Both the position numbers and the translations under genes were made by a program. A stretch of 64,000 nucleotides of DNA from Dethiosulfovibrio peptidovorans DSM 11002 (GTDB taxonomy: Bacteria; Synergistota; Synergistia; Synergistales; Dethiosulfovibrionaceae), in NCBI RefSeq assembly GCF_000172975.1, contig NZ_ABTR02000001.1, positions 906,501 to 970,500 of the forward strand, read 5' to 3'. The first letter of the stretch is position 1. Each line of letters opens with the position of its first letter. This document shows positions 1 to 64,000 of this stretch, piece by piece. Under the pieces are notes generated by a model that was not told where the DNA came from, searched no databases, and saw nothing but the letters and a program-made list of their open reading frames with translations.

Positions 1-1
1 C

Positions 2-490
2 CTCCTCATAGGGCAAGACGGCCGAGCCTGGCTGCTGGGATTCGACGATTACGAGACCATCCCCCTTCCGCTAGAGGGCTACAACCCGGACGAGATGGAC
101 TTGAAGATACTGACCGACCCTCTTTACGTGACCGCCACCTGGTCCGACGAGACGACCATACACGGCCTGGCGATGGATCGCTCCTACCGGCCCGTGGCTT
201 CCTTCGACCATACCATGTCCAGGGCAGCGGACACGAGGGCGAAGAAGATCTACAGAGCCCTCTTTCCCTTTTCCTTAGACCTCGGACACAGACGGAGAGG
301 AAATATGGAGATATCCTTCCGACTTGGAGATAGGACTGCCGTAGTAGGGATAGTTGCAGCTCTGACGGCGCTTCTTACCGTCGGTTCGTCGATCCGGAAG
401 AGACGTCCCAAACCCTACGAGATCATCTTGGTGGCCCTGACCGGCCTGTACGGCCTGATAGCGGTCTTTCTGGTGGACCCGGAGAGATAG
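2..490 (+). CDS. C-terminal part of an unknown membrane-anchored protein (5'-truncated by window edge)
   Basis: The frame is open at the left edge and ends in TAG at 488-490, so only the last 162 residues are visible. The first two thirds are hydrophilic. Two hydrophobic stretches near the end (around VVGIVAALTALLTVG and IILVALTGLYGLIAVF) are separated by a short basic loop (IRKRRPKP), which suggests a C-terminal membrane hairpin. I do not recognise the family. A strong bidirectional terminator follows at once, so this is the last gene of a plus-strand unit that converges on the large minus-strand operon. Confidence 0.6.
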   Translation, partial: LLIGQDGRAWLLGFDDYETIPLPLEGYNPDEMDLKILTDPLYVTATWSDETTIHGLAMDRSYRPVASFDHTMSRAADTRAKKIYRALFPFSLDLGHRRRGNMEISFRLGDRTAVVGIVAALTALLTVGSSIRKRRPKPYEIILVALTGLYGLIAVFLVDPER

Positions 491-510
491 GACCGGAAAT
501 ACTTGATCGA

Positions 511-550
511 TTGGAAGCCCCCGAGGAAAAACATCCTCGGGGGCTTCCAA
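511..550. terminator. Bidirectional intrinsic terminator
   Basis: A 17-bp perfect inverted repeat (511-527 with 534-550, core GGAAGCCCCCGAGGA) encloses a 6-nt loop. It is followed by TCTTCTTTT on the plus strand. It sits between the convergent gene ends at 490 and 577 and can serve both. Confidence 0.9.
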
Positions 551-576
551 TCTTCTTTTATCGGCGAAAGCAATTA

Positions 577-1572
577 TTACTCGAGCCTTTTTATACCGAA
601 ATCGCTCGGAGAAAACTTCGCCCCTCCAGCATCGTAAAGAAGCCAAGCGCTGACGGATTTATTCTGCTCTATGTACCTTTCGGCCTCTTCTCCCGTAAGT
701 CCCAACTTCACACCTCCCATATTCTTCGCCAACTCGTCGAAACGAGGATCCTCGTACGCTTTTTCAAAAGCATCACGCAAAATTTTGACTCTGTCTTCCG
801 GCGTACCTTTTCTGACGAAAGCGCCAAAAAAAGCACCCCATGGAAGATAGTTCCTATAATCATCGTAGAATTCGGTAACGGCAGGAACAGACTCCACGCT
901 GGGAAGTCTCTTGGAGGAGATAACGGCCAAACCTTTCAAAGACCCTGACTTGATAAAGCTCTCTCCTGCGAGCAAGCCGACCACGACCGCATCTATGTGC
1001 CCTCCCATCAAAGCCGTTATACAGGGACCCTCCCCATCGAAACGAACTTTATTGAACGATTTTATCCCATGAATTTTCTCTATCATGGTGTTCGCAACGA
1101 AAGGCAATCCTCCAGGACCGGTAGAGCCCATCTTTATGCTCTTGCCGGAGAGGGCGGCATCTATGAAGTCCTCATAGCTCTGATATGGGGACTCCTGTCC
1201 CACCAGGACCACCCCGACATTTGCCATCATCAATAAAACGGGATCGAACTGATCGTAATCTATTTTCGACAATCCCGTCACCTTATAAAGATTGGGGTTT
1301 TCCGCTCCATAAAGGATACTGTATCCGTCGGCACGTTGATTAGCGACAAACGTAGTCGCCACGGCTCCGGTAGCTCCAGTACGATTTTGAAGAATGATCT
1401 TTTTATTCAGGTATTCCTCCGCTATGGGGGAAATAGCGCGGGCTACGTTGTCCATAGCGCCCCCGGCACCCCACATTATGTAGCCATGGAGGTTCTTTTC
1501 CGGGTAGGCGGACAAACCGACCCGAGCGTTCACGACCAAAAACAAAAACGCTAAGAAAATCCTTTTCTTCAT
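577..1572 (-). CDS. TctC-family tripartite tricarboxylate transporter substrate-binding protein (last gene of operon)
   Basis: A 331-residue secreted solute-binding protein of the TTT (TctC/Bug) family. It has a signal peptide of about 21 residues (MKKRIFLAFLFLVV...GLSA), then the family opening YPEK..HGYIMWGAGGAMDN, the ILQNRTGATGAVATT region, and MGSTGPGGLPF in the ligand site. These proteins bind small carboxylates in the periplasm and hand them to a TctA/TctB permease. No tctA or tctB lies beside it, while a complete tctCBA set sits earlier in the same operon (7726-10846). It may share that permease with a different ligand specificity. The start is fixed by CGGAGGAGG seven bases upstream. 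A perfect stem-loop separates it from dctP. The gene is more AT-rich than several operon neighbours. Confidence 0.85.
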   Translation of the reverse strand: MKKRIFLAFLFLVVNARVGLSAYPEKNLHGYIMWGAGGAMDNVARAISPIAEEYLNKKIILQNRTGATGAVATTFVANQRADGYSILYGAENPNLYKVTGLSKIDYDQFDPVLLMMANVGVVLVGQESPYQSYEDFIDAALSGKSIKMGSTGPGGLPFVANTMIEKIHGIKSFNKVRFDGEGPCITALMGGHIDAVVVGLLAGESFIKSGSLKGLAVISSKRLPSVESVPAVTEFYDDYRNYLPWGAFFGAFVRKGTPEDRVKILRDAFEKAYEDPRFDELAKNMGGVKLGLTGEEAERYIEQNKSVSAWLLYDAGGAKFSPSDFGIKRLE

Positions 1573-1610
1573 AGGGAAACCTCCTCCGATTACTCAGAAA
1601 ATATTACCTG

Positions 1611-1646
1611 TACTCGATGTCCGGAATAAAAACCGGACATCGAGTA
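1611..1646 (-). promoter_or_regulatory. Intercistronic stem-loop between dctP and tctC
   Basis: A perfect 14-bp inverted repeat (1611-1624 with 1633-1646, core ACTCGATGTCCGG) with an 8-nt A/T loop. It lies just 3' of the dctP stop. No U-tract follows in the direction of transcription, so it looks more like an mRNA-stabilising or partial-attenuation hairpin than a full terminator. Confidence 0.6.
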
Positions 1647-1658
1647 ATTAAATCATTT

Positions 1659-2681
1659 TTATTTTTTAGCTGACTCGCTAGCCTTAATTATGGAGTCGAC
1701 AACACCGTCTCCCACGTTCTTACGGATCATGTTCTCGACCGTAGCGGCTGCCTTCTTCAGCTCCGCCTTGAGCTCGGCGTTCGGGGTCTCGACGTTCATG
1801 CCAACCTTCTCGAGAGAGGCCAGCATCTCGTCGTTCTTGGACTTGGCCAGGTCGAAGAGAAAGTCGGAGGCCTCTTTCATGCTCTCGTCGATGATGGCCT
1901 TGTAGTCGTCGGGCATGCCGTCGTAAATATCCTTGTTCATCGTGATGCTGAGAATGAACGCTATATGATTGGTGTTCGTAAGATATTTCTGCACTTCGTA
2001 GAACTTGCTGGCCCATATCACCTCATAGGGATTTTCCTGAGCGTCCACCAATCTCTGCTGAAGAGCCACGTAAAGCTCGGCGAAGTTGAGAGGGGTGGGA
2101 TTGGCCCCGAGAGCCTTCCAGAAGGCCATGTGATACTCGTTTTCCATGGTCCGTATCTTGAGTCCCTTGAAATCGTCTATTTTTTTCAGCGCCTTGCTGC
2201 TGGTGGTCTCTCTGTAATAGATGGGTTCGAACAGGAGCAGTTTGAGTCCGGCCTTCTCGTACCATTCATCCAACTCGGCCCTGAAGGGACCGGTGAAGGT
2301 CTTTCTGGCCACGTCCAGATCGTCGAACAACATGGGGATATCGAAGACGGCCAGCTCGGGAATGAAGGCAACCTGGGGTGCGGTGGTCTGGGAAACCATG
2401 GAGATATCGCCGAATTGACAGCCTTCCAGGATTTCTCTGTCTCCACCAAGCTGATTGTCCAGATAGATATTAACGGTGATATTGCCTCCGGACTTGGCCT
2501 CGATCAGCTCTTTTATCTTCTCAGTAGCCAAAGCCCTAGGAGTTCCCCCGGTGGAAGGATAGGCTCCTGCCAATTGAAGGGTATATTTTTTCGCCGCCAT
2601 GCTCTCGTCGACAAATCCGAAAAAAAACGTAAGAACCGCAACCAAACCCAGGAACACGAAACCGCGTTTACCGTTGATCAT
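1659..2681 (-). CDS. dctP: TRAP transporter solute-binding protein, DctP family
   Basis: A 340-residue extracytoplasmic receptor of a tripartite ATP-independent periplasmic transporter. An N-terminal signal peptide ends near SMAA. The mature part shows the DctP fold: GGTPRALATEKIKELIEAKSGG, LGGDREILEGCQFG, and the signature LKIRTMENEYH...LGANPTPLNFAELYVALQQ. The arginine of KIRTMEN is the usual carboxylate-clamping residue, so an organic acid ligand is likely. The start ATG follows AAAGGAGGGG. The gene lies 3' of the dctM and dctQ permease genes in one minus-strand run. A 131-bp spacer upstream with a tandem 10-bp repeat may hold an extra promoter. Confidence 0.92.
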   Translation of the reverse strand: MINGKRGFVFLGLVAVLTFFFGFVDESMAAKKYTLQLAGAYPSTGGTPRALATEKIKELIEAKSGGNITVNIYLDNQLGGDREILEGCQFGDISMVSQTTAPQVAFIPELAVFDIPMLFDDLDVARKTFTGPFRAELDEWYEKAGLKLLLFEPIYYRETTSSKALKKIDDFKGLKIRTMENEYHMAFWKALGANPTPLNFAELYVALQQRLVDAQENPYEVIWASKFYEVQKYLTNTNHIAFILSITMNKDIYDGMPDDYKAIIDESMKEASDFLFDLAKSKNDEMLASLEKVGMNVETPNAELKAELKKAAATVENMIRKNVGDGVVDSIIKASESAKK

Positions 2682-2739
2682 TTATTGCCCCTCCTTTGTT
2701 TTCGTCGATCATGAAAATATGCCCATAAACCTTCAGAAC

Positions 2740-2759
2740 AAAACGATACAAAACGATAC
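2740..2759. repeat. Tandem 10-bp direct repeat upstream of dctP
   Basis: AAAACGATAC occurs twice back to back (2740-2749, 2750-2759) in the 131-bp gap between dctM and dctP. A one-helical-turn spacing suits a regulator binding on one DNA face. A related string, CAAAACGA, occurs in the iclR control region near 16053. Function is inferred only. Confidence 0.35.
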
Positions 2760-2812
2760 TCTAAAAAGACTTCTTCTCCCACCTCCAAACTATTTCAGCC
2801 TTGCGGCAACCA

Positions 2813-4105
2813 TTATCCGAGCAGGATGAGGCTGAGCTGAGGAATGTAGGTTATCAACATAAGGGCGACTATGAAGGCCAGTATGAACGGTATGGCCTTT
2901 ATTCCGACCTTCATGACCTGCTCTTTTATCAGAGGAGCGGCCACAAAGAGATCAACCCCGAAGGGGGGCGTCGCCATACCTATAGCCAAGGTAACCACCA
3001 TGATGATGCCCAGATGTATCGGACTGACTCCCAGAGCGACAGCGGAGGTAAGCATCATGGGAGCCAGTATGGCTATGGCCGGTCCGACATCCATAAACAT
3101 ACCCAGGATTAGTAATATTACGTTGAGTGCGAAAAGGAATATGTACTTATTTCCGGCGAAGTTTGTAAGCACGAAGTCCCTCAGCACCACAGGAGCCTGC
3201 AACAAGGCCAGTACGCGACCAAAGACTATCGCCAGAGAAAGAAGGACCACTATAGGAGCGTAGGACTTGACGGTATCGGTCAATATATCTCCGAGAGAGC
3301 CAAAAGTCAGACTTCTGTATATGAAGATGCAAACGATAAGGGCATAGAACACCGAGACAGCAGCCGCTTCCGTCGGGGTGACGATGCCTCCGTAGATACC
3401 TCCAAGTATGATCACCGGAGCCAGAAGAGCCCAAAAGCTCTCCTTGAAAAGCACCCATAGACCGCACGATCTGAGGCTCCTGACCTTAAGGGATATTTTT
3501 TCCCTGTCCTCGCCGTGGATCTTAGCGTAGATGTAAGCATATACCATAAGGCTTAATCCTATTAAAATACCCGGGATTATCCCGGCGATGAATAGACTGC
3601 CGATGGACACCCCGGTAACGACACCGTAGGTGACAAAGGGGATACTTGGAGGAATTATGACTCCCAGGCTACCGGCTGTCGCTATGAGAGCGGCACTGTA
3701 GACCTTGTCGTATCCCAGGGAAGTCAGAAACGGGATGGCCATTCCCCCTACAGCCGCAGTAGTCGCAACGCCGGAACCCGAGATGGCCCCGTAGAAAAGA
3801 CAGGTGACGATGGCGGTCATGGGAATCCCCGCCGGGAAATCCCCTATGAAATATGCGAAGAAGTTGAACAGTCTCTCGGAGATTTTTCCTTTGGTCATTA
3901 TATTTCCGGAGAGTATGAAAAGTGGAATGGCAAGCATGGGAGTGCTGTCGAGGGCGCTGACCACGCTGCGAACTACGTACTGTACGTTGGCGGTGAAGGC
4001 CGAGTCCAGCAGGGAGGGAAGAATGGTGGAGAAGCCGAGGGCCACCGCTATGGGTATCCCCAGGATAAGGCCCCCTAGAAGGATGAGAATCATGGATAAA
4101 ATCAT
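2813..4105 (-). CDS. dctM: TRAP transporter large permease, DctM family
   Basis: A 430-residue, highly hydrophobic protein with about twelve membrane segments. It carries the DctM hallmarks: MLAIPLFILSGNIM near residues 55-70, GAISGSGVATTAAVG near 110, and GVITPTEAAAV-like IVTPTEAAAVSVFYAL near 245. It is the ion-coupled transport subunit that moves substrate delivered by DctP. Start and stop are almost contiguous with dctQ (4108), showing translational coupling. Together with dctQ and dctP it forms a complete TRAP system. Confidence 0.93.
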   Translation of the reverse strand: MILSMILILLGGLILGIPIAVALGFSTILPSLLDSAFTANVQYVVRSVVSALDSTPMLAIPLFILSGNIMTKGKISERLFNFFAYFIGDFPAGIPMTAIVTCLFYGAISGSGVATTAAVGGMAIPFLTSLGYDKVYSAALIATAGSLGVIIPPSIPFVTYGVVTGVSIGSLFIAGIIPGILIGLSLMVYAYIYAKIHGEDREKISLKVRSLRSCGLWVLFKESFWALLAPVIILGGIYGGIVTPTEAAAVSVFYALIVCIFIYRSLTFGSLGDILTDTVKSYAPIVVLLSLAIVFGRVLALLQAPVVLRDFVLTNFAGNKYIFLFALNVILLILGMFMDVGPAIAILAPMMLTSAVALGVSPIHLGIIMVVTLAIGMATPPFGVDLFVAAPLIKEQVMKVGIKAIPFILAFIVALMLITYIPQLSLILLG

Positions 4106-4107
4106 GT

Positions 4108-4596
4108 CTAAAGCTCCGCCTTTCCGCTCGAATCCTTAAAATCGGCTCTGAGACGCTGAACCGCTCTGAAGGTGGCGAGGAAAAAACCCAAGATGGCGGC
4201 CAGATAGATCCATCCCATGTGGACCTTGAGAGCCGGGCTGGTCTGACTGCTCCTCATCACCCTCTGGACCGCCGGCACGGCAGATATGGACAGGTAGCCG
4301 AAGAAAGCCACCACGGTCAGATTTCCCAGATTGGTCATCAGGTTTCTGAGAGGTCTGGGAAGGGCCTCTATCAGGGTATCGACTCTCAGTATGTTTCTCT
4401 CTTTGATGCTGTAACCGATGCTTATCAGGGCGGACCATATGAAGGCGTAACGAGAGGCCTCCTCAGCCCAGGAAAGCGAATTATTGAACACGTATCTCAT
4501 GATCACCTGTAGCATCATGACACCGGCGATCACAACCAGGAGCCCGCTCAAAACGTACTCCTCCAGGTGATCGTTAAGCCATCGGATTATCTTCAC
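4108..4596 (-). CDS. dctQ: TRAP transporter small permease, DctQ family
   Basis: A 162-residue membrane protein with four predicted helices. The family signature FNNSLSWAEEASRYAFIWSA lies near residues 36-55, followed by KERNILRVD. DctQ docks on DctM in the inner membrane and is needed for DctP-dependent uptake. The start is GTG, placed by GGAGGTGA upstream. It precedes dctM with almost no gap. A 95-bp spacer separates it from the Gfo/Idh/MocA gene. Confidence 0.92.
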   Translation of the reverse strand: MKIIRWLNDHLEEYVLSGLLVVIAGVMMLQVIMRYVFNNSLSWAEEASRYAFIWSALISIGYSIKERNILRVDTLIEALPRPLRNLMTNLGNLTVVAFFGYLSISAVPAVQRVMRSSQTSPALKVHMGWIYLAAILGFFLATFRAVQRLRADFKDSSGKAEL

Positions 4597-4691
4597 CTAC
4601 ATCACCTCCGCTGGGGAATCGATCGACGATAGTGACGATCGTCCCGGAAAAGACGCTTCGCCAAAATGACCGCCGCCAAATCACGCTATCT

Positions 4692-5864
4692 TCAGAGTTG
4701 CACAGACTTTCCCTCTTCATCGGAAAGATAGGCTCCATAGATCACTTCCGTTACTTGTTTGGCCAAATCGAAGTCGGAGAGAGGTTTTCTTCCAGTTGAC
4801 ACACATTCCATAAAATCCTGGAATTGACCGACATAACCTCTCAGGATACCTTCCGCTACAAATGGATTCTGCCAACCAACTTTGGAAGGCAACAGTTCGG
4901 ATATATAGACATCCTCAAGTCCATCTTCGTCCAACATGTAGCTCGCGAGGTTATTAGAAGGGGTTATCTTGCAATCCAAAACCGCATCGTTAGAGTAAAC
5001 TTCGATGTAATTTTTGGTTCCACCAAGCATGACATCCCCTGCAATAATCAGAGCCTTTGTACCGTCGGTAAATGTAATTATCAACGATGCGAAGTCTTCG
5101 ACGTCTTCCGGCCTCACGTCGATGTGTCTGTGTTCATAGTCGCTAAGAGAGGGGGTCATCCTAGCAGTATCGCATATTACGCTTTTAACGCCTATCTTTT
5201 CGCCCCTAGCCTGGGCTTGCTCTCGCTTAAGCCATAAGATACCTCCAATAGGGTGACAACCGACACGAATCAGAGATCCTCCACCTGTTTTGTTCCATAA
5301 ACCAGCAACCGGCGACGTCGATCCCTTTAGGCTCTCCTCTCCCTTCATAAACAGTATCTTGCTTTTCTTCGCACGTATTATCTCGGCAGCTTTCAACACA
5401 TTCGGAGAATAGATATAGTTCTCGGCATACATGAAGAGGTTATTGCTAGACTTAACCGTTTCCTCGATTTCTGCAAGTTCCTTTCGAACTTCCCGAAACA
5501 TCACGGATTTGGGTACGGTATCACCTACGGAGGAAACGGCTCCTTCTTTTCCGAAATAGCCGGTTAGAGGTTTTTCGCATATTACGTGCTTCCCCGCTCT
5601 CAATATCTCCGAAACCATGGAAGAGTGCAAAAAAGGAGGCGTACATATATGAACGACATCTATCTCCTTGTCATCCAAAATTCGTCTGTAATCGTCATAG
5701 TAGCTTCGGAAACCATATGTATCAGCGACCTTCCGAGCTTTTTCAATGTCGATATCGGCTATAGCTCTCATATCGATAGAACATCCAGCCACCTGAGCCA
5801 CATACTTACAGTGAAGATGAGATGCAAACCCGCTCCCTATTATCCCGATAGATATCTTCTTCAT
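4692..5864 (-). CDS. Gfo/Idh/MocA-family NAD(P)-dependent oxidoreductase
   Basis: A 390-residue cytoplasmic dehydrogenase. The N-terminal Rossmann fold opens with GIIGSGFASHLHCKY, and the family motif HVICEKPLTGYFGKEG holds the catalytic-region lysine. About 30 extra residues follow EKP. AENYIYSP and GGSLIRVGCHPIGGILWL mark the C-terminal substrate domain. Family members oxidise or reduce hydroxyl groups on sugars, cyclitols and related polyols (for example inositol dehydrogenase IolG). In this operon a likely role is oxidation of a ring hydroxyl; that is inference. Its base composition is visibly more AT-rich than the HMG-lyase and aroE genes beside it. Confidence 0.85.
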   Translation of the reverse strand: MKKISIGIIGSGFASHLHCKYVAQVAGCSIDMRAIADIDIEKARKVADTYGFRSYYDDYRRILDDKEIDVVHICTPPFLHSSMVSEILRAGKHVICEKPLTGYFGKEGAVSSVGDTVPKSVMFREVRKELAEIEETVKSSNNLFMYAENYIYSPNVLKAAEIIRAKKSKILFMKGEESLKGSTSPVAGLWNKTGGGSLIRVGCHPIGGILWLKREQAQARGEKIGVKSVICDTARMTPSLSDYEHRHIDVRPEDVEDFASLIITFTDGTKALIIAGDVMLGGTKNYIEVYSNDAVLDCKITPSNNLASYMLDEDGLEDVYISELLPSKVGWQNPFVAEGILRGYVGQFQDFMECVSTGRKPLSDFDLAKQVTEVIYGAYLSDEEGKSVQL

Positions 5865-5888
5865 AAAATCACCCCAAATTATCTATCT

Positions 5889-6794
5889 CTAAAAACCAGA
5901 GACCCTAAGCATGGAGCTGTCTCCGGGATGACCGACGTATTCCTCCACCTTCCGTGCCACGGTCAACACCTTATCCAGATCGAAACCGGTGCGGACACCC
6001 ATGGTCTCCAGCATATTGACCACGTCCTCGGTGGCGACGTTTCCGGAGGCTCCCGGGGCAAAGGGACAGCCCCCCAGACCGGCGAAGGATGCGTCGAAAT
6101 GGGACACACCTGCGGTCATCGCAGCGTAGATGTTGGCCAGCGCCATACCCCTGGTGTTGTGGGGATGGAGCGTCCAGGTAACGTCGGGATAACGGCGGAT
6201 CAGGTCGGTCATGTATTCGTAGACCTGGCCGGGATGGGCCATTCCGGTGGTGTCGGACATGGATATCTCCCTTATCCCCAGGTCCAGATAGGCGTCCACT
6301 ATGGGGTATATCTCCTCCAGAGGTATGATCCCCTCGTCGGTGTATCCGAAGGCGGTGGAGATGGCTCCGCTGAGCTCCCTCCCTCTGTCGGAACAGAAGG
6401 CGGCGCATTTTCCGAAACCGGTTATGACCTCTTCCGGCGTGGCGTTGCTGTTTTGCCTCGAGTGGGTTCGACTGGCCGAGACGCTCACCTTGACCTTGGT
6501 AACCCCGGCCTCGCAGGCCCTCTCGACTCCCTTGAAGTTGAGGGCCAGACCTCTGTACTCGACTCCGTCGATCTTCCTGAGCCTTTTGACTACCTCGTCG
6601 GTATCGGCCATGGAGGGAACCGCCTTGGGATGGACGAAGGACCCGACCTCGATGCTCTTGGCCCCGGCGTCGATTATTCCCTCTATCAGGGCCAGCTTGT
6701 TCTCCACGGACAGAAGGGTGCTCTCGTTCTGAAGTCCGTCCCTGGGGCCTACCTCGCAGATGACGACCTCGCGGGGAAGAGATGGAGAGGACAT
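5889..6794 (-). CDS. HMG-CoA-lyase-like 3-hydroxyacyl-CoA lyase
   Basis: A 301-residue TIM-barrel lyase of the HMGL-like family (hydroxymethylglutaryl-CoA lyase type). Visible motifs are EVGPRDGLQNE at the barrel start, SDTTGMAHP, the metal-binding HPHNTRGMALAN, and GLGGCPFAPGASGNVATEDVV, which contains the catalytic cysteine loop. Such enzymes split a tertiary-alcohol acyl-CoA into acetyl-CoA and a keto acid. Next to a CoA-acylating-type aldehyde dehydrogenase it could cleave a ring-opened, CoA-activated intermediate; that is inference. It starts two bases after aroE ends, so the two are coupled. Leucine catabolism is an alternative, but no leucine-pathway genes are nearby. Confidence 0.85.
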   Translation of the reverse strand: MSSPSLPREVVICEVGPRDGLQNESTLLSVENKLALIEGIIDAGAKSIEVGSFVHPKAVPSMADTDEVVKRLRKIDGVEYRGLALNFKGVERACEAGVTKVKVSVSASRTHSRQNSNATPEEVITGFGKCAAFCSDRGRELSGAISTAFGYTDEGIIPLEEIYPIVDAYLDLGIREISMSDTTGMAHPGQVYEYMTDLIRRYPDVTWTLHPHNTRGMALANIYAAMTAGVSHFDASFAGLGGCPFAPGASGNVATEDVVNMLETMGVRTGFDLDKVLTVARKVEEYVGHPGDSSMLRVSGF

Positions 6795-6796
6795 GG

Positions 6797-7687
6797 CTAT
6801 CCCTCTTTTCTGGTCAGATGCTCCAACATGGTCTTGGTCATGATCTCCACGTCGGGCTCCTTTCCACCGGTCCAGCGGCGGAAGGCCTCCGCGCCCTGCC
6901 AGATGGTCATCCAGTATCCCATCAGGGTCCTGGCTCCTTTGGCCTCGGCTTCACGGAGCATCTTTGTATCGTGAGGAACGTAGACGAGATCGCACACCAT
7001 GTGACGGCTTTCCAGATAGGAGGTGTCGAAGACCGTGGCGTCGGTGTTGGGGGCCATCCCGACGGAAGTTCCGTTTATGACCAGCTCGTTTTCCTTGAGA
7101 AGGTTCGGTATATCCCCCGCCTCGGTGGACTGCACCTTACAGACCCCGACCCGATAGGAGTTCAGGTCGCTGGCCAGCTTCTGAATTTTCTCGTATCCCG
7201 ACGCTCTTCCCCAAAGGGTTATGGAGCTGATCCCGGCAGCGCAAAGGGCGAAGGCAACTCCTCTAGCGGCTCCTCCGGCTCCGAAGAGAAGGCAGTGTTT
7301 GCCGGTGGGATCGTATCTTCCCTGTTCCTTCAGCCCGTGGACGAATCCGACTCCGTCGGTGTTGGATCCACATAGCTTGCCGTCCTTCCAATAGACGGTG
7401 TTGACGGCGTTACAGAGAGAGGCGATCTCGTCCAGCTCGTCAAGGTATTTTATTATCTCCTGCTTGAGAGGCATGGTGACGTTGAGCCCCTTGAAACGCA
7501 TGGCTCCCAGCGCCGGAACAACCTTTGGAAGTTCCTCCGCGGTCACCTCGTAGGGGGTGTACACTGCGTTCATTCCCAGGGATTTGAAGTTGGAATTGTG
7601 CATGGCCGGAGAAAGCGATTTTCTTACCGGGCTACCCAGAAGGCCGAAGAACTCCGTGTCGGCCCAGAAAGTCTTTTCTTTAAGCAT
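6797..7687 (-). CDS. aroE: Shikimate (or quinate/shikimate) dehydrogenase
   Basis: A 296-residue enzyme interconverting 3-dehydroshikimate and shikimate. The substrate pocket motif SLSPAMHN is near residue 25, the catalytic lysine is in NVTMPLK, the aspartate in NTDGVGF, and the C-terminal WQGAEAFRRWTGG is present. The nucleotide fold reads GAGGAARGVAFAL. The usual NADP-specific NRT after strand two is replaced by LWGRASG, so cofactor choice is uncertain. Its place in a transport/catabolism operon with a type I dehydratase, rather than with other chorismate genes, suggests a catabolic role on shikimate or quinate. Confidence 0.88.
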   Translation of the reverse strand: MLKEKTFWADTEFFGLLGSPVRKSLSPAMHNSNFKSLGMNAVYTPYEVTAEELPKVVPALGAMRFKGLNVTMPLKQEIIKYLDELDEIASLCNAVNTVYWKDGKLCGSNTDGVGFVHGLKEQGRYDPTGKHCLLFGAGGAARGVAFALCAAGISSITLWGRASGYEKIQKLASDLNSYRVGVCKVQSTEAGDIPNLLKENELVINGTSVGMAPNTDATVFDTSYLESRHMVCDLVYVPHDTKMLREAEAKGARTLMGYWMTIWQGAEAFRRWTGGKEPDVEIMTKTMLEHLTRKEG

Positions 7688-7725
7688 GATAGCAACACCC
7701 TTCTTTAGTTATATTTTATACAAAA

Positions 7726-9249
7726 TCAATCTAACAACGACACCTCTTGAGCCGACATCGTTTTCTTACAACGCCAATTTCTCCACCAAGAAGTCTGGGA
7801 TATCACCAGGTAGACGATACAAAGGGTGAGAAATAGAGAGAGAGGATTTCTGACGAAATCCATGAAAAAAGGAAGGAGTTCTTCTCCCACGGATTGCATC
7901 GCCCTTCTGTAATTCGAGTCCAGCAAAGGGCCTAGAATTATCCCCAGCACCATAGGCGCCGTACTGTAATCGTAGGCTCTCATGAAATATCCCAAAACAC
8001 CGAAACCTATCATCCAAAAAACGTCAACCAGACTGTTCTGTATGGAATAGGTCCCTATTATCGACAGGATAACCACCACCGGTAGAATTATCCTTTTGGG
8101 TACCTCTATGATTTTGCTGAACATCTTGACGCTCATAAGTCCTATTACGAGTAGAGCTATGTTTCCCATCAAGAGCAGCGATATTATCGTCCAAAATATG
8201 TCCGGATTTTCTATCATGAGCATCGGTCCAGGCTTCAAACCGTGAATGAAAAGAGCTCCTATTATGATGGCGGTGACGGCATCACCGGGTATTCCCAAGG
8301 TCAACATAGGAATGAAAGCCCCGCCGATAGCCCCCTTGTTCGCCGATTCAGGGGCGATTACCCCCTCTATAGCTCCTTCTCCAAAAGGACATTCAGGATT
8401 TTTAACCGATCGCTTGGCCTGATCGTAGGCAAGCAACGCTGCCACGTCCCCACCCGTTCCCGGAAGAGCCCCTATCCAGACCCCTAACAGACCGGATCTT
8501 AGAGCAAGAGGAAGGTGTTTAAAGAAAGTCTTGAGATCAGGGACAATTTTATCGAGCCTCTGCTTTACCGCCGTCTTATGAGGGTCTCTCAGCTGAAACA
8601 AGACCTCCGAAACTCCGAAAAGGCCTATCATGGCCGTGACGAAATTGATACCTGCCATCAGGTAAACGTTGCCAAACGTATATCTCAGTTCGCCGGTAGA
8701 GGGATCCATCCCTACCATACTGAGAAGAACCCCAACTGCCCCGGCCAGAACCCCTTTGACCGGATCACCGCTGCCGATGCTTCCGATAAGAAGAAGCCCC
8801 ATTAGAGCCAACAGGAAGTAGTCTCTGGGAGCCACTTTCAAGGCGAAGCTTGCTACCAAGGGGGCTGCCACCGCAAGAATGGCGATACCCAAAAGGCCTC
8901 CGAATATAGACACCGTGGTCACCAATCCGATAGTTCGGCCCGCCTCGCCCTTCTTGGCCAGAGGGTGTCCGTCGAAGCCTGCCGCTATCGCCGCTGGTGC
9001 CCCGGGAATATTTAGGAGAATAGACGTAATGGCTCCTCCGTAGACACCGCCGACGAAAACTCCGCATATCAACGCCAATGCGCTGTTAAGCTGCCAGGGG
9101 AAGGTAAAGGAAATCAGAAGGGCGCTGGCCATTGTGACGGACAGACCGGGGACAGCCCCGACCCACACTCCCGCCATCACGCCTATCCAGACCAGGGCTA
9201 TCATCTGCGGATTCAGAAAAGGCGCTATAAAACCGTGCAGTTGTTCCAT
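7726..9249 (-). CDS. tctA: Tripartite tricarboxylate transporter large permease, TctA family
   Basis: A 507-residue membrane protein with about a dozen helices. TctA hallmarks are GAVPGLSVTMASALLI near residue 32, GGVYGGAITSILLNIPGAP near 67, AAIAAGFDGHPLAKKGEAGR, and GALPGTGGDVAALLAYDQAKR near 260. It forms the transport channel for a carboxylate bound by TctC. The order tctC-tctB-tctA on the minus strand is the usual one. A good ribosome site (GAAGGAGAG) precedes the ATG. Confidence 0.93.
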   Translation of the reverse strand: MEQLHGFIAPFLNPQMIALVWIGVMAGVWVGAVPGLSVTMASALLISFTFPWQLNSALALICGVFVGGVYGGAITSILLNIPGAPAAIAAGFDGHPLAKKGEAGRTIGLVTTVSIFGGLLGIAILAVAAPLVASFALKVAPRDYFLLALMGLLLIGSIGSGDPVKGVLAGAVGVLLSMVGMDPSTGELRYTFGNVYLMAGINFVTAMIGLFGVSEVLFQLRDPHKTAVKQRLDKIVPDLKTFFKHLPLALRSGLLGVWIGALPGTGGDVAALLAYDQAKRSVKNPECPFGEGAIEGVIAPESANKGAIGGAFIPMLTLGIPGDAVTAIIIGALFIHGLKPGPMLMIENPDIFWTIISLLLMGNIALLVIGLMSVKMFSKIIEVPKRIILPVVVILSIIGTYSIQNSLVDVFWMIGFGVLGYFMRAYDYSTAPMVLGIILGPLLDSNYRRAMQSVGEELLPFFMDFVRNPLSLFLTLCIVYLVISQTSWWRNWRCKKTMSAQEVSLLD

Positions 9250-9298
9250 TTGTTTCTCTCCTTCTCTAAGTCAGTTAAACGACGACAGGTCGAGGCCG

Positions 9299-9763
9299 CT
9301 AAGGCAACATAACCTGAAAAACATACTTGAACACTCCTACCAGAACGACCACGGTCCCCAACGATATAGCGGAGCAAAGACCTATCTTTTTCCAATGGTG
9401 CAGATACAGTAGGGAAAGAAAAAGAAACAGAAATGATGCCAGTGGGAAATGCAATATCGGAAGAAAAAACGAATAAAGAGCCAACAACACAAGAACGAAA
9501 AGTATCTCCCGGGTGAACAGGAAGGAGAAGAGATTACCAGCATTCACACCCTTCCCCTGTTTTCTAGATCCCTTCCAAAGTTCGATGGTCCCCATCAGCA
9601 TTATCACCGAGGAAGCTATCTTGGGAGCTACCGAAGGAGAAGAATACTTACCGCTGGTCATATCCAAGGCGAAATAGAATCCGAGAGCCCCGAAAAGGAT
9701 AAACAAAAAGGCGAAACCTATCTCTCCGGGTCTTCTTTCGTTTGAATTGGACTGTTCCTGCAT
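9299..9763 (-). CDS. tctB: Tripartite tricarboxylate transporter small permease, TctB family
   Basis: A 154-residue protein with four hydrophobic segments, consistent with TctB. They are IGFAFLFILFGALGFYFAL near residues 16-34, a second near 45-60, and two close to the C-terminus. It is poorly conserved, so the call relies on length, topology and position between tctC and tctA. The start follows GGAAAGGAG. Confidence 0.8.
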   Translation of the reverse strand: MQEQSNSNERRPGEIGFAFLFILFGALGFYFALDMTSGKYSSPSVAPKIASSVIMLMGTIELWKGSRKQGKGVNAGNLFSFLFTREILFVLVLLALYSFFLPILHFPLASFLFLFLSLLYLHHWKKIGLCSAISLGTVVVLVGVFKYVFQVMLP

Positions 9764-9787
9764 GGAATTTAAAAACTCCTTTCCGAT

Positions 9788-9820
9788 GTAGCTGTCCCCT
9801 CGAAAAAAGGAGACAGCTAC
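9788..9820 (-). promoter_or_regulatory. Intercistronic stem-loop between tctC and tctB
   Basis: GTAGCTGTCCCC (9788-9799) pairs with GGAGACAGCTAC (9809-9820) with one mismatch. It lies between the binding-protein gene and its permease genes. There is no U-tract on the minus-strand transcript. It probably stabilises the 3' end of tctC mRNA and lowers permease expression relative to the binding protein. Confidence 0.55.
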
Positions 9821-9838
9821 GCTACATAATCGATTAAA

Positions 9839-10846
9839 TTATGGCTTCGGTATACCCAGTTCGGCGGGAGACACCTTTGTAACTCCGGCCTCCTCCAAAA
9901 GCCAGGTAACGTTAGACTGATTTTTTTTGAGGAATTTATCCGCTTCCTCGCCGGAAAGGGCAAGTTGGATCCCGTTAAGCCTCTTGATGAACTCTACGAA
10001 TGCAGGATCTTTAACAGCCTTCATATAAGCCGCTTTCAACTCGTCCACTATGGGCTGAGGGGTTCCCTTTTTGACGAAAGCGCCGTAGAAGTGACCTATC
10101 GGCAGATATTTGGAGAACTCGGGATAGATCTCGGTTATAGCAGGGACATCCGGTAACTGCTCTACCCTCTCGTCGTTTATGACCGCAAGAGCACGAAGCT
10201 TTCCGGTCTTTATAAGATCCACCGTGCCCGCTCCCATCATGCTGATAGGCATGGCCTCGACGTGACCGCCGAGCAACGCCGCCATTCCGGAACCGTCGCC
10301 GTCGAATCCGACCAGGTTGAACTCGACGTCCTTCATAGCTCTAAGCATGGAGGCTATGACGAATGGAATCCCGCCGGTACCGGTGGAAGCCATCTTTATC
10401 TTTCCCTCGTTTTCCTTGGCCGCTTCGATAAGATCCTGAAGGGTCTGATACGGAGTATTGGGGTTGACGCATATGACATCCACACCGAAGACCATAAGAC
10501 AGAGGGTATCGAAGTCGTTGTAATCGTATTTGCCCAATCCCAATACCTTGTAAAGCGCCGGACCTTCCGCATTGTAGAGAATGGAATAGCCATCCGCCGG
10601 CATATTGGCCACCAGGGTCGTAGCCAAAGCTCCGGCCGCCCCCGGTTTGTTCTGAAGTATGATCTTTCCACCTATGATCTTCTCCACTAGAGGCGTCAGA
10701 GCTCTGGAAGCGTTGTCCGTACCTCCACCGGCACCCCAAGAGATATATCCGTTGATGTTCTTATCCGGGTAATCGGCAAAAGCTGGTGCAACCAAGAACA
10801 CCCCAAGGCTGCAAAAAACCGTCATAAGCGCAAGCAAACGTCTCAT
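9839..10846 (-). CDS. tctC: TctC-family tripartite tricarboxylate transporter substrate-binding protein
   Basis: A secreted binding protein (335 residues from the chosen start) that pairs with the TctB and TctA downstream. The signal peptide is MRRLLALMTVFC...APAFA. The mature protein opens YPDKNINGYISWGAGGGTDN and has ILQNKPGAAGALATT and MASTGTGGIPF, as in the paralogue at 577-1572. The ATG at 10846 is preferred over an in-frame ATG nine codons upstream, because CGGAGG sits nine bases before it and it restores a standard signal peptide. Ligand presumably a carboxylate. Confidence 0.9.
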   Translation of the reverse strand: MRRLLALMTVFCSLGVFLVAPAFADYPDKNINGYISWGAGGGTDNASRALTPLVEKIIGGKIILQNKPGAAGALATTLVANMPADGYSILYNAEGPALYKVLGLGKYDYNDFDTLCLMVFGVDVICVNPNTPYQTLQDLIEAAKENEGKIKMASTGTGGIPFVIASMLRAMKDVEFNLVGFDGDGSGMAALLGGHVEAMPISMMGAGTVDLIKTGKLRALAVINDERVEQLPDVPAITEIYPEFSKYLPIGHFYGAFVKKGTPQPIVDELKAAYMKAVKDPAFVEFIKRLNGIQLALSGEEADKFLKKNQSNVTWLLEEAGVTKVSPAELGIPKP

Positions 10847-10945
10847 GATTAATGTCCTCCGATTCATTTTCATATTCTCTTACTGAAAAGGATACGCATA
10901 ATGCTATCAACAGGAAAAAGTTACGTCTTACCTCACTTTGCCGTT

Positions 10946-12367
10946 TTACTGCGGTTTCTTTTTCGAGGGATCGAAGAACTCCCCGAAGAGTATCGCTTCG
11001 TCGGGCTGGTCCTTCATTATGGGACGAGCCACCCAGGTACTCTGCATATAGTGCTTCAGTGAGATGTTTTCCGACACCATGTTGCCGCCCCATACGCCGC
11101 ATCCCATACTGGAGGTCATGGGCATGCCGTTCTCGGCACTGCCGGCGTTGGCCTTGGACTGAGGCTGACGGACCATTATGCGGGTGACGGGAGCCCTCAG
11201 GGCAAGACGGTCGATATGGTCGTCGTCGTGGCTGTAGATCCCGCAGGAATGGCCTCTGCCTCCGACCTTGTAGATCTCGTCCATCATCTTCAGGGCGTTC
11301 TCGAACTCGCCTTCGTAACGATGCAATGTCAGCAGGGTGGTAAGCTTCTCTCCGGAGAACTTATGCTCCTTGCCGATTCCGTCGCCGACGACCATTATGA
11401 ACTTGCGGTCCTCCGGGATCTCGAAACCGGCGGCCTTGGCCAGCTTCTGAGGAGCCACGGCGACGGTCGCTACTATGCGGTGGCCTTCCTCGTCCCACAT
11501 GGCCTTCTTCAGCATCTCCCTCTGCTCGTCGGTGGCCAGATAGCCCCCTTCTTTCTTCAGGGCCTCTACCATGGCGTCGTATATCCCGCCGTAGATAACC
11601 AGGTTCCCGTCGGCGGAACATCCGGAGCCGAAATCGGATGTCTTGCTGATCCTGGTGTTCCTGGCGGCTATCTCGACGTCGGTTGTCTCGTCGAAGATCA
11701 TGGTGGCGTTTCCGGCGCCGGAACAGTAGGCTGGCTTGCCCGAGCTGTGGGCAGCCTTGGTCATGGCGGGGCCTCCCGTAGCCATTATAAGATCCCCCAT
11801 GGTCATGATCTTGTTCACCATGGCCATGTTGGGAGACTCGACGCACTGGAGGAAGTCCTCCGGCTCGCCTATGGCCTTGAGGGCCTCTCTCATCAGACGG
11901 ACGACCTCGAAGGTGGTTTTCTTGGTTCTGGGATGGGGCGAGAATATGACCACATCTCTGGCCTTGAGAGCGTAGATTGCGGTAACGATAGGGGTGAGCT
12001 CCGGATTCGTCATGGGGATGAGGGACACTATCAATCCCGCCGGTTTAGCGTAGCGGGCCAGTCCCTTCTCGGGGTTGAACTCCACCATTCCAACGCTCTT
12101 CTGTCTCAGAGCGTCCCTTAGAACTCCTAGGATCTTGTGTCTCTTGCCGTAACGTCCGTTCCAGTCTCCCGCTCCGCTCTCCTCGACTCCCATCTTGCCG
12201 AGTCTGTCGAAGTTCTCCGGATTTCCCGCTGCCCAGGCGACGGCGCGGCACATGCGGTCGACCCTCTCCTGATCGTAGTTCTCTATAATTCCCTGGACCC
12301 GGCGGGCCTTCTCTACAAGTTTCTCCAGCACCTCGAGCTGTTCCGGAGTTATCTCTTTACTAGCCAT
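10946..12367 (-). CDS. Aldehyde dehydrogenase, CoA-acylating type (EutE/AdhE/SauS-like)
   Basis: A 473-residue cytoplasmic dehydrogenase. The stretch AHSSGKPAYCSGAGNATM followed by ISKTSDFGSGCSADGN aligns by eye with the catalytic region of the acylating aldehyde dehydrogenases (AdhE N-domain, EutE, sulfoacetaldehyde dehydrogenase). Its catalytic cysteine falls in GSGC. VSLIPMTNPELTPIV forms the cofactor-site region. Family members turn an aldehyde, NAD(P)+ and CoA into an acyl-CoA. In this operon it can plausibly accept an aldehyde released by the TPP enzyme. Sulfoacetaldehyde dehydrogenase is an alternative, but no sulfonate genes are present. The ribosome site AAGGAGAG precedes the ATG. 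Confidence 0.82.
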   Translation of the reverse strand: MASKEITPEQLEVLEKLVEKARRVQGIIENYDQERVDRMCRAVAWAAGNPENFDRLGKMGVEESGAGDWNGRYGKRHKILGVLRDALRQKSVGMVEFNPEKGLARYAKPAGLIVSLIPMTNPELTPIVTAIYALKARDVVIFSPHPRTKKTTFEVVRLMREALKAIGEPEDFLQCVESPNMAMVNKIMTMGDLIMATGGPAMTKAAHSSGKPAYCSGAGNATMIFDETTDVEIAARNTRISKTSDFGSGCSADGNLVIYGGIYDAMVEALKKEGGYLATDEQREMLKKAMWDEEGHRIVATVAVAPQKLAKAAGFEIPEDRKFIMVVGDGIGKEHKFSGEKLTTLLTLHRYEGEFENALKMMDEIYKVGGRGHSCGIYSHDDDHIDRLALRAPVTRIMVRQPQSKANAGSAENGMPMTSSMGCGVWGGNMVSENISLKHYMQSTWVARPIMKDQPDEAILFGEFFDPSKKKPQ

Positions 12368-12401
12368 AACAAATCTCTCCTTGCAATAGTAAATTTTTAA
12401 T

Positions 12402-13229
12402 CTATAAAATTCCGTTTTCGACCATGTAGTCCTTGGCAGTAGACAGACAGCGCTTGGCGTGTTCCATCGATCCCCAGCTTCCCTCTCTCTTAAGATGGGG
12501 TAGCTCTATGGACAGGACCACGTCGTCCGGAAGACGGCGGACTATGTCGGCTATGTCGATGGCACCTTCGCCCACGTAGTAGCGTTCATCCCTTCCGGTG
12601 TGTATCAGGCTTTCCTTGTCGTCCCAGTCGGGGATCTCCGCCGGGCCGTCGCAGATATGGGCCATGTGGAATAGCTCCTTAGGGCAGTCGTCCAGCTCCG
12701 CCGGGTCCACCCTGGACCTGTACAGATGAAGGGTGTCTACCATGATCCCGGCGTTGTCCCTCTTGACCGTGTCTAGGACCTCTCTGGTCTCCTTAAGGGT
12801 GCGGATCGACGCCCAGGTGACGAACTCCAAATTCACCGTGATGCCGTATTGCTTGGCCAGATCGCACAGAGTGGCGAACTGATCCAGATAGAAGTCTTTT
12901 TTGTCGGTCCATATGCTGCTTATGACGTTCTTTACTCCCAGCTCCGCCGCGGCCTCGAAGGGGCCCTCGTAGTTTCGGACGTCAACTCCGTCGGCTATCT
13001 TGGCCAGCTCGATATCGTTTATGACCACCCCGGTCTCGTCCATAGCCCTGCGGGTCAGGTCGAACATCTCCCTGTTTCTGTAGATGTCGTAGTCGTTCTC
13101 GCCCTTGACCCCCATGGTTATGGACCTTATCCCGACGCAGTCGTAACCCAGGGTGTGGGCGTTGTAGATCATCTCGGGTGGAGCCCATCCGAGAACGGTA
13201 AGCTGAGCCAGAGAATACCTGTGTGCCAT
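12402..13229 (-). CDS. Xylose-isomerase-like TIM-barrel protein (sugar isomerase/epimerase/dehydratase family)
   Basis: A 275-residue AP-endonuclease-2-type TIM barrel. The expected metal ligands occur in order: Glu in VNLEFVTW, Asp/His in IMVDTLHLYRS, His in FHMAHICDGP, and Glu in VLSIELPHL. The family covers sugar isomerases, the inosose dehydratase IolE and fungal/bacterial 3-dehydroshikimate dehydratases. With AroD and AroE in the same operon, a step on dehydroshikimate or a related cyclic keto acid is attractive, but the exact reaction cannot be read from sequence. GAGGAGG lies upstream of the ATG. Confidence 0.78.
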   Translation of the reverse strand: MAHRYSLAQLTVLGWAPPEMIYNAHTLGYDCVGIRSITMGVKGENDYDIYRNREMFDLTRRAMDETGVVINDIELAKIADGVDVRNYEGPFEAAAELGVKNVISSIWTDKKDFYLDQFATLCDLAKQYGITVNLEFVTWASIRTLKETREVLDTVKRDNAGIMVDTLHLYRSRVDPAELDDCPKELFHMAHICDGPAEIPDWDDKESLIHTGRDERYYVGEGAIDIADIVRRLPDDVVLSIELPHLKREGSWGSMEHAKRCLSTAKDYMVENGIL

Positions 13230-13249
13230 CTTCTTTTTTGCCTCCTCGA

Positions 13250-14026
13250 CTAACGGTAAAGTAGATCGAAGGCCCCGCGCATCCGCTCCACCGGGATCTG
13301 TCCCGGGGCGGACTCGGCGCTTCCGACCGCGAATGTGAGGTCCGATCCGTAAAGCCCTCCAGCCAGACGGCTGACCTGTCCCAGAGCTCCCATGGACATG
13401 GTTATCAGGGGAACGTCGGGGAAGTCCCTGCGAACAGCCAGGGTGGCCTCGAACACCTTCAGAACGTCCTCCTCCGATCTCGGCATCAGTGCCACCTTGG
13501 CGACGTCGGCGCCGAAACGGATCTGGGTAGCCAACTGAGAGTAGATGAAGGAGAGAGAGGGGGTCCGGTCGAAGTCGTGATAGGAGACTATAAGTCCTAT
13601 TCCCGCCTTCTCCGCCAGGGCCTTGACCTCCGAGAGCTTCTCGTAGCCGTAGGTGAGTTCCTTGTCCACCAGCTCGACCAGCCTCTCCGAGATCGCCCCT
13701 CTGTATATGCTGTCCTTGGCCGACTCGGACACCTCCTTGATACCGCCCTCCCAGTGTCCGCGACAGGTGAGGATGATGGGAAGATCTCCCACGGCGGAGC
13801 GTACCTTGCGAAGTAGGTCCATCGACGAGTCAAGATCCTCGACCACGTCCCAGGCGTCTATTCGCAGCTCTATGATGTCCGGGTTTATGGAGGAAAGGTT
13901 CTCCACCTCCGCCATGACGTCCTCCCCGGTCGAGCCGACCAGGGGGACGCATACCAGGGGAACCTCTCCGCCCAACAGGGCGTTTCGGACCTTCAAGGGC
14001 TTTCCGGGAAGAGGACGGACCATCAT
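13250..14026 (-). CDS. aroD: 3-dehydroquinate dehydratase, type I
   Basis: A 258-residue class I aldolase-fold enzyme that interconverts 3-dehydroquinate and 3-dehydroshikimate through a Schiff base. The catalytic pair is visible: histidine in IVSYHDFDRTP and lysine in VAKVALMPRSEEDV. ELRIDAWD and ILTCRGHWEGG match the other strands. The ATG at 14026 overlaps the TGA of the upstream TPP gene (ATGA), which is why it is chosen over an upstream in-frame ATG inside that gene. Location in a catabolic operon fits use in quinate/shikimate breakdown or interconversion. Confidence 0.92.
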   Translation of the reverse strand: MMVRPLPGKPLKVRNALLGGEVPLVCVPLVGSTGEDVMAEVENLSSINPDIIELRIDAWDVVEDLDSSMDLLRKVRSAVGDLPIILTCRGHWEGGIKEVSESAKDSIYRGAISERLVELVDKELTYGYEKLSEVKALAEKAGIGLIVSYHDFDRTPSLSFIYSQLATQIRFGADVAKVALMPRSEEDVLKVFEATLAVRRDFPDVPLITMSMGALGQVSRLAGGLYGSDLTFAVGSAESAPGQIPVERMRGAFDLLYR

Positions 14027-15798
14027 TCCCACACCCTTCCGGGTTTGCTGCCGCCTCTCTTGACGTAGATATCGTTTATATTCCAACATCCGGCTGTGAC
14101 CACCGGGGCGTTCTCCATGCTGACGTCAATGAGATAGGGCTTGTTGGATGCCAGGGCCCTCTCCAGGGCGGGCTTGAAGTCCTCGGCAGACTCGACCTTC
14201 TCGCCCTCTACGCCGTAGGCTCTGGCTATGGCGGCGAAGTCGGGAGAGTAGGGCTCGCCTTCTCTGGTGAAAAGGGTTCCGAACTGGTGCTCGTAGTGCT
14301 GATATTCCAGTCCAGCTATGGTTCCGAAGGCGCAGTTGTTCATGACCACCCATACCACGGCTATGTTCTTCTCCGCAGCTGTGGCCAGAGGCGAAACGTT
14401 GGTCCCCATTCCTCCGTCGCCGATGAGAGCGACCACCTTCTTGTCCGGACAGGCCACCTTGACCCCCAAAGCGGCGGAGGGACCGTATCCCATGGTGCAT
14501 AGCCCGCCGGGAGCCACGAAGGTTCCCGCCTCGTATATGGGGAACTGCTGGCCGACTCCGTTTTTGTTCCAGCCGACGTCGGCTACCACATAGCCGTCTT
14601 TGGGAAGGGCCTCACGAAGGTCTGCCAGGATTCTCTCCGGCCTCATGGGGAACTGTCCGGAGGTCTGAGCCTCCATCAGAGACGCCCGGTAGGCGTTCTT
14701 GGACTCGGAGATCGACTCGGCCAGTCCCGGTCTCTTCACTCCATCGGGATATATCCTCCTGGCTGCGTCGAGAATGGCTTCGAGGGCCTTCTTGGCGTCG
14801 CAGATGGCGCCTATCTCGGTCTTGTAGTTGCGTCCGATCTCTTCCTGGTTTATATCTATGTGGACGAGTTTCGTCGGAGGGATGTTGAATGTCTCGTCTC
14901 TGTACCAGGAGCTGCAATCGGCCTCGGAAAGGCGGGTACCGACCGCCATCATGACGTCGGCCTTCATCGCCATGGAGTTGTTGAACTCGGTTCCCCAGAA
15001 GCCGGTCATACCTACCGCCATGGGGTGATCGTCCGAGATGGATCCCTTGCCCATAAGGGTGTAGAGTACGGGAACGGTAAGATGCTCCGCCAGCTCGGTT
15101 AGGGCCCTTGAGGCCCCGCTGGATATTACCCCTCCGCCGGGGTAGAGTATGGGGTTCTTGGCTTCGCCCAACATGCGGGCTATCCTCTCGGCGTCGGAGA
15201 CGTCCATCCCCGGCTTGGGCAGCTCGGGCATGTTGTCGTAGCGACGCTGGAAGAACTTAACGTCCAGCTCCATGGAGAAGATATCCATAGGTATCGACAC
15301 CAGCACCGGACCGGGACGGCCTGTGACGGCAAGGCGGAAGGCCTTGTCCATTATCTCCGGCAGGAGCTCGGGGCGGTCGACCCTCCAGGCCCTCTTGACG
15401 AAGGGCTTGTATATTTCGAACTGGGTCGCGTCGCCGTGCATATTCACTTCCTGATGGGGATGACGACCGTAGTAGCTGCTGGGGACGTCTCCCGCTATGA
15501 CGACCATGGGAATGGAGTTCAGCCCGGCCTCGGCCACCCCGGTGGTGGCGTTGGTCAGTCCAGGCCCGAGATGGGTCATGAGGACTCCCGGAACTCCCTT
15601 ATTCTTGCCCCTGGAGTAACCGTCGGCGGCGTGGGCCGCTATCTGCTCGTGCCGAACCGAGATGTACTCGATCCGCTCGCTCTCCCTGAAAGCGTCCAGG
15701 AGACCTATGACCGTGTGGCCGCACAGGCCGAAGACCTTCTCCACCCCTCGGGACTCAAGAAAACGAACTAATTGAAAAGCTACCAAATCTCTGTTCAA
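14023..15798 (-). CDS. Thiamine-diphosphate-dependent enzyme, acetolactate synthase (IlvB) superfamily
   Basis: From the TTG at 15798 the protein is 591 residues, typical for the family. That codon lies eight bases after AGGAGG, while the frame upstream has no comparable site. The N-domain has GLCGHTVIGLLDAF and ISVRHEQIAAHAADGYSR, with the cofactor-activating glutamate. The C-domain carries GDGGMGTNVSPL..NN, the TPP/Mg motif. Relatives include acetolactate synthase, IolD (trihydroxycyclohexanedione hydrolase), cyclohexane-1,2-dione hydrolase and sulfoacetaldehyde acetyltransferase. No regulatory IlvN subunit follows, so acetolactate synthesis is unlikely. It is first in the operon. Ring cleavage of a cyclic 1,2-dione is my preferred hypothesis. 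Confidence 0.82.
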   Translation of the reverse strand: MNRDLVAFQLVRFLESRGVEKVFGLCGHTVIGLLDAFRESERIEYISVRHEQIAAHAADGYSRGKNKGVPGVLMTHLGPGLTNATTGVAEAGLNSIPMVVIAGDVPSSYYGRHPHQEVNMHGDATQFEIYKPFVKRAWRVDRPELLPEIMDKAFRLAVTGRPGPVLVSIPMDIFSMELDVKFFQRRYDNMPELPKPGMDVSDAERIARMLGEAKNPILYPGGGVISSGASRALTELAEHLTVPVLYTLMGKGSISDDHPMAVGMTGFWGTEFNNSMAMKADVMMAVGTRLSEADCSSWYRDETFNIPPTKLVHIDINQEEIGRNYKTEIGAICDAKKALEAILDAARRIYPDGVKRPGLAESISESKNAYRASLMEAQTSGQFPMRPERILADLREALPKDGYVVADVGWNKNGVGQQFPIYEAGTFVAPGGLCTMGYGPSAALGVKVACPDKKVVALIGDGGMGTNVSPLATAAEKNIAVVWVVMNNCAFGTIAGLEYQHYEHQFGTLFTREGEPYSPDFAAIARAYGVEGEKVESAEDFKPALERALASNKPYLIDVSMENAPVVTAGCWNINDIYVKRGGSKPGRVWE

Positions 15799-15948
15799 TG
15801 GGATCTCCTCCTGAACTTTGGTTACTTGCCGTACTTCCCGAACTAGAACCTCGTCGGGAAAATCGTGCGAAAGGGCTTTACATAGACTGAGATTCGCCCT
15901 AAAATCCCACCACATGGCAATAGATACTGCTCAATGGAATATACTTGA

Positions 15949-15977
15949 AACATACATCAGTCTTTTCTCCATGTCAA
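15949..15977 (-). promoter_or_regulatory. Sigma-70-type promoter of the 14-gene operon
   Basis: On the minus strand TTGACA (15972-15977) is followed after exactly 17 bases by TATGTT (15949-15954). Transcription would start near 15942, giving a leader of about 145 nt before the TTG start at 15798. It lies in the 312-bp divergent gap shared with the IclR gene (15799-16110); apart from this promoter nothing else is clear there. IclR operators commonly lie in such gaps, but I could not define one. Confidence 0.7.
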
Positions 15978-16110
15978 GGAATTCGCGCACTTTTTCAAAA
16001 GCTATCCGCTTGATCTTTCCGAAATCGACGTTTAGGATCGTAACGTTCCGGACAAAACGAGGCTAAGCACAGGAAAGAGCGGGATAAAGGTCATATGGGA
16101 GGGGTTTATC

Positions 16111-16872
16111 ATAAAAGAAGGCAACGAAAAATCCGTAAGGGTTCTGGACAGGGCGATATCCATTCTGGACTGCTTCACCCTTGACGACACCCATTTAACG
16201 TTAAAGGAACTCTCGGAGAGGGTCGATCTCTCCACCAGCACCGTCTCCAGATTGCTCAATTCACTGGTCGCCCTTAAACTTCTCCATAGGAACGACAGGG
16301 ATAAGTCCTACTGCCTGGGGCCGAAGCTCTACCATTACGGTTTTCTGGCCAAGGACAACATATCGGTGGTGAAACATGCCTACCCTCTGATGAAACGGAT
16401 AAGGGACAAGACCAAGGAGGCTGTTACCCTCTACGTCCTGGAAAACGACTACAGGGTATGTTACGAACACGTGGAAAGCCTGCTATTCATGTCATGCGTG
16501 GTTAGGGTCGGAGACCGCTTCCCCCTCTGGGCCGGTGCCGGAGGAAAGTGCATCCTGGCCTATTCGGACGAAACCTATGTTCTGAATGAGATAGAGAAGG
16601 CCTACCCCATAACGGGAGCGACCATAACGGACCGGGAATCGTTTCTGTCGGAGCTGGCGTCCATAAGGGAAAGGGGTTACGCTATAAGCCACGGAGAGAG
16701 AGAGGAAGGGGTCATCTCCGTGGCGGTTCCAATATTCGAGCCACCCCACAGGATATTCGGCTGCCTTTCCGTGGCGGCCCCAACAGTAAGGTTGGACGAG
16801 AAAGCCATAGAGGAGCTCATTCCGGAGCTCAAGGACATCTGCTCCAGGATATCCATGAACCTGGGCATATAG
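16111..16872 (+). CDS. IclR-family transcriptional regulator (non-canonical start)
   Basis: A DNA-binding regulator of about 253 residues. The N-terminal winged helix reads VLDRAISILDCF...LTLKELSERVDLSTSTVSRLLNS. The C-terminal effector domain has the family pattern from YHYGFLAKD to HGEREEGVISVAVPIF. It diverges from the operon and is its likely controller, sensing the substrate or an intermediate. No ATG, GTG or TTG occurs in frame between the upstream stop (16033) and the middle of the HTH at 16252. The Shine-Dalgarno TGGGAGGGG is eight bases before ATA at 16111 and five before ATC at 16108, so a rare AUA/AUC start is proposed. A CTG at 16144 is the other option. Confidence 0.78.
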   Translation: MKEGNEKSVRVLDRAISILDCFTLDDTHLTLKELSERVDLSTSTVSRLLNSLVALKLLHRNDRDKSYCLGPKLYHYGFLAKDNISVVKHAYPLMKRIRDKTKEAVTLYVLENDYRVCYEHVESLLFMSCVVRVGDRFPLWAGAGGKCILAYSDETYVLNEIEKAYPITGATITDRESFLSELASIRERGYAISHGEREEGVISVAVPIFEPPHRIFGCLSVAAPTVRLDEKAIEELIPELKDICSRISMNLGI

Positions 16873-16903
16873 AATAGTCAAAAAGCGGAGGTCTCGTGAT
16901 TTC

Positions 16904-18349
16904 ATGAATCGTATCACCGACAAGAAGCACCTGATCCTGGCGGCCCTGCTGTTATTTCTTGGCTTCGTCGCCACCAGCGTCGCCAACTACACCGTATCTC
17001 TGTACTCATTGAGAAAGGAGATCGTCAACAACGACCTTCCCTTGACGGGAGATACTGTCTACTCGGAGATACGAAGAGACCTCCTGATACCCGTATTCAT
17101 ATCCTCCTCCATGGCCCACGACACCTTCGTGAGGGACTGGGTGCTGGACGGAGAGAGAGATCCCTACAGGATGACCCGCTACCTAAAGGAGATACAGATC
17201 AAGTTCGACGCCATAACCGCCTTTTTCGTCTCCAATAAAACGGAGATCTATTATCATGCCGACGGAATACTGAAGAGGGTATCTCCCGACGCAGAGAGAG
17301 ACGTGTGGTTCTACAGGGTCAAGAAGATGGGGAACCCCTACGAGATAAACGTCGACATAGACATGGCCAACGACGACACCATGACGATATTCATAAACTA
17401 CAAGGTCTTCGACTACGACGGCAATTTCATCGGAGCCACGGGAATAGGCCTGACGGTCAACGCTGTGACCAAGCTGATAGCCCAGTACAGAGAGAGGTAC
17501 GACCGGGAGATCTACTTCACCGATGGAGAGGGGACCATAACCCTACGTGCTTCGGACGACGGAACCGACGGCAGAAAGACCCTGTTCGACCGTCTGGAGA
17601 GGAACGAAATGGCCAGGGAGATCCTGTCCAGAAGGGAAGACGTTCCCATCTCCAGGACCTTCGATCGGAAGGGGCACACCATTCACCTGGACAGCCGCTA
17701 CATCCCCGAGTTCGACTGGTATCTGTTCGTAGAGCAGAACGAAGACGACGTAACGAAAGCAATAAGGCACACCCTGGCCATAAACATCTTGGTAGGAGGG
17801 CTCATAACCCTCGTCGTAACCTCCCTGGTCGCCCTGATAGTCAGAAACTACGAGCGGAGGGTCGAGAGGCTGGCCTCGGTGGACGAGCTGACCGGCATGT
17901 GGAACCGCCGGGCATTCGACCTGGCTTTCGCTCATCTTCTGGAAAAATTCGAAGGCCAGTGTTCCGTGACCATGATGGACATAGACCACTTCAAACACGT
18001 CAACGACACCTACGGTCACCTGATGGGAGACAGGGTTCTGGGACACGTGTGCGACGTGGTGACTAAAGCCATAGGGCCGGACGATGTCTGCGGACGTTGG
18101 GGCGGAGAGGAATTCATCGTCCTTCTCAAGGGCAGAAAAAAGGGAGACGCCGTCAAGACCGCGGAGAAGATCCGCCGGGCCGTCGAGGCGTCCCCCTACG
18201 AGGACGGAGACGTTGTCTTACCGATCACGGTCAGCCTGGGAGTGGCGGAGCACCACCCCGGAGAGTCCAGAGAGACCACCATCGCCAGGGCGGATCAGGC
18301 TCTCTACAGGGCCAAGGAATCGGGACGGAACAGGACGGAGTCGGCCTAG
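16904..18349 (+). CDS. Membrane diguanylate cyclase with periplasmic Cache-type sensor
   Basis: 481 residues. An N-terminal membrane anchor (about residues 9-30) is followed by a periplasmic double-Cache-like region, including YEINVDIDMAND and FDYDGNFIGATGIGL. A second membrane helix (about 290-312) leads to a C-terminal GGDEF domain. The active-site motif is GRWGGEEFIVLL, with MDIDHFKHVNDTYGH before it, so cyclic-di-GMP synthesis should be intact. The RxxD product-inhibition site normally just before the motif is missing (it reads AIGPDDVCGRW). The gene follows the IclR gene by 31 bases and may be co-transcribed. Its ligand could be the same class of small molecule, which is inference. Confidence 0.9.
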   Translation: MNRITDKKHLILAALLLFLGFVATSVANYTVSLYSLRKEIVNNDLPLTGDTVYSEIRRDLLIPVFISSSMAHDTFVRDWVLDGERDPYRMTRYLKEIQIKFDAITAFFVSNKTEIYYHADGILKRVSPDAERDVWFYRVKKMGNPYEINVDIDMANDDTMTIFINYKVFDYDGNFIGATGIGLTVNAVTKLIAQYRERYDREIYFTDGEGTITLRASDDGTDGRKTLFDRLERNEMAREILSRREDVPISRTFDRKGHTIHLDSRYIPEFDWYLFVEQNEDDVTKAIRHTLAINILVGGLITLVVTSLVALIVRNYERRVERLASVDELTGMWNRRAFDLAFAHLLEKFEGQCSVTMMDIDHFKHVNDTYGHLMGDRVLGHVCDVVTKAIGPDDVCGRWGGEEFIVLLKGRKKGDAVKTAEKIRRAVEASPYEDGDVVLPITVSLGVAEHHPGESRETTIARADQALYRAKESGRNRTESA

Positions 18350-19968
18350 GCCTCTCCGTGGTGGAGCCTGTGCATGTCCCTCACTATGAGTGACAGGTTG
18401 TGGGCGTGATCCCCTATCCTCTCGAAATTGCTGAGAATATCTATGAAGACCACTCCGGCGGAGGGGGAGCAGGTTCCCTCGTTCAGACGGTGTATGTGGC
18501 TCTTGCGGAGCCTCTGCTCCATCTCGTCGATCTCCTCCTCCAGGACCTCGGCCACCTCGTTGGCCTTGGCCAGGTCCTCCTTCTCTATGGCCTCCAGGCT
18601 GAGGGAGAGGGAGCGTCTCACCAGATCGTACATCTGCTCGAACTCGGCCATTCCAGTCTCGGAGAAGAACAGTTTGTGCTCTCTCTTGTACTCGTACATC
18701 TCGATGAGATTCTGTGCGTGGTCGCCTATCCTCTCTATATCCCCCAGGCCGTTGACGTAGGAGGACAGCACCTGGGACAGGTCGCTGGAGACGTGATGCT
18801 CCCAGAGCTCCGAGGCGTAGTTGGCGATCCTGTGGGTCATCTCGTTGACTATCTTCTCCGTCTGGTTGACCTGGTCTATCATCTTGGGATCGTCCTCCAC
18901 GAAGGCCTTGTGGACGTCTCCCAGCATATCCAGGGCGATGTGTCCGAGCCGAAGGACTTCCTTTCGGACCGCGTCGGCCGCGGCAGCGGGAGCGGCGGAT
19001 ATGAGCTTAGAGTCCAGATAGAGCGGGCCCGATTCCATCTCCTTGGCGTCGGAGGGTATTATCCTCTTTATCAGGGCCACGAAGGGCGTGGTGAAGGGCA
19101 GGAATATCAGTGTGTTGGTGACGTTGAAAAGGGTGTGGGCGTTGGCTATCTGCCTTGCTATATCGTGGGAGGTGGACAGCACCACGTGCTTGAATAGAGG
19201 CATGGCGGCCAGGAAGATACACACCCCCAGCAGGTTGAACAGCACGTGAGACGCCGCCGCCTGTTTGGCCGAGCGGCTGGCGCCGAAGGATGCCAAGATG
19301 GCAGTTATGGTGGTTCCCAGATTGTCCCCCATAAGTATGGGAATCGCCGAATCCAGGGGAAGCAGACCCTGAACCGCCATTGCGATTGTCAGGCCGACGG
19401 TGGCGGAGCTGGACTGTACCAGCATGGTAAGCCCGGTACCGGCCAATATGCCGAGAAACGGGTTGTGTCCGAAGGCCAGAAATATGTCCTGACGGCCACG
19501 GAGAAATTTCATAGAGTCCTCCATGGTAGTCATGCCGAGAAAGAGCAGGCCGAACCCCACCAGACCGTTCCCCAGATACTTCTGCCTCTTGCTCTTTCCG
19601 AAAACCGCCAGAATCATACCGACTCCCACTATGGGAAGGGCGTAGTCCTTTATCTTGAAGGCTATGAGCTGGGCCGTAACGGTGGTGCCTACGTTGGCCC
19701 CCATTATCACCCCGACCGCCTGCTTCAAGGTCATCAGACCGGCCTGAACGAAGCTGACCGCCATGACGGTGGTTCCACTGCTGCTCTGGATAAGGACCGT
19801 CACCAAAGCTCCTATTATGACACCCTTGACAGGAGTGCTAGTCAAGGAGGCTATAAGCTGTCTGAGTCTGTCGCCCGCCAGATCCTGAAGGGCGTCGCTC
19901 ATCAGCTTTATGCCGTAGAGAAACAGTCCTATTCCTCCCAGAATCTGGAAAAAATTCGCCGTACTCAC
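18346..19968 (-). CDS. Na+/phosphate cotransporter (NptA-like) with C-terminal PhoU-like domain
   Basis: About 540 residues. The membrane half has the two inverted-repeat QSSS signatures of Na/Pi-cotransporter II proteins, VLIQSSSGTTVMAVSF near residue 60 and MLVQSSSATVGLTIAM near 155. The C-terminal third (about 340-535) is helical and PhoU-like, ending in SNFERIGDHAHNLS. It probably imports phosphate with sodium, with the PhoU part tuning activity. The GTG at 19968 is chosen over TTG at 19977, because GGGGGA is ideally spaced from the former and almost touches the latter. It converges on the diguanylate cyclase with a 4-bp overlap. Confidence 0.9.
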   Translation of the reverse strand: MSTANFFQILGGIGLFLYGIKLMSDALQDLAGDRLRQLIASLTSTPVKGVIIGALVTVLIQSSSGTTVMAVSFVQAGLMTLKQAVGVIMGANVGTTVTAQLIAFKIKDYALPIVGVGMILAVFGKSKRQKYLGNGLVGFGLLFLGMTTMEDSMKFLRGRQDIFLAFGHNPFLGILAGTGLTMLVQSSSATVGLTIAMAVQGLLPLDSAIPILMGDNLGTTITAILASFGASRSAKQAAASHVLFNLLGVCIFLAAMPLFKHVVLSTSHDIARQIANAHTLFNVTNTLIFLPFTTPFVALIKRIIPSDAKEMESGPLYLDSKLISAAPAAAADAVRKEVLRLGHIALDMLGDVHKAFVEDDPKMIDQVNQTEKIVNEMTHRIANYASELWEHHVSSDLSQVLSSYVNGLGDIERIGDHAQNLIEMYEYKREHKLFFSETGMAEFEQMYDLVRRSLSLSLEAIEKEDLAKANEVAEVLEEEIDEMEQRLRKSHIHRLNEGTCSPSAGVVFIDILSNFERIGDHAHNLSLIVRDMHRLHHGEA

Positions 19969-20137
19969 GTCTACCAATCCCCCGATTGAAATAATTACGA
20001 CACAAAAAAACCCAGCATATTCTAAGGGAAAATCCCCTAAAGCGATACAAAAAAACTCGGTTTAGCTATTTTCGAGATATAATGGCTCTCCGTGAGGCAA
20101 AGAGAAAGGCACCACGGATCAAAGGAGCTGACAAAAG

Positions 20138-21310
20138 ATGAAAAAATACGACTTCGACGAAATCATAGAACGACGGGGCACCGACTGCGAGAAATGGGAC
20201 GGCCTCGAGGACACCTTCGGCAGCAGGGATCTCACCCCTCTTTGGGTTGCGGACATGGACTTCAAGGCCCCTTCGGAGATAATAGACGCCCTCAGAGACC
20301 GGGTGGAACACGGCATATTCGGCTACACCCGCTATCCCGACAGCTGGTACGACGCCTTCAGAGACTGGGTCGGCAAGAGACACGGCTGGGAGATAGAGAA
20401 AGACTGGATAACCCATTCTCCCGGAATCGTCACCGCCATGGGCCTTTCCCTGATGGCCTTCACCGAGCCGGGCGACAAGGTCGTTATCCAGCCCCCAGTG
20501 TACCATCACTTCGAGGAGGAAATACGGCTCAACGCCAGGACCCCCCTGACCAGTCCGCTTAAATACGAAAACGGCCGCTTCACCATGGATCTGGAGGACC
20601 TGGAGAAGAAGCTCGACGGGGCGAGGATGATGATCCTGTGCAACCCCCACAATCCGGCGGGCAGGGTCTGGACCGAGGAGGAGCTCAGAGCAGTGGCGGA
20701 TCTCTGCGTCGAACACGACGTCGTGCTTGTGAGCGACGAGATCCACTGCGACGTGATCTACAAAGGCCATGTCCACCGTCCGATAGCTACCGTCTCCCCT
20801 GAGATAAAGGAAAAATGCGCCGTCTTCATGGCTCCCAGCAAAACCTTCAACATAGCGGGCTTCAAGGCCTCGGCCGTGGTCATCCCGAACGAGAAGCTGA
20901 GGGAGAAGTTCAACTCGGTACTGGATTCGGTCCACGTCGGGGGCGGATCCTGCATGTCCATACCGGCCTTCGAGGCGGCCTACAGACACGGCGGTCCCTG
21001 GCTGGACGAACTGCTCGACTACCTGGAGGGCAGCCTGGACATGATAGAGGAATTCCTCACCAGGGAGATCCCCTCCGTCAAGCTGGTGCGTCCCGAGGGA
21101 ACCTACGTGCCTCTGGTGGACTTCAGAGCCCTGAGCATGTCTCCGGAGGAGCTGCACGAGTTTCTCATTAACGCCGGGGTGGCCATGAACAGCGGGGCCA
21201 TGTTCGGCAAGGGGGGAGAGGGCTTCGCCAGGTTGAATATCGCCACTCCGAGGTCCATACTGCAAGAGGGGCTGAAAAAGATAGCCTCGGCAGTTAGGTC
21301 GTTGAGCTAG
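20138..21310 (+). CDS. PatB/MalY-type pyridoxal-phosphate C-S lyase / aminotransferase
   Basis: 390 residues of fold-type I PLP enzyme, the length of PatB/MalY. Visible landmarks are LTPLWVADMDFKAPSEI at the N-terminus (typical of MalY/PatB), ILCNPHNPAGRVW, LVSDEIHCDVIY with the PLP aspartate, and the Schiff-base lysine in APSKTFNIAGFKASA. These enzymes release thiol or H2S, pyruvate and ammonia from cystathionine or cysteine, or act as aminotransferases. In an amino-acid fermenter, cysteine desulfidation is plausible. A TATAAT box lies at 20078-20083; no good -35 is seen. AAAGGAG precedes the ATG. Confidence 0.88.
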   Translation: MKKYDFDEIIERRGTDCEKWDGLEDTFGSRDLTPLWVADMDFKAPSEIIDALRDRVEHGIFGYTRYPDSWYDAFRDWVGKRHGWEIEKDWITHSPGIVTAMGLSLMAFTEPGDKVVIQPPVYHHFEEEIRLNARTPLTSPLKYENGRFTMDLEDLEKKLDGARMMILCNPHNPAGRVWTEEELRAVADLCVEHDVVLVSDEIHCDVIYKGHVHRPIATVSPEIKEKCAVFMAPSKTFNIAGFKASAVVIPNEKLREKFNSVLDSVHVGGGSCMSIPAFEAAYRHGGPWLDELLDYLEGSLDMIEEFLTREIPSVKLVRPEGTYVPLVDFRALSMSPEELHEFLINAGVAMNSGAMFGKGGEGFARLNIATPRSILQEGLKKIASAVRSLS

Positions 21311-21348
21311 AAGGAATCCGATCGATAAGGGGAAAGGGGAGTCGGGCG

Positions 21349-21606
21349 GTGACCAGCCACACCATAGTGATTTGCATGGGCAGTTCCTGCTTCTCCAGAG
21401 GAAATCAAGAAAACCTCCAGGAGATAAAGACCTTTCTGAAGGACAACGACCTGGAAGACCAGGTCCTGCTGAAGGGCAGCAGATGCGAGGGAGAATGCCT
21501 TAAAGGCCCCAACATAACCGTGGACGGAAGGCTTTTCAACGGGGTTAAGAGGGAAAATATCCTTTCCATCCTGGAGGAGACCCTTCTAGGAGGATCTAAA
21601 CCATGA
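21349..21606 (+). CDS. Small thioredoxin-fold [2Fe-2S] protein (NuoE/HydC-like)
   Basis: 85 residues. It has the cysteine pattern of thioredoxin-like [2Fe-2S] ferredoxins: ICMGSSCFSRG near the N-terminus and GSRCEGECLKGPN in the second half, giving C-x4-C and C-x3-C. Such proteins pass electrons to or from flavin or hydrogenase-like partners. The start is GTG with AAGGGGAG upstream. It overlaps the next gene by 4 bases, so it should form a unit with the hydrogenase-like sensor. Confidence 0.85.
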   Translation: MTSHTIVICMGSSCFSRGNQENLQEIKTFLKDNDLEDQVLLKGSRCEGECLKGPNITVDGRLFNGVKRENILSILEETLLGGSKP

Positions 21607-23363
21607 CCCCTGTAGCCGCGGATCCCAAAACTTTCCCCATATACACGGTCAAAAACGACTGCCAGGACTGCTACAAGTGCGTCCGGGCCTGTCCGGTAAA
21701 GGCAATAAAGATCGAGAACGGACACGCCCAGGAGATATCGGACCACTGCGTCCTCTGCGGAAGATGCGTCGAGATATGCCCGGTAGGGGCGAAGAGGATA
21801 AGGGACGACAGGCCAGAGGCGGAGAGGCTTCTGAGATCGGGAAAACCGGTGTACGTTTCCATAGCTCCATCCTGGGTGGGCGAGTTTCCCGACGTGTCTC
21901 CGGGAAAGATGATCCGTGCCCTGAAGGCCCTGGGTTTCGCAGAGATCGGGGAGACCGCCCTGGGAGCCCAGGAAGTGACGGCCTCTCTGGCGGAGTTTCT
22001 CAGGGACGCCGGACCGGGGTTGTATCTGTCCACCGCCTGCCCCAGCGCGGTGGAGTACGTCAGACGGTATCTTCCCCACCTTACAAAATGCCTCACCCCG
22101 GTGCTGTCGCCCCTTCTGGCCCACTGCAAGCTGATCCGGCAGGCCGCCGGACCGGACGCCCCTATAGTGTTCTTCGGTCCCTGTATAGCCAAGAAGGTCG
22201 AGGCCGACGGTCACGGCGACATTCTGGCCTGCTCCCTGACGTTCAAGGACCTGAGGTCCTGGCTGGAGGAGAAGGGCATAGACCTGGATCGCATCGAGGA
22301 CGGGCCGGAGGAATTCTTCCCGATCAAGGCCGACGAGGGGACCCACTATCCTATAGAGGGCGGAATGATAGAGACCATAAAGGCATCGGGAGAGTTTCCC
22401 GATGTCCGTTTCCTGACCATATCCGGGATGAACTCCCTTCAGAGGGCTCTGGACAAGGTAGATCCCAGGGGCTTTTCCGTTCCGGTTTTCATGGAGTGTC
22501 TGGCCTGTCCGGGAGGGTGCATCAACGGCCCGGGCTCTCAGAAAAGCCATTCCAGCCTGTCTAGATGGATGAACGTCAAGGACTTCGCCGGACCTCTGGA
22601 GAAGGCCCCTACCCGCATGGTCTCGGTGCCGGTGGACGAGCCCTACCTACCTCAGGGATCGGACGAGGGAAACGTGACGGAGGAACAGATAAAGCTGGCC
22701 CTCAGGATGATAGGCAAGACCTCCGAGGAGGACGAGCTGAACTGCGGCGGCTGCGGTTACGACACCTGCCGTGCCATGGCGAAGGCCCTGGTGCTGGGAC
22801 GGGCGGAGGTCACCATGTGCGTTTCCTACATGAGGAAGAAGGCCCAGAAGAAGGCCAACGCCCTCCTCAGGAGCATGCCCTCCGGCGTCGTCATAGTTGA
22901 CCACGATCTGAGCATAGTGGAGTGCAACGAGAGGTTCGCCAACCTGATGGGCCCCGAGACGGAAAGCCTTTACGACCTTTCCGACGGCCTCAAGGGAGCG
23001 AGACTGGCCCGGATAGCCCCGGCCTTCGCCCATCTGGTCGAGGGAGTGCTGGACACCGACGAGGACGTCCACTACGACCATTTCAGGGCCGGGGAAAAAC
23101 TCTTCGAGATAACGGTATTCTCCATAGAGCCTCATCTGACGGTGGGAGCGGTGATACTGGACGTCACCCGCCGAGAGATACGAAGAGACCAGATAGCCCA
23201 CAGGGCCAACGAGGTCATAAGGAAGAACCTGGCGACCGTGCAGGAGATAGCCTGCCGCCTGGGAGAGCACATGGCGGACACCGAGATACTTCTCAGGGAC
23301 ATCGCCGAGGGTTACGGATCGGAGAGCGACCCGGACCCTAAATCCAGGGGGCGAACCTCTTGA
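21603..23363 (+). CDS. [FeFe]-hydrogenase-like sensor protein (HydS/group C type) with PAS domain
   Basis: 586 residues. Domains in order are two [4Fe-4S] clusters (CQDCYKCVRACP, CVLCGRCVEICP; residues 20-60), an H-cluster-like domain (about 75-345), a further Fe-S domain (NCGGCGYDTCRAM with a distal Cys, about 380-410), and a PAS domain (about 425-530) followed by a helix. The H-cluster motifs are modified: the first reads STACPSAVEY with one cysteine instead of TSCCPxW, the second is FFGPCIAKKVEA, and the third is ECLACPGGCINGPG. This pattern fits sensory group C hydrogenases rather than a bulk catalyst. It lies between a [2Fe-2S] protein and a SpoIIE phosphatase, overlapping both. Confidence 0.85.
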   Translation: MTPVAADPKTFPIYTVKNDCQDCYKCVRACPVKAIKIENGHAQEISDHCVLCGRCVEICPVGAKRIRDDRPEAERLLRSGKPVYVSIAPSWVGEFPDVSPGKMIRALKALGFAEIGETALGAQEVTASLAEFLRDAGPGLYLSTACPSAVEYVRRYLPHLTKCLTPVLSPLLAHCKLIRQAAGPDAPIVFFGPCIAKKVEADGHGDILACSLTFKDLRSWLEEKGIDLDRIEDGPEEFFPIKADEGTHYPIEGGMIETIKASGEFPDVRFLTISGMNSLQRALDKVDPRGFSVPVFMECLACPGGCINGPGSQKSHSSLSRWMNVKDFAGPLEKAPTRMVSVPVDEPYLPQGSDEGNVTEEQIKLALRMIGKTSEEDELNCGGCGYDTCRAMAKALVLGRAEVTMCVSYMRKKAQKKANALLRSMPSGVVIVDHDLSIVECNERFANLMGPETESLYDLSDGLKGARLARIAPAFAHLVEGVLDTDEDVHYDHFRAGEKLFEITVFSIEPHLTVGAVILDVTRREIRRDQIAHRANEVIRKNLATVQEIACRLGEHMADTEILLRDIAEGYGSESDPDPKSRGRTS

Positions 23364-24535
23364 ACGGGCCTCTCTTTCTGGAGGTGGACGTGGCACAGAG
23401 GGCCAAGGAGGGGCAGTGTATCTGCGGAGACTCCTTTCTAAGCCACCGCATGGCCGATAAAAACCGGGTGCTATCGGTGCTCTCGGACGGACTGGGCAGC
23501 GGGGTGAAGGCAAACATACTTTCCTCCATGACGGCCACTATGGCCCTCCGCTTCGCCGCCAGCGACATGGACTTCCTCCACTCGGCGGAGATAATGATGG
23601 AGGCCCTTCCGATCTGCCAGGTCAGGAAGATAAGCTACGCCACCTTCACCGTGGTGGACAGCGTCCTGAAGGGATGGACCAGGATGATAGAGATGGACAA
23701 CCCGTCCTCCATAGTGATCCGGGACGGCGAGGTCCTTCCCCTGTCGTACCGGGAGGTCGAGTCTCCGAGGTGGAACGACAGGAAGATAAGGATGTCCGAG
23801 ATACTGACCAAGCCGGAGGACCGCATAATAATCATGTCCGACGGCATAACCCAGTCCGGAATGGGCACCTACTCCCACCCCCTGGGCTGGGGAGAGGAGG
23901 GGTGTCGCTCCTTCGTGCTGAAGACGGTAAGGCGAAGACCGGACATATCCGCCGGAGATCTGGCGGTCAGAGTCATGGAGGAGGCCATCTCCAAGGAGCC
24001 GTCCAGGAGAAGCGGCGACGACATGACCTGCGCCGTGATGTACTTTCGAAGGCCCAGAAATCTCATCCTGCTTACGGGGCCTCCCTTCTCGAAGGACAGA
24101 GACGGAGAGTACGCCGCCGCGTTGAAGGATTTCGAGGGAACCAAGGTGATATGCGGCGGAACCACGGCGGAGATAGTGGGCCGCAGGCTGGGCAAGTCCA
24201 TAGAGACCGACCTCGAGAGCTGGTCCCCCGGAGTTCCGCCCCGGTCCTCCATGGAGGGAGTGGACCTCATAACCGAGGGAATACTCACACTGACCGAGGC
24301 CAAGAAGATACTGGAGAGCCAGAGAGGCCTGAGGGAAACCAACCCCGCGGCCGAACTAGCCAGGCTGCTGCTGGACAACGACGTAATAAACTTCGTGGTG
24401 GGAACCAGGATAAACGAAGCCCACCAGGATCCCACCCTGCCGGTGGAGATAGAGATAAGACGCAACATAGTAAAGGCCATGGCGACGGTGCTGGAGGAGA
24501 AACACCTCAAGGAGGTCTCCATAAGATACTTTTGA
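23360..24535 (+). CDS. SpoIIE/PP2C-type serine phosphatase of a hydrogenase-sensor module
   Basis: 391 residues. PP2C motifs are present: CGDSFLSH near the N-terminus, VLSVLSDGLGSGVKA, IIIMSDGITQSG and RSGDDMTCAVMYF. Residues from about 230 onward form an additional domain (GPPFSKDRDGEYAAAL, KVICGGTTAEIVGRRLG), not part of the phosphatase fold, whose function I cannot name. The start is a TTG overlapping the previous TGA (TTGA). With the PAS-bearing hydrogenase homologue it probably reports H2 or redox state by dephosphorylating a regulator. The target is not in the window. Confidence 0.83.
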   Translation: MNGPLFLEVDVAQRAKEGQCICGDSFLSHRMADKNRVLSVLSDGLGSGVKANILSSMTATMALRFAASDMDFLHSAEIMMEALPICQVRKISYATFTVVDSVLKGWTRMIEMDNPSSIVIRDGEVLPLSYREVESPRWNDRKIRMSEILTKPEDRIIIMSDGITQSGMGTYSHPLGWGEEGCRSFVLKTVRRRPDISAGDLAVRVMEEAISKEPSRRSGDDMTCAVMYFRRPRNLILLTGPPFSKDRDGEYAAALKDFEGTKVICGGTTAEIVGRRLGKSIETDLESWSPGVPPRSSMEGVDLITEGILTLTEAKKILESQRGLRETNPAAELARLLLDNDVINFVVGTRINEAHQDPTLPVEIEIRRNIVKAMATVLEEKHLKEVSIRYF

Positions 24536-24580
24536 CGAAACCCGTTTTCTGAACTGAAAAAAAGAACGAATTGAAGACTG

Positions 24581-24606
24581 GAGGGCTCTTTTTCGAAAGA
24601 GCCCTC
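24581..24606 (+). terminator. Intrinsic terminator after the sensor module
   Basis: GAGGGCTCTTT pairs perfectly with AAAGAGCCCTC around a TTCG tetraloop, followed by TTAACTTT. It lies 46 bases after the phosphatase stop. Confidence 0.8.
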
Positions 24607-24637
24607 TTAACTTTCTGAAATATTAGCCTTCGGAGCT

Positions 24638-24665
24638 TTGTTTCACCCCTTGGATCTGGTACAAT
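24638..24665 (+). promoter_or_regulatory. Promoter of the liv operon
   Basis: TTGTTT (24638-24643), a 16-bp spacer, then TACAAT (24660-24665). It is positioned 55 bases before the livJ start codon and directly after the preceding terminator. Confidence 0.6.
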
Positions 24666-24719
24666 ATTTTATGTGAAACTCTGAAGTATCTTTATCATCA
24701 GAAAGGGGAGAGAGTAAAC

Positions 24720-25871
24720 TTGAGGAAATTATTTGTTCTCTGTATGGCCGTCGCTCTTTGCTGCACAATGGCAGCCGGAGCCATGGCGGAGGAAACAGTC
24801 AAGATAGGGTATCTGGCAGCTCTGACCGGCGACTGGGCAGCATACGGTCAGACCGAGAAGAACACGGCGCAGTTGGCCGTAGACGAGATCAACGCCAAGG
24901 GCGGTATCGACGGCAGGAAGGTCGAGCTGGTCGTCTACGATTTCAGAGGTCGTCAGGAAGACGCGGTCAACGCGGTCCGTCGTCTTCTCGAGGAAGACAA
25001 GGTATCGGCCATAGTCGGAGCCAACGCCAGCGGCATAAACATAGCCACGGCGGCTCTGGTCAACAGGGCCGAGGTTCCCCAGATCGGCACCGTCTCCACC
25101 AACCCGATGGTAACTGTCGACAGAAAGGGCAAGGTTCGCCCCTACAGCTTCAGAATATGCTTCACCGACCCCTACCAGGGCAAGCTCATAGCCTGGTTCG
25201 CCGCCAAGGAACTCGGCAAGACCAAGGCCGCGGTGCTCTACGACATAGCCAGCGACTACGCCCAGGGACTTCGGGAGTTCTTCATAAAGAGCTTCGAGGA
25301 GTACGGAGGAGAGACCGTCGCTGACGAGGCATTCAAGGGCGCTCAGGACGTGGACTTCCGGGCCCAGCTCACAAAGATCCGCGAGGCCGGAGCCGACGTA
25401 CTCGTCCTTCCCAACATGGGCAAGGAGATGGCCCTCATAATGAAGCAGGCCAGAGAGCTCGGCATGGACGACCTGGTATTCGTCGGCGGCGACGGCTACG
25501 CCGAGTTCATGTGGGAGATCGCCGGCAAGTCGATGGAGAACTCCTACTGGATCAACCACGTCTCCCCCAGCGACCCCAACATGGCCAAGTTCTTCGAGGA
25601 CTACGAGGCCAAGTACAACGACGAGTGCAAAGAGTTCGTCAACGGCATCCTCGGATACGACGCCATGTATTGGCTCTTCGACGCCATCGACAGAGCCGAC
25701 TCGACCGATTCGGTGAAGATAGCCCAGGCCCTGGCCGATACCAAGGACCTACAGCTTCACCATGCCACCATCACTATGGACGAGTTCCACAACCCCCTCA
25801 ACAAGGACGGCATAGTCCTGATAGCCAAGGACGGCAAGGGACAGTTCTTCAAGAAGATCAAGCCCGAATAA
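24720..25871 (+). CDS. livJ: Branched-chain amino acid ABC transporter substrate-binding protein
   Basis: 383 residues. The signal peptide ends near AGAMA. The mature protein starts VKIGYLAALTGDWAAYGQ, the usual opening of LivJ-like periplasmic receptors. GGIDGRKVELVVYDFRG and VSAIVGANASGINIATA follow as expected. It binds an amino acid (branched-chain or another hydrophobic or acidic one) and delivers it to LivHMGF. The start is TTG, with GGGGAGAG nine bases upstream. A terminator-like hairpin follows, so this binding protein should be made in excess over the permease. Confidence 0.92.
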   Translation: MRKLFVLCMAVALCCTMAAGAMAEETVKIGYLAALTGDWAAYGQTEKNTAQLAVDEINAKGGIDGRKVELVVYDFRGRQEDAVNAVRRLLEEDKVSAIVGANASGINIATAALVNRAEVPQIGTVSTNPMVTVDRKGKVRPYSFRICFTDPYQGKLIAWFAAKELGKTKAAVLYDIASDYAQGLREFFIKSFEEYGGETVADEAFKGAQDVDFRAQLTKIREAGADVLVLPNMGKEMALIMKQARELGMDDLVFVGGDGYAEFMWEIAGKSMENSYWINHVSPSDPNMAKFFEDYEAKYNDECKEFVNGILGYDAMYWLFDAIDRADSTDSVKIAQALADTKDLQLHHATITMDEFHNPLNKDGIVLIAKDGKGQFFKKIKPE

Positions 25872-25897
25872 AAACGGCGAAATAAGCTTATCCCGAG

Positions 25898-25927
25898 GCG
25901 GGTGTGCCGGGAGCACACCCGCTTTTT
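25898..25927 (+). terminator. Attenuating terminator between livJ and livH
   Basis: GCGGGTGTGC (25898-25907) pairs with GCACACCCGC (25913-25922), followed by TTTTT. Partial termination here would raise the ratio of binding protein to permease, a common arrangement for livJ genes. Confidence 0.8.
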
Positions 25928-25958
25928 CATAAAGACCTCACGAGAGGAGGCTGGGAAT

Positions 25959-26840
25959 GTGGCAACGCTGATACAACAGATAATCAACGGTCTTTCCCTG
26001 GGCTCCATCTACGCCCTCATAGCCGTCGGCTATTCTCTGGTTTATTCCATACTTATGTTTTCCAACTTCGCCCACGGCGGTTTTCTTATCATAGGTGGCT
26101 ATCTCTGTTATTTCGCCCTGAACTCGGCGGGGTTCAACATCTGGGTAGCCGGATTCGGAGCCCTAATAGGAGCGGGGTTCGCCGCCGTAGCGACCGAGAG
26201 ACTGACCTATAAACCCATAAGGGAGAGGACCTCGGTCACCCTTTATCTTCTTATAGCCTCGATGGGCATGAACATAGTCATCGAAAACATATTCGTAATA
26301 GTAGCGGGAGGACGGTTCAGAGCCCTGCCGCCTGTCATACCGACGACTCCGGTTCACCTCTTCGGAAACGCCACCACCAGCGCACTGGACCTGATATCGC
26401 TGGTGACGGCATTCGTCTTTCTGGGGGGGCTTCAGCTCTTCCTCACCAAGACGAAGTGGGGACTGGCGATCAGGGCGGCGGCCTGCGACCTAAGGGTAGC
26501 GGGATTGATGGGGGTCAACACCAGCAAGCTGATCTCCATAGTGTTCTTCGTCGCCGGGCTTCTGGCGGCTGTGGGAGGAATATTCCTCTCCGTCCGCTAC
26601 ACTCTGTACCCCCAGCTGGGAATGATCACCATAAAGGCCTTCGTGGCGGCGGTCATAGGCGGTCTTGGATCCCTTCCCGGAGCCGTCGTCGGCAGCCTGA
26701 TCCTGGGGCTTTCGGAGATGCTCACGGCTGGTTTTCTGTCCAGTCAGCTCAGAGACCTAGTGGTATTCTCGCTGCTTGTCATAACCCTCATAGTCCGTCC
26801 GACCGGCCTCTTCGGCAAAGACGTCAAGGAGAAGGTGTAG
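25959..26840 (+). CDS. livH: Branched-chain amino acid ABC transporter permease LivH
   Basis: 293 residues from the GTG at 25959, chosen because GAGGAGG is eight bases upstream; the longer frame would begin inside the terminator hairpin. It is a multi-helix permease with LivH landmarks: GLSLGSIYALIAVGYSLVYS near the N-terminus and IKAFVAAVIGGLGSLPGAV near residue 225. It forms half of the inner-membrane channel. Confidence 0.92.
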   Translation: MATLIQQIINGLSLGSIYALIAVGYSLVYSILMFSNFAHGGFLIIGGYLCYFALNSAGFNIWVAGFGALIGAGFAAVATERLTYKPIRERTSVTLYLLIASMGMNIVIENIFVIVAGGRFRALPPVIPTTPVHLFGNATTSALDLISLVTAFVFLGGLQLFLTKTKWGLAIRAAACDLRVAGLMGVNTSKLISIVFFVAGLLAAVGGIFLSVRYTLYPQLGMITIKAFVAAVIGGLGSLPGAVVGSLILGLSEMLTAGFLSSQLRDLVVFSLLVITLIVRPTGLFGKDVKEKV

Positions 26841-26842
26841 CC

Positions 26843-27703
26843 ATGTCAGCGTATGCCGAAGGTATTTTCATACTGTTGCTCATAAACGCCATAGCGGCCA
26901 TGGGAGTGTCGCTCCTCACGGGGTTCACCGGGATATTCACCCTCGGTCACGCGGCCTACCTGGCCCTGGGCTCCTACACAACCGCCATACTCACGCTGGA
27001 CTACGGCATCGCCTGGCTACCGGCAGTCCTGGCCGGTGGAATAGTCGCCATGGTAGTGGGCTATCTCATAGGACTTCCCACCTTGAAGCTCATGGGAGAC
27101 TACTACGCCATAGCCTCCATAGGTCTGGCGGAATCCATAAGGCTCATACTGGAAAACTGGCAGAGCCTGACCAACGGAGCCAGAGGTCTGGCCGGAATAG
27201 ACACCTTCACCACACTGCCTGTGGCGCTGTCGTTTTTCATAGTGATGGCGATAGTGGCGTTCTGTCTTATAAACGGACGGTTCGGCCGATCCCTCAAGGC
27301 CTGTCGGGACGACCACGTCGCAGCGGCTCTTCTCGGATTCGACGTGGCCAAGATAAGGGTAGCCAGCCTGTCCATATCGGCCCTCTACTGTGGCCTGGCC
27401 GGAGGGCTCTACGCCGGGTTCATATCCTTCATACAGCCCATGATGTTCGACATGCTCAAGTCCACCGAGATGACCGCCGTGGTGGTCTTCGGAGGTCTGG
27501 GCTCCATGAGCGGCTGTATCCTGGGAACGACGGTCATAACCATGGTCACCGAGCTGTTCCGACCTATCTCTCAGTACAGGATGCTAATCTACGGTCTGGT
27601 TCTGGTTCTGGTTATGGTCCTCCGTCCCGAAGGAATGATGGGACAGCACGAGATAGGAGGCCTTTTGAAACGACTTTTCAGGAGAGGCGGTGATCGCTCA
27701 TGA
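26843..27703 (+). CDS. livM: Branched-chain amino acid ABC transporter permease LivM
   Basis: 286 residues from the ATG at 26843, two bases after the livH stop; a longer in-frame extension lies wholly inside livH and is rejected. Helical, with GFTGIFTLGHAAYLALGSY near the N-terminus, the EAA-like loop RDDHVAAALLGFDVAKIRV, and VVVFGGLGSMSGCILG. It is the second channel subunit. Confidence 0.92.
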   Translation: MSAYAEGIFILLLINAIAAMGVSLLTGFTGIFTLGHAAYLALGSYTTAILTLDYGIAWLPAVLAGGIVAMVVGYLIGLPTLKLMGDYYAIASIGLAESIRLILENWQSLTNGARGLAGIDTFTTLPVALSFFIVMAIVAFCLINGRFGRSLKACRDDHVAAALLGFDVAKIRVASLSISALYCGLAGGLYAGFISFIQPMMFDMLKSTEMTAVVVFGGLGSMSGCILGTTVITMVTELFRPISQYRMLIYGLVLVLVMVLRPEGMMGQHEIGGLLKRLFRRGGDRS

Positions 27704-28470
27704 CCGCCATACTCGAACTGGACAACCTCAATAAGTTCTTCGGAGGCGTACACGCCGTCAGGGACGTGTCGTTCTCCCTGGAAAAAGGGGAGCTGGCCGG
27801 GCTCATAGGCCCCAACGGCGCGGGAAAGACCACCATATTCAACCTGATAACCGGCGTCTATCCCCTTGATTCGGGACATATCGTCTCGAACGGCAAGGAG
27901 ATCAACGGGCTGAGAACCTGCGACGCGGTCGGACTGGGAATAGCCAGGACATTCCAGAACCTGAGGCTCTTCAAGGGCTCCACAGTGCTGGAAAACGTCA
28001 TGACCGCCGGACAGAGACACCACCGCTACTCCTTCCTCGAAGCAGCCACCCATCTGGGGCGGTGGAAGAAGACGGAAAAGACCATTCGGGACGAGGCCAT
28101 GGAATACCTGGAAAAGGTAAACCTGGCCAAAGACGCCGACAGGATGGCCGGAACCCTTCCATACGGGCACCAGAGAAGGCTGGAGATAGCCAGAGCACTG
28201 GCCCTCAGACCCGAGCTTCTTCTGCTGGACGAACCCGCGGCGGGAATGAACCCGGAGGAGGTCCAGGCCCTGAACGGCCTTATAGTCGGAATACACAAGG
28301 AGTTCGACCTCACCATACTGGTCATAGAGCACCACATGGAGCTGGTGATGGAGATATGTCCTCACGTGGTCTGTCTGAACTTCGGTGCCGTCATAGCAGA
28401 GGGACCGCCGGAGGAGATACAGGGCAACCCGGAGGTCCTCAAGGCCTATCTCGGCGAGGAGGTGGAATGA
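27700..28470 (+). CDS. livG: Branched-chain amino acid ABC transporter ATP-binding protein LivG
   Basis: 256 residues. Walker A is GPNGAGKTTIFN, the signature is LPYGHQRRLEIARAL, and Walker B is LLLLDEPAAGMNPEE, with a following H-loop in ILVIEHHMELVM. The ATG overlaps the livM stop by four bases. It energises the LivHM channel together with LivF. Confidence 0.94.
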   Translation: MTAILELDNLNKFFGGVHAVRDVSFSLEKGELAGLIGPNGAGKTTIFNLITGVYPLDSGHIVSNGKEINGLRTCDAVGLGIARTFQNLRLFKGSTVLENVMTAGQRHHRYSFLEAATHLGRWKKTEKTIRDEAMEYLEKVNLAKDADRMAGTLPYGHQRRLEIARALALRPELLLLDEPAAGMNPEEVQALNGLIVGIHKEFDLTILVIEHHMELVMEICPHVVCLNFGAVIAEGPPEEIQGNPEVLKAYLGEEVE

Positions 28471-29198
28471 TGGACGGCAAGAAACCGCTTCTCTCGGTCA
28501 GAGGACTGGAGGTAAGCTATGGAGCCATAAAGGCGCTGCTAGGAGTGGACCTGGACGTTTACGAGGGAGAGATCGTCTCTGTCATAGGGGCCAACGGCGC
28601 CGGAAAATCCACCTTGATGAACGCCATTATGGGCGACGTGGCCAGACAGGCCGGAGAGGTATCCCTGGATGGCAAGCCTCTCTCCAGCAAAAGCTTTCAG
28701 GTTGTTCACCAGGGAGTGTCCCTCTCTCCGGAGGGACGAAAGGTATTCGCACCCCTGACGGTTGAGGAAAACCTCATGATGGGCGCCTTTCCCAGACAGG
28801 ACAGACTGGAGATACACCGAACCCTGGCCCATGTCTTCGAGCTATTCCCCAGGCTGGAGGAAAGACGGCAACAGTACGCTGGAACCCTCTCCGGCGGGGA
28901 ACAGCAGATGCTGGCCATAGGAAGGGCCCTCATGTCGACCCCAAGGGTGCTCCTGCTGGACGAACCGTCACTGGGACTGGCTCCCATAGTGATAAAGGAC
29001 ATTTTCAAGGAACTCAAGACGATAAACGAGGGTGGCATGACCATCCTGTTGGTGGAACAGAACGCCAGACAGGCTCTCATGCTGTCCCACAGGGCCTACG
29101 TCCTTCAGACCGGAAGGGTAATCATGGAGGGACCGTCGAAGGAACTCCTGGCCAATCCAGAGGTCGAGGCCGCCTACTTGGGAACGGGTCATCACTGA
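28470..29198 (+). CDS. livF: Branched-chain amino acid ABC transporter ATP-binding protein LivF
   Basis: About 242 residues. Walker A GANGAGKSTLMNAI, signature TLSGGEQQMLAIGRAL, Walker B VLLLDEPSLGLAP, and H-loop ILLVEQNA. Two consecutive ATGs (28467 and 28470) overlap the livG stop; the second is better spaced from GAGGAGG. A long upstream extension in the same frame lies inside livG and is rejected. It is the last gene of the operon. Confidence 0.94.
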   Translation: MDGKKPLLSVRGLEVSYGAIKALLGVDLDVYEGEIVSVIGANGAGKSTLMNAIMGDVARQAGEVSLDGKPLSSKSFQVVHQGVSLSPEGRKVFAPLTVEENLMMGAFPRQDRLEIHRTLAHVFELFPRLEERRQQYAGTLSGGEQQMLAIGRALMSTPRVLLLDEPSLGLAPIVIKDIFKELKTINEGGMTILLVEQNARQALMLSHRAYVLQTGRVIMEGPSKELLANPEVEAAYLGTGHH

Positions 29199-29227
29199 AA
29201 CCAGCATAAAAATCGATAAGCGCTATA

Positions 29228-29271
29228 AAAAGAGCCGAAAACCTCACATGCATGGGGTTTTCGGCTCTTTT
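29228..29271 (+). terminator. Intrinsic terminator of the liv operon
   Basis: A 16-bp perfect stem (29228-29243 with 29256-29271; core AGAGCCGAAAACC), whose 3' arm ends in CTCTTTT. It lies 30 bases after livF. Confidence 0.85.
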
Positions 29272-29368
29272 CGCTCAAAAAAAATTTTTTCACGATCCCT
29301 CCGACCTATCTTGTCGCACCTAATGGGTACAGTAGTGTAGACGACAACCTATTAAAGGAGGGAAGAAC

Positions 29369-29710
29369 GTGAATCGTACAGCTCAATTTCTCGATCCTTC
29401 CATCAAGAAAAATATAATCAAGGAACTATCCGAACTCTCCCGAGATATGGACTCCACGAAGGGTCCGCTCAGTGGCGTCATAAAATCTAAGATAGACCAC
29501 AAGATAGAGTACTTCCGCAAATGGATGTCCGGAGACATTCCGTCGGACTCGGGGCAAATATTGATGGAGACAGAGACCATGGAGCTACTGGTCGAGATAG
29601 CCATCAGGAACTGCCGCTCCAACCTTTCGGAGACGAGCTCGGATAGGATAAGAGAACGTTGCAGCAGGATATCCAGAACCGTGAGGCGTATAGCCGGGCA
29701 GACCCCTTAA
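29369..29710 (+). CDS. Small helical protein of unknown function
   Basis: 113 residues, charged and almost entirely helical by composition (SIKKNIIKELSELSRDM, METETMELLVEIAIRNC). No signal peptide, membrane segment or known motif is seen. The GTG start follows AAAGGAGGG by six bases, so translation is well supported. It sits two bases before a WYL regulator gene and probably shares its transcript; a role as partner or ligand-state reporter of that regulator is only a guess. Confidence 0.6.
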   Translation: MNRTAQFLDPSIKKNIIKELSELSRDMDSTKGPLSGVIKSKIDHKIEYFRKWMSGDIPSDSGQILMETETMELLVEIAIRNCRSNLSETSSDRIRERCSRISRTVRRIAGQTP

Positions 29711-29712
29711 AG

Positions 29713-30723
29713 ATGGGTAAAAGCACATCTTCCGCCAGAGCCGTGAGGCTGAACAACATAATGAGACAGCTTCTCTTCCACAGAGAGGTCGACGGAGATG
29801 CGTTGATGGAGGCCTCCTGCGCAAACACAAGGAGAACATTCGAGAGGGATCTTCAGTTCCTGCGAACCGAACACTGTGCAAACATAGTCTACGACCCTTG
29901 GAAAAAAAGTTACCGCTTAGAGAACAGGGGATCGTTCGTGCCGACCTTCCCGGTAAGCGAAAGGGAGGTGATGGGACTCATGGCGGGCATCAGGATGGCC
30001 GCTCATGTCCTTCCCTATCTGAAGGACGAGATGACGTCACTATGGAGCAGGATCAAGGCAGTTCTCCCAGAGGAACTGGCCCAGAAGGGAGAGGCTATAG
30101 GAGAGGCATCCGTATTGGCCCTACCGATAACTTCGCTGGACCCGAGAATCTTCGAGAGTCTCGTCGAGTCCATCAGGACCAAAAGAACGGTCAGACTGGT
30201 CTGCTCCACCGTCGAGACCGGCGATCTGATCGTATCGCCCTGGGAACTTTTCTTTCAGGGCGACTACTGGTACCTGTGGGGCAGCCACGACGACCGTCCC
30301 GAGGGATATACCTACCCCCTCCACGAGATAAAATCCCTGATCGTATGGGATAGGGATAATTACGCCACTCCTCCCGACGAAGGTATTTTATGTTCCGCTT
30401 GCTGGACCGGCCCTCCCGGAACGAGTCAACACGAGGTGAGCATACTGGTTCTGCCACCACTTTCCTCTGTGGTCAACGCCACGCTGTGGCACCCTACACA
30501 GAGGATAACCCGCCTGTCCAGAGACGCGGTTCTTCTAGAAGCCACTGTCGGGTCCAACGCCCTGGAGACGGTTGCCCGATGGATAATGGCGAGAGCCCCC
30601 CTGGCGGTACCGCAATCGCCGGAAAAGTTGGTGGACAAGGTGGAGAGAATGCTATGCGGTTTGAGGCGAAATATGGACAGAGACTACCAAGATCTCACCG
30701 ATCTGGGGGAGGCGGGAGACTGA
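29713..30723 (+). CDS. WYL-domain transcriptional regulator (first of tandem pair)
   Basis: 336 residues from the ATG at 29713, which immediately follows the upstream stop and suggests translational coupling (no clear Shine-Dalgarno). The N-terminus is a DeoR/HTH-11-like winged helix (RAVRLNNIMRQLLFH...TRRTFERDLQFLR). The middle WYL domain contains SPWELFFQGDYWYLWGSHDD, and the C-terminal WCX-like part ends with ALETVARWIMARAPLAV. WYL proteins are ligand-responsive regulators, often of DNA-damage or defence genes. The paralogue lies directly downstream. Confidence 0.85.
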   Translation: MGKSTSSARAVRLNNIMRQLLFHREVDGDALMEASCANTRRTFERDLQFLRTEHCANIVYDPWKKSYRLENRGSFVPTFPVSEREVMGLMAGIRMAAHVLPYLKDEMTSLWSRIKAVLPEELAQKGEAIGEASVLALPITSLDPRIFESLVESIRTKRTVRLVCSTVETGDLIVSPWELFFQGDYWYLWGSHDDRPEGYTYPLHEIKSLIVWDRDNYATPPDEGILCSACWTGPPGTSQHEVSILVLPPLSSVVNATLWHPTQRITRLSRDAVLLEATVGSNALETVARWIMARAPLAVPQSPEKLVDKVERMLCGLRRNMDRDYQDLTDLGEAGD

Positions 30724-30787
30724 TCCTCCGTAAAAGGCTAAAATAGTAACATATATGCTTGAACACAGAACGGAAAGGACCTTATCG

Positions 30788-31798
30788 ATGCCCAAAGAGA
30801 TCGGATCAAACAGGATAAAAAGGCTGAACTCCATAATGGAGAAACTCTGCTCCCGCACGGTACTCCCGGGAAAGGAGATCAGGGGAACCGCCGAGTCGGT
30901 CTCCGCCAGAACCCTACAGAGAGACCTCAGATATCTCAGAAACGAGTTCGGAGCCAACATCCTATACGATCCGTCCTCCGACTCGTACAGCCTAAAGAAC
31001 AGAGGAACCTTCGTGCTCCAGATACGGCTGAGGGAATCCCAGATAGAGGGACTGGCGGCCGGTATCAAGATGGCCTCCCATTTCCTTCCCCATATGGAAG
31101 AGGACCTGAAGGACCTCTGGGCCAAGATGGCATCCATATTGCCTCCAGACCTAGTCCGAAAGGGCGAGGCTCTCGGCCTAGCCTCGGTAGTCTCCACCCC
31201 GGTGTCGTCCATGGATCCCAGAACCTTCCACCTTCTGATAAAGGCGATACAGGAGGAAAAACCGGTCCGCTTTTCCTATCGATCGCCCTACGACGATAAC
31301 CCCGACGACAGAGACAGATTCGTATCTCCCTGGGGAGTCTTCTTTCAGGCCCACGCCTGGTACCTATGGGGAAGCCACCCCAAACTGCCCCAAGGGGCGA
31401 CATACCGCATATCCCGAATAGACAGGGCCCTCCTCTGGCCCAACACCGATTACGAAAGCCCTCCGGAAAATCAGGGTCTTTCCGACTACGCGTCCTCATG
31501 CTGGTACGCCTACAGAGGCGGAGAAGAGGTGGACGTTAAGCTCAGGATAGACCCGCCACTCTCCCGGGTCATACCGGAGACATCCTGGCATCCCAGCCAA
31601 ACCTTCGAGGAAAGAGACGACGGCTCCTCCACCATGACGGTCAGAATCCACGAAAACGCCCTGGGATCGGTGGCAAGGTGGGTCCTGGCCAGCGCGCCCT
31701 TCGTGACCGTCGAAAGCCCCTTAAAACTGGCGGATCAGGTGGAAAAGCTGCTTAACCGATTACAGGAAAAAACGACAACAAAAGTATTGCAAGACTAA
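30788..31798 (+). CDS. WYL-domain transcriptional regulator (second of tandem pair)
   Basis: 336 residues from the ATG at 30788, selected because GGAAAGGA precedes it at good spacing; an in-frame ATG eleven codons upstream lacks a site. Same architecture as the preceding gene: HTH (RIKRLNSIMEKL...SARTLQRDLRYLRNEFG), WYL core SPWGVFFQAHAWYLWGSH, and C-terminal ALGSVARWVLASAPFVTVES. The two proteins align end to end by eye, so they arose by tandem duplication and may act as a heteromer. Confidence 0.85.
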   Translation: MPKEIGSNRIKRLNSIMEKLCSRTVLPGKEIRGTAESVSARTLQRDLRYLRNEFGANILYDPSSDSYSLKNRGTFVLQIRLRESQIEGLAAGIKMASHFLPHMEEDLKDLWAKMASILPPDLVRKGEALGLASVVSTPVSSMDPRTFHLLIKAIQEEKPVRFSYRSPYDDNPDDRDRFVSPWGVFFQAHAWYLWGSHPKLPQGATYRISRIDRALLWPNTDYESPPENQGLSDYASSCWYAYRGGEEVDVKLRIDPPLSRVIPETSWHPSQTFEERDDGSSTMTVRIHENALGSVARWVLASAPFVTVESPLKLADQVEKLLNRLQEKTTTKVLQD

Positions 31799-31815
31799 CT
31801 TTTTGAGAGTAGAAT
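31787..31815 (+). promoter_or_regulatory. Promoter for the small membrane protein gene
   Basis: TTGCAA (31787-31792), a 17-bp spacer, then TAGAAT (31810-31815), overlapping the end of the second WYL gene and 32 bases before the next start codon. Confidence 0.55.
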
Positions 31816-31846
31816 CGGGGCATCTCGTGGAAAGACGGTGATTGAC

Positions 31847-32191
31847 ATGGGAAAGGAGCTGCTGCTCGACTCTCTTGCCTTCGGCCTCTTCGTGGTGTGT
31901 CCCAGGATGGCCGGAATGATGCACGTCATATCGGGGCAGGAAAGCCTGTCGATGATGAAGACCGTACTGGTCGGGACGCTGTTTTCCGTGCCTCTGTTGA
32001 TGCTGATGGTTTTGGTGTTCGGCAAGTTCGGAGTCTGGGGAGCTCTGGCGGTGTGCGTTCTGACCGATCTGGGAGCCGCTCTGGTGATGGGATCGGTGAG
32101 CCCCAGGGCCGGGGTTGAGACGGCCGTGATAGCCCTGTTCGTCATATTGGGAGTTAAGGTGGCACCGCTTATCTCAAGGGCTTTTTTCTGA
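31847..32191 (+). CDS. Small integral membrane protein, unknown
   Basis: 114 residues with three or four hydrophobic segments (LLLDSLAFGLFVV, MMKTVLVGTLFSVPLLMLMVLV, GALAVCVLTDLGAALVMG, AVIALFVILGVKVAPLIS). No catalytic or binding motif is seen. ATG 31847 is used; a GTG three codons earlier is possible. It has its own promoter and a strong terminator, so it is a single-gene unit. Confidence 0.6.
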   Translation: MGKELLLDSLAFGLFVVCPRMAGMMHVISGQESLSMMKTVLVGTLFSVPLLMLMVLVFGKFGVWGALAVCVLTDLGAALVMGSVSPRAGVETAVIALFVILGVKVAPLISRAFF

Positions 32192-32204
32192 CATCGAGTT
32201 AAAA

Positions 32205-32247
32205 GGCGGGCCCGGAATCGGGGAAACACCTCGATTCCGGGCCCGCC
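32205..32247. terminator. Bidirectional terminator
   Basis: A 16-bp perfect stem (32205-32220 with 32232-32247; GGCGGGCCCGGAATCG) between convergent genes. TATTTG follows on the plus strand and AAAA precedes it, giving UUUU for minus-strand transcripts. Confidence 0.85.
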
Positions 32248-32270
32248 TATTTGCTACGCCCAACCGGTTT

Positions 32271-32645
32271 CTAGAGTACGGCGGCTCCGAGTACCCGATA
32301 TATATCCTCTATGCTTGAATCCTTTTTGAACTCGTAGGTAAGAGGTATGTCCTGCCCTCTGACCCAGATCTTGAGCTCCGCGTCCAGATCGAAATGGCCG
32401 GCGCTCTCCTTGGAGAAACAGACTATGCTGCCGTATGGAACGGTCAGATAGGATACCTTTTTCCCGGTCATACCCTGTTTATCCATAACTATGAGCCTCT
32501 TGTCGGTGAAAACGAACATGTCCCTGACCAGCTTGTAAGCCGCCTGAACGTCCTCGCCCTCGATCAACATGGATGCGAACTCTTCCCGAACCTTTTCCAG
32601 ATCGGTCTCGGCAGCGTGCCCCATCAACCCTCTTATAAGTCCCAT
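32271..32645 (-). CDS. Bacterial PH-domain protein (bPH_1/DUF1696-like)
   Basis: 124 residues. The pattern LIEGEDVQAAYKLVRDMFVFTDKRLIVMDKQGMTGKKVSYLTVPYGSI is typical of the small bacterial pleckstrin-homology-like proteins, which assemble into rings; their role is unknown. No signal peptide or membrane segment is present. It is monocistronic, divergent from the DNA glycosylase gene. GAGGAGGA lies upstream of the ATG. Confidence 0.8.
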   Translation of the reverse strand: MGLIRGLMGHAAETDLEKVREEFASMLIEGEDVQAAYKLVRDMFVFTDKRLIVMDKQGMTGKKVSYLTVPYGSIVCFSKESAGHFDLDAELKIWVRGQDIPLTYEFKKDSSIEDIYRVLGAAVL

Positions 32646-32747
32646 GAGCGTCCTCCTCGAATAAAAACGATATAGGCCTTCTTATTCAGCCTTTACTACT
32701 CCAACATCATAAGCGATTATAGAACATCTGGAAGGGAGGTAACTCAA

Positions 32748-33386
32748 TTGGACGTAAGCTTCTACGAAAGACCCTGTTTTGCCGTAGCCAGAGAGCTTCT
32801 GGGATCCCTACTTGTGAGCTCAGCGGGAGGGGAATCGACGATCGGGAAAATAGTGGAGGTGGAGCCTTACGTCGGGGCCTACGACAGAGCATCCCACGCC
32901 TGGCCCATGAAGAGGACCCCCCGCACCGAGGCCATGTTCGGTCCCGGAGGGAGGGCCTATATATTCTTCGTCTACGGCATGCACCATCAGCTGTGCGCCG
33001 TGACAGGGCCGGAGGGAACGCCGGACGCTGTGCTGATAAGGGCTCTGGAACCCATCGAGGGGATCGACGTCATGACCCGTCGGAGAAATCAGCCCATGAA
33101 AAGGCTCTGCGACGGCCCAGGGAAGCTGTGCTCCGCTCTGGCGGTCACCTCCGAGCTGTACGGAATCGACCTGACCGACCCCTCGTCGCCCCTCACGATA
33201 ATGAAGGGAAATCCGATCGGAGACGACCGGATCCTGGCGGCCCCCAGGGTCGGTGTGGCCTACGCCGGACCATATGCCACGGTTCCGTGGAGGATGTATC
33301 TTAAGGACTGCCCTTGGGTCAGCGTGAAGGACCGCTCCGCCGTGCCCTACCAGTCGCTTCCGAAAAACACCTTCGGACCTAGGTAA
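32748..33386 (+). CDS. 3-methyladenine DNA glycosylase (AAG/MPG family)
   Basis: 212 residues, the usual length. Conserved elements are ARELLGSLLV at the N-terminus, IVEVEPYVGAYDRASHA with the catalytic glutamate, and MFGPGGRAYIFFVYGMHH for nucleotide flipping. CDGPGKLCSALAV completes the fold. It excises alkylated and deaminated purines to begin base-excision repair. The start is TTG after GGGAGGTAA. Confidence 0.92.
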   Translation: MDVSFYERPCFAVARELLGSLLVSSAGGESTIGKIVEVEPYVGAYDRASHAWPMKRTPRTEAMFGPGGRAYIFFVYGMHHQLCAVTGPEGTPDAVLIRALEPIEGIDVMTRRRNQPMKRLCDGPGKLCSALAVTSELYGIDLTDPSSPLTIMKGNPIGDDRILAAPRVGVAYAGPYATVPWRMYLKDCPWVSVKDRSAVPYQSLPKNTFGPR

Positions 33387-33480
33387 AAATTTAAAAGTCG
33401 AATTCGATATATGATCCTTACTACTAGGTCGAAAAGAAGAAAAATGATATCCTTCTCTCTAGAAAAAGGAGATGGTTGCC

Positions 33481-34824
33481 ATGTTGATCAACTTGACCCT
33501 AAACAATTTCAGACGTTACGAAAAGGCTCATTTTTGTTTTCACCCCAAGATGACCATTCTTGTAGGGGAGAACGGAAAAGGAAAGACGACCATCCTGGAT
33601 GCTATAGCCGTCATGTTAGGGACCTACTTTCAGGGCTCAAAAATAAAAACCGGCCAAAGTACCGTTAAAAAAGACGACGCCCGCCTGTTGTCCGTAGAGC
33701 TCGGTGGGCAGTTCAACCTTGAACCACAGGACGACGTGTTTATACAGGCCCGGTCGACGATCCGGAACGAAACCATAGATTGGATCAGAGAAATGGGAGA
33801 CAGAGGGGGAAAAGCCAAGGATATCGTCTCCATAGGAACTCAAGACCGAAAAAAAGCGGTTAAGGGGGAGCCCATCGATCTGCCTCTTTATCTGTATTAC
33901 GGCTCAGGGCGTCTATGGGATATACACAGGAACGTGAAGACGGGAAAACCTGGATCTCGATTGGACGCTTACAGATTCTGCCTCGATCCCAAGTCGGATC
34001 AGAAGGCCTTCGAAGAATGGTTCAAGAAACTGACGCTGGCGGAGCTTCAGAAAAAAAACAGCTTCAAAGGCCTCCAGACCGTTCGAAACACCGTTCTCCG
34101 GTGTATTCCTAATTCCAGCGATTTCTACCACGACGTAGAAAGAGACGAGCTTATCATCGTGACAGACGAGGGCCCCATGCCTTTCGATCATCTTTCCGAC
34201 GGTTACCGTAACATGGTGGCGATGGTGGCAGACATAGCCCATCGAGCCTCCAGGCTTAACCCCCACCTAGAGGAAAAAGCCGCCACAAGGACGAAAGGCA
34301 TCGTGTTGATCGACGAGATAGACCTGCACCTACATCCCAAGTGGCAGAGGCGGGTCGTATCCGACCTTCAGGAAGCGTTCCCGGAGATTCAGTTCATAGC
34401 CACCACCCATTCGCCGTTTATAATACAGTCCCTTGAGCCAGGACAGGTCATAGATTTGGAAGCAACCGAAGAAAAAGCAGAAAGAACCTGCGACACCGGG
34501 GAACAGGCCTCACCTGGCACGACCGCTCCATACTCCAACAGGTCTATAGAGGACATAGTCGAGGATATAATGGGGGTCGACATTCCTCAAAGAAGCGAGA
34601 GATATCAGAAGATGTACGATGTTGCAAAAGAATACTATAAAACATTACGAGAGGCCCGAGACGCCGATGAAACAAGGAAAAAAGAGCTTAAAGAAAAGCT
34701 CGATCGCCTAGCAGCCCCGTTCAGCGAAAACGTGGCCTACTACGCCTTTCTGGAAGCGGAACGGATAGCCGCCGGAGTCACATCCGAAGAGGAAAAACGG
34801 GAAGACAAAAAATGCGACCGGTAG
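33481..34824 (+). CDS. AAA/SMC-like ATPase, PtuA-type (Septu-like defence)
   Basis: 447 residues from the ATG at 33481; the ATG three codons earlier abuts its AAGGAG and is unlikely. The Walker A motif is ILVGENGKGKTTILDAI near residue 30. The signature-like region is PFDHLSDGYRNMVAMVADIA, and Walker B with its switch reads GIVLIDEIDLHLHPKWQ followed by QFIATTHSP. This is the RecF/OLD-like P-loop class used in PtuA, GajA and similar defence ATPases. The next gene encodes an HNH nuclease and overlaps by 13 bases, the arrangement of two-gene Septu systems. No reverse transcriptase is nearby, so it is not part of a retron. Confidence 0.82.
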   Translation: MLINLTLNNFRRYEKAHFCFHPKMTILVGENGKGKTTILDAIAVMLGTYFQGSKIKTGQSTVKKDDARLLSVELGGQFNLEPQDDVFIQARSTIRNETIDWIREMGDRGGKAKDIVSIGTQDRKKAVKGEPIDLPLYLYYGSGRLWDIHRNVKTGKPGSRLDAYRFCLDPKSDQKAFEEWFKKLTLAELQKKNSFKGLQTVRNTVLRCIPNSSDFYHDVERDELIIVTDEGPMPFDHLSDGYRNMVAMVADIAHRASRLNPHLEEKAATRTKGIVLIDEIDLHLHPKWQRRVVSDLQEAFPEIQFIATTHSPFIIQSLEPGQVIDLEATEEKAERTCDTGEQASPGTTAPYSNRSIEDIVEDIMGVDIPQRSERYQKMYDVAKEYYKTLREARDADETRKKELKEKLDRLAAPFSENVAYYAFLEAERIAAGVTSEEEKREDKKCDR

Positions 34825-35546
34825 TTAGAGGAAAGCGTCCAAAAGAAAAGGGCAAACCTATCGAGTTAAAAAAGTATGGCTATGCCAGAGGACACCTAAT
34901 ACAGAGGATCGGAGAATACTGCTCATACTGCGAGACAAAATTAAACACCTCTCTGGCTGTAGAACACGTCTTGCCCAAAAAAGCGACGGAGACATCCGAA
35001 GAGGAAGGTAAAAGGCGGGAGCTTGATTGGGATAACCTCTTGCTCGCCTGCACCAACTGCAACTCGACGAAATCGAATCAGGAAGTTTCTAGAGAGAAAT
35101 GTCTCTGGCCTGACCGAGACAACACCTTCATGGCGATTGAATACTCTGAAGGCGGTTTGGTATCTCCCAACCAAGACATGCCATTGAACATAATTGAAAA
35201 AGCGGAAAAGCTAATTCAACTGGTAGGACTGGATAAAACCCCGTCGGATGAACCTATATACAGGTGGGAGGCTTCTGATCGTAGATGGCTCCACAGAAAA
35301 GAAACTTGGGATATGGCGACAAGAAAAAGAGATCAGTTAAAGAAAATCGAACCAAGCAATGACGAAACATTTAGGAACATAATCGTCGACTTAGCTAAAT
35401 CAAATGGACGCTGGAGCATTTGGATGACGGTATTTCAGAACGACGAGGACATGTGTCGACGATTGATCGACGGTTTTAACGGTACGTGTAAGGGCTGTTT
35501 CGACGATAACATGAAGCCTATACACCGAGAAGGCGGACTATGCTGA
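34812..35546 (+). CDS. HNH endonuclease, PtuB-type (Septu-like defence)
   Basis: 244 residues. A zinc-supported HNH site is visible: YCSYCETKLN, then VEHVLPKKA with the catalytic His, then LDWDNLLLACTNCNSTKSN. This C-x2-C...EH...C-x2-C order is typical of the TIGR02646/PtuB family. No membrane or secretion signal is present. It overlaps the ATPase gene, so stoichiometric co-translation is likely. The predicted role is nucleic-acid cleavage triggered by phage infection together with the ATPase. It has fewer host-preferred AGA/AGG-rich runs than its neighbours, hinting at acquisition. Confidence 0.8.
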   Translation: MRPVVRGKRPKEKGKPIELKKYGYARGHLIQRIGEYCSYCETKLNTSLAVEHVLPKKATETSEEEGKRRELDWDNLLLACTNCNSTKSNQEVSREKCLWPDRDNTFMAIEYSEGGLVSPNQDMPLNIIEKAEKLIQLVGLDKTPSDEPIYRWEASDRRWLHRKETWDMATRKRDQLKKIEPSNDETFRNIIVDLAKSNGRWSIWMTVFQNDEDMCRRLIDGFNGTCKGCFDDNMKPIHREGGLC

Positions 35547-35582
35547 CCGACCCGACAGGTAGAATCATCCATCGGGCCGGTC
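35545..35582 (+). terminator. Terminator of the Septu-like operon
   Basis: GACCGACCCGA (35545-35555) pairs with TCGGGCCGGTC (35572-35582) with one mismatch, followed by TTTT. It also separates the operon from the convergent opg genes. Confidence 0.75.
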
Positions 35583-35591
35583 TTTTAAAAA

Positions 35592-36755
35592 TCACCCCTC
35601 AGGACTGAACCCTATTCCCCATTCGGAGGCCTTCAGGTCATCCTCCAGGGTCCATACCCGGCGGTGAAGCTCCGCCAGGGCGGCGGGATCCTTGAGAAGC
35701 TCCATCTTATCCCCGGAGCCAAGGGAGCCTGGGCCCTCGGCGATGGCCCTATCCACCAGGGGAAGCCTATCGGGCCTTATCCTCTTTCCCTCATGGCCAC
35801 AGGACTCAAGCAGTGAAACATGGAGGCCGTGAACCCTGGGATCGGTGACGGCCCTGAGAAAACCCTGCCTTTCCGACAGCGAAAACGGACTGTAGGGAGG
35901 CCTGTCTCCGTCGAGATGGTCCTTCACCTCCGCCAGCTCTCGGGGAAGCCGAATCTCCTCGGGGATCACCAAAAGACCTAATCGTCTGAGAGATCTGCCG
36001 ACCGAGACCCTGCTGGTGAAGACGGAGAGTGGGACCGAAAAGGCCAGAGACAGGACTATAGGGGAAATCCAGGGGAAAAACGACGGATTGACCAGATACA
36101 GCAGCCCTCCCCAAACGATCCCTAGAAGGGTCGACCACCAGTGGACCGACGCCGCATCGACCCAGGCGGTTCCTCGATCGTCCCTGGACTGGGTTCCCCA
36201 TCCGACGTCCTTTCCCAGCAGGGTTCCGATCACGAATAGGCTGTGGTGGATCATCCTTATGGGAGCCAACAGGGTGGACAGCAGAACCTCTACCAATATT
36301 CCACCGGCGAGCTTGCCTCTTCCTCCGAAGGAAGAGGCTCCGGGATCCTTCAACAGCACCAACGAAAAGCTGAGCAGCTTCGGCAGAAACAGAAGCACCG
36401 CCGTCGAACCCAGCAGAGCCAGGGCCCAATGGGGATGCCAGACCGGCCACTGGGGAAATAGGGTCTTGGTCTCCAGGAAATAGCTTGGCTCCAGTACGAC
36501 CTCCGCCAGAGCCTGCACCGAGCTTATGAGGAGAAAGATCAGCCACAACAGGGCGGATCCGTAGGACAGAACCCCGTTCAGAAACAGGGCCCTGTGGGTC
36601 GGGAAAAACCCCGGGGTCCCTCCCTTCGAGGGAAGCACCGAGGCCATGGTGCGACAGGCCGCCGCGGTCGGGAACAGTATAAGGGCCAGCAGAAGGGCCC
36701 TCCTCCATGCGGCACTACGATACCAGAGGCTCTGCGAAAACTTCTTAATCGACAT
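35592..36755 (-). CDS. OpgH-like membrane protein lacking the glycosyltransferase domain
   Basis: 387 residues. The segment THRALFLNGVLSYGSALLWL...EPSYFLETKTLFPQWPVWHP and the following STLLAPIRMIHHSLFVIGTLLGKDVGW match the C-terminal membrane half of OpgH/MdoH, the osmoregulated periplasmic glucan glucosyltransferase. One preceding helix (WRRALLLALILFPTAAACRT) corresponds to the first OpgH helix. The roughly 400-residue cytoplasmic GT2 catalytic domain that normally lies between them is absent: MASVLPSKGGTPGFFPTHRA runs straight across. The frame is intact and AGGAGG precedes the start, so the product is probably made. It may be a decayed or repurposed remnant. Confidence 0.75.
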   Translation of the reverse strand: MSIKKFSQSLWYRSAAWRRALLLALILFPTAAACRTMASVLPSKGGTPGFFPTHRALFLNGVLSYGSALLWLIFLLISSVQALAEVVLEPSYFLETKTLFPQWPVWHPHWALALLGSTAVLLFLPKLLSFSLVLLKDPGASSFGGRGKLAGGILVEVLLSTLLAPIRMIHHSLFVIGTLLGKDVGWGTQSRDDRGTAWVDAASVHWWSTLLGIVWGGLLYLVNPSFFPWISPIVLSLAFSVPLSVFTSRVSVGRSLRRLGLLVIPEEIRLPRELAEVKDHLDGDRPPYSPFSLSERQGFLRAVTDPRVHGLHVSLLESCGHEGKRIRPDRLPLVDRAIAEGPGSLGSGDKMELLKDPAALAELHRRVWTLEDDLKASEWGIGFSPEG

Positions 36756-36759
36756 CGGC

Positions 36760-37107
36760 CTACCTCCTCAGACCGAACAGATCGTCCCACCAGGACCTGA
36801 GAGCCCTGACGATGGCGGTCTTCCAGGGAACCAGGTCCATCTCCTCCGAGACCATCACGGCCCTGTTCAGAGGAGGAACCGACGCCCTGGGTATCGATTT
36901 TTCCGTACCGATCGATTCCTTCCTCTCTTCCAAGACATCCCAAAGGGATTCCATGGCCTCCTTCGGAGAGGACGAACCGCTTCGAGATAGCCCCTCCAGT
37001 GCCAGATCCAGTCCTATCTCCGCTGGAACGTCCAGGGATCCGGCATAGAGCAGCGTTCTGTCCCTGGTCATTCGACGAAGCTCCTCGGATCTAAGGACGC
37101 CACTCAT
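36760..37107 (-). CDS. Short protein resembling the cytoplasmic N-terminus of OpgH
   Basis: 115 residues, hydrophilic. Its end, VPWKTAIVRALRSWWDDLFG, resembles the pre-membrane segment of OpgH (a PWRTNPVGRFWDRL-like motif). It stops with TAG and the next gene starts four bases later, so OpgH here is split exactly where the first membrane helix should follow. The AGGAGG of the next gene lies within its last codons, implying coupling. It overlaps the end of opgG by 17 bases. Confidence 0.55.
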   Translation of the reverse strand: MSGVLRSEELRRMTRDRTLLYAGSLDVPAEIGLDLALEGLSRSGSSSPKEAMESLWDVLEERKESIGTEKSIPRASVPPLNRAVMVSEEMDLVPWKTAIVRALRSWWDDLFGLRR

Positions 37108-38722
37108 AGGTCCAGGTCTCCGTGAGGGGGTCGGTCAGGTTCTCCCCTTTTTTAAGTAAGGCGGACAGCTCTATGACGGGGCGGTTTCCCATCGAGGGGA
37201 ACAGCGCCCTGAGGGACTCGTCGACGCCGGAGGTAACCCTGAAGGAGAGTCTCCAGCCCCCTGTCACGTCGTTTTTCACGAGCTGCTTGTCCACTAGTTT
37301 GGCTCCCTCCCCGACGTAGACTATGCTGGACAGAGGTCCGTCCTCGGGAACATCGTCCAGGAGCCCTCCCTCGAAATCCACCACGAAGCGAACCGTCTTT
37401 GGGTCCCCTCCGTCGGCCATCCTGGTGGCTGCCACGCGTCCCAGGGGATGGACCGCCTCTCCGGGAGCCATCCAGCCCATGCGATAGGAGAAGGAGAGTT
37501 TTTTCGGATAGGTCGGGACCTCTCCCTCGGGTGCTTTCATCTTGTCCGGTATCCAGTAGGCCACCACGTTATCGTGAATCTCGCTGTTCGTGGGGATCTC
37601 CACCAGCTCGACCCGACCCTTTCCCCACCCCTCGGCAGGCTCTATCCACAGAGACGGACGTCTCTCGTATCGGGCCTCCAGGTCCTGGTAATGGTCGAAA
37701 TCTGCGTCTCTCTGGATCAGTCCGAATCCGACGGGATCGGCCATCTCGACGGAGGACAGTGAGAGCCGTCTCGGGTTGGACAGTGGACGCCAGAGCCACT
37801 TGCCCTCCGAGTCACAAGTCAGCAGGCCGTCCGAATCGTGGACCTCGGGACGGAAGTCGCCGGGCCGTCCGTTGTCGTTTTCGCCGTACAGGAACATGCT
37901 GGTAAGGGGCGCTATCCCCAGCTTTGCCACGTCCCTACGGAGAAACAGATCGCATGAAACGTCCAGCTCGGTGATTTCTCCGGGATCTATCACGAAACGA
38001 TAGGCTCCGGTCATTCCGGGACTGTCCAAAAGGGCGTAGACGGTCATAACGTCGTCGCTAGCCTTCGGCCTGTCCAGCCAGAACTCCCTGAAATAGGGAA
38101 ACTCCTCACCGGACTGCAACGCCGTGTCCACAGCCAGTCCTCGAGCGGAGAGCCCGTACTGAACTCCTTTCGCCACCGCCCTGAAATAACTGGCGCCGAG
38201 GAAAACCGCCACCTCGTCCTTGTAGTCGTCTTTGTTGAGATGGTGATGGACCCTGAAGCCTGCGAAATCCATGGAGACCGCCGCAACCCTATCGGCCAGG
38301 GAGCTGTCGCCGTATTCGAACATATCGGAGGAGAAGGCCACAGGCTCGACCCTTCCCCCGTCCACCACGTTCACCCTGACAAAACGGTTGTAGAACAACC
38401 CCGGGTGAAAGAACTGGACCTCGAAAGGCAGATTATCCCCTCTCCAGAGGGACTCTTCCAGTCTAAAGCGGGTCTTTCTCCAATCGTCGTAGCTGAGATC
38501 CAGCAGAAAACCCGGCACGACCCCTTCTGGATCCTCAAAATCCGAGGAGGCCAGTTCCTCCGCCATATCCCTCAATACACGGAAGGAGAAGACGTCGCCG
38601 GACAGGTCGCCCGACGTCGTCTCCTCCGCTATAGCCGGCCCAGAGACCGACAGACAGGCCGCCCCTAAAAGGACCGACAATATGAGCCCACGGAAAAACT
38701 TGAGTCTTTCGATAAAATTCAA
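37091..38722 (-). CDS. opgG: Periplasmic glucan biosynthesis protein OpgG (MdoG)
   Basis: 543 residues, close to the usual size. A signal peptide (FFRGLILSVLLGAACLSVSGPAIA) is followed by the MdoG fold: DLSYDDWRKTRFRLEESLWRG, FHHHLNKD-like FRVHHHLNKDDYKDEVAVFLGASYFRAV, YGLSARGLAVDTA and DFDHYQDLEARYERRPSLWIEP. It normally acts with OpgH in the periplasm to build or branch glucans. With its partner lacking a catalytic domain, its role here is uncertain. The start is TTG behind GGGGGAG. Confidence 0.9.
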   Translation of the reverse strand: MNFIERLKFFRGLILSVLLGAACLSVSGPAIAEETTSGDLSGDVFSFRVLRDMAEELASSDFEDPEGVVPGFLLDLSYDDWRKTRFRLEESLWRGDNLPFEVQFFHPGLFYNRFVRVNVVDGGRVEPVAFSSDMFEYGDSSLADRVAAVSMDFAGFRVHHHLNKDDYKDEVAVFLGASYFRAVAKGVQYGLSARGLAVDTALQSGEEFPYFREFWLDRPKASDDVMTVYALLDSPGMTGAYRFVIDPGEITELDVSCDLFLRRDVAKLGIAPLTSMFLYGENDNGRPGDFRPEVHDSDGLLTCDSEGKWLWRPLSNPRRLSLSSVEMADPVGFGLIQRDADFDHYQDLEARYERRPSLWIEPAEGWGKGRVELVEIPTNSEIHDNVVAYWIPDKMKAPEGEVPTYPKKLSFSYRMGWMAPGEAVHPLGRVAATRMADGGDPKTVRFVVDFEGGLLDDVPEDGPLSSIVYVGEGAKLVDKQLVKNDVTGGWRLSFRVTSGVDESLRALFPSMGNRPVIELSALLKKGENLTDPLTETWTYEWRP

Positions 38723-38835
38723 ATGAGACTCCCCCTAATCTTAAAGGATGGCCTACATAGTACATCGACACATCCCGCAAGGACAAGGGTATTATTTCCT
38801 ATATAGGTAAAACTACTGACTGCCTTAAGACCTAC

Positions 38836-41052
38836 TCAGCGGCCTATAAGCACGGCCAATGGCAGAAGCAGGAATGCCCAGCCCGGCTCCATTCCCGCCA
38901 CGGAGCAGCCTCCGTCTGAACCGGAAACCGTCTCGGTGGTAATTTTGGACGTTTCGGACCAATCGGTCCAGCCGGATTTCTCGAAGAGAGGACGAACCCT
39001 TATGTAGTAGTCCGTTCCGTAGGTCAGTTTACCTTTAGGTACGGAGAGGGACGCCGTCTCGGACAGTTTTTTGGACTTTGTCGAAATCGAAAGACCTTCG
39101 TCTTCCTGAAGATCGCTATCGAACACTATCTCCTTGAAGCCGTCGTCTTTGGCTATCTGCCAACGTATTTTTTTCAGGGTGTCTCCGGCAGGCACCGGTA
39201 TCACTACCTTGAGGACTGGAGAAAGAGCGTCCCCCGATACTTCGTCGGAGGATACTGGAAAAGGTTTAATGGGCTCGGAAAAGGTCGTCAGCTCGAAGGA
39301 TCCCATATCGACCCCTTCTCCCTGAGGTCTGGGCACCCCTCTCTGATCGACCGACGGCACCGAAACGGAAATGCTTTCCCAGCTCTTGCCCGACCACACC
39401 GAGTCTCCCGACAGGAAGTCGCAGGAAAGTATCTCTCCCACTCTCCAACCTCCGTCCAGGGCGGCCCCTTCTCTGGAGATGGAACAGGTCATGGAGAAAC
39501 CTCCGTTATCTCCGATCTCTCCGAGAGATGGATCGGAGACTTTTATGTCGGAGGATACTACGTTTATCCCTCCCCGAACGTCTCCGGATCGAACGACCGA
39601 ACAGTAGATAGCCGAAGACGAATCTCCGTCGTTGAAGATCTCCCCCCCACGGTTACCCCAGAACACGGAGTTGAGGACCACCGGATTGCTTCCCTGTCCA
39701 AGGGCACAGGACGTGCTGCTGGAACAGCTGGTGCTGTACATTCCGCCGCCGTTCTTGCTGGCGAAGTTGTCCTTCAAGGTGCAGTTGACGAGAAAAGGAT
39801 CGCTGTTCACCCTGTTGTATATGGCTCCGCCGTTTTTCGCCCCGTTTTCCACGAAGGTACAGTTGACCACTACGGGGCTGCTCTTGGCGTTGTACAGGGC
39901 TCCACCGGATCCTTTATCGTCGTCGTCGATGTCGGCACTGACCGTATTGCCCAAGAATGTCGTGTCGGTCAGGATCAGATCGCTTCCGGTGTTGTATATC
40001 GCTCCTCCCTCCACCACAGAGGAATTGTCTCTGAAAAGGCAGGAGACTATCATCCCTTCGTTCCCGACGCTCTCGTTTCTGAGGGCTCCGGCGTTATGGG
40101 AGGTTCTGTTGCCTTCGAACACGCACCGCTCGATCCTAGGGGTGCAGCGTTGATTGTAGACCGCGCCCCCACCGGCTCCGGCCTCGTTACGACGGAAGCT
40201 ACAGCCTATCAAAGTGGGATTTCCCCTTCCGTTGTAGACCGCCCCTCCGTTACCGACGCATTCCTTGGGTACGGAAGACCCCGCTCCGGTCCGGTTATCC
40301 TCGAAAGTACAGGATACGATCTTGGGATCGCTCAGGATGTTGGCCATTGCGCCGCCGTTCGTCCTGATGCCGGCTCGGTTCCAGGAAAAAAGAGAGTCGT
40401 TTATCTCGGGGGCCCCTTTCTGGTTGAGCATGGCTCCTCCCATTCCGGCGGCCCTGTTTCCCCGGAAAGTACAGTTGGAGACCTTGACGCTGGAACTGAC
40501 GTTGACCATGCCTCCGCCGTTTCTCCCGTCCCCTCCGGTGATCACAAAACCGTCGAGGACGGCCGTCTCGACGTTTTTAGTGGTAACCACGGCGATACTG
40601 TTGATACCAATTACGGCATCGGCACTCACCGTAACGCCCCGGTCGTCGCTTATATCGTCCAGATACAGATCTCCTGTGAGGATGGTCGGATTTTCACGGT
40701 AGTTTCTCTCGTCGAGACTGTCCTCCACCCCGGAAAACCCTCCGTACAGGGAGACCCCTTCCGGTATGACAAAGCTCGCGCCCCTGTCGGCCGAAGCCTC
40801 TTCCGAGTCCAGCGAAGGACGGTAGATCCCCTCGGCCACGAAAAAAACGTCTCCCGAAGAGGCCTCGCCGACCTTGACTCCGAACTGAGCTTCGTTGAAG
40901 GCACCGTCCCAGGAGGCTCCGTCTCCTCCGGAGAGGTTGTCTTTATCCACCATGAAAACCGCCCCGTCGGCAGACTGGAAACCGATCAGAGGCAACACAA
41001 CGGCAAAAACACAGATATATCTTCCGAAAAAGCCTTTAAAACGACGAAACAA
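38836..41052 (-). CDS. Large secreted beta-helix surface protein with Synergist-CTERM sorting signal
   Basis: About 738 residues. A signal peptide is followed by a right-handed beta-helix region (residues ~100-520) of repeated polymorphic units such as GGAMLNQKGAPEINDSLFSW and GGAVYNGRGNPTLIGCSF (the 'choice-of-anchor' type). A fibronectin-like stretch then ends TYGTDYYIRVRPLFEKSGWTDWS. The C-terminus, DGGCSVAGMEPGWAFLLLPL, fits the Synergist-CTERM motif: a GGC-containing box, a hydrophobic helix and a terminal Arg. Such tails mark proteins for processing and surface anchoring. TTG 41052 is eight bases after AAGGAG, while the GTG at 41061 abuts it. Confidence 0.85.
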   Translation of the reverse strand: MFRRFKGFFGRYICVFAVVLPLIGFQSADGAVFMVDKDNLSGGDGASWDGAFNEAQFGVKVGEASSGDVFFVAEGIYRPSLDSEEASADRGASFVIPEGVSLYGGFSGVEDSLDERNYRENPTILTGDLYLDDISDDRGVTVSADAVIGINSIAVVTTKNVETAVLDGFVITGGDGRNGGGMVNVSSSVKVSNCTFRGNRAAGMGGAMLNQKGAPEINDSLFSWNRAGIRTNGGAMANILSDPKIVSCTFEDNRTGAGSSVPKECVGNGGAVYNGRGNPTLIGCSFRRNEAGAGGGAVYNQRCTPRIERCVFEGNRTSHNAGALRNESVGNEGMIVSCLFRDNSSVVEGGAIYNTGSDLILTDTTFLGNTVSADIDDDDKGSGGALYNAKSSPVVVNCTFVENGAKNGGAIYNRVNSDPFLVNCTLKDNFASKNGGGMYSTSCSSSTSCALGQGSNPVVLNSVFWGNRGGEIFNDGDSSSAIYCSVVRSGDVRGGINVVSSDIKVSDPSLGEIGDNGGFSMTCSISREGAALDGGWRVGEILSCDFLSGDSVWSGKSWESISVSVPSVDQRGVPRPQGEGVDMGSFELTTFSEPIKPFPVSSDEVSGDALSPVLKVVIPVPAGDTLKKIRWQIAKDDGFKEIVFDSDLQEDEGLSISTKSKKLSETASLSVPKGKLTYGTDYYIRVRPLFEKSGWTDWSETSKITTETVSGSDGGCSVAGMEPGWAFLLLPLAVLIGR

Positions 41053-41077
41053 AGCGTTCACTCCTTAATTCATCCCG

Positions 41078-41102
41078 AAAAAAAGGGACCCGAAAGGATC
41101 CC
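41078..41102 (-). terminator. Terminator after the rhodanese gene
   Basis: On the minus strand a GGGATCC/GGGTCCC stem with a TTTC loop and one mismatch is followed by seven T residues (41078-41084 on the plus strand are A). It separates the rhodanese gene from the surface protein gene. Confidence 0.7.
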
Positions 41103-41136
41103 TCGTAATTTCCATCATTCAGTTACAGGAAATGGA

Positions 41137-41574
41137 CTACTTCGCCATAGGTTCGATCTTATTGGAGGGATCTTTCTGCCAGTCGATTATGCCTCCCTTG
41201 TAGTTCTTCACCGACTGGTAGCCCATCTCGACCATCTTCTTGGCCATGGCACCGCTTCTCTTGCCGCTGTTGCAGTAGGTTATCACGGTGACATCCTTCG
41301 TAAGCCCCATGGAATCGAGCTGAGCCTGGGTCATCGAGTCGAATTCTTTGTCGAAAACGTCGATGGCTCCGGGAATATGGCCTCCCTTTATGCCTTTTTT
41401 GGGAGATTCACCGTTGAAAACCTCCGGAGATCTCACGTCCACCAGAACGAATCCCGGCTTGCCGACATGCTCCTTGACATAGGCCTGATCGACTATCCCC
41501 ACCGAAGCAGCAAAGGCCACAGAGGCGCAGAGAACCGCGAAGGCGCACATAGCGACATACTTCAGATTTCTCAC
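41137..41574 (-). CDS. Secreted single-domain rhodanese-like protein
   Basis: 145 residues. A signal peptide of about 22 residues (...VAFAAS) is followed by a rhodanese fold: FVLVDVRSPEVFNGE, HIPGAIDVFDKEF, and the active-site loop VITYCNSGKRSG with the catalytic cysteine. It may transfer sulfane sulfur in the periplasm, which suits a sulfur-reducing anaerobe. The start is GTG after AGGGAGT. Confidence 0.88.
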   Translation of the reverse strand: MRNLKYVAMCAFAVLCASVAFAASVGIVDQAYVKEHVGKPGFVLVDVRSPEVFNGESPKKGIKGGHIPGAIDVFDKEFDSMTQAQLDSMGLTKDVTVITYCNSGKRSGAMAKKMVEMGYQSVKNYKGGIIDWQKDPSNKIEPMAK

Positions 41575-41646
41575 AAAAACACTCCCTAACGTTATGTTAT
41601 TTATTACTTTAAGGATTGTATCCTTCGTCCACTATCCCGTCAAGGA

Positions 41647-42993
41647 TCAGTCGGGGTCCGCCTCCAGTGGATGCCTTCTGATATAGCCGTCCGCATAGGG
41701 AACGAAGATCGATATTATGGCGAATATAGCCAACATATACTGGTACCAGCACGACGATATGAGGGACAGGGGGTTCGTTCCGCTCCCCATAAGCGAGGCG
41801 GCTATCAATATCTGGGCCCCATAGGGCAGAAGCCCCTGAAAGACGCAGGAGAATATGTCGAGCAGCGAGGCGGTGCGTCTCGGGTCCACGCCGTATTTCA
41901 GGCTGAGCTTTTTCGAAAGCTCCCCGTTGATGAGGATAGACACTGTATTGTTGGCAGTGGCTATGTTAGTCAGGGAGACCATACCCGCTATGCCGAGCTC
42001 CGCGGTCTTTCGATTCCCTATCACCTGGCTGACCTTGCCGAGTATCCAGTCTATTCCTCCCCCCCGTTCGACCATCCTGGCCAGACCGCCCATGAGCATC
42101 GACAACAGGAAGATGTCCATCATGCCGGTAAAGCCTCCGTAGATGGCCTGAGAGTATCCCAACATGGAGAAGGTGTGGTTCCACAGACCTATGGCCCCGG
42201 AGAAGAGGATCCCTCCGGTCAGGACGACGAAGACGTTCATGCCACCCAGGGCCGAGACCAGAACGAAGATGTAGGGAAGAACCTTGACGAAATCGTAGCT
42301 GTATTCCCCGGCTGGCACTACCGTCTCGGGAGATCCGTATATGACCAGCAGCACTATGGTGACAATCGCCGCCGGAATGGCTATGGCGGCGTTTACGTTG
42401 AACTTGTCCTTCATACGAACTCGCTGGGTCCTTGTAGCGGCGATGGTGGTGTCCGATATTATGGAGAGATTATCTCCGAACATACACCCGCCTATTACGG
42501 CTCCAACCGCAAGGATCACGTTGAGACCTCCGGCCTGGGCTATCCCGACCCCGATGGGGGTCATGGCCACCACTGTCCCGACGGAGGTCCCGGTTGCCGT
42601 AGCTATGAAGGCCGATATGACGAACAATCCCGCCGAGGCGTACTTGGGCGACAGAACCGCCATGCCCATATCCACAACCGCGTCGACCCCTCCGATCTCC
42701 CTGGATACAGTGGTGAAGGCTCCGGCCAAAAGGTAGATCAGGCACATTATGACTATGTTGGAATCCCCGCATCCCTTGACGAGCATGTCGAACTTCTCGT
42801 CCACGGTTCCCTTAACGATAAAAAAGGCCGCAACTATCCCGATTATCACCGCCACAGGCGACGGCAGCTGATAGAAGGCCTTGTCCACTCCCTTGGCGGT
42901 CAGTATGACTCCCGTGGCAAGATAGACGAACACGAACACCAACAGGGGCAGAAACGCCAGACCTCTGCCCGATTCCTTCTTTTCCGACATCAT
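41647..42993 (-). CDS. NhaC-family Na+/H+ (or amino/organic acid) antiporter
   Basis: 448 residues with about eleven to twelve helices. Landmarks typical of NhaC are ATGTSVGTVVAMTPIGVGIAQ near residue 135, GCMFGDNLSIISDTTIAATR near 170, and TNIATANNTVSILINGELSKK near 340. Members exchange sodium for protons or act on malate/lactate-like substrates. It follows the MtaA-like methyltransferase gene by 13 bases, so the two are co-transcribed. The second gene may import or export the methylated substrate or product; that is inference. Confidence 0.88.
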   Translation of the reverse strand: MMSEKKESGRGLAFLPLLVFVFVYLATGVILTAKGVDKAFYQLPSPVAVIIGIVAAFFIVKGTVDEKFDMLVKGCGDSNIVIMCLIYLLAGAFTTVSREIGGVDAVVDMGMAVLSPKYASAGLFVISAFIATATGTSVGTVVAMTPIGVGIAQAGGLNVILAVGAVIGGCMFGDNLSIISDTTIAATRTQRVRMKDKFNVNAAIAIPAAIVTIVLLVIYGSPETVVPAGEYSYDFVKVLPYIFVLVSALGGMNVFVVLTGGILFSGAIGLWNHTFSMLGYSQAIYGGFTGMMDIFLLSMLMGGLARMVERGGGIDWILGKVSQVIGNRKTAELGIAGMVSLTNIATANNTVSILINGELSKKLSLKYGVDPRRTASLLDIFSCVFQGLLPYGAQILIAASLMGSGTNPLSLISSCWYQYMLAIFAIISIFVPYADGYIRRHPLEADPD

Positions 42994-43006
42994 TCCACCG
43001 ATCCTC

Positions 43007-44074
43007 CTAATCCTCTAACAGCTCGGGACGAATCGGCAACCGGCCATATTCGCGTCCTGCGTCCATTATCGCCTTGATATTCTCCATGGGAGTACCCTTG
43101 GGGATCTGACAACCGGTGCAGAGGATGAATCCCTTGGGGGAATCCCAGGCCTTCCTTATGCACTCCCTAGCGGACCGGAACACGTCGGCAACAGTCCCGT
43201 TGGCCACAATGTCGACTGGAGGGATGTTGCCGGTAATAACGACTCTGTCTCCCATCACGTTCTTGGCGTCCTCCAGGTCCTCCACGTTATCTATGGAGAA
43301 GTTACCTATACCGGCCTCGACGCAGTCCTCCCATAGAGCCCGGCTCTTCCCGCAGATATGCATGGTTGGCCTGCCTCCGGTGCAATCGGCCACGTGGGTC
43401 ACGTTGCGCTTCATGTAGGGCAGGGAGAAACTCCTGAACTGCTTGGGGCTTATGACGCTGGTGGAGGACACGGGATCGCAGAACCCCACCCCCAATCCCA
43501 GCTGGGCCACCGCCTCTATGTAGCGATCGTTCGACTCGGTTATTACCTCCATCACCTGATGCACCTTCTCGGGGGCCCTGACCATCCACTTGAGCAGATT
43601 CTCCGTCCCCACTACTGAAGCGGCCACGCTGAAGGGCCCTGTCATGGAAGCCCCTATGTCGGCCACGTCCCCCAGGGTATCCTTTATGATCTCCAGGGCC
43701 TTGAGCAACAGAGGAAGCTTGCCGTCCCTACGGGGATCCGCCGGCTCGAGACGATCCACGTCGTCGAAATCCTTCACCACAGGCTCCAGCAGATAGCTGA
43801 TGTTGTCCTCCGGATAGCCTATTCTGGACCCCATGGCCTCCGCCATTCCTCTCAAGGTTGTGGATATGCCTATGCTGTCGTGGTGCAGATAGTCGAACAG
43901 AGCTATCTCCAGCTCGGCCATCTTCTCCGCCGAATGATAATACTCTTTGGTGGTCACTCCTATGAACTCCGATTTTGTAACCCCCATGTCGGGAACCACC
44001 GGGATGCGGTCCATAGACTCTCCCTTGGAGAACGCCGTCATCCGCTCCTTCGGGGTCATTTCATCCTTGAACAC
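43007..44074 (-). CDS. Uroporphyrinogen-decarboxylase-family (MtaA/CmuA-like) methyltransferase
   Basis: 355 residues. The URO-D barrel is recognisable, for example MTPKERMTAFSKGESMDRIPVVPDMG at the start. The zinc-binding pattern of corrinoid methyltransferases is present: MHICGKSRALWEDCVEAG (H-x-C) and a distal ILCTGCQIPKGTPMENI cysteine. This favours methyl transfer from or to a corrinoid protein over haem synthesis, and no haem genes are near. The partner corrinoid protein is not in the window. Start GTG at 44074; an ATG five codons later is possible. Confidence 0.8.
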   Translation of the reverse strand: MFKDEMTPKERMTAFSKGESMDRIPVVPDMGVTKSEFIGVTTKEYYHSAEKMAELEIALFDYLHHDSIGISTTLRGMAEAMGSRIGYPEDNISYLLEPVVKDFDDVDRLEPADPRRDGKLPLLLKALEIIKDTLGDVADIGASMTGPFSVAASVVGTENLLKWMVRAPEKVHQVMEVITESNDRYIEAVAQLGLGVGFCDPVSSTSVISPKQFRSFSLPYMKRNVTHVADCTGGRPTMHICGKSRALWEDCVEAGIGNFSIDNVEDLEDAKNVMGDRVVITGNIPPVDIVANGTVADVFRSARECIRKAWDSPKGFILCTGCQIPKGTPMENIKAIMDAGREYGRLPIRPELLED

Positions 44075-44125
44075 GAAAATTCACTCTTTTTCCCATAAAA
44101 CTATCCCCTTTAGATATTATCTTTA

Positions 44126-44166
44126 TTACTTGAAGTAAGTTTACTGTGTACGATAAAAGCTGTCAA
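44126..44166 (-). promoter_or_regulatory. Promoter with overlapping palindromic operator
   Basis: On the minus strand TTGACA (44161-44166) is 17 bases before TAAACT (44138-44143). A perfect palindrome TTACTT-G-AAGTAA (44126-44138) covers the expected start site near 44131. A repressor bound there would block transcription of the methyltransferase-antiporter operon. No regulator gene is adjacent. Confidence 0.6.
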
Positions 44167-44181
44167 ATGACAAATTCATAC

Positions 44182-44223
44182 AAAAAGCGGAGGCAGATCC
44201 TCAGGGATCTGCCTCCGCTTTTT
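44182..44223 (-). terminator. Terminator after the isoaspartyl dipeptidase gene
   Basis: A 19-bp perfect stem (44182-44200 with 44205-44223; core GCGGAGGCAGATCC) with a TCAG loop and terminal A/T runs that give U-tracts in both directions. Confidence 0.85.
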
Positions 44224-44242
44224 ATGTCTAATTTTTTACGTT

Positions 44243-45424
44243 CTAACTCTCGAAAACTCCCTTTACCGCTACCTCTCCGTCTTCCATCATCACCCGGCCT
44301 CGAGAGACCACGTGACGAATGGAGAGATCCGGGGTCAACACCACGAGATCCGAGTCGTAACCCCGTTCCAGACGGCCCTTTCCTCTCAGCCCAAGGCCGT
44401 CTGCCACGTTGGAGGTGACCATGGCTACAACGGTCTCCAGAGGGGCCAGACCGGCGTCCACCGCCGACTTCATCCGTTCCATAAGGGATCTGGGAGAGCC
44501 CATCGCCATTCCGATCAGCCTCTTACGATCGTCGAATTTAGGTAGGCTTCCGTTTCCGTCGGAGCTGAGGGTTACCGAGGAGAGATCGGCGCCGGCCCTC
44601 AAAAAGGCCTCTATGGCGCCAAGAGCCCGATCGTCCGCGGTTATGTCCGCCCTGCCGCCGCAGAGAACAAGGTCCACCGCCTCCTTAAGGAGATCGTCCG
44701 TCCGACCCACGTGGGTGGGGACAAAGTGACCCGGCGGCACCTCCAGCCCTCGAAGGGCCTCCCTGACCGGGCCGAGCCCGGAGCTCTCCGAACCCATATG
44801 GACGCAGACCACCCCGAACTTGCCGGACAGCATCCCCGCCGTCCTGACGTCCGACACCAGTCGCCTGATCTCCTGGACCGAGGGGTGGGAGCAACGGTGA
44901 TCCGACAGGGCCATCTTGACCCCGATCACCTTGTCTATAAGGACCATGTCCCTCATGATCGATCCGGTCATGGCGGGGGAGGGTATACGATATGAGCCGG
45001 TGTATATCCACGTGCTCAATCCCTCTGCCTCTAGCCCTCTGGCCTTAGCCAGAAGCTCCTCCAGAGAGCGGGACACCCCGTCGGTACCGAGCAGTCCGAC
45101 CGCTCCTGTGACCCCGGCCTCCAAAAATGACGAAAGCTCGGCAGGAGGGGTTCTGAACTCCGGGCCTCCCTCTCCTCCAGCGCCGTTGAAGTGATTATGC
45201 TGATCTATGAACCCCGGAACCACCTTGCATCCCCCGGCATCCAGAACCTTGAGGTCTGGAAAGACGGACCTCAAGGTTAATTCATCCATAGATGGTTCAA
45301 CCGATTCGATCCTTCCCCCTAGGGATAGAAAATCCACCGTCTTCGTCTTGGTTGAAACCGGGAAAAACGACGTGCCTCCCTTTATTAAAAGTGGACTCAC
45401 CTTACAAAAACGGTTCAAGCCCAT
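44243..45424 (-). CDS. iadA: Isoaspartyl dipeptidase (beta-aspartyl peptidase), amidohydrolase family
   Basis: 393 residues. Metal-site motifs are in order: VVPGFIDQHNHFNGAGGEGGP (HxH), WIYTGSYRIP, GVKMALSDHRCS with the lysine expected to be carbamylated, PTHVGRTDDLL, and LSSDGNGSLPKF with the catalytic aspartate. This matches IadA, which hydrolyses isoaspartyl dipeptides from damaged proteins and suits a peptide fermenter. It has its own promoter and terminator. Confidence 0.9.
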   Translation of the reverse strand: MGLNRFCKVSPLLIKGGTSFFPVSTKTKTVDFLSLGGRIESVEPSMDELTLRSVFPDLKVLDAGGCKVVPGFIDQHNHFNGAGGEGGPEFRTPPAELSSFLEAGVTGAVGLLGTDGVSRSLEELLAKARGLEAEGLSTWIYTGSYRIPSPAMTGSIMRDMVLIDKVIGVKMALSDHRCSHPSVQEIRRLVSDVRTAGMLSGKFGVVCVHMGSESSGLGPVREALRGLEVPPGHFVPTHVGRTDDLLKEAVDLVLCGGRADITADDRALGAIEAFLRAGADLSSVTLSSDGNGSLPKFDDRKRLIGMAMGSPRSLMERMKSAVDAGLAPLETVVAMVTSNVADGLGLRGKGRLERGYDSDLVVLTPDLSIRHVVSRGRVMMEDGEVAVKGVFES

Positions 45425-45485
45425 CGACCCCTTCCCTTCTCTTTATGGATACTAACTACGTACACTTTATTTGTATCCATAAAAG

Positions 45486-45514
45486 ATAATAAACCTCAGA
45501 GATCGAGCTGTCAA
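45486..45514 (-). promoter_or_regulatory. Consensus promoter for iadA
   Basis: On the minus strand TTGACA (45509-45514), exactly 17 bases, then TATTAT (45486-45491). It lies 62 bases before the iadA ATG. A TACAAT at 45531-45536 on the plus strand may be the -10 of the divergent gene. Confidence 0.75.
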
Positions 45515-45568
45515 CTACGGAACAAAGATGTACAATACGGTAAACGTCGCATATAGGGAGGTATATTC

Positions 45569-46516
45569 ATGGACAGTTTATACGTTGGGGCCGCCAGAGA
45601 CCTGATCACGGCCTGCATAGATCTCCAGAAGTTGAACAAATACATCAGAGACCACGAAGGGATGCCTCCGGCTTTTTTCATGGCGATACCGGGAGAGTCG
45701 GCGCCTCTCATGACCAGCCTGGCTGTGGACGACAACGACAAGATATCACTGTCCCTCGGCAGGGGGTATCACGATCTGGACGAGGAGTTCAGCAGGGATC
45801 CACAGGGGGTATCGGCCTTTTTCTTCACCTGCACCATCGGGACGAAGGACTCCCTGTCCGATCAGGCCCTGGAGTGGTACGACTCGATAGAATACGAACC
45901 GGACGGGATCCTGTACCCCGAGCCGCTGGTCTACGACGATTTTTTCGACAGCGTAAGGTGTCCCGAGGCGGGAGAGATTATCTGCTTTCTATACGCGATA
46001 AAGGCTGTAATAGAGCTCTGTAAGAAGGGGACCATCATGACAGAGGACTTCAGGGAGAGAAGGCCCACCGTCTTCGTGTCGGGCCATCCCTCCTGTCCCC
46101 TCATAGGGATAGGAGAGGAGTTGTTCCATCGGGATACCTTCGCAGAGGTGGAGGCCCTTCCGTCCATGGACCGGTCGATCAGGGAGCTGCCGGTTATCGA
46201 TACCGGCTGGACCGTGGGAGCCAAGAAACTGGGAAGAGAAGATAGAGGCGGGCAGACCTTCATGGTCGTCGAGCTGGAGGGAGAGACCACCTCTGGAAAA
46301 AAGATACCTGTGAACGGAGGCGGCCTCATATCCCTATGGAAGACCCTGGAGACCCTCTTCTCGACGGGAGCCATGGGGAAGCCGGGCATACCGGCCAGGC
46401 TAAGGATATGCCACCCCGGCCTGGCCCCCATGGCGAAGACCTTCATAGGAGACATGGTGGAGGTGACCCAGGCGGACCCCACCGATTCCATGGCGGTTCT
46501 TTTGAATCTCGAGTGA
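45569..46516 (+). CDS. Conserved-looking cytoplasmic protein of unknown function
   Basis: 315 residues, no signal peptide or membrane segment, strong ribosome site (AGGGAGG). The N-terminal third has AGMPPAFFMAIPGESAPLM-like text and GRGYHDLDEEFSRD. The C-terminal half contains RPTVFVSGHPSCPLIGIGEEL and ARLRICHPGLAPMAKTFIGDM. The even codon use and balanced composition say it is a real gene. I do not recognise the family; no nucleotide-binding or metal motif is convincing. It is a single-gene unit between a divergent iadA and a terminator. Confidence 0.65.
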   Translation: MDSLYVGAARDLITACIDLQKLNKYIRDHEGMPPAFFMAIPGESAPLMTSLAVDDNDKISLSLGRGYHDLDEEFSRDPQGVSAFFFTCTIGTKDSLSDQALEWYDSIEYEPDGILYPEPLVYDDFFDSVRCPEAGEIICFLYAIKAVIELCKKGTIMTEDFRERRPTVFVSGHPSCPLIGIGEELFHRDTFAEVEALPSMDRSIRELPVIDTGWTVGAKKLGREDRGGQTFMVVELEGETTSGKKIPVNGGGLISLWKTLETLFSTGAMGKPGIPARLRICHPGLAPMAKTFIGDMVEVTQADPTDSMAVLLNLE

Positions 46517-46525
46517 GGAAAAAGA

Positions 46526-46555
46526 CGAAGGGAGCCCGTTTCCGGGCTCCCTTCG
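46526..46555. terminator. Bidirectional terminator
   Basis: CGAAGGGAGCCCG pairs with CGGGCTCCCTTCG around a TTTC loop between the convergent unknown gene and hcp. The plus-strand 5' flank GAGGAAAAAGA supplies a U-rich tail for hcp transcripts. Confidence 0.75.
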
Positions 46556-46573
46556 CGGTTCATCCGATATGGA

Positions 46574-48241
46574 TCACCTGCCCGCCATGATGGCGGCCAC
46601 GTCCTCCTCCACCGTTCCGATTCCCCTTATGCCGAAGTTGTCCACCAGCACCTTGGCGACGTTGGGCGAGAGGAAGGCGGGAAGAGTCGGGCCGAGGCGG
46701 ATATCCTTGACCCCTAAAAAGAGCAGGGCCAGAAGTACGGCCACGGCCTTCTGTTCGTACCAGGCGATATCGTAGGAGATGGGCAGCTCGTTGATATCCT
46801 CCAGGCCGAAAGCCTCCTTCAGCTTGAGAGCGATAACGGCCAACGAGTAGGAATCGTTGCACTGACCGGCGTCTAGCACCCTGGGAATGCCGCCTATATC
46901 TCCCAGGTTCAGCTTATTATAGCGATACTTGGCGCATCCCGCCGTCAGTATAACGGCGTCTTTGGGAAGGGCCTCGGCGACCTCCTTGTAGTAGTCTCTC
47001 GTCTTGTGACGACCGTCGCATCCGGCCATTACGACGAAGCGCTTGATAGCGCCGCTCTTCACGGCTTCCACGATCTTGTCCGCCAGAGCCATCACCTGAT
47101 CGTGGGCGAACCCTCCGACGATCTTTCCCGTCTCCAGCTCTGTCGGGGCCGGACAGGATTTGGCCTTCTCTATCACGGCGGAGAAGTCCTTGGGCTTTCC
47201 GTCCTCCCTGTCGGGGATGTGGACCACCCCGGGATAACCGGTCATGCCGGTGGTGAATAGCCTGTCCTTGTAGGTGTTCTTCGACTTCAGAGGCACAAGG
47301 CAGTTGGTGGTCATCAGTATGGCTCCGTTGAAAGCCTCGAACTCGTCGTTCTGAAGCCACCAGGAGTTGCCGTAGTTCCCCACGAAATGGTCGTACTTCT
47401 TGAAGGCCGGGTAGTAGTGGGCCGGAAGCATCTCCCCGTGGGTGTAGACATCCACGCCGGTTCCCTCGGTCTGCTTGAGCAGGTCCTCCATGTCTCTCAG
47501 GTCGTGGCCGCTGATAAGTATGGCCGTATTGTTCCGAACCCCCAGCTCTACCTCGGTGATCTCCGGCTTGCCGTAGGTCTCGGTGTTGGCCTTGTCCAGA
47601 AGGGCCATGGTCTGTACAGCGAAATCGCCGGCCTTCATGACCATGGCGACCATCTCGTCCACAGACAGGTCCTTCGTGGTGGAGTCCAGGGCCTCCATGA
47701 AGAAGCCGTAGATCTTCGGATCCTCGTAGCCCAGCACGGCGGCGTGGTCTCCGTAGGCGGCTATCCCCTTAAGGCCTATGACCAGAAGCTCCCTGAGGGA
47801 ACGAACGTCCTCGTTCTCCGTCGCCAGCACCCCCACAGAGAGGGCCTTGTCGGCGTACTCGGATATGGAGCCGTCCCAGATGGCGCAGTCCGGAACGGAA
47901 CCGTCGAAGCTTCGCCCTTCCTTCTCTTTATAGGCGGCCTCGAAACGAGCTCTTAGATCGTCCCTTCTCTTGATACCCTCGCCTATGAGCTCGACGAAGC
48001 GGTCGTCGTCCCAGTTGGCGTTGGTTATGGTGGCGAAGAGTCCCTGGGCTATGAAGAGCCCGTCGGATTTATCCAAAACCCCCAGATTTTCGGCTTTCTT
48101 CCCCCAGACGGCTATCCCCTTTAAGACGTATATCAGAAGATCCTGTAGGTTGGCGGTGGATTCGGGCTTTCCGCAGACCCCCCTGACGGTGCAACCCGAG
48201 TTCTTGGCGGTCTCCTGACACTGGAAACAGAACATGGACAT
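46574..48241 (-). CDS. hcp: Hybrid-cluster protein (hydroxylamine reductase)
   Basis: 555 residues from the ATG at 48241, eight bases after GGGGGAG; an in-frame ATG thirteen codons upstream has no site. The N-terminal cluster motif [21 protein letters not shown] gives C-x2-C...C-x5-C. Hybrid-cluster ligands are seen in [52 protein letters not shown] and the C-terminal [13 protein letters not shown]. Hcp reduces NO or hydroxylamine and protects anaerobes from nitrosative stress. It is divergent from a Crp/Fnr regulator with a palindromic site between them. Confidence 0.95.
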
Positions 48242-48309
48242 TCTTTCATCTCCCCCTCTGTGTAAGGTTATAATAAGCACGGGGAAACTTATCCCCGCAC
48301 ATCACGCTT

Positions 48310-48355
48310 ATCATAATGGACTATGAAAAAACATATATCCTTGACCGACGTCAAG
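48310..48355 (-). promoter_or_regulatory. HcpR/FNR-like site and hcp promoter
   Basis: CTTGAC-CGAC-GTCAAG (48340-48355) is a perfect inverted repeat of the kind bound by Crp/Fnr proteins, close to the known HcpR-type consensus. On the hcp strand a TATGAT -10 box lies at 48310-48315, placing the site centre about 42-44 bases upstream of transcription start, the activator position for this family. The same site is only about 30 bases before the regulator's own start codon, so autoregulation is likely. Confidence 0.7.
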
Positions 48356-48377
48356 AAAACGAGGGGGGATTCGCCAG

Positions 48378-49082
48378 GTGACCATGGAAAAGGCGATGGA
48401 GAGGATTCCCGGATTCAACGGACTTTCCCGGGATGAGACCGAAAAGATACTCTCGATCTCCATACTCAAGAAGGCGAGAAAAAAGGAGATAATCTTCTCC
48501 GACGGGGAGGTCGGAGAGGGGTTCTTCGCCGTGCTCAGAGGCAGGGTGAGGGTCTACAAGATGTCCGAGGAGGGGCGAGAGGTGATACTCCACGTCTGCG
48601 GCCCGGGGGACCACTTCGGCCAGGTGTCCATGTTCGCCGGAAAAAACTATCCCGCCTGGGCCCAGGCCATGTCCGACTCGAAGCTGCTGCTCTTTCCTAG
48701 GAGGGCCTTTCTGGATCTGTTGTCCAGAGAGCCTCAGATAGCCATGTCTATGATGTCCGGCCTTTCCTCCAAGATGAGAGAGCTTACGCTACAGGTGGAG
48801 AGTCTGGCCCTCAAGGAGGTCCCGGGGCGACTGGCGTCGTATCTCATCATGCTGGCTGAGGAGAAAAAATCTCCCGGAAGCCTGCATCTGGACATTCCGA
48901 AATGGCAACTGGCCTCCGTTCTGGGGACTACCCCGGAGACCCTATCTCGGATATTCTCCGACATGACCGATCGAGGGCTGATAGATCTGGACAGGAGGGA
49001 CGTCACGCTTCTGGACCACACCGCCCTGAAGGAACTGGCGGAACACGGCAGATTCTACGACGTCAGGACCCCAAAAAAATAG
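48378..49082 (+). CDS. Crp/Fnr-family transcriptional regulator (HcpR-like)
   Basis: 234 residues. The cyclic-nucleotide-binding-like beta-barrel contains IIFSDGEVGEGFFAVLRGRVRVYKM and HVCGPGDHFGQVSMFAGKNYP. A dimer helix follows, then a C-terminal HTH: PKWQLASVLGTTPETLSRIFSDMTDRGLI. No N-terminal FNR-type cysteine cluster is present, so it does not sense O2 through [4Fe-4S]. The position opposite hcp argues for a nitrosative-stress regulator. Start GTG 48378 (GAGGGGGG upstream); ATG 48384 is possible. Confidence 0.88.
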   Translation: MTMEKAMERIPGFNGLSRDETEKILSISILKKARKKEIIFSDGEVGEGFFAVLRGRVRVYKMSEEGREVILHVCGPGDHFGQVSMFAGKNYPAWAQAMSDSKLLLFPRRAFLDLLSREPQIAMSMMSGLSSKMRELTLQVESLALKEVPGRLASYLIMLAEEKKSPGSLHLDIPKWQLASVLGTTPETLSRIFSDMTDRGLIDLDRRDVTLLDHTALKELAEHGRFYDVRTPKK

Positions 49083-49108
49083 GAGACGGCCCGAAAGGAC
49101 CGCCTCCT
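49073..49108 (-). terminator. Terminator of the small secreted protein gene
   Basis: On the minus strand a 12-bp stem with two wobbles (AGGAGGCGGTCC with GGGCCGTCTCCT, TTTC loop) is followed by ATTTTTTT. It overlaps the last codons of the convergent regulator gene. Confidence 0.75.
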
Positions 49109-49154
49109 GACCTGTGAGAGAGAAAATCCCAGTTAAACCGGAATCTTAACGTGG

Positions 49155-49571
49155 CTATTTCTCCTCTATGGAATCGATCATACCCTCCATCTGAGGGTGA
49201 TCCCCTATCATCACCAACATGATGTACTCGGAGTCGTCGCCACAGAGCACGGCGTTGCACTCGACACCACTGGGATTCTGGAAGCCGAACATGTACACGT
49301 CACCATCCTCTTCCGGTTCGGTGGCGTTGAGTTGCTGGGCATAGGCATATGCGAGGTCTTTTATCGCCGTCCCGTCGTTGTCCTCTACAGTCACGGTAAG
49401 AGCGGCGGACTTATCGTTCGCCATAATCGTGACGGTGCTTCCGTCCTGAGATACCCTCCATCCGTCGGGAACTTCAATGGAAAAACGGGGATATTCGACA
49501 GTAGCGGCAAAGGCACTCAGTGAAAGGGCAAGAACGAGCACCAGCAAAAGCAGAAAACATCTCTTCTTCAT
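49155..49571 (-). CDS. Small secreted protein of unknown function
   Basis: 138 residues. A clear signal peptide (MKKRCFLLLLVLVLALSLSAFA) precedes a compact domain starting VEYPRFSIEVPDGWRVSQDGSTVTIM, a style seen in small periplasmic proteins with a PsbP/DUF-like fold. No lipobox is present: the cysteine at residue 5 lies within the basic start of the signal. Function unknown. It is a monocistronic unit. Confidence 0.65.
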   Translation of the reverse strand: MKKRCFLLLLVLVLALSLSAFAATVEYPRFSIEVPDGWRVSQDGSTVTIMANDKSAALTVTVEDNDGTAIKDLAYAYAQQLNATEPEEDGDVYMFGFQNPSGVECNAVLCGDDSEYIMLVMIGDHPQMEGMIDSIEEK

Positions 49572-49746
49572 AGTAAAGAAAACCTCCTCGATTACGGCGA
49601 CGGCGCCGTTTTTTCACACGATAAAATTCTACATTCCGGACGGCATGGTCGTCCATAACCCGAGGTCGAGGTTTTAAAGAGAGACGAAATTTTTTTTCGA
49701 AAAACGCAACTCCATCGACGACACCCCCGAAAGGAGAGCTCCACCT

Positions 49747-52248
49747 GTGACGAGAGACCGTCTATTCTCACCCCCTAAATACGGAACTCAAACCATATAC
49801 AGAAAACGAATGGGAGCTTTTCTCGACAAAAATATTATACAAAATAAAAGATGGGTCTACATTGAGGCCCCATCGGGATTCGGAAAGACCGTATCCATCT
49901 CCCGATGGATCAGCCCCCTCAGGAACAAGCTGGCATGGATAAACCTCTCCATCGACGACGACGTTCCGGAACGTTTCGTTCACAAGCTGGTGAAGGCCAT
50001 GGCCTTCGCTCAGAAGTCCAACAGAAAACTCGCCAAGGCCGCCGAATCGACAGGTCCACCTCGGGAGGTGCTGTACCGATCCGTCTCGTCCCTTTTAGAC
50101 AACGACAAGAACTACGTCGTGGTCGTAGACGACTTTCAACACATATCCGACAACGAAACCCTGGAGATATTATCAGAGCTGGCGATAAATCCATCCTTTC
50201 GATTTACTTTATGCATACTCAGCAGAAAAGGCCCCCCGAAGGAGCTGTCCCCCTCGATACTGAACGGCAATATGGCACTGATGACGGAGGAATACCTCGT
50301 CATGGACGAAGAGGAGATATCCTCCATGATGACCAAGCACCATATGAGCCGGAGAAAATCGGAAGAGGTCATATCCGAGACGAAGGGGTGGCCGGTAGCG
50401 GTAAACTCCTATCTGATGGGAGACGAAGGCGACTGGAGCCTTCTGGACGACTATCTCGACTCCCGGGTGTGGGACAGATGGCCCGAGGAGGTCAGGGAAT
50501 TCATGGTAAGGGCAGCACCCTGTCCCAGGCTGGACGAGGATATATGCCGCAGCCTGAACGGATCGAGAAACTACGAGCCCCTTCTGAAACACATCCGCAG
50601 CAGCGACGCCTTCCTGGAAAACTCGGAGGACGGCGGATACAGCATATTCCCCCCCTTCAGGGAGTACCTGCTCAGAAGGATGAACTCCCAGCTGAGTAAA
50701 GACAGGATCGACGAGATACATCGGTATCTTGGCAGAATATTCTTCGACGAAGGGGACTACCTGGTAGCGGCGGATCTATACGTGAGGTGCCTCTGCCTCT
50801 CCGGACTGTCCGACTGCTGCACGGCCATGACGAAATACAGAAAGGAGATCTCGGTCCACAGCAGATTCCGTTTCTTCAAGGAGAGAGTGTTAGGACGGAT
50901 CAAGTTCACCGAAGACGAGGGACTGCCTCTTCTGGCCCAATCGGCCTTCATGTACTACCTGGACGGCAACGCCGAAAGGTTCACCGAGATCATGGACATG
51001 CTGTACAAGAGGGCGGAGAGATGCGGAGACGGCCCCTTCGCGTCCTTTCTGACATTGCTGAAGGTCCTGGACTTCAGGATACCTCTGAATCTCTACCTTG
51101 AGAGGGTGATAGACGGCAAGGAGACTCCCACGTCGTCCATATGCTTCGGAAAATCCCCGTCTCCCGGAACTTTCACCGCCAATATGCCCTTGATGCACAG
51201 ATCCCTCAGGGAGAGGTCCGACCTGGCTCTGTCGATGGAGGAGCTTCACAAAACAATGGCTAGATACAGGGAACCTCTGAAGAAATTTCTGGGACAAGAT
51301 CACATCATACTTCGGGAATGTCAATTCGCCGGGGTACTGTATGAACAAAACCACCTAGAGGAAGCCTACCATCATGCGGTGGAGGCTCAAACCGTTGTAA
51401 TGAAGGTAAACTGCCGTCGTGACGTCCGTTTCTGCTCCGACATGATACTGATCCACATTCTAAAGGCCATGGGACGAAGAGACGAGGCGTCAATGATAGC
51501 TTGCGAGATGGAGAGACAGATCAACCGCGACAGAGCCAACGACCTGATCCCCAACCTCAAAGCCTGGAGATTCCGGGAAAGGATGGTCTCAGGAGACGGA
51601 ACGGCTGCGGAGGAGTGGCTGATATCCTACGGAGAAAACCCTATTTTACAGCCGGACCTATACGACATCTACCGACACTTCACCACCGAGAGGGCTCTTA
51701 TTGCATCGGGAAAACCTGCTTTAGCCGTCCTGTTCGGGGAAAAACTTCTCCGTCTAAGCCAAGACTTCAATAGACCTATGGACGAGCTTGAATCCTACAT
51801 CCTCCTCTCCACGGCCTACTGGAGCACCGACGACAGAACACGGTCCTACGAATACATCGAAAAAGCTCTGGCCCTGGCCGAACCTTACGGCTACGTGAGG
51901 ATGTTTCTCGACGAGGCCCTGTCGATAAAGCCGATGATGGTCTCGTTTCTCAGGAGGACGAAATCCGACGGCAGGCGGATATCCGGCTTCGCCTCCGAGG
52001 TGGCCCTGGCCGTCACCGGAACTAGTTACGAAGACGTTGTCCCGAGCCTCGAAGAGACCTCTTTGAGCGAGAGGCAGATGAGGATTCTGGCCCTGCTCAA
52101 GGGTAACGGCAGCTACAGGGATATAGCGGAGGATCTAGGCATAGCCCACTCCACCGCCAAATACCACGTGACCAGACTCTACCGTTTTCTGGGAGTCTCG
52201 AACGGGGCGGAAGCCCTGAGAAAAGCCCGCTCCATGGGGATAATATGA
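49747..52248 (+). CDS. MalT-like large ATP-binding LuxR-family regulator
   Basis: 833 residues. The N-terminal AAA/STAND ATPase has Walker A EAPSGFGKTVSISRW (about residues 39-53), WINLSIDDD, Walker B NYVVVVDDFQHI and a GWPVAVNSYLM sensor region. A long helical TPR-like middle follows. The C-terminal LuxR HTH reads SLSERQMRILALLKG...YRDIAEDLGIAHSTAKYHVTRLYRFLGV. Such proteins switch on operons after binding an inducer. It overlaps the acetamidase gene's region and is upstream of the grd genes, so it may control one of them. GTG start with AAAGGAGAG. Confidence 0.88.
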   Translation: MTRDRLFSPPKYGTQTIYRKRMGAFLDKNIIQNKRWVYIEAPSGFGKTVSISRWISPLRNKLAWINLSIDDDVPERFVHKLVKAMAFAQKSNRKLAKAAESTGPPREVLYRSVSSLLDNDKNYVVVVDDFQHISDNETLEILSELAINPSFRFTLCILSRKGPPKELSPSILNGNMALMTEEYLVMDEEEISSMMTKHHMSRRKSEEVISETKGWPVAVNSYLMGDEGDWSLLDDYLDSRVWDRWPEEVREFMVRAAPCPRLDEDICRSLNGSRNYEPLLKHIRSSDAFLENSEDGGYSIFPPFREYLLRRMNSQLSKDRIDEIHRYLGRIFFDEGDYLVAADLYVRCLCLSGLSDCCTAMTKYRKEISVHSRFRFFKERVLGRIKFTEDEGLPLLAQSAFMYYLDGNAERFTEIMDMLYKRAERCGDGPFASFLTLLKVLDFRIPLNLYLERVIDGKETPTSSICFGKSPSPGTFTANMPLMHRSLRERSDLALSMEELHKTMARYREPLKKFLGQDHIILRECQFAGVLYEQNHLEEAYHHAVEAQTVVMKVNCRRDVRFCSDMILIHILKAMGRRDEASMIACEMERQINRDRANDLIPNLKAWRFRERMVSGDGTAAEEWLISYGENPILQPDLYDIYRHFTTERALIASGKPALAVLFGEKLLRLSQDFNRPMDELESYILLSTAYWSTDDRTRSYEYIEKALALAEPYGYVRMFLDEALSIKPMMVSFLRRTKSDGRRISGFASEVALAVTGTSYEDVVPSLEETSLSERQMRILALLKGNGSYRDIAEDLGIAHSTAKYHVTRLYRFLGVSNGAEALRKARSMGII

Positions 52249-52265
52249 AGGGAGGAACAGCGAGG

Positions 52266-53162
52266 ATGTTGAAAGTATCGGCGAAAGACGCGATATACAT
52301 TTTCGAGCCGGAGATGAGCCCGGCGGCATCGGTCAAACCGGGGGAGGTCTTCAAGGTGGAGACCAGCGACTGTTTCTGCGGCCAGATAAAGTCGGAGGGA
52401 ACCCTCTGCTCCGAGATAGACTTCGACCGCATAAACCCGGCGACCGGCCCGATAACCATAGAGGAAGCCGAGCCTGGAGACACACTGGCGGTGGAGATAA
52501 TAAGAATGGATCTGGCGGACCACGGCGTGGCCGTTACCGTTCCGGGAGAGGGACTGCTGGGAGATTCGGTGGAGCGTCCGTCCACAAAGATCATCCCCAT
52601 AAGAGACGGTAAGTGCCTCTTCGCCGGCCTGTCTCTTCCGGTGAAACCGATGATAGGTGTTATAGGGGTGGCCCCGGAGGAGGGGGCCTTCCCAACCGGA
52701 ACTCCCTGGAGTCACGGAGGAAACATGGACACGAAGGACATCGGTCCGGGAGCGACCCTCTACCTTCCGGTCCGCCGTCCCGGAGCCCTTCTGGCCATGG
52801 GAGACTGCCACGCCGTCATGGGAGACGGCGAGGTGTGCTGCTCCGGATGCGAGGTAGCCGCCACCATAACCCTGAGGACCTCTCTCATAAAGGGAAGCTC
52901 ACGAAAATGGCCGATTCTTGAGACCTCCGAGGGATTATCCGTCATAGTATCCGGAGAGAACCTGGATTCGGCCCTGTCGGAGGCCACCTCCGAGGCGGTG
53001 GACATGCTTAAAGCGGGGCTGGGACTCTCCTGGGAGGACGCCTACGTTCTATCCAGCCTGGCCATGGACCTGAGGATATCCCAGCTGGTGGACCCGAAAA
53101 AGACGGTCCGAGGGGTCATACCCAAAGGGATATTAACGACATCCAAGTTGTTCAAACGATGA
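52266..53162 (+). CDS. Acetamidase/formamidase-family amidohydrolase
   Basis: 298 residues from the ATG at 52266 (GGGAGG ten bases upstream); an ATG at 52245 overlaps the regulator stop but has no ribosome site. Family landmarks are the N-terminal PAASVKPGEVFKVETSDCFCGQI, NPATGPITIEEAEPGDTLAVEI, GVIGVAPEEG, SHGGNMDTKDIGPGATLYLPV and MGDCHAVMGDGEVCCSGCE. Members hydrolyse small amides to acid and ammonia in the cytoplasm. The real substrate is unknown. Placement next to grd genes suggests release of an amine or amino acid from an amide precursor (inference). Confidence 0.88.
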   Translation: MLKVSAKDAIYIFEPEMSPAASVKPGEVFKVETSDCFCGQIKSEGTLCSEIDFDRINPATGPITIEEAEPGDTLAVEIIRMDLADHGVAVTVPGEGLLGDSVERPSTKIIPIRDGKCLFAGLSLPVKPMIGVIGVAPEEGAFPTGTPWSHGGNMDTKDIGPGATLYLPVRRPGALLAMGDCHAVMGDGEVCCSGCEVAATITLRTSLIKGSSRKWPILETSEGLSVIVSGENLDSALSEATSEAVDMLKAGLGLSWEDAYVLSSLAMDLRISQLVDPKKTVRGVIPKGILTTSKLFKR

Positions 53163-53169
53163 GTCTCGG

Positions 53170-54441
53170 TCACTCCTTGCTTCCGGGGCCGAGGAACCTG
53201 TCCAGCAACAGGGCGGTGTAGAGATTGAGGCAGGTACGAAAATTCCTCAGATCGTGGCCCGAATAGACCTTTATCTTGTCCAACCTGTATATGACGGTAT
53301 TCCTGTGCAGGTGAAGCTCCTTCGCTGTGTTGACCAGTGAGAAGCCGCTCTCGCACCACGATCGAATCGTATCCTTGAGCTCGTTCCAGTCCGGCTCCTC
53401 CCGGAGGGTCCTCAGGCTGGACAGCACGAACCGGTTTCTCACCGATGGGGCGACGGTGGATATCATCTCCTCCAGCCGATAGTCGTCTATACAGTAGACC
53501 CCGGGCCCTTGCATGAACTTCTTCCCCAGGGTCAAGGCCCTCCAGGACTCCTTATAGGAAGCGGCCAAATCGGCAATCCCCAGGGCGGGAGACCCTATTC
53601 CCACGGCGGCGTTTAGCCCCTCGTCGGTTATCCTGCCCAGAAGGTCCTCGGTCTTCTCCCTGGTTACCGTGACGGCATTTGACGGTGCCGGATAGGACTC
53701 GGCAGGCCGAACCCCGTGGAGCACCACGAAACGGTTGTTGCTCTCCATGGTGGATATATCCTTTGGACCGTTGAAGATCCTCCTTATCTCCAGGAGGATC
53801 TTTCTCTTTACGCCCTGTATCACTGTCTCGGGCTTCTCCCCCTCCCGGTTGACGTAATCCCTCCTCACTGACAGGGCGAACCGTCCGAACTGATACAGAT
53901 CCACCGCCACGGGAACGTATATCCATGTCCTGTCGTATCTGAACTCCGAGGCCCTGGCGAGGAGGATGGTCTCGTTGCTGACCCCCGGGACGAAGGTGGA
54001 CAGGTCCTGGATGAAATCCTGAAGTATATGCTCCCTGTTGGCCGCGTGCTCGAAGAACTCCCTCTCCTTAAGAAGTATCTCTATCTGTTTTTTCACTATC
54101 AACGCGAAGGGACGGACCTTATCGGCGTCTCCGGTTATGGCCATAGACCCCACCACGGAACCGGACATTGAGCTTATGGGATAGGTAACCCCCGGCAGGG
54201 TTCCCTTGAGCCCCCTGGCCTCGTCCTCTGAGGTGGAGCTGCCCCTCCTCTCGGCTATGACCGCCAGAGAGGCCTCGTGAAGTTCTCCGACCCTGTTCTC
54301 GTCGCTTGCTCCCACTATCACCCCGTCGGTATCGGTGATTATGACGTTGTAGCCTATGACGTCCGATGTGGACCTGGCTATCTCCATGGCGTGCCGCCTC
54401 AAAGTTGAGTCAGACCAATTAGGACGAGACTTTATGACCAT
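53170..54441 (-). CDS. CdaR/PucR-type transcriptional regulator
   Basis: 423 residues. The N-terminal diacid-recognition-like domain contains SDVIGYNVIITDTDGVIVGAS and LPGVTYPISSMSGSVVGSMAITGD. A central GGDEF-like fold without catalytic residues follows. The C-terminal PucR HTH reads WCESGFSLVNTAKELHLHRNTVIYRLDKI. CdaR-like proteins activate genes for organic-acid or amine use. It is divergent from grdE, whose operon it probably controls; an inverted repeat lies between the two. Confidence 0.88.
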   Translation of the reverse strand: MVIKSRPNWSDSTLRRHAMEIARSTSDVIGYNVIITDTDGVIVGASDENRVGELHEASLAVIAERRGSSTSEDEARGLKGTLPGVTYPISSMSGSVVGSMAITGDADKVRPFALIVKKQIEILLKEREFFEHAANREHILQDFIQDLSTFVPGVSNETILLARASEFRYDRTWIYVPVAVDLYQFGRFALSVRRDYVNREGEKPETVIQGVKRKILLEIRRIFNGPKDISTMESNNRFVVLHGVRPAESYPAPSNAVTVTREKTEDLLGRITDEGLNAAVGIGSPALGIADLAASYKESWRALTLGKKFMQGPGVYCIDDYRLEEMISTVAPSVRNRFVLSSLRTLREEPDWNELKDTIRSWCESGFSLVNTAKELHLHRNTVIYRLDKIKVYSGHDLRNFRTCLNLYTALLLDRFLGPGSKE

Positions 54442-54524
54442 TTTTTATGAAAACCCCCTCTTTGTATGAATAGCACAAATCACCACCTCTATTGAGCCAC
54501 AAATCATGTTTTTTTTCAACGATG

Positions 54525-54538
54525 ATTGTACAGACAAT
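54525..54538. promoter_or_regulatory. Candidate operator in the cdaR-like/grdE gap
   Basis: ATTGT-ACAG-ACAAT is a perfect inverted repeat 72 bases before the grdE start. Related half-sites (TTTGT and ACAAA around 54463-54482) occur nearer the regulator gene. No confident -10/-35 pair was found in this 168-bp gap. Confidence 0.4.
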
Positions 54539-54609
54539 TGGGATTAGACTTTAGCTGTGAGACGAGGGATCTTTCTAAGATCGATATAAATACATTGAGG
54601 AGGTTTGTC

Positions 54610-55896
54610 ATGAGGCTTGAACTGCACAGGGCCGAGGTCCGGGACCTGCGATGGGGCACCCCCACCAGGTTGGAGAATCACGTCCTCTACGTGGACAAAG
54701 AGGAAGCCGTCGCTGCCATAAGCGACGACGATCGCATAGAGAGCTGGGAGATCGACCTGGCCAGACCGGGCGAGTCGGTTCGGATAATCCCGGTTAAGGA
54801 CGTAATAGAGCCCCGGGTCAAACTGGAGGGAGGAAGCGGATTCTTCCCGGGAGTACTGGGCCCCAACGAGACGGCCGGGGACGGCAAGACCCTGGTCCTC
54901 AGCGGAGCGGCAGTGGTGTCCGCCGGGCCGATAATGGCCTTCCAGGAGGGCTTTATCGACATGACCGGGCCCGGAGCGGAGCACACACCGTTCTCCAAGA
55001 CCTTCAACGTGGTCGTAAACGCCCATCCCGTAGAGGACCTCGAGAAGCACCAGTACGAGGAGGCATTGAGGCTCGCAGGACTTAAGGTAGGCCTTTATCT
55101 GGCTGAGTGCTGCAAGGACGCCGATATCGACAAGGTGGAGGTCTTCGAGAGAGGAACCGTGGCGGAGGAGGCACTCAAGTATCCCGACCTTCCCAAGGTG
55201 GCCCATCTCTGTATGTGCATCACCCAGGGGCTCCTTCACGACACCTATCTTTACGGAGTGGACATGAAGAACATACTTCCCACGCTGGTCCATCCGAACG
55301 AGATAATCGACGGAGCCATGGTATCGGGGAACTGCGTGTCCGCCTGCGACAAGAACACCAGCTGGCATCACGTCAACGACCCGGTCATAAAGGAACTCTA
55401 CGCCCTTCACGGCAAGGAGATCAACTTCCTCGGAATGATTCCCACGCTGGAATCCACCGTGCTGGCCGGCAAGGAGAAGACATCTTCCTTCAACGCCAAA
55501 CTGGCCCACGAGCTCGGGGCCGACGGGGTCATAATCACAGAGGAAGGCTACGGCAACCCCGACACGGACATCTGTATGAACGTCAAGAAATGCGAGGCCC
55601 TGGGAATCAAGACTGTGGTCATAGCGGACGAGGCCTCCGGGACCGACGGATCCGGACAGGGGCTGGCCGACGCCACTCCGGAGCTCACCGCCTTCGTTTC
55701 CGCCGGAAACGTCAACGAGATGGTGGAGGTTCCCGCCATGGACAAGGTGATAGGCTACCCCGAGTCGATAGCCCACATGTCCGGAGGAGCCGACGACAGC
55801 CTCAGGGAGGACGGTTCTATGTACGTCGAGCTTCAGTCGATAATAGGGTCAACCTGCGAGATCGGTACGAACCGTACCGGCTCGGAGTGGGTTTAG
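54610..55896 (+). CDS. grdE: Glycine/sarcosine/betaine reductase component B, alpha-beta proprotein (GrdE-type)
   Basis: 428 residues, the family length, from the ATG at 54610 behind GAGGAGG. It is the precursor that is cut to two subunits, with a pyruvoyl group formed from a cysteine. That residue is Cys242 in MVSGNCVSACDKNTSWHH. VKLEGGSGFFPGVLGPNETAGDG and DEASGTDGSGQGLADATPEL are other conserved blocks. Component B forms a Schiff base with the amine substrate and passes a carboxymethyl group to selenoprotein A. Which substrate (glycine, sarcosine, betaine or another) cannot be decided from this subunit. Confidence 0.92.
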   Translation: MRLELHRAEVRDLRWGTPTRLENHVLYVDKEEAVAAISDDDRIESWEIDLARPGESVRIIPVKDVIEPRVKLEGGSGFFPGVLGPNETAGDGKTLVLSGAAVVSAGPIMAFQEGFIDMTGPGAEHTPFSKTFNVVVNAHPVEDLEKHQYEEALRLAGLKVGLYLAECCKDADIDKVEVFERGTVAEEALKYPDLPKVAHLCMCITQGLLHDTYLYGVDMKNILPTLVHPNEIIDGAMVSGNCVSACDKNTSWHHVNDPVIKELYALHGKEINFLGMIPTLESTVLAGKEKTSSFNAKLAHELGADGVIITEEGYGNPDTDICMNVKKCEALGIKTVVIADEASGTDGSGQGLADATPELTAFVSAGNVNEMVEVPAMDKVIGYPESIAHMSGGADDSLREDGSMYVELQSIIGSTCEIGTNRTGSEWV

Positions 55897-55913
55897 GCTG
55901 GGAGGATAGAGCT

Positions 55914-57224
55914 ATGACCTTCAGGATAGTCCACTATATAAACCAGTTTTACGCGGGAATCGGAGGAGAGGAAAAGGCCCACGTCGTGCCGGAGTCCAGG
56001 CCGGGAGTCATCGGTCCGGGACTGGCTCTTAACGGCGCCCTCGGATCGGAAGCCGAGGTGGTAGGCACGGTTATATGCGGCGACAGCTACTACGGAGAGC
56101 ACATGGACGAGGCCAGGGAAACTGTGCTGAAGATGATAGAGGCCTTCGAACCCGACGGTGTGGTGGCAGGGCCGGGATTCTTCGCCGGAAGATACGGGGT
56201 GGCCTGCGGCGACGTGTGCGCCTCCGTGGAGGAAAAGCTTAAGATACCCACGGTGACGGCTCTCTACCACGAGAACCCCGGAGCGGAGATGTACGCTTCG
56301 AAGACCTATATCGTCCGGGCCTCCGACAGCGCCAGAGGAATGAAGGACGCTGTAAAGACCATGAGCTCTCTGCTTCTCAAGAGGTTGAAGGGCGATGCCA
56401 TGGGATCCGCCATGGAAGAGGGATATCTGTCCAGAGGGGTCAGAAAGGTGTTCTTCCACGAGAAGACCGGCGCGAAAAGAGCGGTGGAGATGCTGCTCAA
56501 GAAGATGGACGGCCAGCCCTTCCAGACCGAGTACGAGATGCCGGTGTTCAAAAAGATTCCGCCGTCGGCTCCCATAGAGGACCTCTCCAAGGCGACCATC
56601 GCCATAATAACCTCCGGAGGCATAGTGCCCAAGGGCAACCCGGACAAGATCAGGGTGTCCTCCGCCGAGAGCTACGGCATATACGACATAAGTTCACTGA
56701 ACGATCTGACTCCGGACAACTACGAGTCCATCCACGGCGGCTACGATACCACCTGGGCCAACGAGAACCCCGACGTGGTGCTTCCTCTGGACGTCATGAG
56801 GGAGTTTGAGAAAGAGGGAGTTATAGGCAAGCTTCACGAATACGCCTACTGCACCACCGGAACAGGCACCGCCGTGGGACACGCCGAACGATTCGGTCAG
56901 GAGATAGGCGCAAAGCTGAGGGAAAGCGGCGTGGACGGAGTTATACTCACGTCCACCTGAGGATCCTGCACTCGATGCGGCGCATCGATGTCCAGGGAAA
57001 TAGAGAAAGCGGCGGGTATACCGGTGGTCCAGATGGCTACGATCGTTCCGATAATGCTGACCGTCGGAGCTAACAGAATTGTTCCCGGGGTGGCCATTCC
57101 CCATCCCATAGGAGATCCCGAGCAGGGCCCCGAGGGAGACATAAAGGTAAGGAGAAAGCTCATTAACAAAGCGCTCGAGGCTCTGACCACCGAAGTTTCC
57201 GAACAGACGGTTTTCAAAGCCTGA
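55914..57224 (+). CDS. grdB: Component B gamma subunit, selenoprotein (GrdB-type), with in-frame UGA
   Basis: 436 residues when the TGA at 56958-56960 is read as selenocysteine (residue 349). The frame continues for 88 codons after it, and the junction reads DGVILTST-U-GSCTRCGASM, the U-x2-C-x2-C active site of GrdB/GrdF/GrdH. A SECIS-like hairpin follows immediately. The N-terminal part has VICGDSYYGEHMDEA and PGFFAGRYGVACGDVC; the C-terminal part has VVQMATIVPIMLTVGANRIV. Conventional gene callers would split it at 56960. The selenocysteine attacks the substrate Schiff base to release the amine. GGGAGGAT precedes the ATG. Confidence 0.93.
56958..56996 (+). promoter_or_regulatory. SECIS-like element directing selenocysteine at UGA 56958
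   Basis: The UGA codon (56958-56960) is followed after four bases by a hairpin. CCTG-x-AC-TCGATGC (56965-56978) pairs with GCATCGA-x-GT-x-CAGG (56982-56996), with GGC as the apical loop and small internal bulges. Size, distance from UGA and a GG in the loop suit a bacterial SECIS read by SelB. Confidence 0.75.
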
Positions 57225-57237
57225 GGAGGTGACGGAC

Positions 57238-57627
57238 TTGATCGTCGTCACCAACAACGAGAAAACCAGAGATTCCCTCCCTATGGCGCAATGGGTTGAC
57301 GGAACCGCCCTCGACGTCCTCGACGAGGTGGAGTCGATGCTCCGAACGGGGTACGGTCTGGTGAGCGCCCCTCTTTCGGCCAACAACAGGCTGAACCGCT
57401 CTCCCTACCGTTCTATCATCCTTGGAAAACAGGGAACCTGGTCCGGAGACGACCTGGAACTGGTCGACAAGGCCAGAGCCTTCCTCAAGAGCCAGAGGAT
57501 CGTTCAAGACAGCTCAGCCGACGTAGATTATCGTTGGATCGACGCCGATCTGGCAAAGACGGCCTGGGACGAAGGTATGAAGCTGGGCCTCCAACGAAGA
57601 GATCCGAAGGGGGCTCCCCATGAATAA
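57238..57627 (+). CDS. grdX: GrdX-family protein
   Basis: 129 residues from the TTG at 57238, eight bases after AGGAGG; a GTG three codons earlier abuts that site. It opens LIVVTNNEKTRDSLPM and has LVSAPLSANNRLNRSPYRSIILG, the pattern of GrdX, a small conserved protein of unknown function found in glycine-reductase-type operons. It overlaps the transporter gene by eight bases, so the four genes grdE-grdB-grdX-transporter form one unit. Confidence 0.8.
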   Translation: MIVVTNNEKTRDSLPMAQWVDGTALDVLDEVESMLRTGYGLVSAPLSANNRLNRSPYRSIILGKQGTWSGDDLELVDKARAFLKSQRIVQDSSADVDYRWIDADLAKTAWDEGMKLGLQRRDPKGAPHE

Positions 57628-58702
57628 CGACGACTACAGCGTAAAGACGGTGATAACCTTCGGAGGAGCCTTCATAGCGTTTCTCATAGGATCGGGGTTC
57701 GCCACCGGACAGGAGGTGCTCCAGTACTTCACGTCCTACGGTTACAGGGGAATAGCCGGGGCGGTCCTGACGTTGATACTGCTGCTGTTCGTAGGGGTGA
57801 GCTTCATCACCGTGGGACAGGAGGAGAAGTTCGAGAAGAGCAGCGATATCTTCAGGTATTACTGCGGAAATACCCTAGGAGGATTCTTCGACTATTTCGC
57901 CACGGTCTTCATATACCTCTCCTTCGTGGTCATGATAGCCGGAGCGGGAGCCACGGTCGAGCAGCATTTCGGCCTTCCCGTTTACGTAGGAGGCGTCCTC
58001 ATGGCCCTTATGGCCGGGTTCACCGTCTCCTTCGGGCTTGGCAGGATAGTGGACGTGATAGGCAGAATCGGCCCCACCATAGTGGTAATATCCATAGGGC
58101 TCGGACTGGCTTCCATATTCGGCAACTTCGACGGTATAGCCCAAGGTCAGGAGGCGCTCCCGACCATGAATATCATGAAGGCGTCCTCCAACTGGATATT
58201 CGCAGCCGGATCCTACGTTGGCTTCTGCATGCTCTGGCTGGCGTCCTTCCTGGCGGCCATGGGAGCCACGGCCAAGAGCAAAAAAGAGGCGGCCTACGGG
58301 GCCGGTCTGGGGGCCATAGGGTTCTCCCTTGCCGTCATAGTGGTGGCCCTGGGGCTGCTGGCCTACGTGAAGGACGTCGCCGCGAGCCAGATACCTATGC
58401 TGATACTGGCGGAGAAGGTCCACCCCATGCTGGCGAACGGCTTCTCTCTGATAATAGTGGCGGGAATATACACCACGGCCGTTCCGCTTCTGTGGTCCGT
58501 CTCCTCCAGGATAGCCGAGGACAAGAGCCCCCGGTTCAGGACGGCGACGATTATACTGGCCGTAGCGGGGCTGGTGGTCGGGATATACCTTCCCTTCGCC
58601 AGGCTGGTCAACATAGTCTACGTTATAAACGGCTATGTAGGCATACTCCTTCTGGGGATAATGGTATTGAAGAGCTTCAGACAACGTGTCGCTAAAGCAT
58701 AA
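57620..58702 (+). CDS. YkvI-like membrane transporter linked to component B
   Basis: 360 residues, about ten helices. The N-terminus TFGGAFIAFLIGSGFATGQEVLQYF is typical of YkvI-like members of the amino acid/amine transporter superfamily, with an unwound first helix (GSGFATGQE) for Na+ and substrate. MLWLASFLAAMGATAKSKKEA and IYTTAVPLLWSVSSRIAEDKSP fit too. By context it should import the component B substrate. The end of the gene is duplicated in tandem (see repeat). Confidence 0.82.
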   Translation: MNNDDYSVKTVITFGGAFIAFLIGSGFATGQEVLQYFTSYGYRGIAGAVLTLILLLFVGVSFITVGQEEKFEKSSDIFRYYCGNTLGGFFDYFATVFIYLSFVVMIAGAGATVEQHFGLPVYVGGVLMALMAGFTVSFGLGRIVDVIGRIGPTIVVISIGLGLASIFGNFDGIAQGQEALPTMNIMKASSNWIFAAGSYVGFCMLWLASFLAAMGATAKSKKEAAYGAGLGAIGFSLAVIVVALGLLAYVKDVAASQIPMLILAEKVHPMLANGFSLIIVAGIYTTAVPLLWSVSSRIAEDKSPRFRTATIILAVAGLVVGIYLPFARLVNIVYVINGYVGILLLGIMVLKSFRQRVAKA

Positions 58703-58718
58703 AACGTGTCGCTAAAGC
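58683..58718 (+). repeat. Short tandem duplication of the transporter gene end
   Basis: AACGTGTCGCTAAAGC occurs at 58683-58698 and 58703-58718, a 20-bp period, the first copy including the last codons and stop. It looks like slippage. Confidence 0.6.
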
Positions 58719-58746
58719 GTAAAGTAAAGAGAGCGCGGATAGATGA

Positions 58747-58772
58747 GTAGGGGAGCCTTCTGGCTCCCCTAC
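58747..58772 (+). terminator. Terminator of the grd operon
   Basis: GTAGGGGAGCC pairs with GGCTCCCCTAC around TTCT, followed by TTCCTTTT. Confidence 0.85.
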
Positions 58773-58778
58773 TTCCTT

Positions 58779-58809
58779 TTAGACCATCTTCTCCGGACAG
58801 ACTCCCCAT
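58779..58809 (-). pseudogene. Internally deleted fragment of a MarR-like gene end
   Basis: Read on the minus strand the fragment encodes MGSLSGEDGL then stop. It matches the end of the remnant at 59630-59699 (MRSLSGEEFDKLVRLEKMV) except for a clean loss of about 30 bases in the middle. Two copies of the same gene end therefore flank the toxin-antitoxin genes. Confidence 0.5.
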
Positions 58810-58894
58810 GGTGGATATAACCGGCTTGCCCATGGAGAAGATCAAAGACATCTCGGAGAACAGGGAAAAGTACGCCGCCGAACTGGAGAACTAG
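58808..58894 (+). pseudogene. Short reading frame resembling the tail of an Rpn-type nuclease/transposase
   Basis: 28 codons (VDITGLPMEKIKDISENREK and so on). The TGLPMEKIKDI pattern is like the C-terminus of Rpn-family recombination-promoting nucleases (TGLSxEEIxxL). No ribosome site and no upstream body of the gene are present, so this is most likely a remnant. Confidence 0.35.
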
Positions 58895-58911
58895 TTAGTT
58901 CGTGCTATGTA

Positions 58912-58940
58912 TTGTTTTTTTCACACAATAGACGTATGAT
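58912..58940 (+). promoter_or_regulatory. Promoter of the toxin-antitoxin operon
   Basis: TTGTTT (58912-58917), 17-bp spacer, TATGAT (58935-58940), 26 bases before the antitoxin start codon. Such promoters are usually autorepressed by the antitoxin-toxin complex. Confidence 0.65.
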
Positions 58941-58966
58941 ATAGGTAAACAAAAGGAGGTAGGCAT

Positions 58967-59245
58967 ATGGCTGGAAATACCACAAATATCAGCATCCGTA
59001 TGGATTCCGACCTAAAGGCTCAGGCAGAGATTCTCTTCGGAGAGATGGGGATGAATATGACAACTGCTTTCAACATCTTCGTTCGCCAGTCGCTCCGTGA
59101 GGGCAGGATTCCTTTTGAAATCTCTGTAAACAATATAAACAGGGAAACCATGGCTGCGATGTTAGAGGCTGAGATTATCGCCAAAGACCCCTCAATCAAG
59201 GGCTACACCGATTTAGACAAGCTTTTTGCCGATCTCAGAAAATGA
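58967..59245 (+). CDS. RelB/DinJ-family antitoxin
   Basis: 92 residues. The N-terminal ribbon-helix-helix NISIRMDSDLKAQAEILFGEMGMNMTTAFNIFVRQS is diagnostic of RelB/DinJ. The C-terminus (EAEIIAKDPSIKGYTDLDKLFADL) would wrap the toxin. AAAGGAGG precedes the ATG, and the stop overlaps the toxin start (ATGA). It neutralises the toxin and represses the operon. Confidence 0.92.
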   Translation: MAGNTTNISIRMDSDLKAQAEILFGEMGMNMTTAFNIFVRQSLREGRIPFEISVNNINRETMAAMLEAEIIAKDPSIKGYTDLDKLFADLRK

Positions 59246-59532
59246 GAAAGACAAAACTAACTGTAAAACCGACCTCTCAGTTCAGAAAGGACTACAAACT
59301 AGCCTTTAAACGTGGGCTAAAGATAGAGCTCATAGAAGACGTCATCTCCATTCTGGCTATGGCTGAGGAGCTCCCCCCAAAAAACAGGGATCACGCTCTT
59401 TCCGGAAATTGGACAGGGCATCGAGAGTGTCATATTCAGCCTGATTGGTTACTGATATATCGTGTGGAAGCATCGGTCCTGGTGTTGACCCTTACCCGGA
59501 CAGGAACACATGCGGATCTTTTCGGGAAATAA
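59242..59532 (+). CDS. YafQ/RelE-type mRNA interferase toxin
   Basis: 96 residues. TSQFRKDYKLAFKRGLKIELIEDVI, then LPPKNRDHALSGNWTGHRECHIQPDWLLIYRVE, then LTLTRTGTHADLFGK is the YafQ pattern. The conserved HxxxHxxxxWLLIY-type core and the terminal histidine and phenylalanine are at the active site. It would cleave ribosome-bound mRNA when released from the antitoxin. Confidence 0.92.
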   Translation: MRKTKLTVKPTSQFRKDYKLAFKRGLKIELIEDVISILAMAEELPPKNRDHALSGNWTGHRECHIQPDWLLIYRVEASVLVLTLTRTGTHADLFGK

Positions 59533-59568
59533 AGCACCCTGTGGGACGGAAAATCCCTCAGGGTGCTT
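59532..59568 (+). terminator. Hairpin after the toxin gene
   Basis: AAGCACCCTG pairs with CAGGGTGCTT, with an inner GGGA/TCCC extension, directly at the toxin stop. The following GTGTT is a poor U-tract, so termination may be partial. Confidence 0.55.
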
Positions 59569-59629
59569 GTGTTAAAAAGGGCAATACCACAAAGGTTCCG
59601 AAGCCTTCGTCGAGGAAGAGCGAGTCCAC

Positions 59630-59860
59630 TTATACCATCTTCTCCAGACGTACCAGCTTGTCGAACTCCTCTCCGGACAGACTCCTCATGGCTACCGCCG
59701 CCTCTTTCGTTGTTGCTGCTCTGACTTCGGTTCACGTAATCGTTCGGGTGGATCGAAAACCTGGAATCGTCGGATGCTATCCCGGCTATTTTTTACAAGT
59801 CCTAAATCAAAGGTGCGGAGTCTCTTTCTCTTGTGAGATCCTTGACCGTTAAACCGTATA
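59630..59860 (-). pseudogene. Degenerate MarR-family regulator remnant
   Basis: On the minus strand the end reads RAATTKEAAVAMRSLSGEEF then DKLVRLEKMV and stop, the usual last helix of MarR regulators. A wing-like LTVKDLTRERD lies further upstream in another frame, with stops between, so the gene is decayed. The surrounding 59569-60067 stretch holds nothing else recognisable; 59860-60030 is AT-rich. Confidence 0.5.
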
Positions 59861-60067
59861 GTGCTAATTTTATAAAAAAATAACCGCAGGGAAGGTTCTC
59901 TCAGTGATGGACTAGGGAGGGAAATACCCGAAAACGGACGCAAAAACGCGGTGCGTCTACGGCCTTATCCGGACGAAAGCGCTTGACAGTCGGCTCCTGC
60001 CTAAATATATTAGAGAATATTTTAATTTTGGAGGACTGCGCCCAGCATCCTCATTACCGTCTCTGTC

Positions 60068-60157
60068 GTGGCAAGAAAACCAATTACCCATGAGGAGCTT
60101 GAGAAATGGTCGAAGTCTGGCGGAGCAGCGGACAAAAGAAGAAAAGGACGAAGCTGA
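60068..60157 (+). CDS. Possible short protein ahead of hsdM
   Basis: A 29-codon frame from GTG (VARKPITHEELEKWSKSG...) whose TGA is directly followed by the hsdM ATG. There is no proper ribosome site; a GGAGG at 60030-60034 is too far upstream. It could instead be the tail of a lost gene. Included because the tight junction with hsdM looks operon-like. Confidence 0.25.
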   Translation: MARKPITHEELEKWSKSGGAADKRRKGRS

Positions 60158-61053
60158 ATGAGCAGTAAGAACGAAAATAACAATTCAGTCGACTTGGATA
60201 TTGGGACCCTCTCCGGACATCTATGGGAGACGGCCAATATCCTGCGTGGTCCAGTAGACGCGGCCGATTTCAAGACTTACATCTTCCCACTGCTGTTCTT
60301 CAAGCGGCTCTCCGATGTCTATGACGAAGAGTATACCGTGGCGCTGGAAGAATCAGACGGCGACGTGGAATTTGCCCAGTTCCCCGAGAACCACCGTTTC
60401 CAGGTTCCGGAGGGCTGCCACTGGAAAGATGTCCGGGCCAAGAGCGCCAATATCGGCCATGCGCTCCAGAAGGCGATGCGTTGTATCGAGCAGGCCAATC
60501 CGGACACCCTGCACGGCATCTTCGGTGATGCCCAGTGGACCAACAAAGACCGCCTTTCGGACGCGCTGCTTAAGGACCTGATCGAACACTTCTCGTCGCT
60601 CAACCTGGGCAACGAGCACTGTAAGGCGGACATTCTCGGCCAGGCCTATGAATATCTGATCAAGAAATTTGCCGACCTGACCAACAAGAAGGCTGGTGAA
60701 TTCTATACCCCACGCTCCGTGGTCGCGTTGATGGTGCGCATCCTTGCGCCCAAAGCCGGGGAAACCATACCGGCCGCGCCCAGAACGAGCTGCTGCCGAA
60801 ACACGTGGACAACATCCATCGCTGGTACGAGGGATATCAGGATGTGGAAGGAATCTGCCGGGTGGTCACTCTCGACGAGATCCGCGAGAACGATTTCAAC
60901 CTGAACATCCCCCGCTACGTGGAACCGGTGATCGAGGAAGAATCCATGACCATCGATCAGGCCATCGCCAATCTCAAAGAATCGCTGCAGGCGGCGTATG
61001 CGGCCGAGGATCGGTTGAAGGCGTTGCTCGAAAAAGAAGGGTTAATGGCATGA
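60158..61053 (+). pseudogene. Type I restriction-modification methylase HsdM, broken by internal deletion
   Basis: The first ~205 codons are a normal HsdM N-terminus: LSGHLWETANILRGPVDAADF, IFPLLFFKRLSDVYDEEY, KFADLTNKKAGEFYTPRSVV. After PKAGET, near base 60770, the sequence jumps out of frame to a typical HsdM tail (HVDNIHRWYEGYQ...VVTLDEIRENDFNLNIPRYV). About 200 codons, including the AdoMet (DPxxGxG) and NPPY motifs, are missing. It cannot methylate DNA. Codon use (CGC/CGT arginine, ATC isoleucine) is foreign to the rest of the window. Confidence 0.88.
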
Positions 61054-61142
61054 CTAACACATCAACCAGAGTCGAACGTGCGCAGAAACCACGCAAATGC
61101 CCCGAATGCGGGCTCAAGATTTTCCGGAGGCAGGTGCAATGA
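61050..61142 (+). CDS. Thirty-residue zinc-ribbon-like microprotein
   Basis: ATG 61050 overlaps the stop of the broken hsdM (ATGA), and its own stop overlaps the next hsdM start. It encodes MTNTSTRVERAQKPRKCPEC then GLKIFRRQVQ, with a single CPEC knuckle and many basic residues. The double overlap suggests a coupled gene, but it might be a leftover that only provides coupling. There is no family match by eye. Confidence 0.35.
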   Translation: MTNTSTRVERAQKPRKCPECGLKIFRRQVQ

Positions 61143-62722
61143 TTTCCCAATCCCAACTCGAATCCTACCTCTGGGGTGCGGCTACCTTACTGCGCGGCTA
61201 TATCGACGCCGGGGACTACAAGCAGTTCATCTTCCCGCTGCTGTTCTACAAACGCCTGTGCGACGTCTATGACGAGGAGCTGGCCGATGCGCTGAAGGAA
61301 TCCGGCGGCGATCAGGAATACGCCGCGCTTCCCGAACAGCACCGCTTTCATATTCCGGAGGACGCTCACTGGAAGGCCACCCGCACCAAGGTCAAGAACG
61401 TCGGTAAGGCCATTCAGGATGCACTGCGGGCTATCGAAACAGCCAATCCCGACACCCTGTACGGGGTCTTCGGCGACGCTCAGTGGACCAACAAGGACCG
61501 CCTGCCGGACCACATGCTGCGCGAGCTCATAGAGCACTTCAGTTCGCAGACGCTTTCGCTCTCTAACTGCCCGGAAGATGAGCTGGGCGTGGGCTACGAG
61601 TTTCTGATCAAAAAGTTCGCCGACGATTCCGGCCACACCGCTGCGGAATTCTATACCAACCGCACCGTGGTTCATCTGATGACCGAGATACTCGAACCCA
61701 AACCGGGTGAATCGATCTATGACCCCACCTGCGGTTCGGCGGGCATGCTGCTCTCCGCCGTAGCTCACCTGAAGCGACAGAATAAGGAGTGGCGGAACCT
61801 GCGACTGTTCGGCCAGGAGCGCAACCTGCTCACCTCCGCCATCGGCCGGATGAACCTGTTCCTGCACGGCGTTGAGGACTTCCGTATCGTCCGGGGCGAT
61901 ACCCTGGGTAACCCCGCCTTTGTCGAAGGCGACCGGCTCATGCAGTTCGATGTGGTCCTGGCCAATCCGCCGTACTCCATCAAACAGTGGGACCGCGATG
62001 CATGGTCCGCCGATCCGTGGGGCCGAAGCCTCTACGGCACCCCGCCCCAGGGCCGCGCCGACTATGCCTTCTGGCAACACATCATCAAAAGCATGAAGGC
62101 CAAGAGCGGCCGCTGCGCCATCCTGTTTCCGCATGGTGTCCTCTTCCGCAATGAAGAACTGGCCATGCGCGAGAAGTTGGTCGCCCACGACGTGGTGGAG
62201 TGTGTGCTGGGCCTCGGCCCCAACCTCTTTTACAACTCACCCATGGAAGCCTGCGTCGTTATCTGTCGGATGAACAAGCCTAAAGAGCGCAGGAACAAGG
62301 TGCTCTTCATCAACGCGGTGAACGAGGTGACACGCGAGCGGGCGCAGAGCTTCCTCACTAACGACCACATCCAGCGCATTGTCGCCGCCTACAAGGCTTT
62401 CGGTGACGAGGACGGCTTTGCCCGGGTGGTCTGCAATGACGAGGTGCGGGAGAAAGGCAGCAACCTAAGCATCCCACTCTACGTTCGATCGGATAACGGA
62501 AACGGCAATAGCAACGGAGCAGCCGAAACGGTCAGCCTCAAGCAGGCCATTTCGAACTGGCAGCAAAGCTCGATGGAATTGCGGGAGTCGATGGACGACC
62601 TTTTTGAGGTTCTTGAGCAACGGACAGACCATTCTCGTGGCGGCACGAGAATGGTTCAGGATCAATTCCCTGACGCCTGGAATTTGATTGGGGCCTCCGG
62701 TGGAAAAGAGCCACGATCATGA
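61139..62722 (+). CDS. hsdM: Type I restriction-modification DNA methylase HsdM
   Basis: 527 residues from the ATG at 61139 (GGAGG eight bases upstream). The helical N-domain has LRGYIDAGDYKQFIFPLLFYKRL. The catalytic domain has the AdoMet motif IYDPTCGSAGMLLSAV and the N6-adenine motif VVLANPPYSIKQWD. It adds methyl groups to a target adenine once paired with an HsdS specificity subunit. No hsdS or hsdR lies in view; they may follow beyond the right edge. It is a paralogue of the broken copy just upstream. Codon use is foreign to the host. Confidence 0.93.
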   Translation: MISQSQLESYLWGAATLLRGYIDAGDYKQFIFPLLFYKRLCDVYDEELADALKESGGDQEYAALPEQHRFHIPEDAHWKATRTKVKNVGKAIQDALRAIETANPDTLYGVFGDAQWTNKDRLPDHMLRELIEHFSSQTLSLSNCPEDELGVGYEFLIKKFADDSGHTAAEFYTNRTVVHLMTEILEPKPGESIYDPTCGSAGMLLSAVAHLKRQNKEWRNLRLFGQERNLLTSAIGRMNLFLHGVEDFRIVRGDTLGNPAFVEGDRLMQFDVVLANPPYSIKQWDRDAWSADPWGRSLYGTPPQGRADYAFWQHIIKSMKAKSGRCAILFPHGVLFRNEELAMREKLVAHDVVECVLGLGPNLFYNSPMEACVVICRMNKPKERRNKVLFINAVNEVTRERAQSFLTNDHIQRIVAAYKAFGDEDGFARVVCNDEVREKGSNLSIPLYVRSDNGNGNSNGAAETVSLKQAISNWQQSSMELRESMDDLFEVLEQRTDHSRGGTRMVQDQFPDAWNLIGASGGKEPRS

Positions 62723-63765
62723 AAGCGGAGAAAGGAATGAGCGAACTGAACAATCCAGGTCCGGACTATGCGCACCTCCTTGCCGAGGTGAAAGAGCGCA
62801 TCCGCTCCGCCCAATACGAAGCCTTAAAGGCGGTCAACAAGGAGCTGGTCGGCCTGTACTGGGATATCGGGCGGATGATCGTGGAACGGCAGGATGTTGA
62901 AGGCTGGGGCAAGGCGGTGGTGGAACGCCTGTCCGCCGACTTGCGGCAAGAATTTCCCGGCGTGGGTGGCTTTTCGGTTCAGAATCTCTGGTATATGCGC
63001 CAGTTCTATTTGGAGTATCACGAGAGTGAAAGACTCCAACCACTGGTTGGAGAAATTGCCTGGACGCATAACCTTGCTATTATGAGCAAATGCAAAGACC
63101 CGCTGGAGCGGGAATTCTATCTGCGCATGACCCGTAAATTCGGTTGGTCTAAAAACGTACTCATTCATCAGATCGCCAACCAGAGCTATGAAAAATCCCT
63201 GCTCGGCCAAGCCAATTTCGATCAGACGCTTACACCGAAACTTCGCGCCCAGGCCAAGTTGGCGGTAAAAGACGAATACACCTTCGATTTTCTGGAGCTG
63301 GGTGAGGAATACAGCGAGCGGGAGCTGGAACGGGCGCTCATCACCCGGATCGAGGATTTTCTGCGGGCCATGGGCGGCATGTTCGCCTTCATGGGTAGTC
63401 AGTACCGGTTGGAGATTGACGGTGAAGAGTTCTTTATCGACCTGCTGCTGTTTCATCGGCGGTTGCGCTGCATGGTGGCCGTTGAGCTGAAGATCGGCAA
63501 ATTCAGGCCGGAGTTCGTCGGCAAGATGCAGTTTTACCTGACAGCGCTGGACCGACAGGTCCGCCAAGAGGATGAGAACTCCTCCATCGGCATCATCCTG
63601 TGCAAGGAGAAGAGTCGCACCATTGTCGAGTACGCCCTGCACGACGCCCGCAAGCCCATCGGCGTGGCAACCTACGAAATCACCAAGACTCTGCCCAGGG
63701 AACTGAGAGGGCAATTGCCCCAGCCGGAAGAGATCGCAGCCTTGCTTGAGAGGATTGACGAATGA
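62719..63765 (+). CDS. YhcG-like PD-(D/E)XK nuclease-domain protein (DUF1016)
   Basis: 348 residues. The N-terminal helical domain has NKELVGLYWDIGRMIVERQ and GFSVQNLWYMRQFYLEY. The C-terminal nuclease-like core shows YRLEIDGEEFFIDLLLFHRRLRCMVAVELKIGKF, giving D...ELK. This is the YhcG/DUF1016 family, often found inside type I restriction loci. The ATG overlaps the hsdM stop; an ATG at 62737 behind GGAGAAAGGA is an equally good start (MSELNNPGPDYAHLL). Role in defence is inferred from context. Confidence 0.88.
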   Translation: MKAEKGMSELNNPGPDYAHLLAEVKERIRSAQYEALKAVNKELVGLYWDIGRMIVERQDVEGWGKAVVERLSADLRQEFPGVGGFSVQNLWYMRQFYLEYHESERLQPLVGEIAWTHNLAIMSKCKDPLEREFYLRMTRKFGWSKNVLIHQIANQSYEKSLLGQANFDQTLTPKLRAQAKLAVKDEYTFDFLELGEEYSERELERALITRIEDFLRAMGGMFAFMGSQYRLEIDGEEFFIDLLLFHRRLRCMVAVELKIGKFRPEFVGKMQFYLTALDRQVRQEDENSSIGIILCKEKSRTIVEYALHDARKPIGVATYEITKTLPRELRGQLPQPEEIAALLERIDE

Positions 63766-64000
63766 GTGCACACCCTCCTTTTGATCCGGGTACAGTCGAG
63801 GCCATTTCCAAAGTGCTTGGAGAGGCCGGATCAGGGACAGACATCAGTCGATATTTCCAGACGAACTGTCTGCTTGATGAGTCTGGGGAATCCACCAAGT
63901 GGCGGCGGATTAATGCGGTATTTCTGGAAAGCCAGGCCACGACAAAAAGCGCCAACCAGATTCTTGCTTTTATCAGATCCTACCTTGTCCCAACGCGCTT
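63762..64000 (+). CDS. Start of a further restriction-island gene (TIGR02391/Ymh-like N-terminus), cut by window edge
   Basis: ATG 63762 overlaps the YhcG stop. The visible 79 residues include FDPGTVEAISKVLGEAGSGT, TKWRRINAVFLESQA and QILAFIRSYLVPTRF. This resembles the N-terminal domain of TIGR02391-type proteins that accompany restriction and abortive-infection loci. The frame is open at the right edge, so the full identity is unknown. Confidence 0.6.
   Translation, partial: MSAHPPFDPGTVEAISKVLGEAGSGTDISRYFQTNCLLDESGESTKWRRINAVFLESQATTKSANQILAFIRSYLVPTR

Follow-up and report, generated by a model that had tools for sequence, protein, structure and literature searches.

A conserved ThDP-dependent enzyme that may open the ring in an oxygen-independent route for quinate and shikimate

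What does a ThDP-dependent enzyme do at the head of an operon that also encodes AroD and AroE? The question is raised by a locus of Dethiosulfovibrio peptidovorans DSM 11002, which lies in a 64,000-nucleotide stretch of contig NZ_ABTR02000001.1 (positions 906,501 to 970,500); we term this stretch the window and use its numbering throughout. On balance, and judging from sequence comparisons, we favor the answer that the protein is the ring-opening hydrolase of an oxygen-independent pathway for quinate and shikimate. Plants and the diet contain both compounds in large amounts, and quinate is present as the free acid and in the form of chlorogenic acid. According to the textbooks, bacteria degrade them via protocatechuate and an oxygen-dependent ring cleavage; fermentation of quinate and shikimate by anaerobic isolates was reported in the early 1990s. 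If our reading is correct, it would explain how anaerobes of the gut, the rumen, and sediments could use quinate or shikimate. It would also assign a role to a large ThDP family whose annotation goes no further than "thiamine pyrophosphate-binding protein." The pathway would have an unusual product split, to acetyl-CoA and 2-oxoglutarate. Among open-licence papers, we found nothing relevant on an anaerobic quinate route, on homocitryl-CoA together with quinate, or on this combination of genes, which is weak evidence of novelty.

The ThDP gene and its operon

The ThDP gene (14023..15798, minus strand, 591 amino acids) heads a series of 14 genes that are all read from the minus strand; the series ends at 577, and no gap in it exceeds 131 bp. 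Its start is a TTG at 15798 with AGGAGG 8 nt upstream, and the orthologs begin at the same point; the longest reading frame opens further out, at 15915. The TPP_enzyme N, M, and C domains all score far over their Pfam cut-offs, the ThDP motifs are intact (Glu51, GDG at 460-462, and NN at 487-488), and we saw no IlvN/ACT gene among the genes of the operon. The initial annotation had described an operon-leading gene starting at 15798, with intact TPP motifs and no IlvN partner, and on all of these points it was right.

Upstream of the operon is a promoter-like TTGACA-17-TATGTT (15949..15977, minus strand; a match to the consensus only), followed by a divergent gene for an IclR-family regulator (16072..16872, plus strand), whose frame is open and whose HTH is intact. 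This frame has no ATG, GTG, or TTG before 16252, so either its start is non-standard or there is a frameshift just upstream.

Behind the ThDP gene, and like it on the minus strand, is the gene for a type I 3-dehydroquinate dehydratase, AroD (13250..14026; TIGR01093, 191.9 bits against a cut-off of 139.3). It is followed by a TIM barrel of the AP_endonuc_2 family, which we call ISO (12402..13229), and by a SauS/AdhE-like acylating aldehyde dehydrogenase, ALD (10946..12367). Next come a TctC substrate-binding protein (9839..10873), a small TctB-like membrane protein (9299..9763), and TctA (7726..9249; PF01970, 481 bits). The TctB-like protein, whose gene is flanked by those of TctC and TctA, groups with ORFs that occupy the same position in other loci. 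AroE, of the quinate/shikimate dehydrogenase family (6797..7687), is followed by an HMG-CoA-lyase-like enzyme, HMGL (5889..6794), which was located by tblastn and from the full ORF list; this gene lies beyond the region covered by the initial annotation, yet it is informative. The remaining genes encode a Gfo/Idh/MocA oxidoreductase (4692..5864), which is possibly a second polyol dehydrogenase, the TRAP transporter proteins DctQ (4108..4596), DctM (2813..4105), and DctP, the solute-binding protein (1659..2681), and a second TctC binding protein (577..1572). Thus TctCBA, a TRAP transporter, and a spare TctC all occur in one operon (577-10873), where many other clusters have one transporter or the other.

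Subfamily and active site of the ThDP enzyme

One scan identified 80 orthologs of the ThDP enzyme with 53-81% identity, and 27 aligned sequences have a mean column identity of 72%. These 27 orthologs form one branch (SH-aLRT 100) that lies outside both IlvB and IolD in a maximum-likelihood tree; the tree left out Xsc, cyclohexanedione hydrolase (CDH), and ComDE, and its branches are long enough that the deeper order is unsure. The ThDP enzyme is a real, widely conserved, uncharacterized family.

The highest-scoring NCBIfam model is acetolactate synthase (TIGR00118), but the score of 416.4 bits is below the cut-off of 538.35, and His28 replaces the Gly or Ala of IlvB and AlsS. Along with the branching outside IlvB and the missing IlvN/ACT gene, this argues against an acetolactate synthase, in agreement with the initial annotation, which had doubted any known subfamily and had suggested a phylogeny with IlvB and IolD among the references. 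The remaining NCBIfam models fall further short of their cut-offs. For sulfoacetaldehyde acetyltransferase (Xsc), which the initial annotation found unlike the protein at the N-terminus, the score is 293.1 bits against a cut-off of 620, and the position of Xsc E510 is taken by Ile494, as judged from an alignment with AHAS-type enzymes and from published equivalences. Other families were rejected as well: glyoxylate carboligase (Gcl; 325.9 against 791 bits, with Glu51 present where Gcl has Val), IolD (by the separate branch described above), and the ComDE sulfopyruvate decarboxylase, which consists of two half-length subunits, whereas the ThDP enzyme carries all three domains on one polypeptide.

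The active site points toward the hydrolases of cyclic 1,2-diones. His28, Glu51, His76, and Gln116 are kept in all of the aligned orthologs. His28 follows FGxxG, which is a feature of the CDH/IolD-type dione hydrolases, and it is shared with the three IolD sequences in the alignment; the same position is Gly, Ala, Val, or Ile in AHAS, AlsS, Gcl, Pox, Oxc, and guanidino-oxopentanoate decarboxylase. In CDH, His28 is functional, and an H28A/N484A variant acts as a carboligase (PMC12247030); CDH also has Q116 and N484 (PMC13327070). The N484 position is Ile494 in the ThDP family, but because IolD has Ile there too, Asn at this position does not define the dione hydrolases.

CDH was compared via structure scores and published residue numbers. 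In an AlphaFold2 model of the ThDP enzyme (pLDDT 86), CDH (PDB 2pgn, 4d5e) is the best Foldseek match by query-length-normalized TM (0.86), and His28 and Gln116 have equal numbers in the two proteins. As AHAS and Gcl match nearly as well as CDH, however, the fold alone does not decide the subfamily. The two enzymes also differ: they are only 26-28% identical, and the operon encodes a separate dehydrogenase that would take the aldehyde. The similarity to IolD includes both His28 and the Ile at 494, and it would extend to the chemistry, as in the IolE/IolD pair a TIM-barrel dehydratase yields a cyclic 1,2-dione that the ThDP enzyme hydrolyzes. In contrast, the identity to IolD is about 25-29%, the clade is separate, and the proposed substrate and downstream route are different. 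The ThDP enzyme probably works like IolD and CDH, and by the tests that we ran, it belongs to neither.

A related ThDP family (about 37% identity, at loci L130, L129, and L093) has the same GH motif. Its member on plasmid pHTUR01 of Haloterrigena turkmenica (L130, 6974-15015) adjoins a scyllo-inosose 3-dehydrogenase gene (iolM), a sugar isomerase gene, and two Gfo/Idh genes. These neighbors fit dione hydrolysis in inositol metabolism, and the relatives are probably hydrolases of other cyclitol diones. The initial annotation had proposed, from the neighboring ring-acid genes, that the window's enzyme is a hydrolase of cyclic 1,2-diones. His28 and the relatives beside scyllo-inosose dehydrogenase support this assignment by inference, and the gene context is real and points to quinate or shikimate as the ring acid. 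The Rhizobium member of the 37% group adjoins genes annotated as hisD and hisN.

Exchangeable neighbors and the proposed route

The 80 loci from the scan are distributed over Synergistota, Bacillota, Pseudomonadota, and MAGs of other phyla; Streptomyces and Nonomuraea add loci from Actinomycetota, and Azoarcus KH32C adds an annotated plasmid copy. Across 81 loci, including the window, ISO is present in 61, ALD in 58, AroE in 49, HMGL in 42, AroD in 27, a citryl-CoA-lyase-type (CS) lyase in 24, an ordinary aldehyde dehydrogenase (ALDH2) in 13, and a class III CoA-transferase (CaiB) in 12. Most of these copies belong to the same uninterrupted series of genes as the ThDP gene. The counts are beyond chance because HMGL-related genes, for instance, number only about four in the 2.6-Mb genome of the window.

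Two of the functions seem to be exchangeable. First, the 61 long loci comprise 32 with HMGL, 22 with the CS type, none with both, and 7 with neither (Fisher test, 7e-11; this is uncorrected for relatedness and overstates the independence of the loci, as a tree-based sign test of HMGL against CS had too few independent pairs). There were at least three switches between HMGL and CS on the tree. HMG-CoA lyase and citryl-CoA lyase, the families to which these two types belong, have unrelated folds, and both cleave R-C(OH)(R')-CH2-CO-SCoA; by sequence, the protein in the window looks like an ordinary HMG-CoA lyase. Second, ALDH2 is confined to CS-type loci, and so is CaiB, which nearly always accompanies ALDH2 (as in Streptomyces and Nonomuraea, with the gene order TPP-ALDH2-CaiB-CS-IclR), although several CS-type clusters have neither. 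This pattern suggests that ALDH2 and CaiB, by way of aldehyde to acid to acyl-CoA, stand in for a one-step acylating dehydrogenase. The alternation of the lyases and the replacement by ALDH2/CaiB together suggest that the product of the ThDP enzyme is an aldehyde and that it is converted to a CoA ester with a tertiary hydroxyl at C3.

As both lyase families need a tertiary alcohol at C3, and as C1 of quinate and 3-dehydroquinate is the only tertiary alcohol carbon on the quinate/shikimate route, we propose that this carbon becomes the site of the lyase. Quinate would be oxidized to 3-dehydroquinate by AroE or by another dehydrogenase of the cluster, and shikimate would be oxidized to 3-dehydroshikimate, which AroD, running in reverse, would hydrate to 3-dehydroquinate. 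ISO would then act as a 3-dehydroquinate dehydratase (removing the C4 hydrogen and the C5 hydroxyl) to give 1-hydroxy-3,4-dioxocyclohexane-1-carboxylate; as C1 keeps its hydroxyl, this would be a cyclic 1,2-dione and not an aromatic ring. The ThDP enzyme would add to the C3 carbonyl, water would attack C4, and the C3-C4 bond would break, yielding 2-hydroxy-2-(2-oxoethyl)glutarate (C7H10O6) with the aldehyde on C3. ALD (or, in other lineages, an aldehyde dehydrogenase and a class III CoA-transferase) would turn this into homocitryl-CoA. Finally, HMGL (or the CS-like lyase) would split (R)-homocitryl-CoA to acetyl-CoA and 2-oxoglutarate, which is the reverse of the condensation by homocitrate synthase. 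The scheme balances (C7 = C2 + C5). Also, 3-dehydroquinate is 1R, and the order of the substituents around C1 leaves this descriptor unchanged; reasoning from the standard names, the route would therefore pass through the (R)-homocitrate form that homocitrate synthase makes.

We infer every reaction and intermediate of this route from genes, families, conservation, and mutually exclusive alternatives that are observed. That it is a complete, widespread, and undescribed way to use quinate and shikimate without oxygen or aromatization, and that unrelated enzymes carry out two of the steps in different lineages, is a tentative proposal whose chances we put slightly short of even.

The role of ISO in this scheme resembles that of QuiC, which performs the same elimination on 3-dehydroshikimate. 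QuiC is the most frequent NCBIfam match of the ISO orthologs (20 of 28; the matches are weak, at best 7.6e-12), and it shares the fold of ISO: the nearest folds to the ISO model (pLDDT 95) are 2g0w, IolI, and QuiC 5hmq (Z of 30.4, 29.8, and 28.8). However, the window's ISO is far below the QuiC cut-off (23.2 bits against 1200), it has 275 amino acids and no HPPD domain, and its proposed product is a dione and not aromatic. In Azoarcus KH32C, a QuiC-type barrel (31% identical to QuiC) takes the place of ISO, and the Steroidobacter clusters have QuiC in addition to ISO. On the Azoarcus plasmid (pAZKH; L092, 7961-9664), QuiC occurs as adjoining HPPD-like and TIM-barrel genes next to the ThDP cluster.

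Alternative readings of the cluster

One alternative is that the enzyme hydrolyzes a dione from another cyclic polyol or hydroxy acid (inositol or a hydroaromatic other than quinate), and that AroD and AroE are merely resident biosynthetic genes. Both are single-copy in the genome, where aroA and aroC are located elsewhere and no further AroD, AroE, or AroQ was found. (AroQ is not a general substitute for AroD: few lineages, L019/L020 and L005/L014, have it among the contiguous genes around the ThDP gene, and elsewhere it looks biosynthetic.) Furthermore, two congeners without the cluster (L125 and L126) have an adjacent aroD-aroE pair at the same chromosomal site, with the same flanking genes, so the catabolic block was either built around this biosynthetic pair or lost from around it. 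With both genes single-copy in this genus, and with the pair kept in the cluster-free congeners, the window's AroD and AroE probably serve biosynthesis as well as the proposed catabolic route. The clusters of Terribacillus and Shouchella, which use Gfo/ADH and have no AroE or AroD, and the inositol-type setting of the 37% group would also suit a different substrate. Nevertheless, we consider this reading unlikely because AroE and AroD recur (at 49 and 27 of the 81 loci) in unrelated phyla, including genomes with a second AroE, which was found in 8 of 13 other genomes. Also, the substrate of the lyases has to be a tertiary hydroxy acid, and such an acid can come from quinate but not from inositols. 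In the window itself, aroD and aroE are separated by the catabolic gene block (6797-14026).

A second alternative retains 3-dehydroquinate as the substrate. The ThDP enzyme could be an acyloin (alpha-ketol) lyase that cuts its C3-C4 bond directly to give a dialdehyde, and ISO would isomerize the open-chain hydroxyaldehyde. Benzaldehyde lyase-type ThDP enzymes, which do such chemistry, are among the structural neighbors; TIM barrels with the fold of ISO are mostly isomerases and epimerases; and IolI is the closest match to ISO by sequence in the PDB. This seems rather improbable because it would leave a C4 hydroxyaldehyde, which would require more enzymes than the cluster offers. Moreover, the most frequent curated match of ISO is a dehydratase (QuiC), and His28 is common to two dione hydrolases.

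Third, the pair could be an AHAS- or Gcl-type carboligase beside a barrel like hydroxypyruvate isomerase, as AHAS and Gcl are the top database matches and gcl-hyi is a known pair of neighbors. But all of the AHAS and Gcl cut-offs were missed, there is no IlvN, the Glu51 that Gcl lacks is kept, the clade is separate, and such a role does not account for the lyase or for the genes that take an aldehyde to a CoA ester, so we consider a carboligase very unlikely.

Finally, a sulfonate pathway (Xsc/SauS-like) is suggested by the top NCBIfam match of ALD, which is SauS, but it can be set aside as highly improbable because that score (423.1 bits) is below the cut-off of 600, as is the Xsc score of the ThDP enzyme relative to its own cut-off, and because the operon has no sulfonate genes.

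Far from the operon, the window also contains two adjacent frames of 248 and 541 amino acids (60158-62722, plus strand) that look HsdM-like by eye and have similar beginnings, as if one of them were a truncated duplicate.
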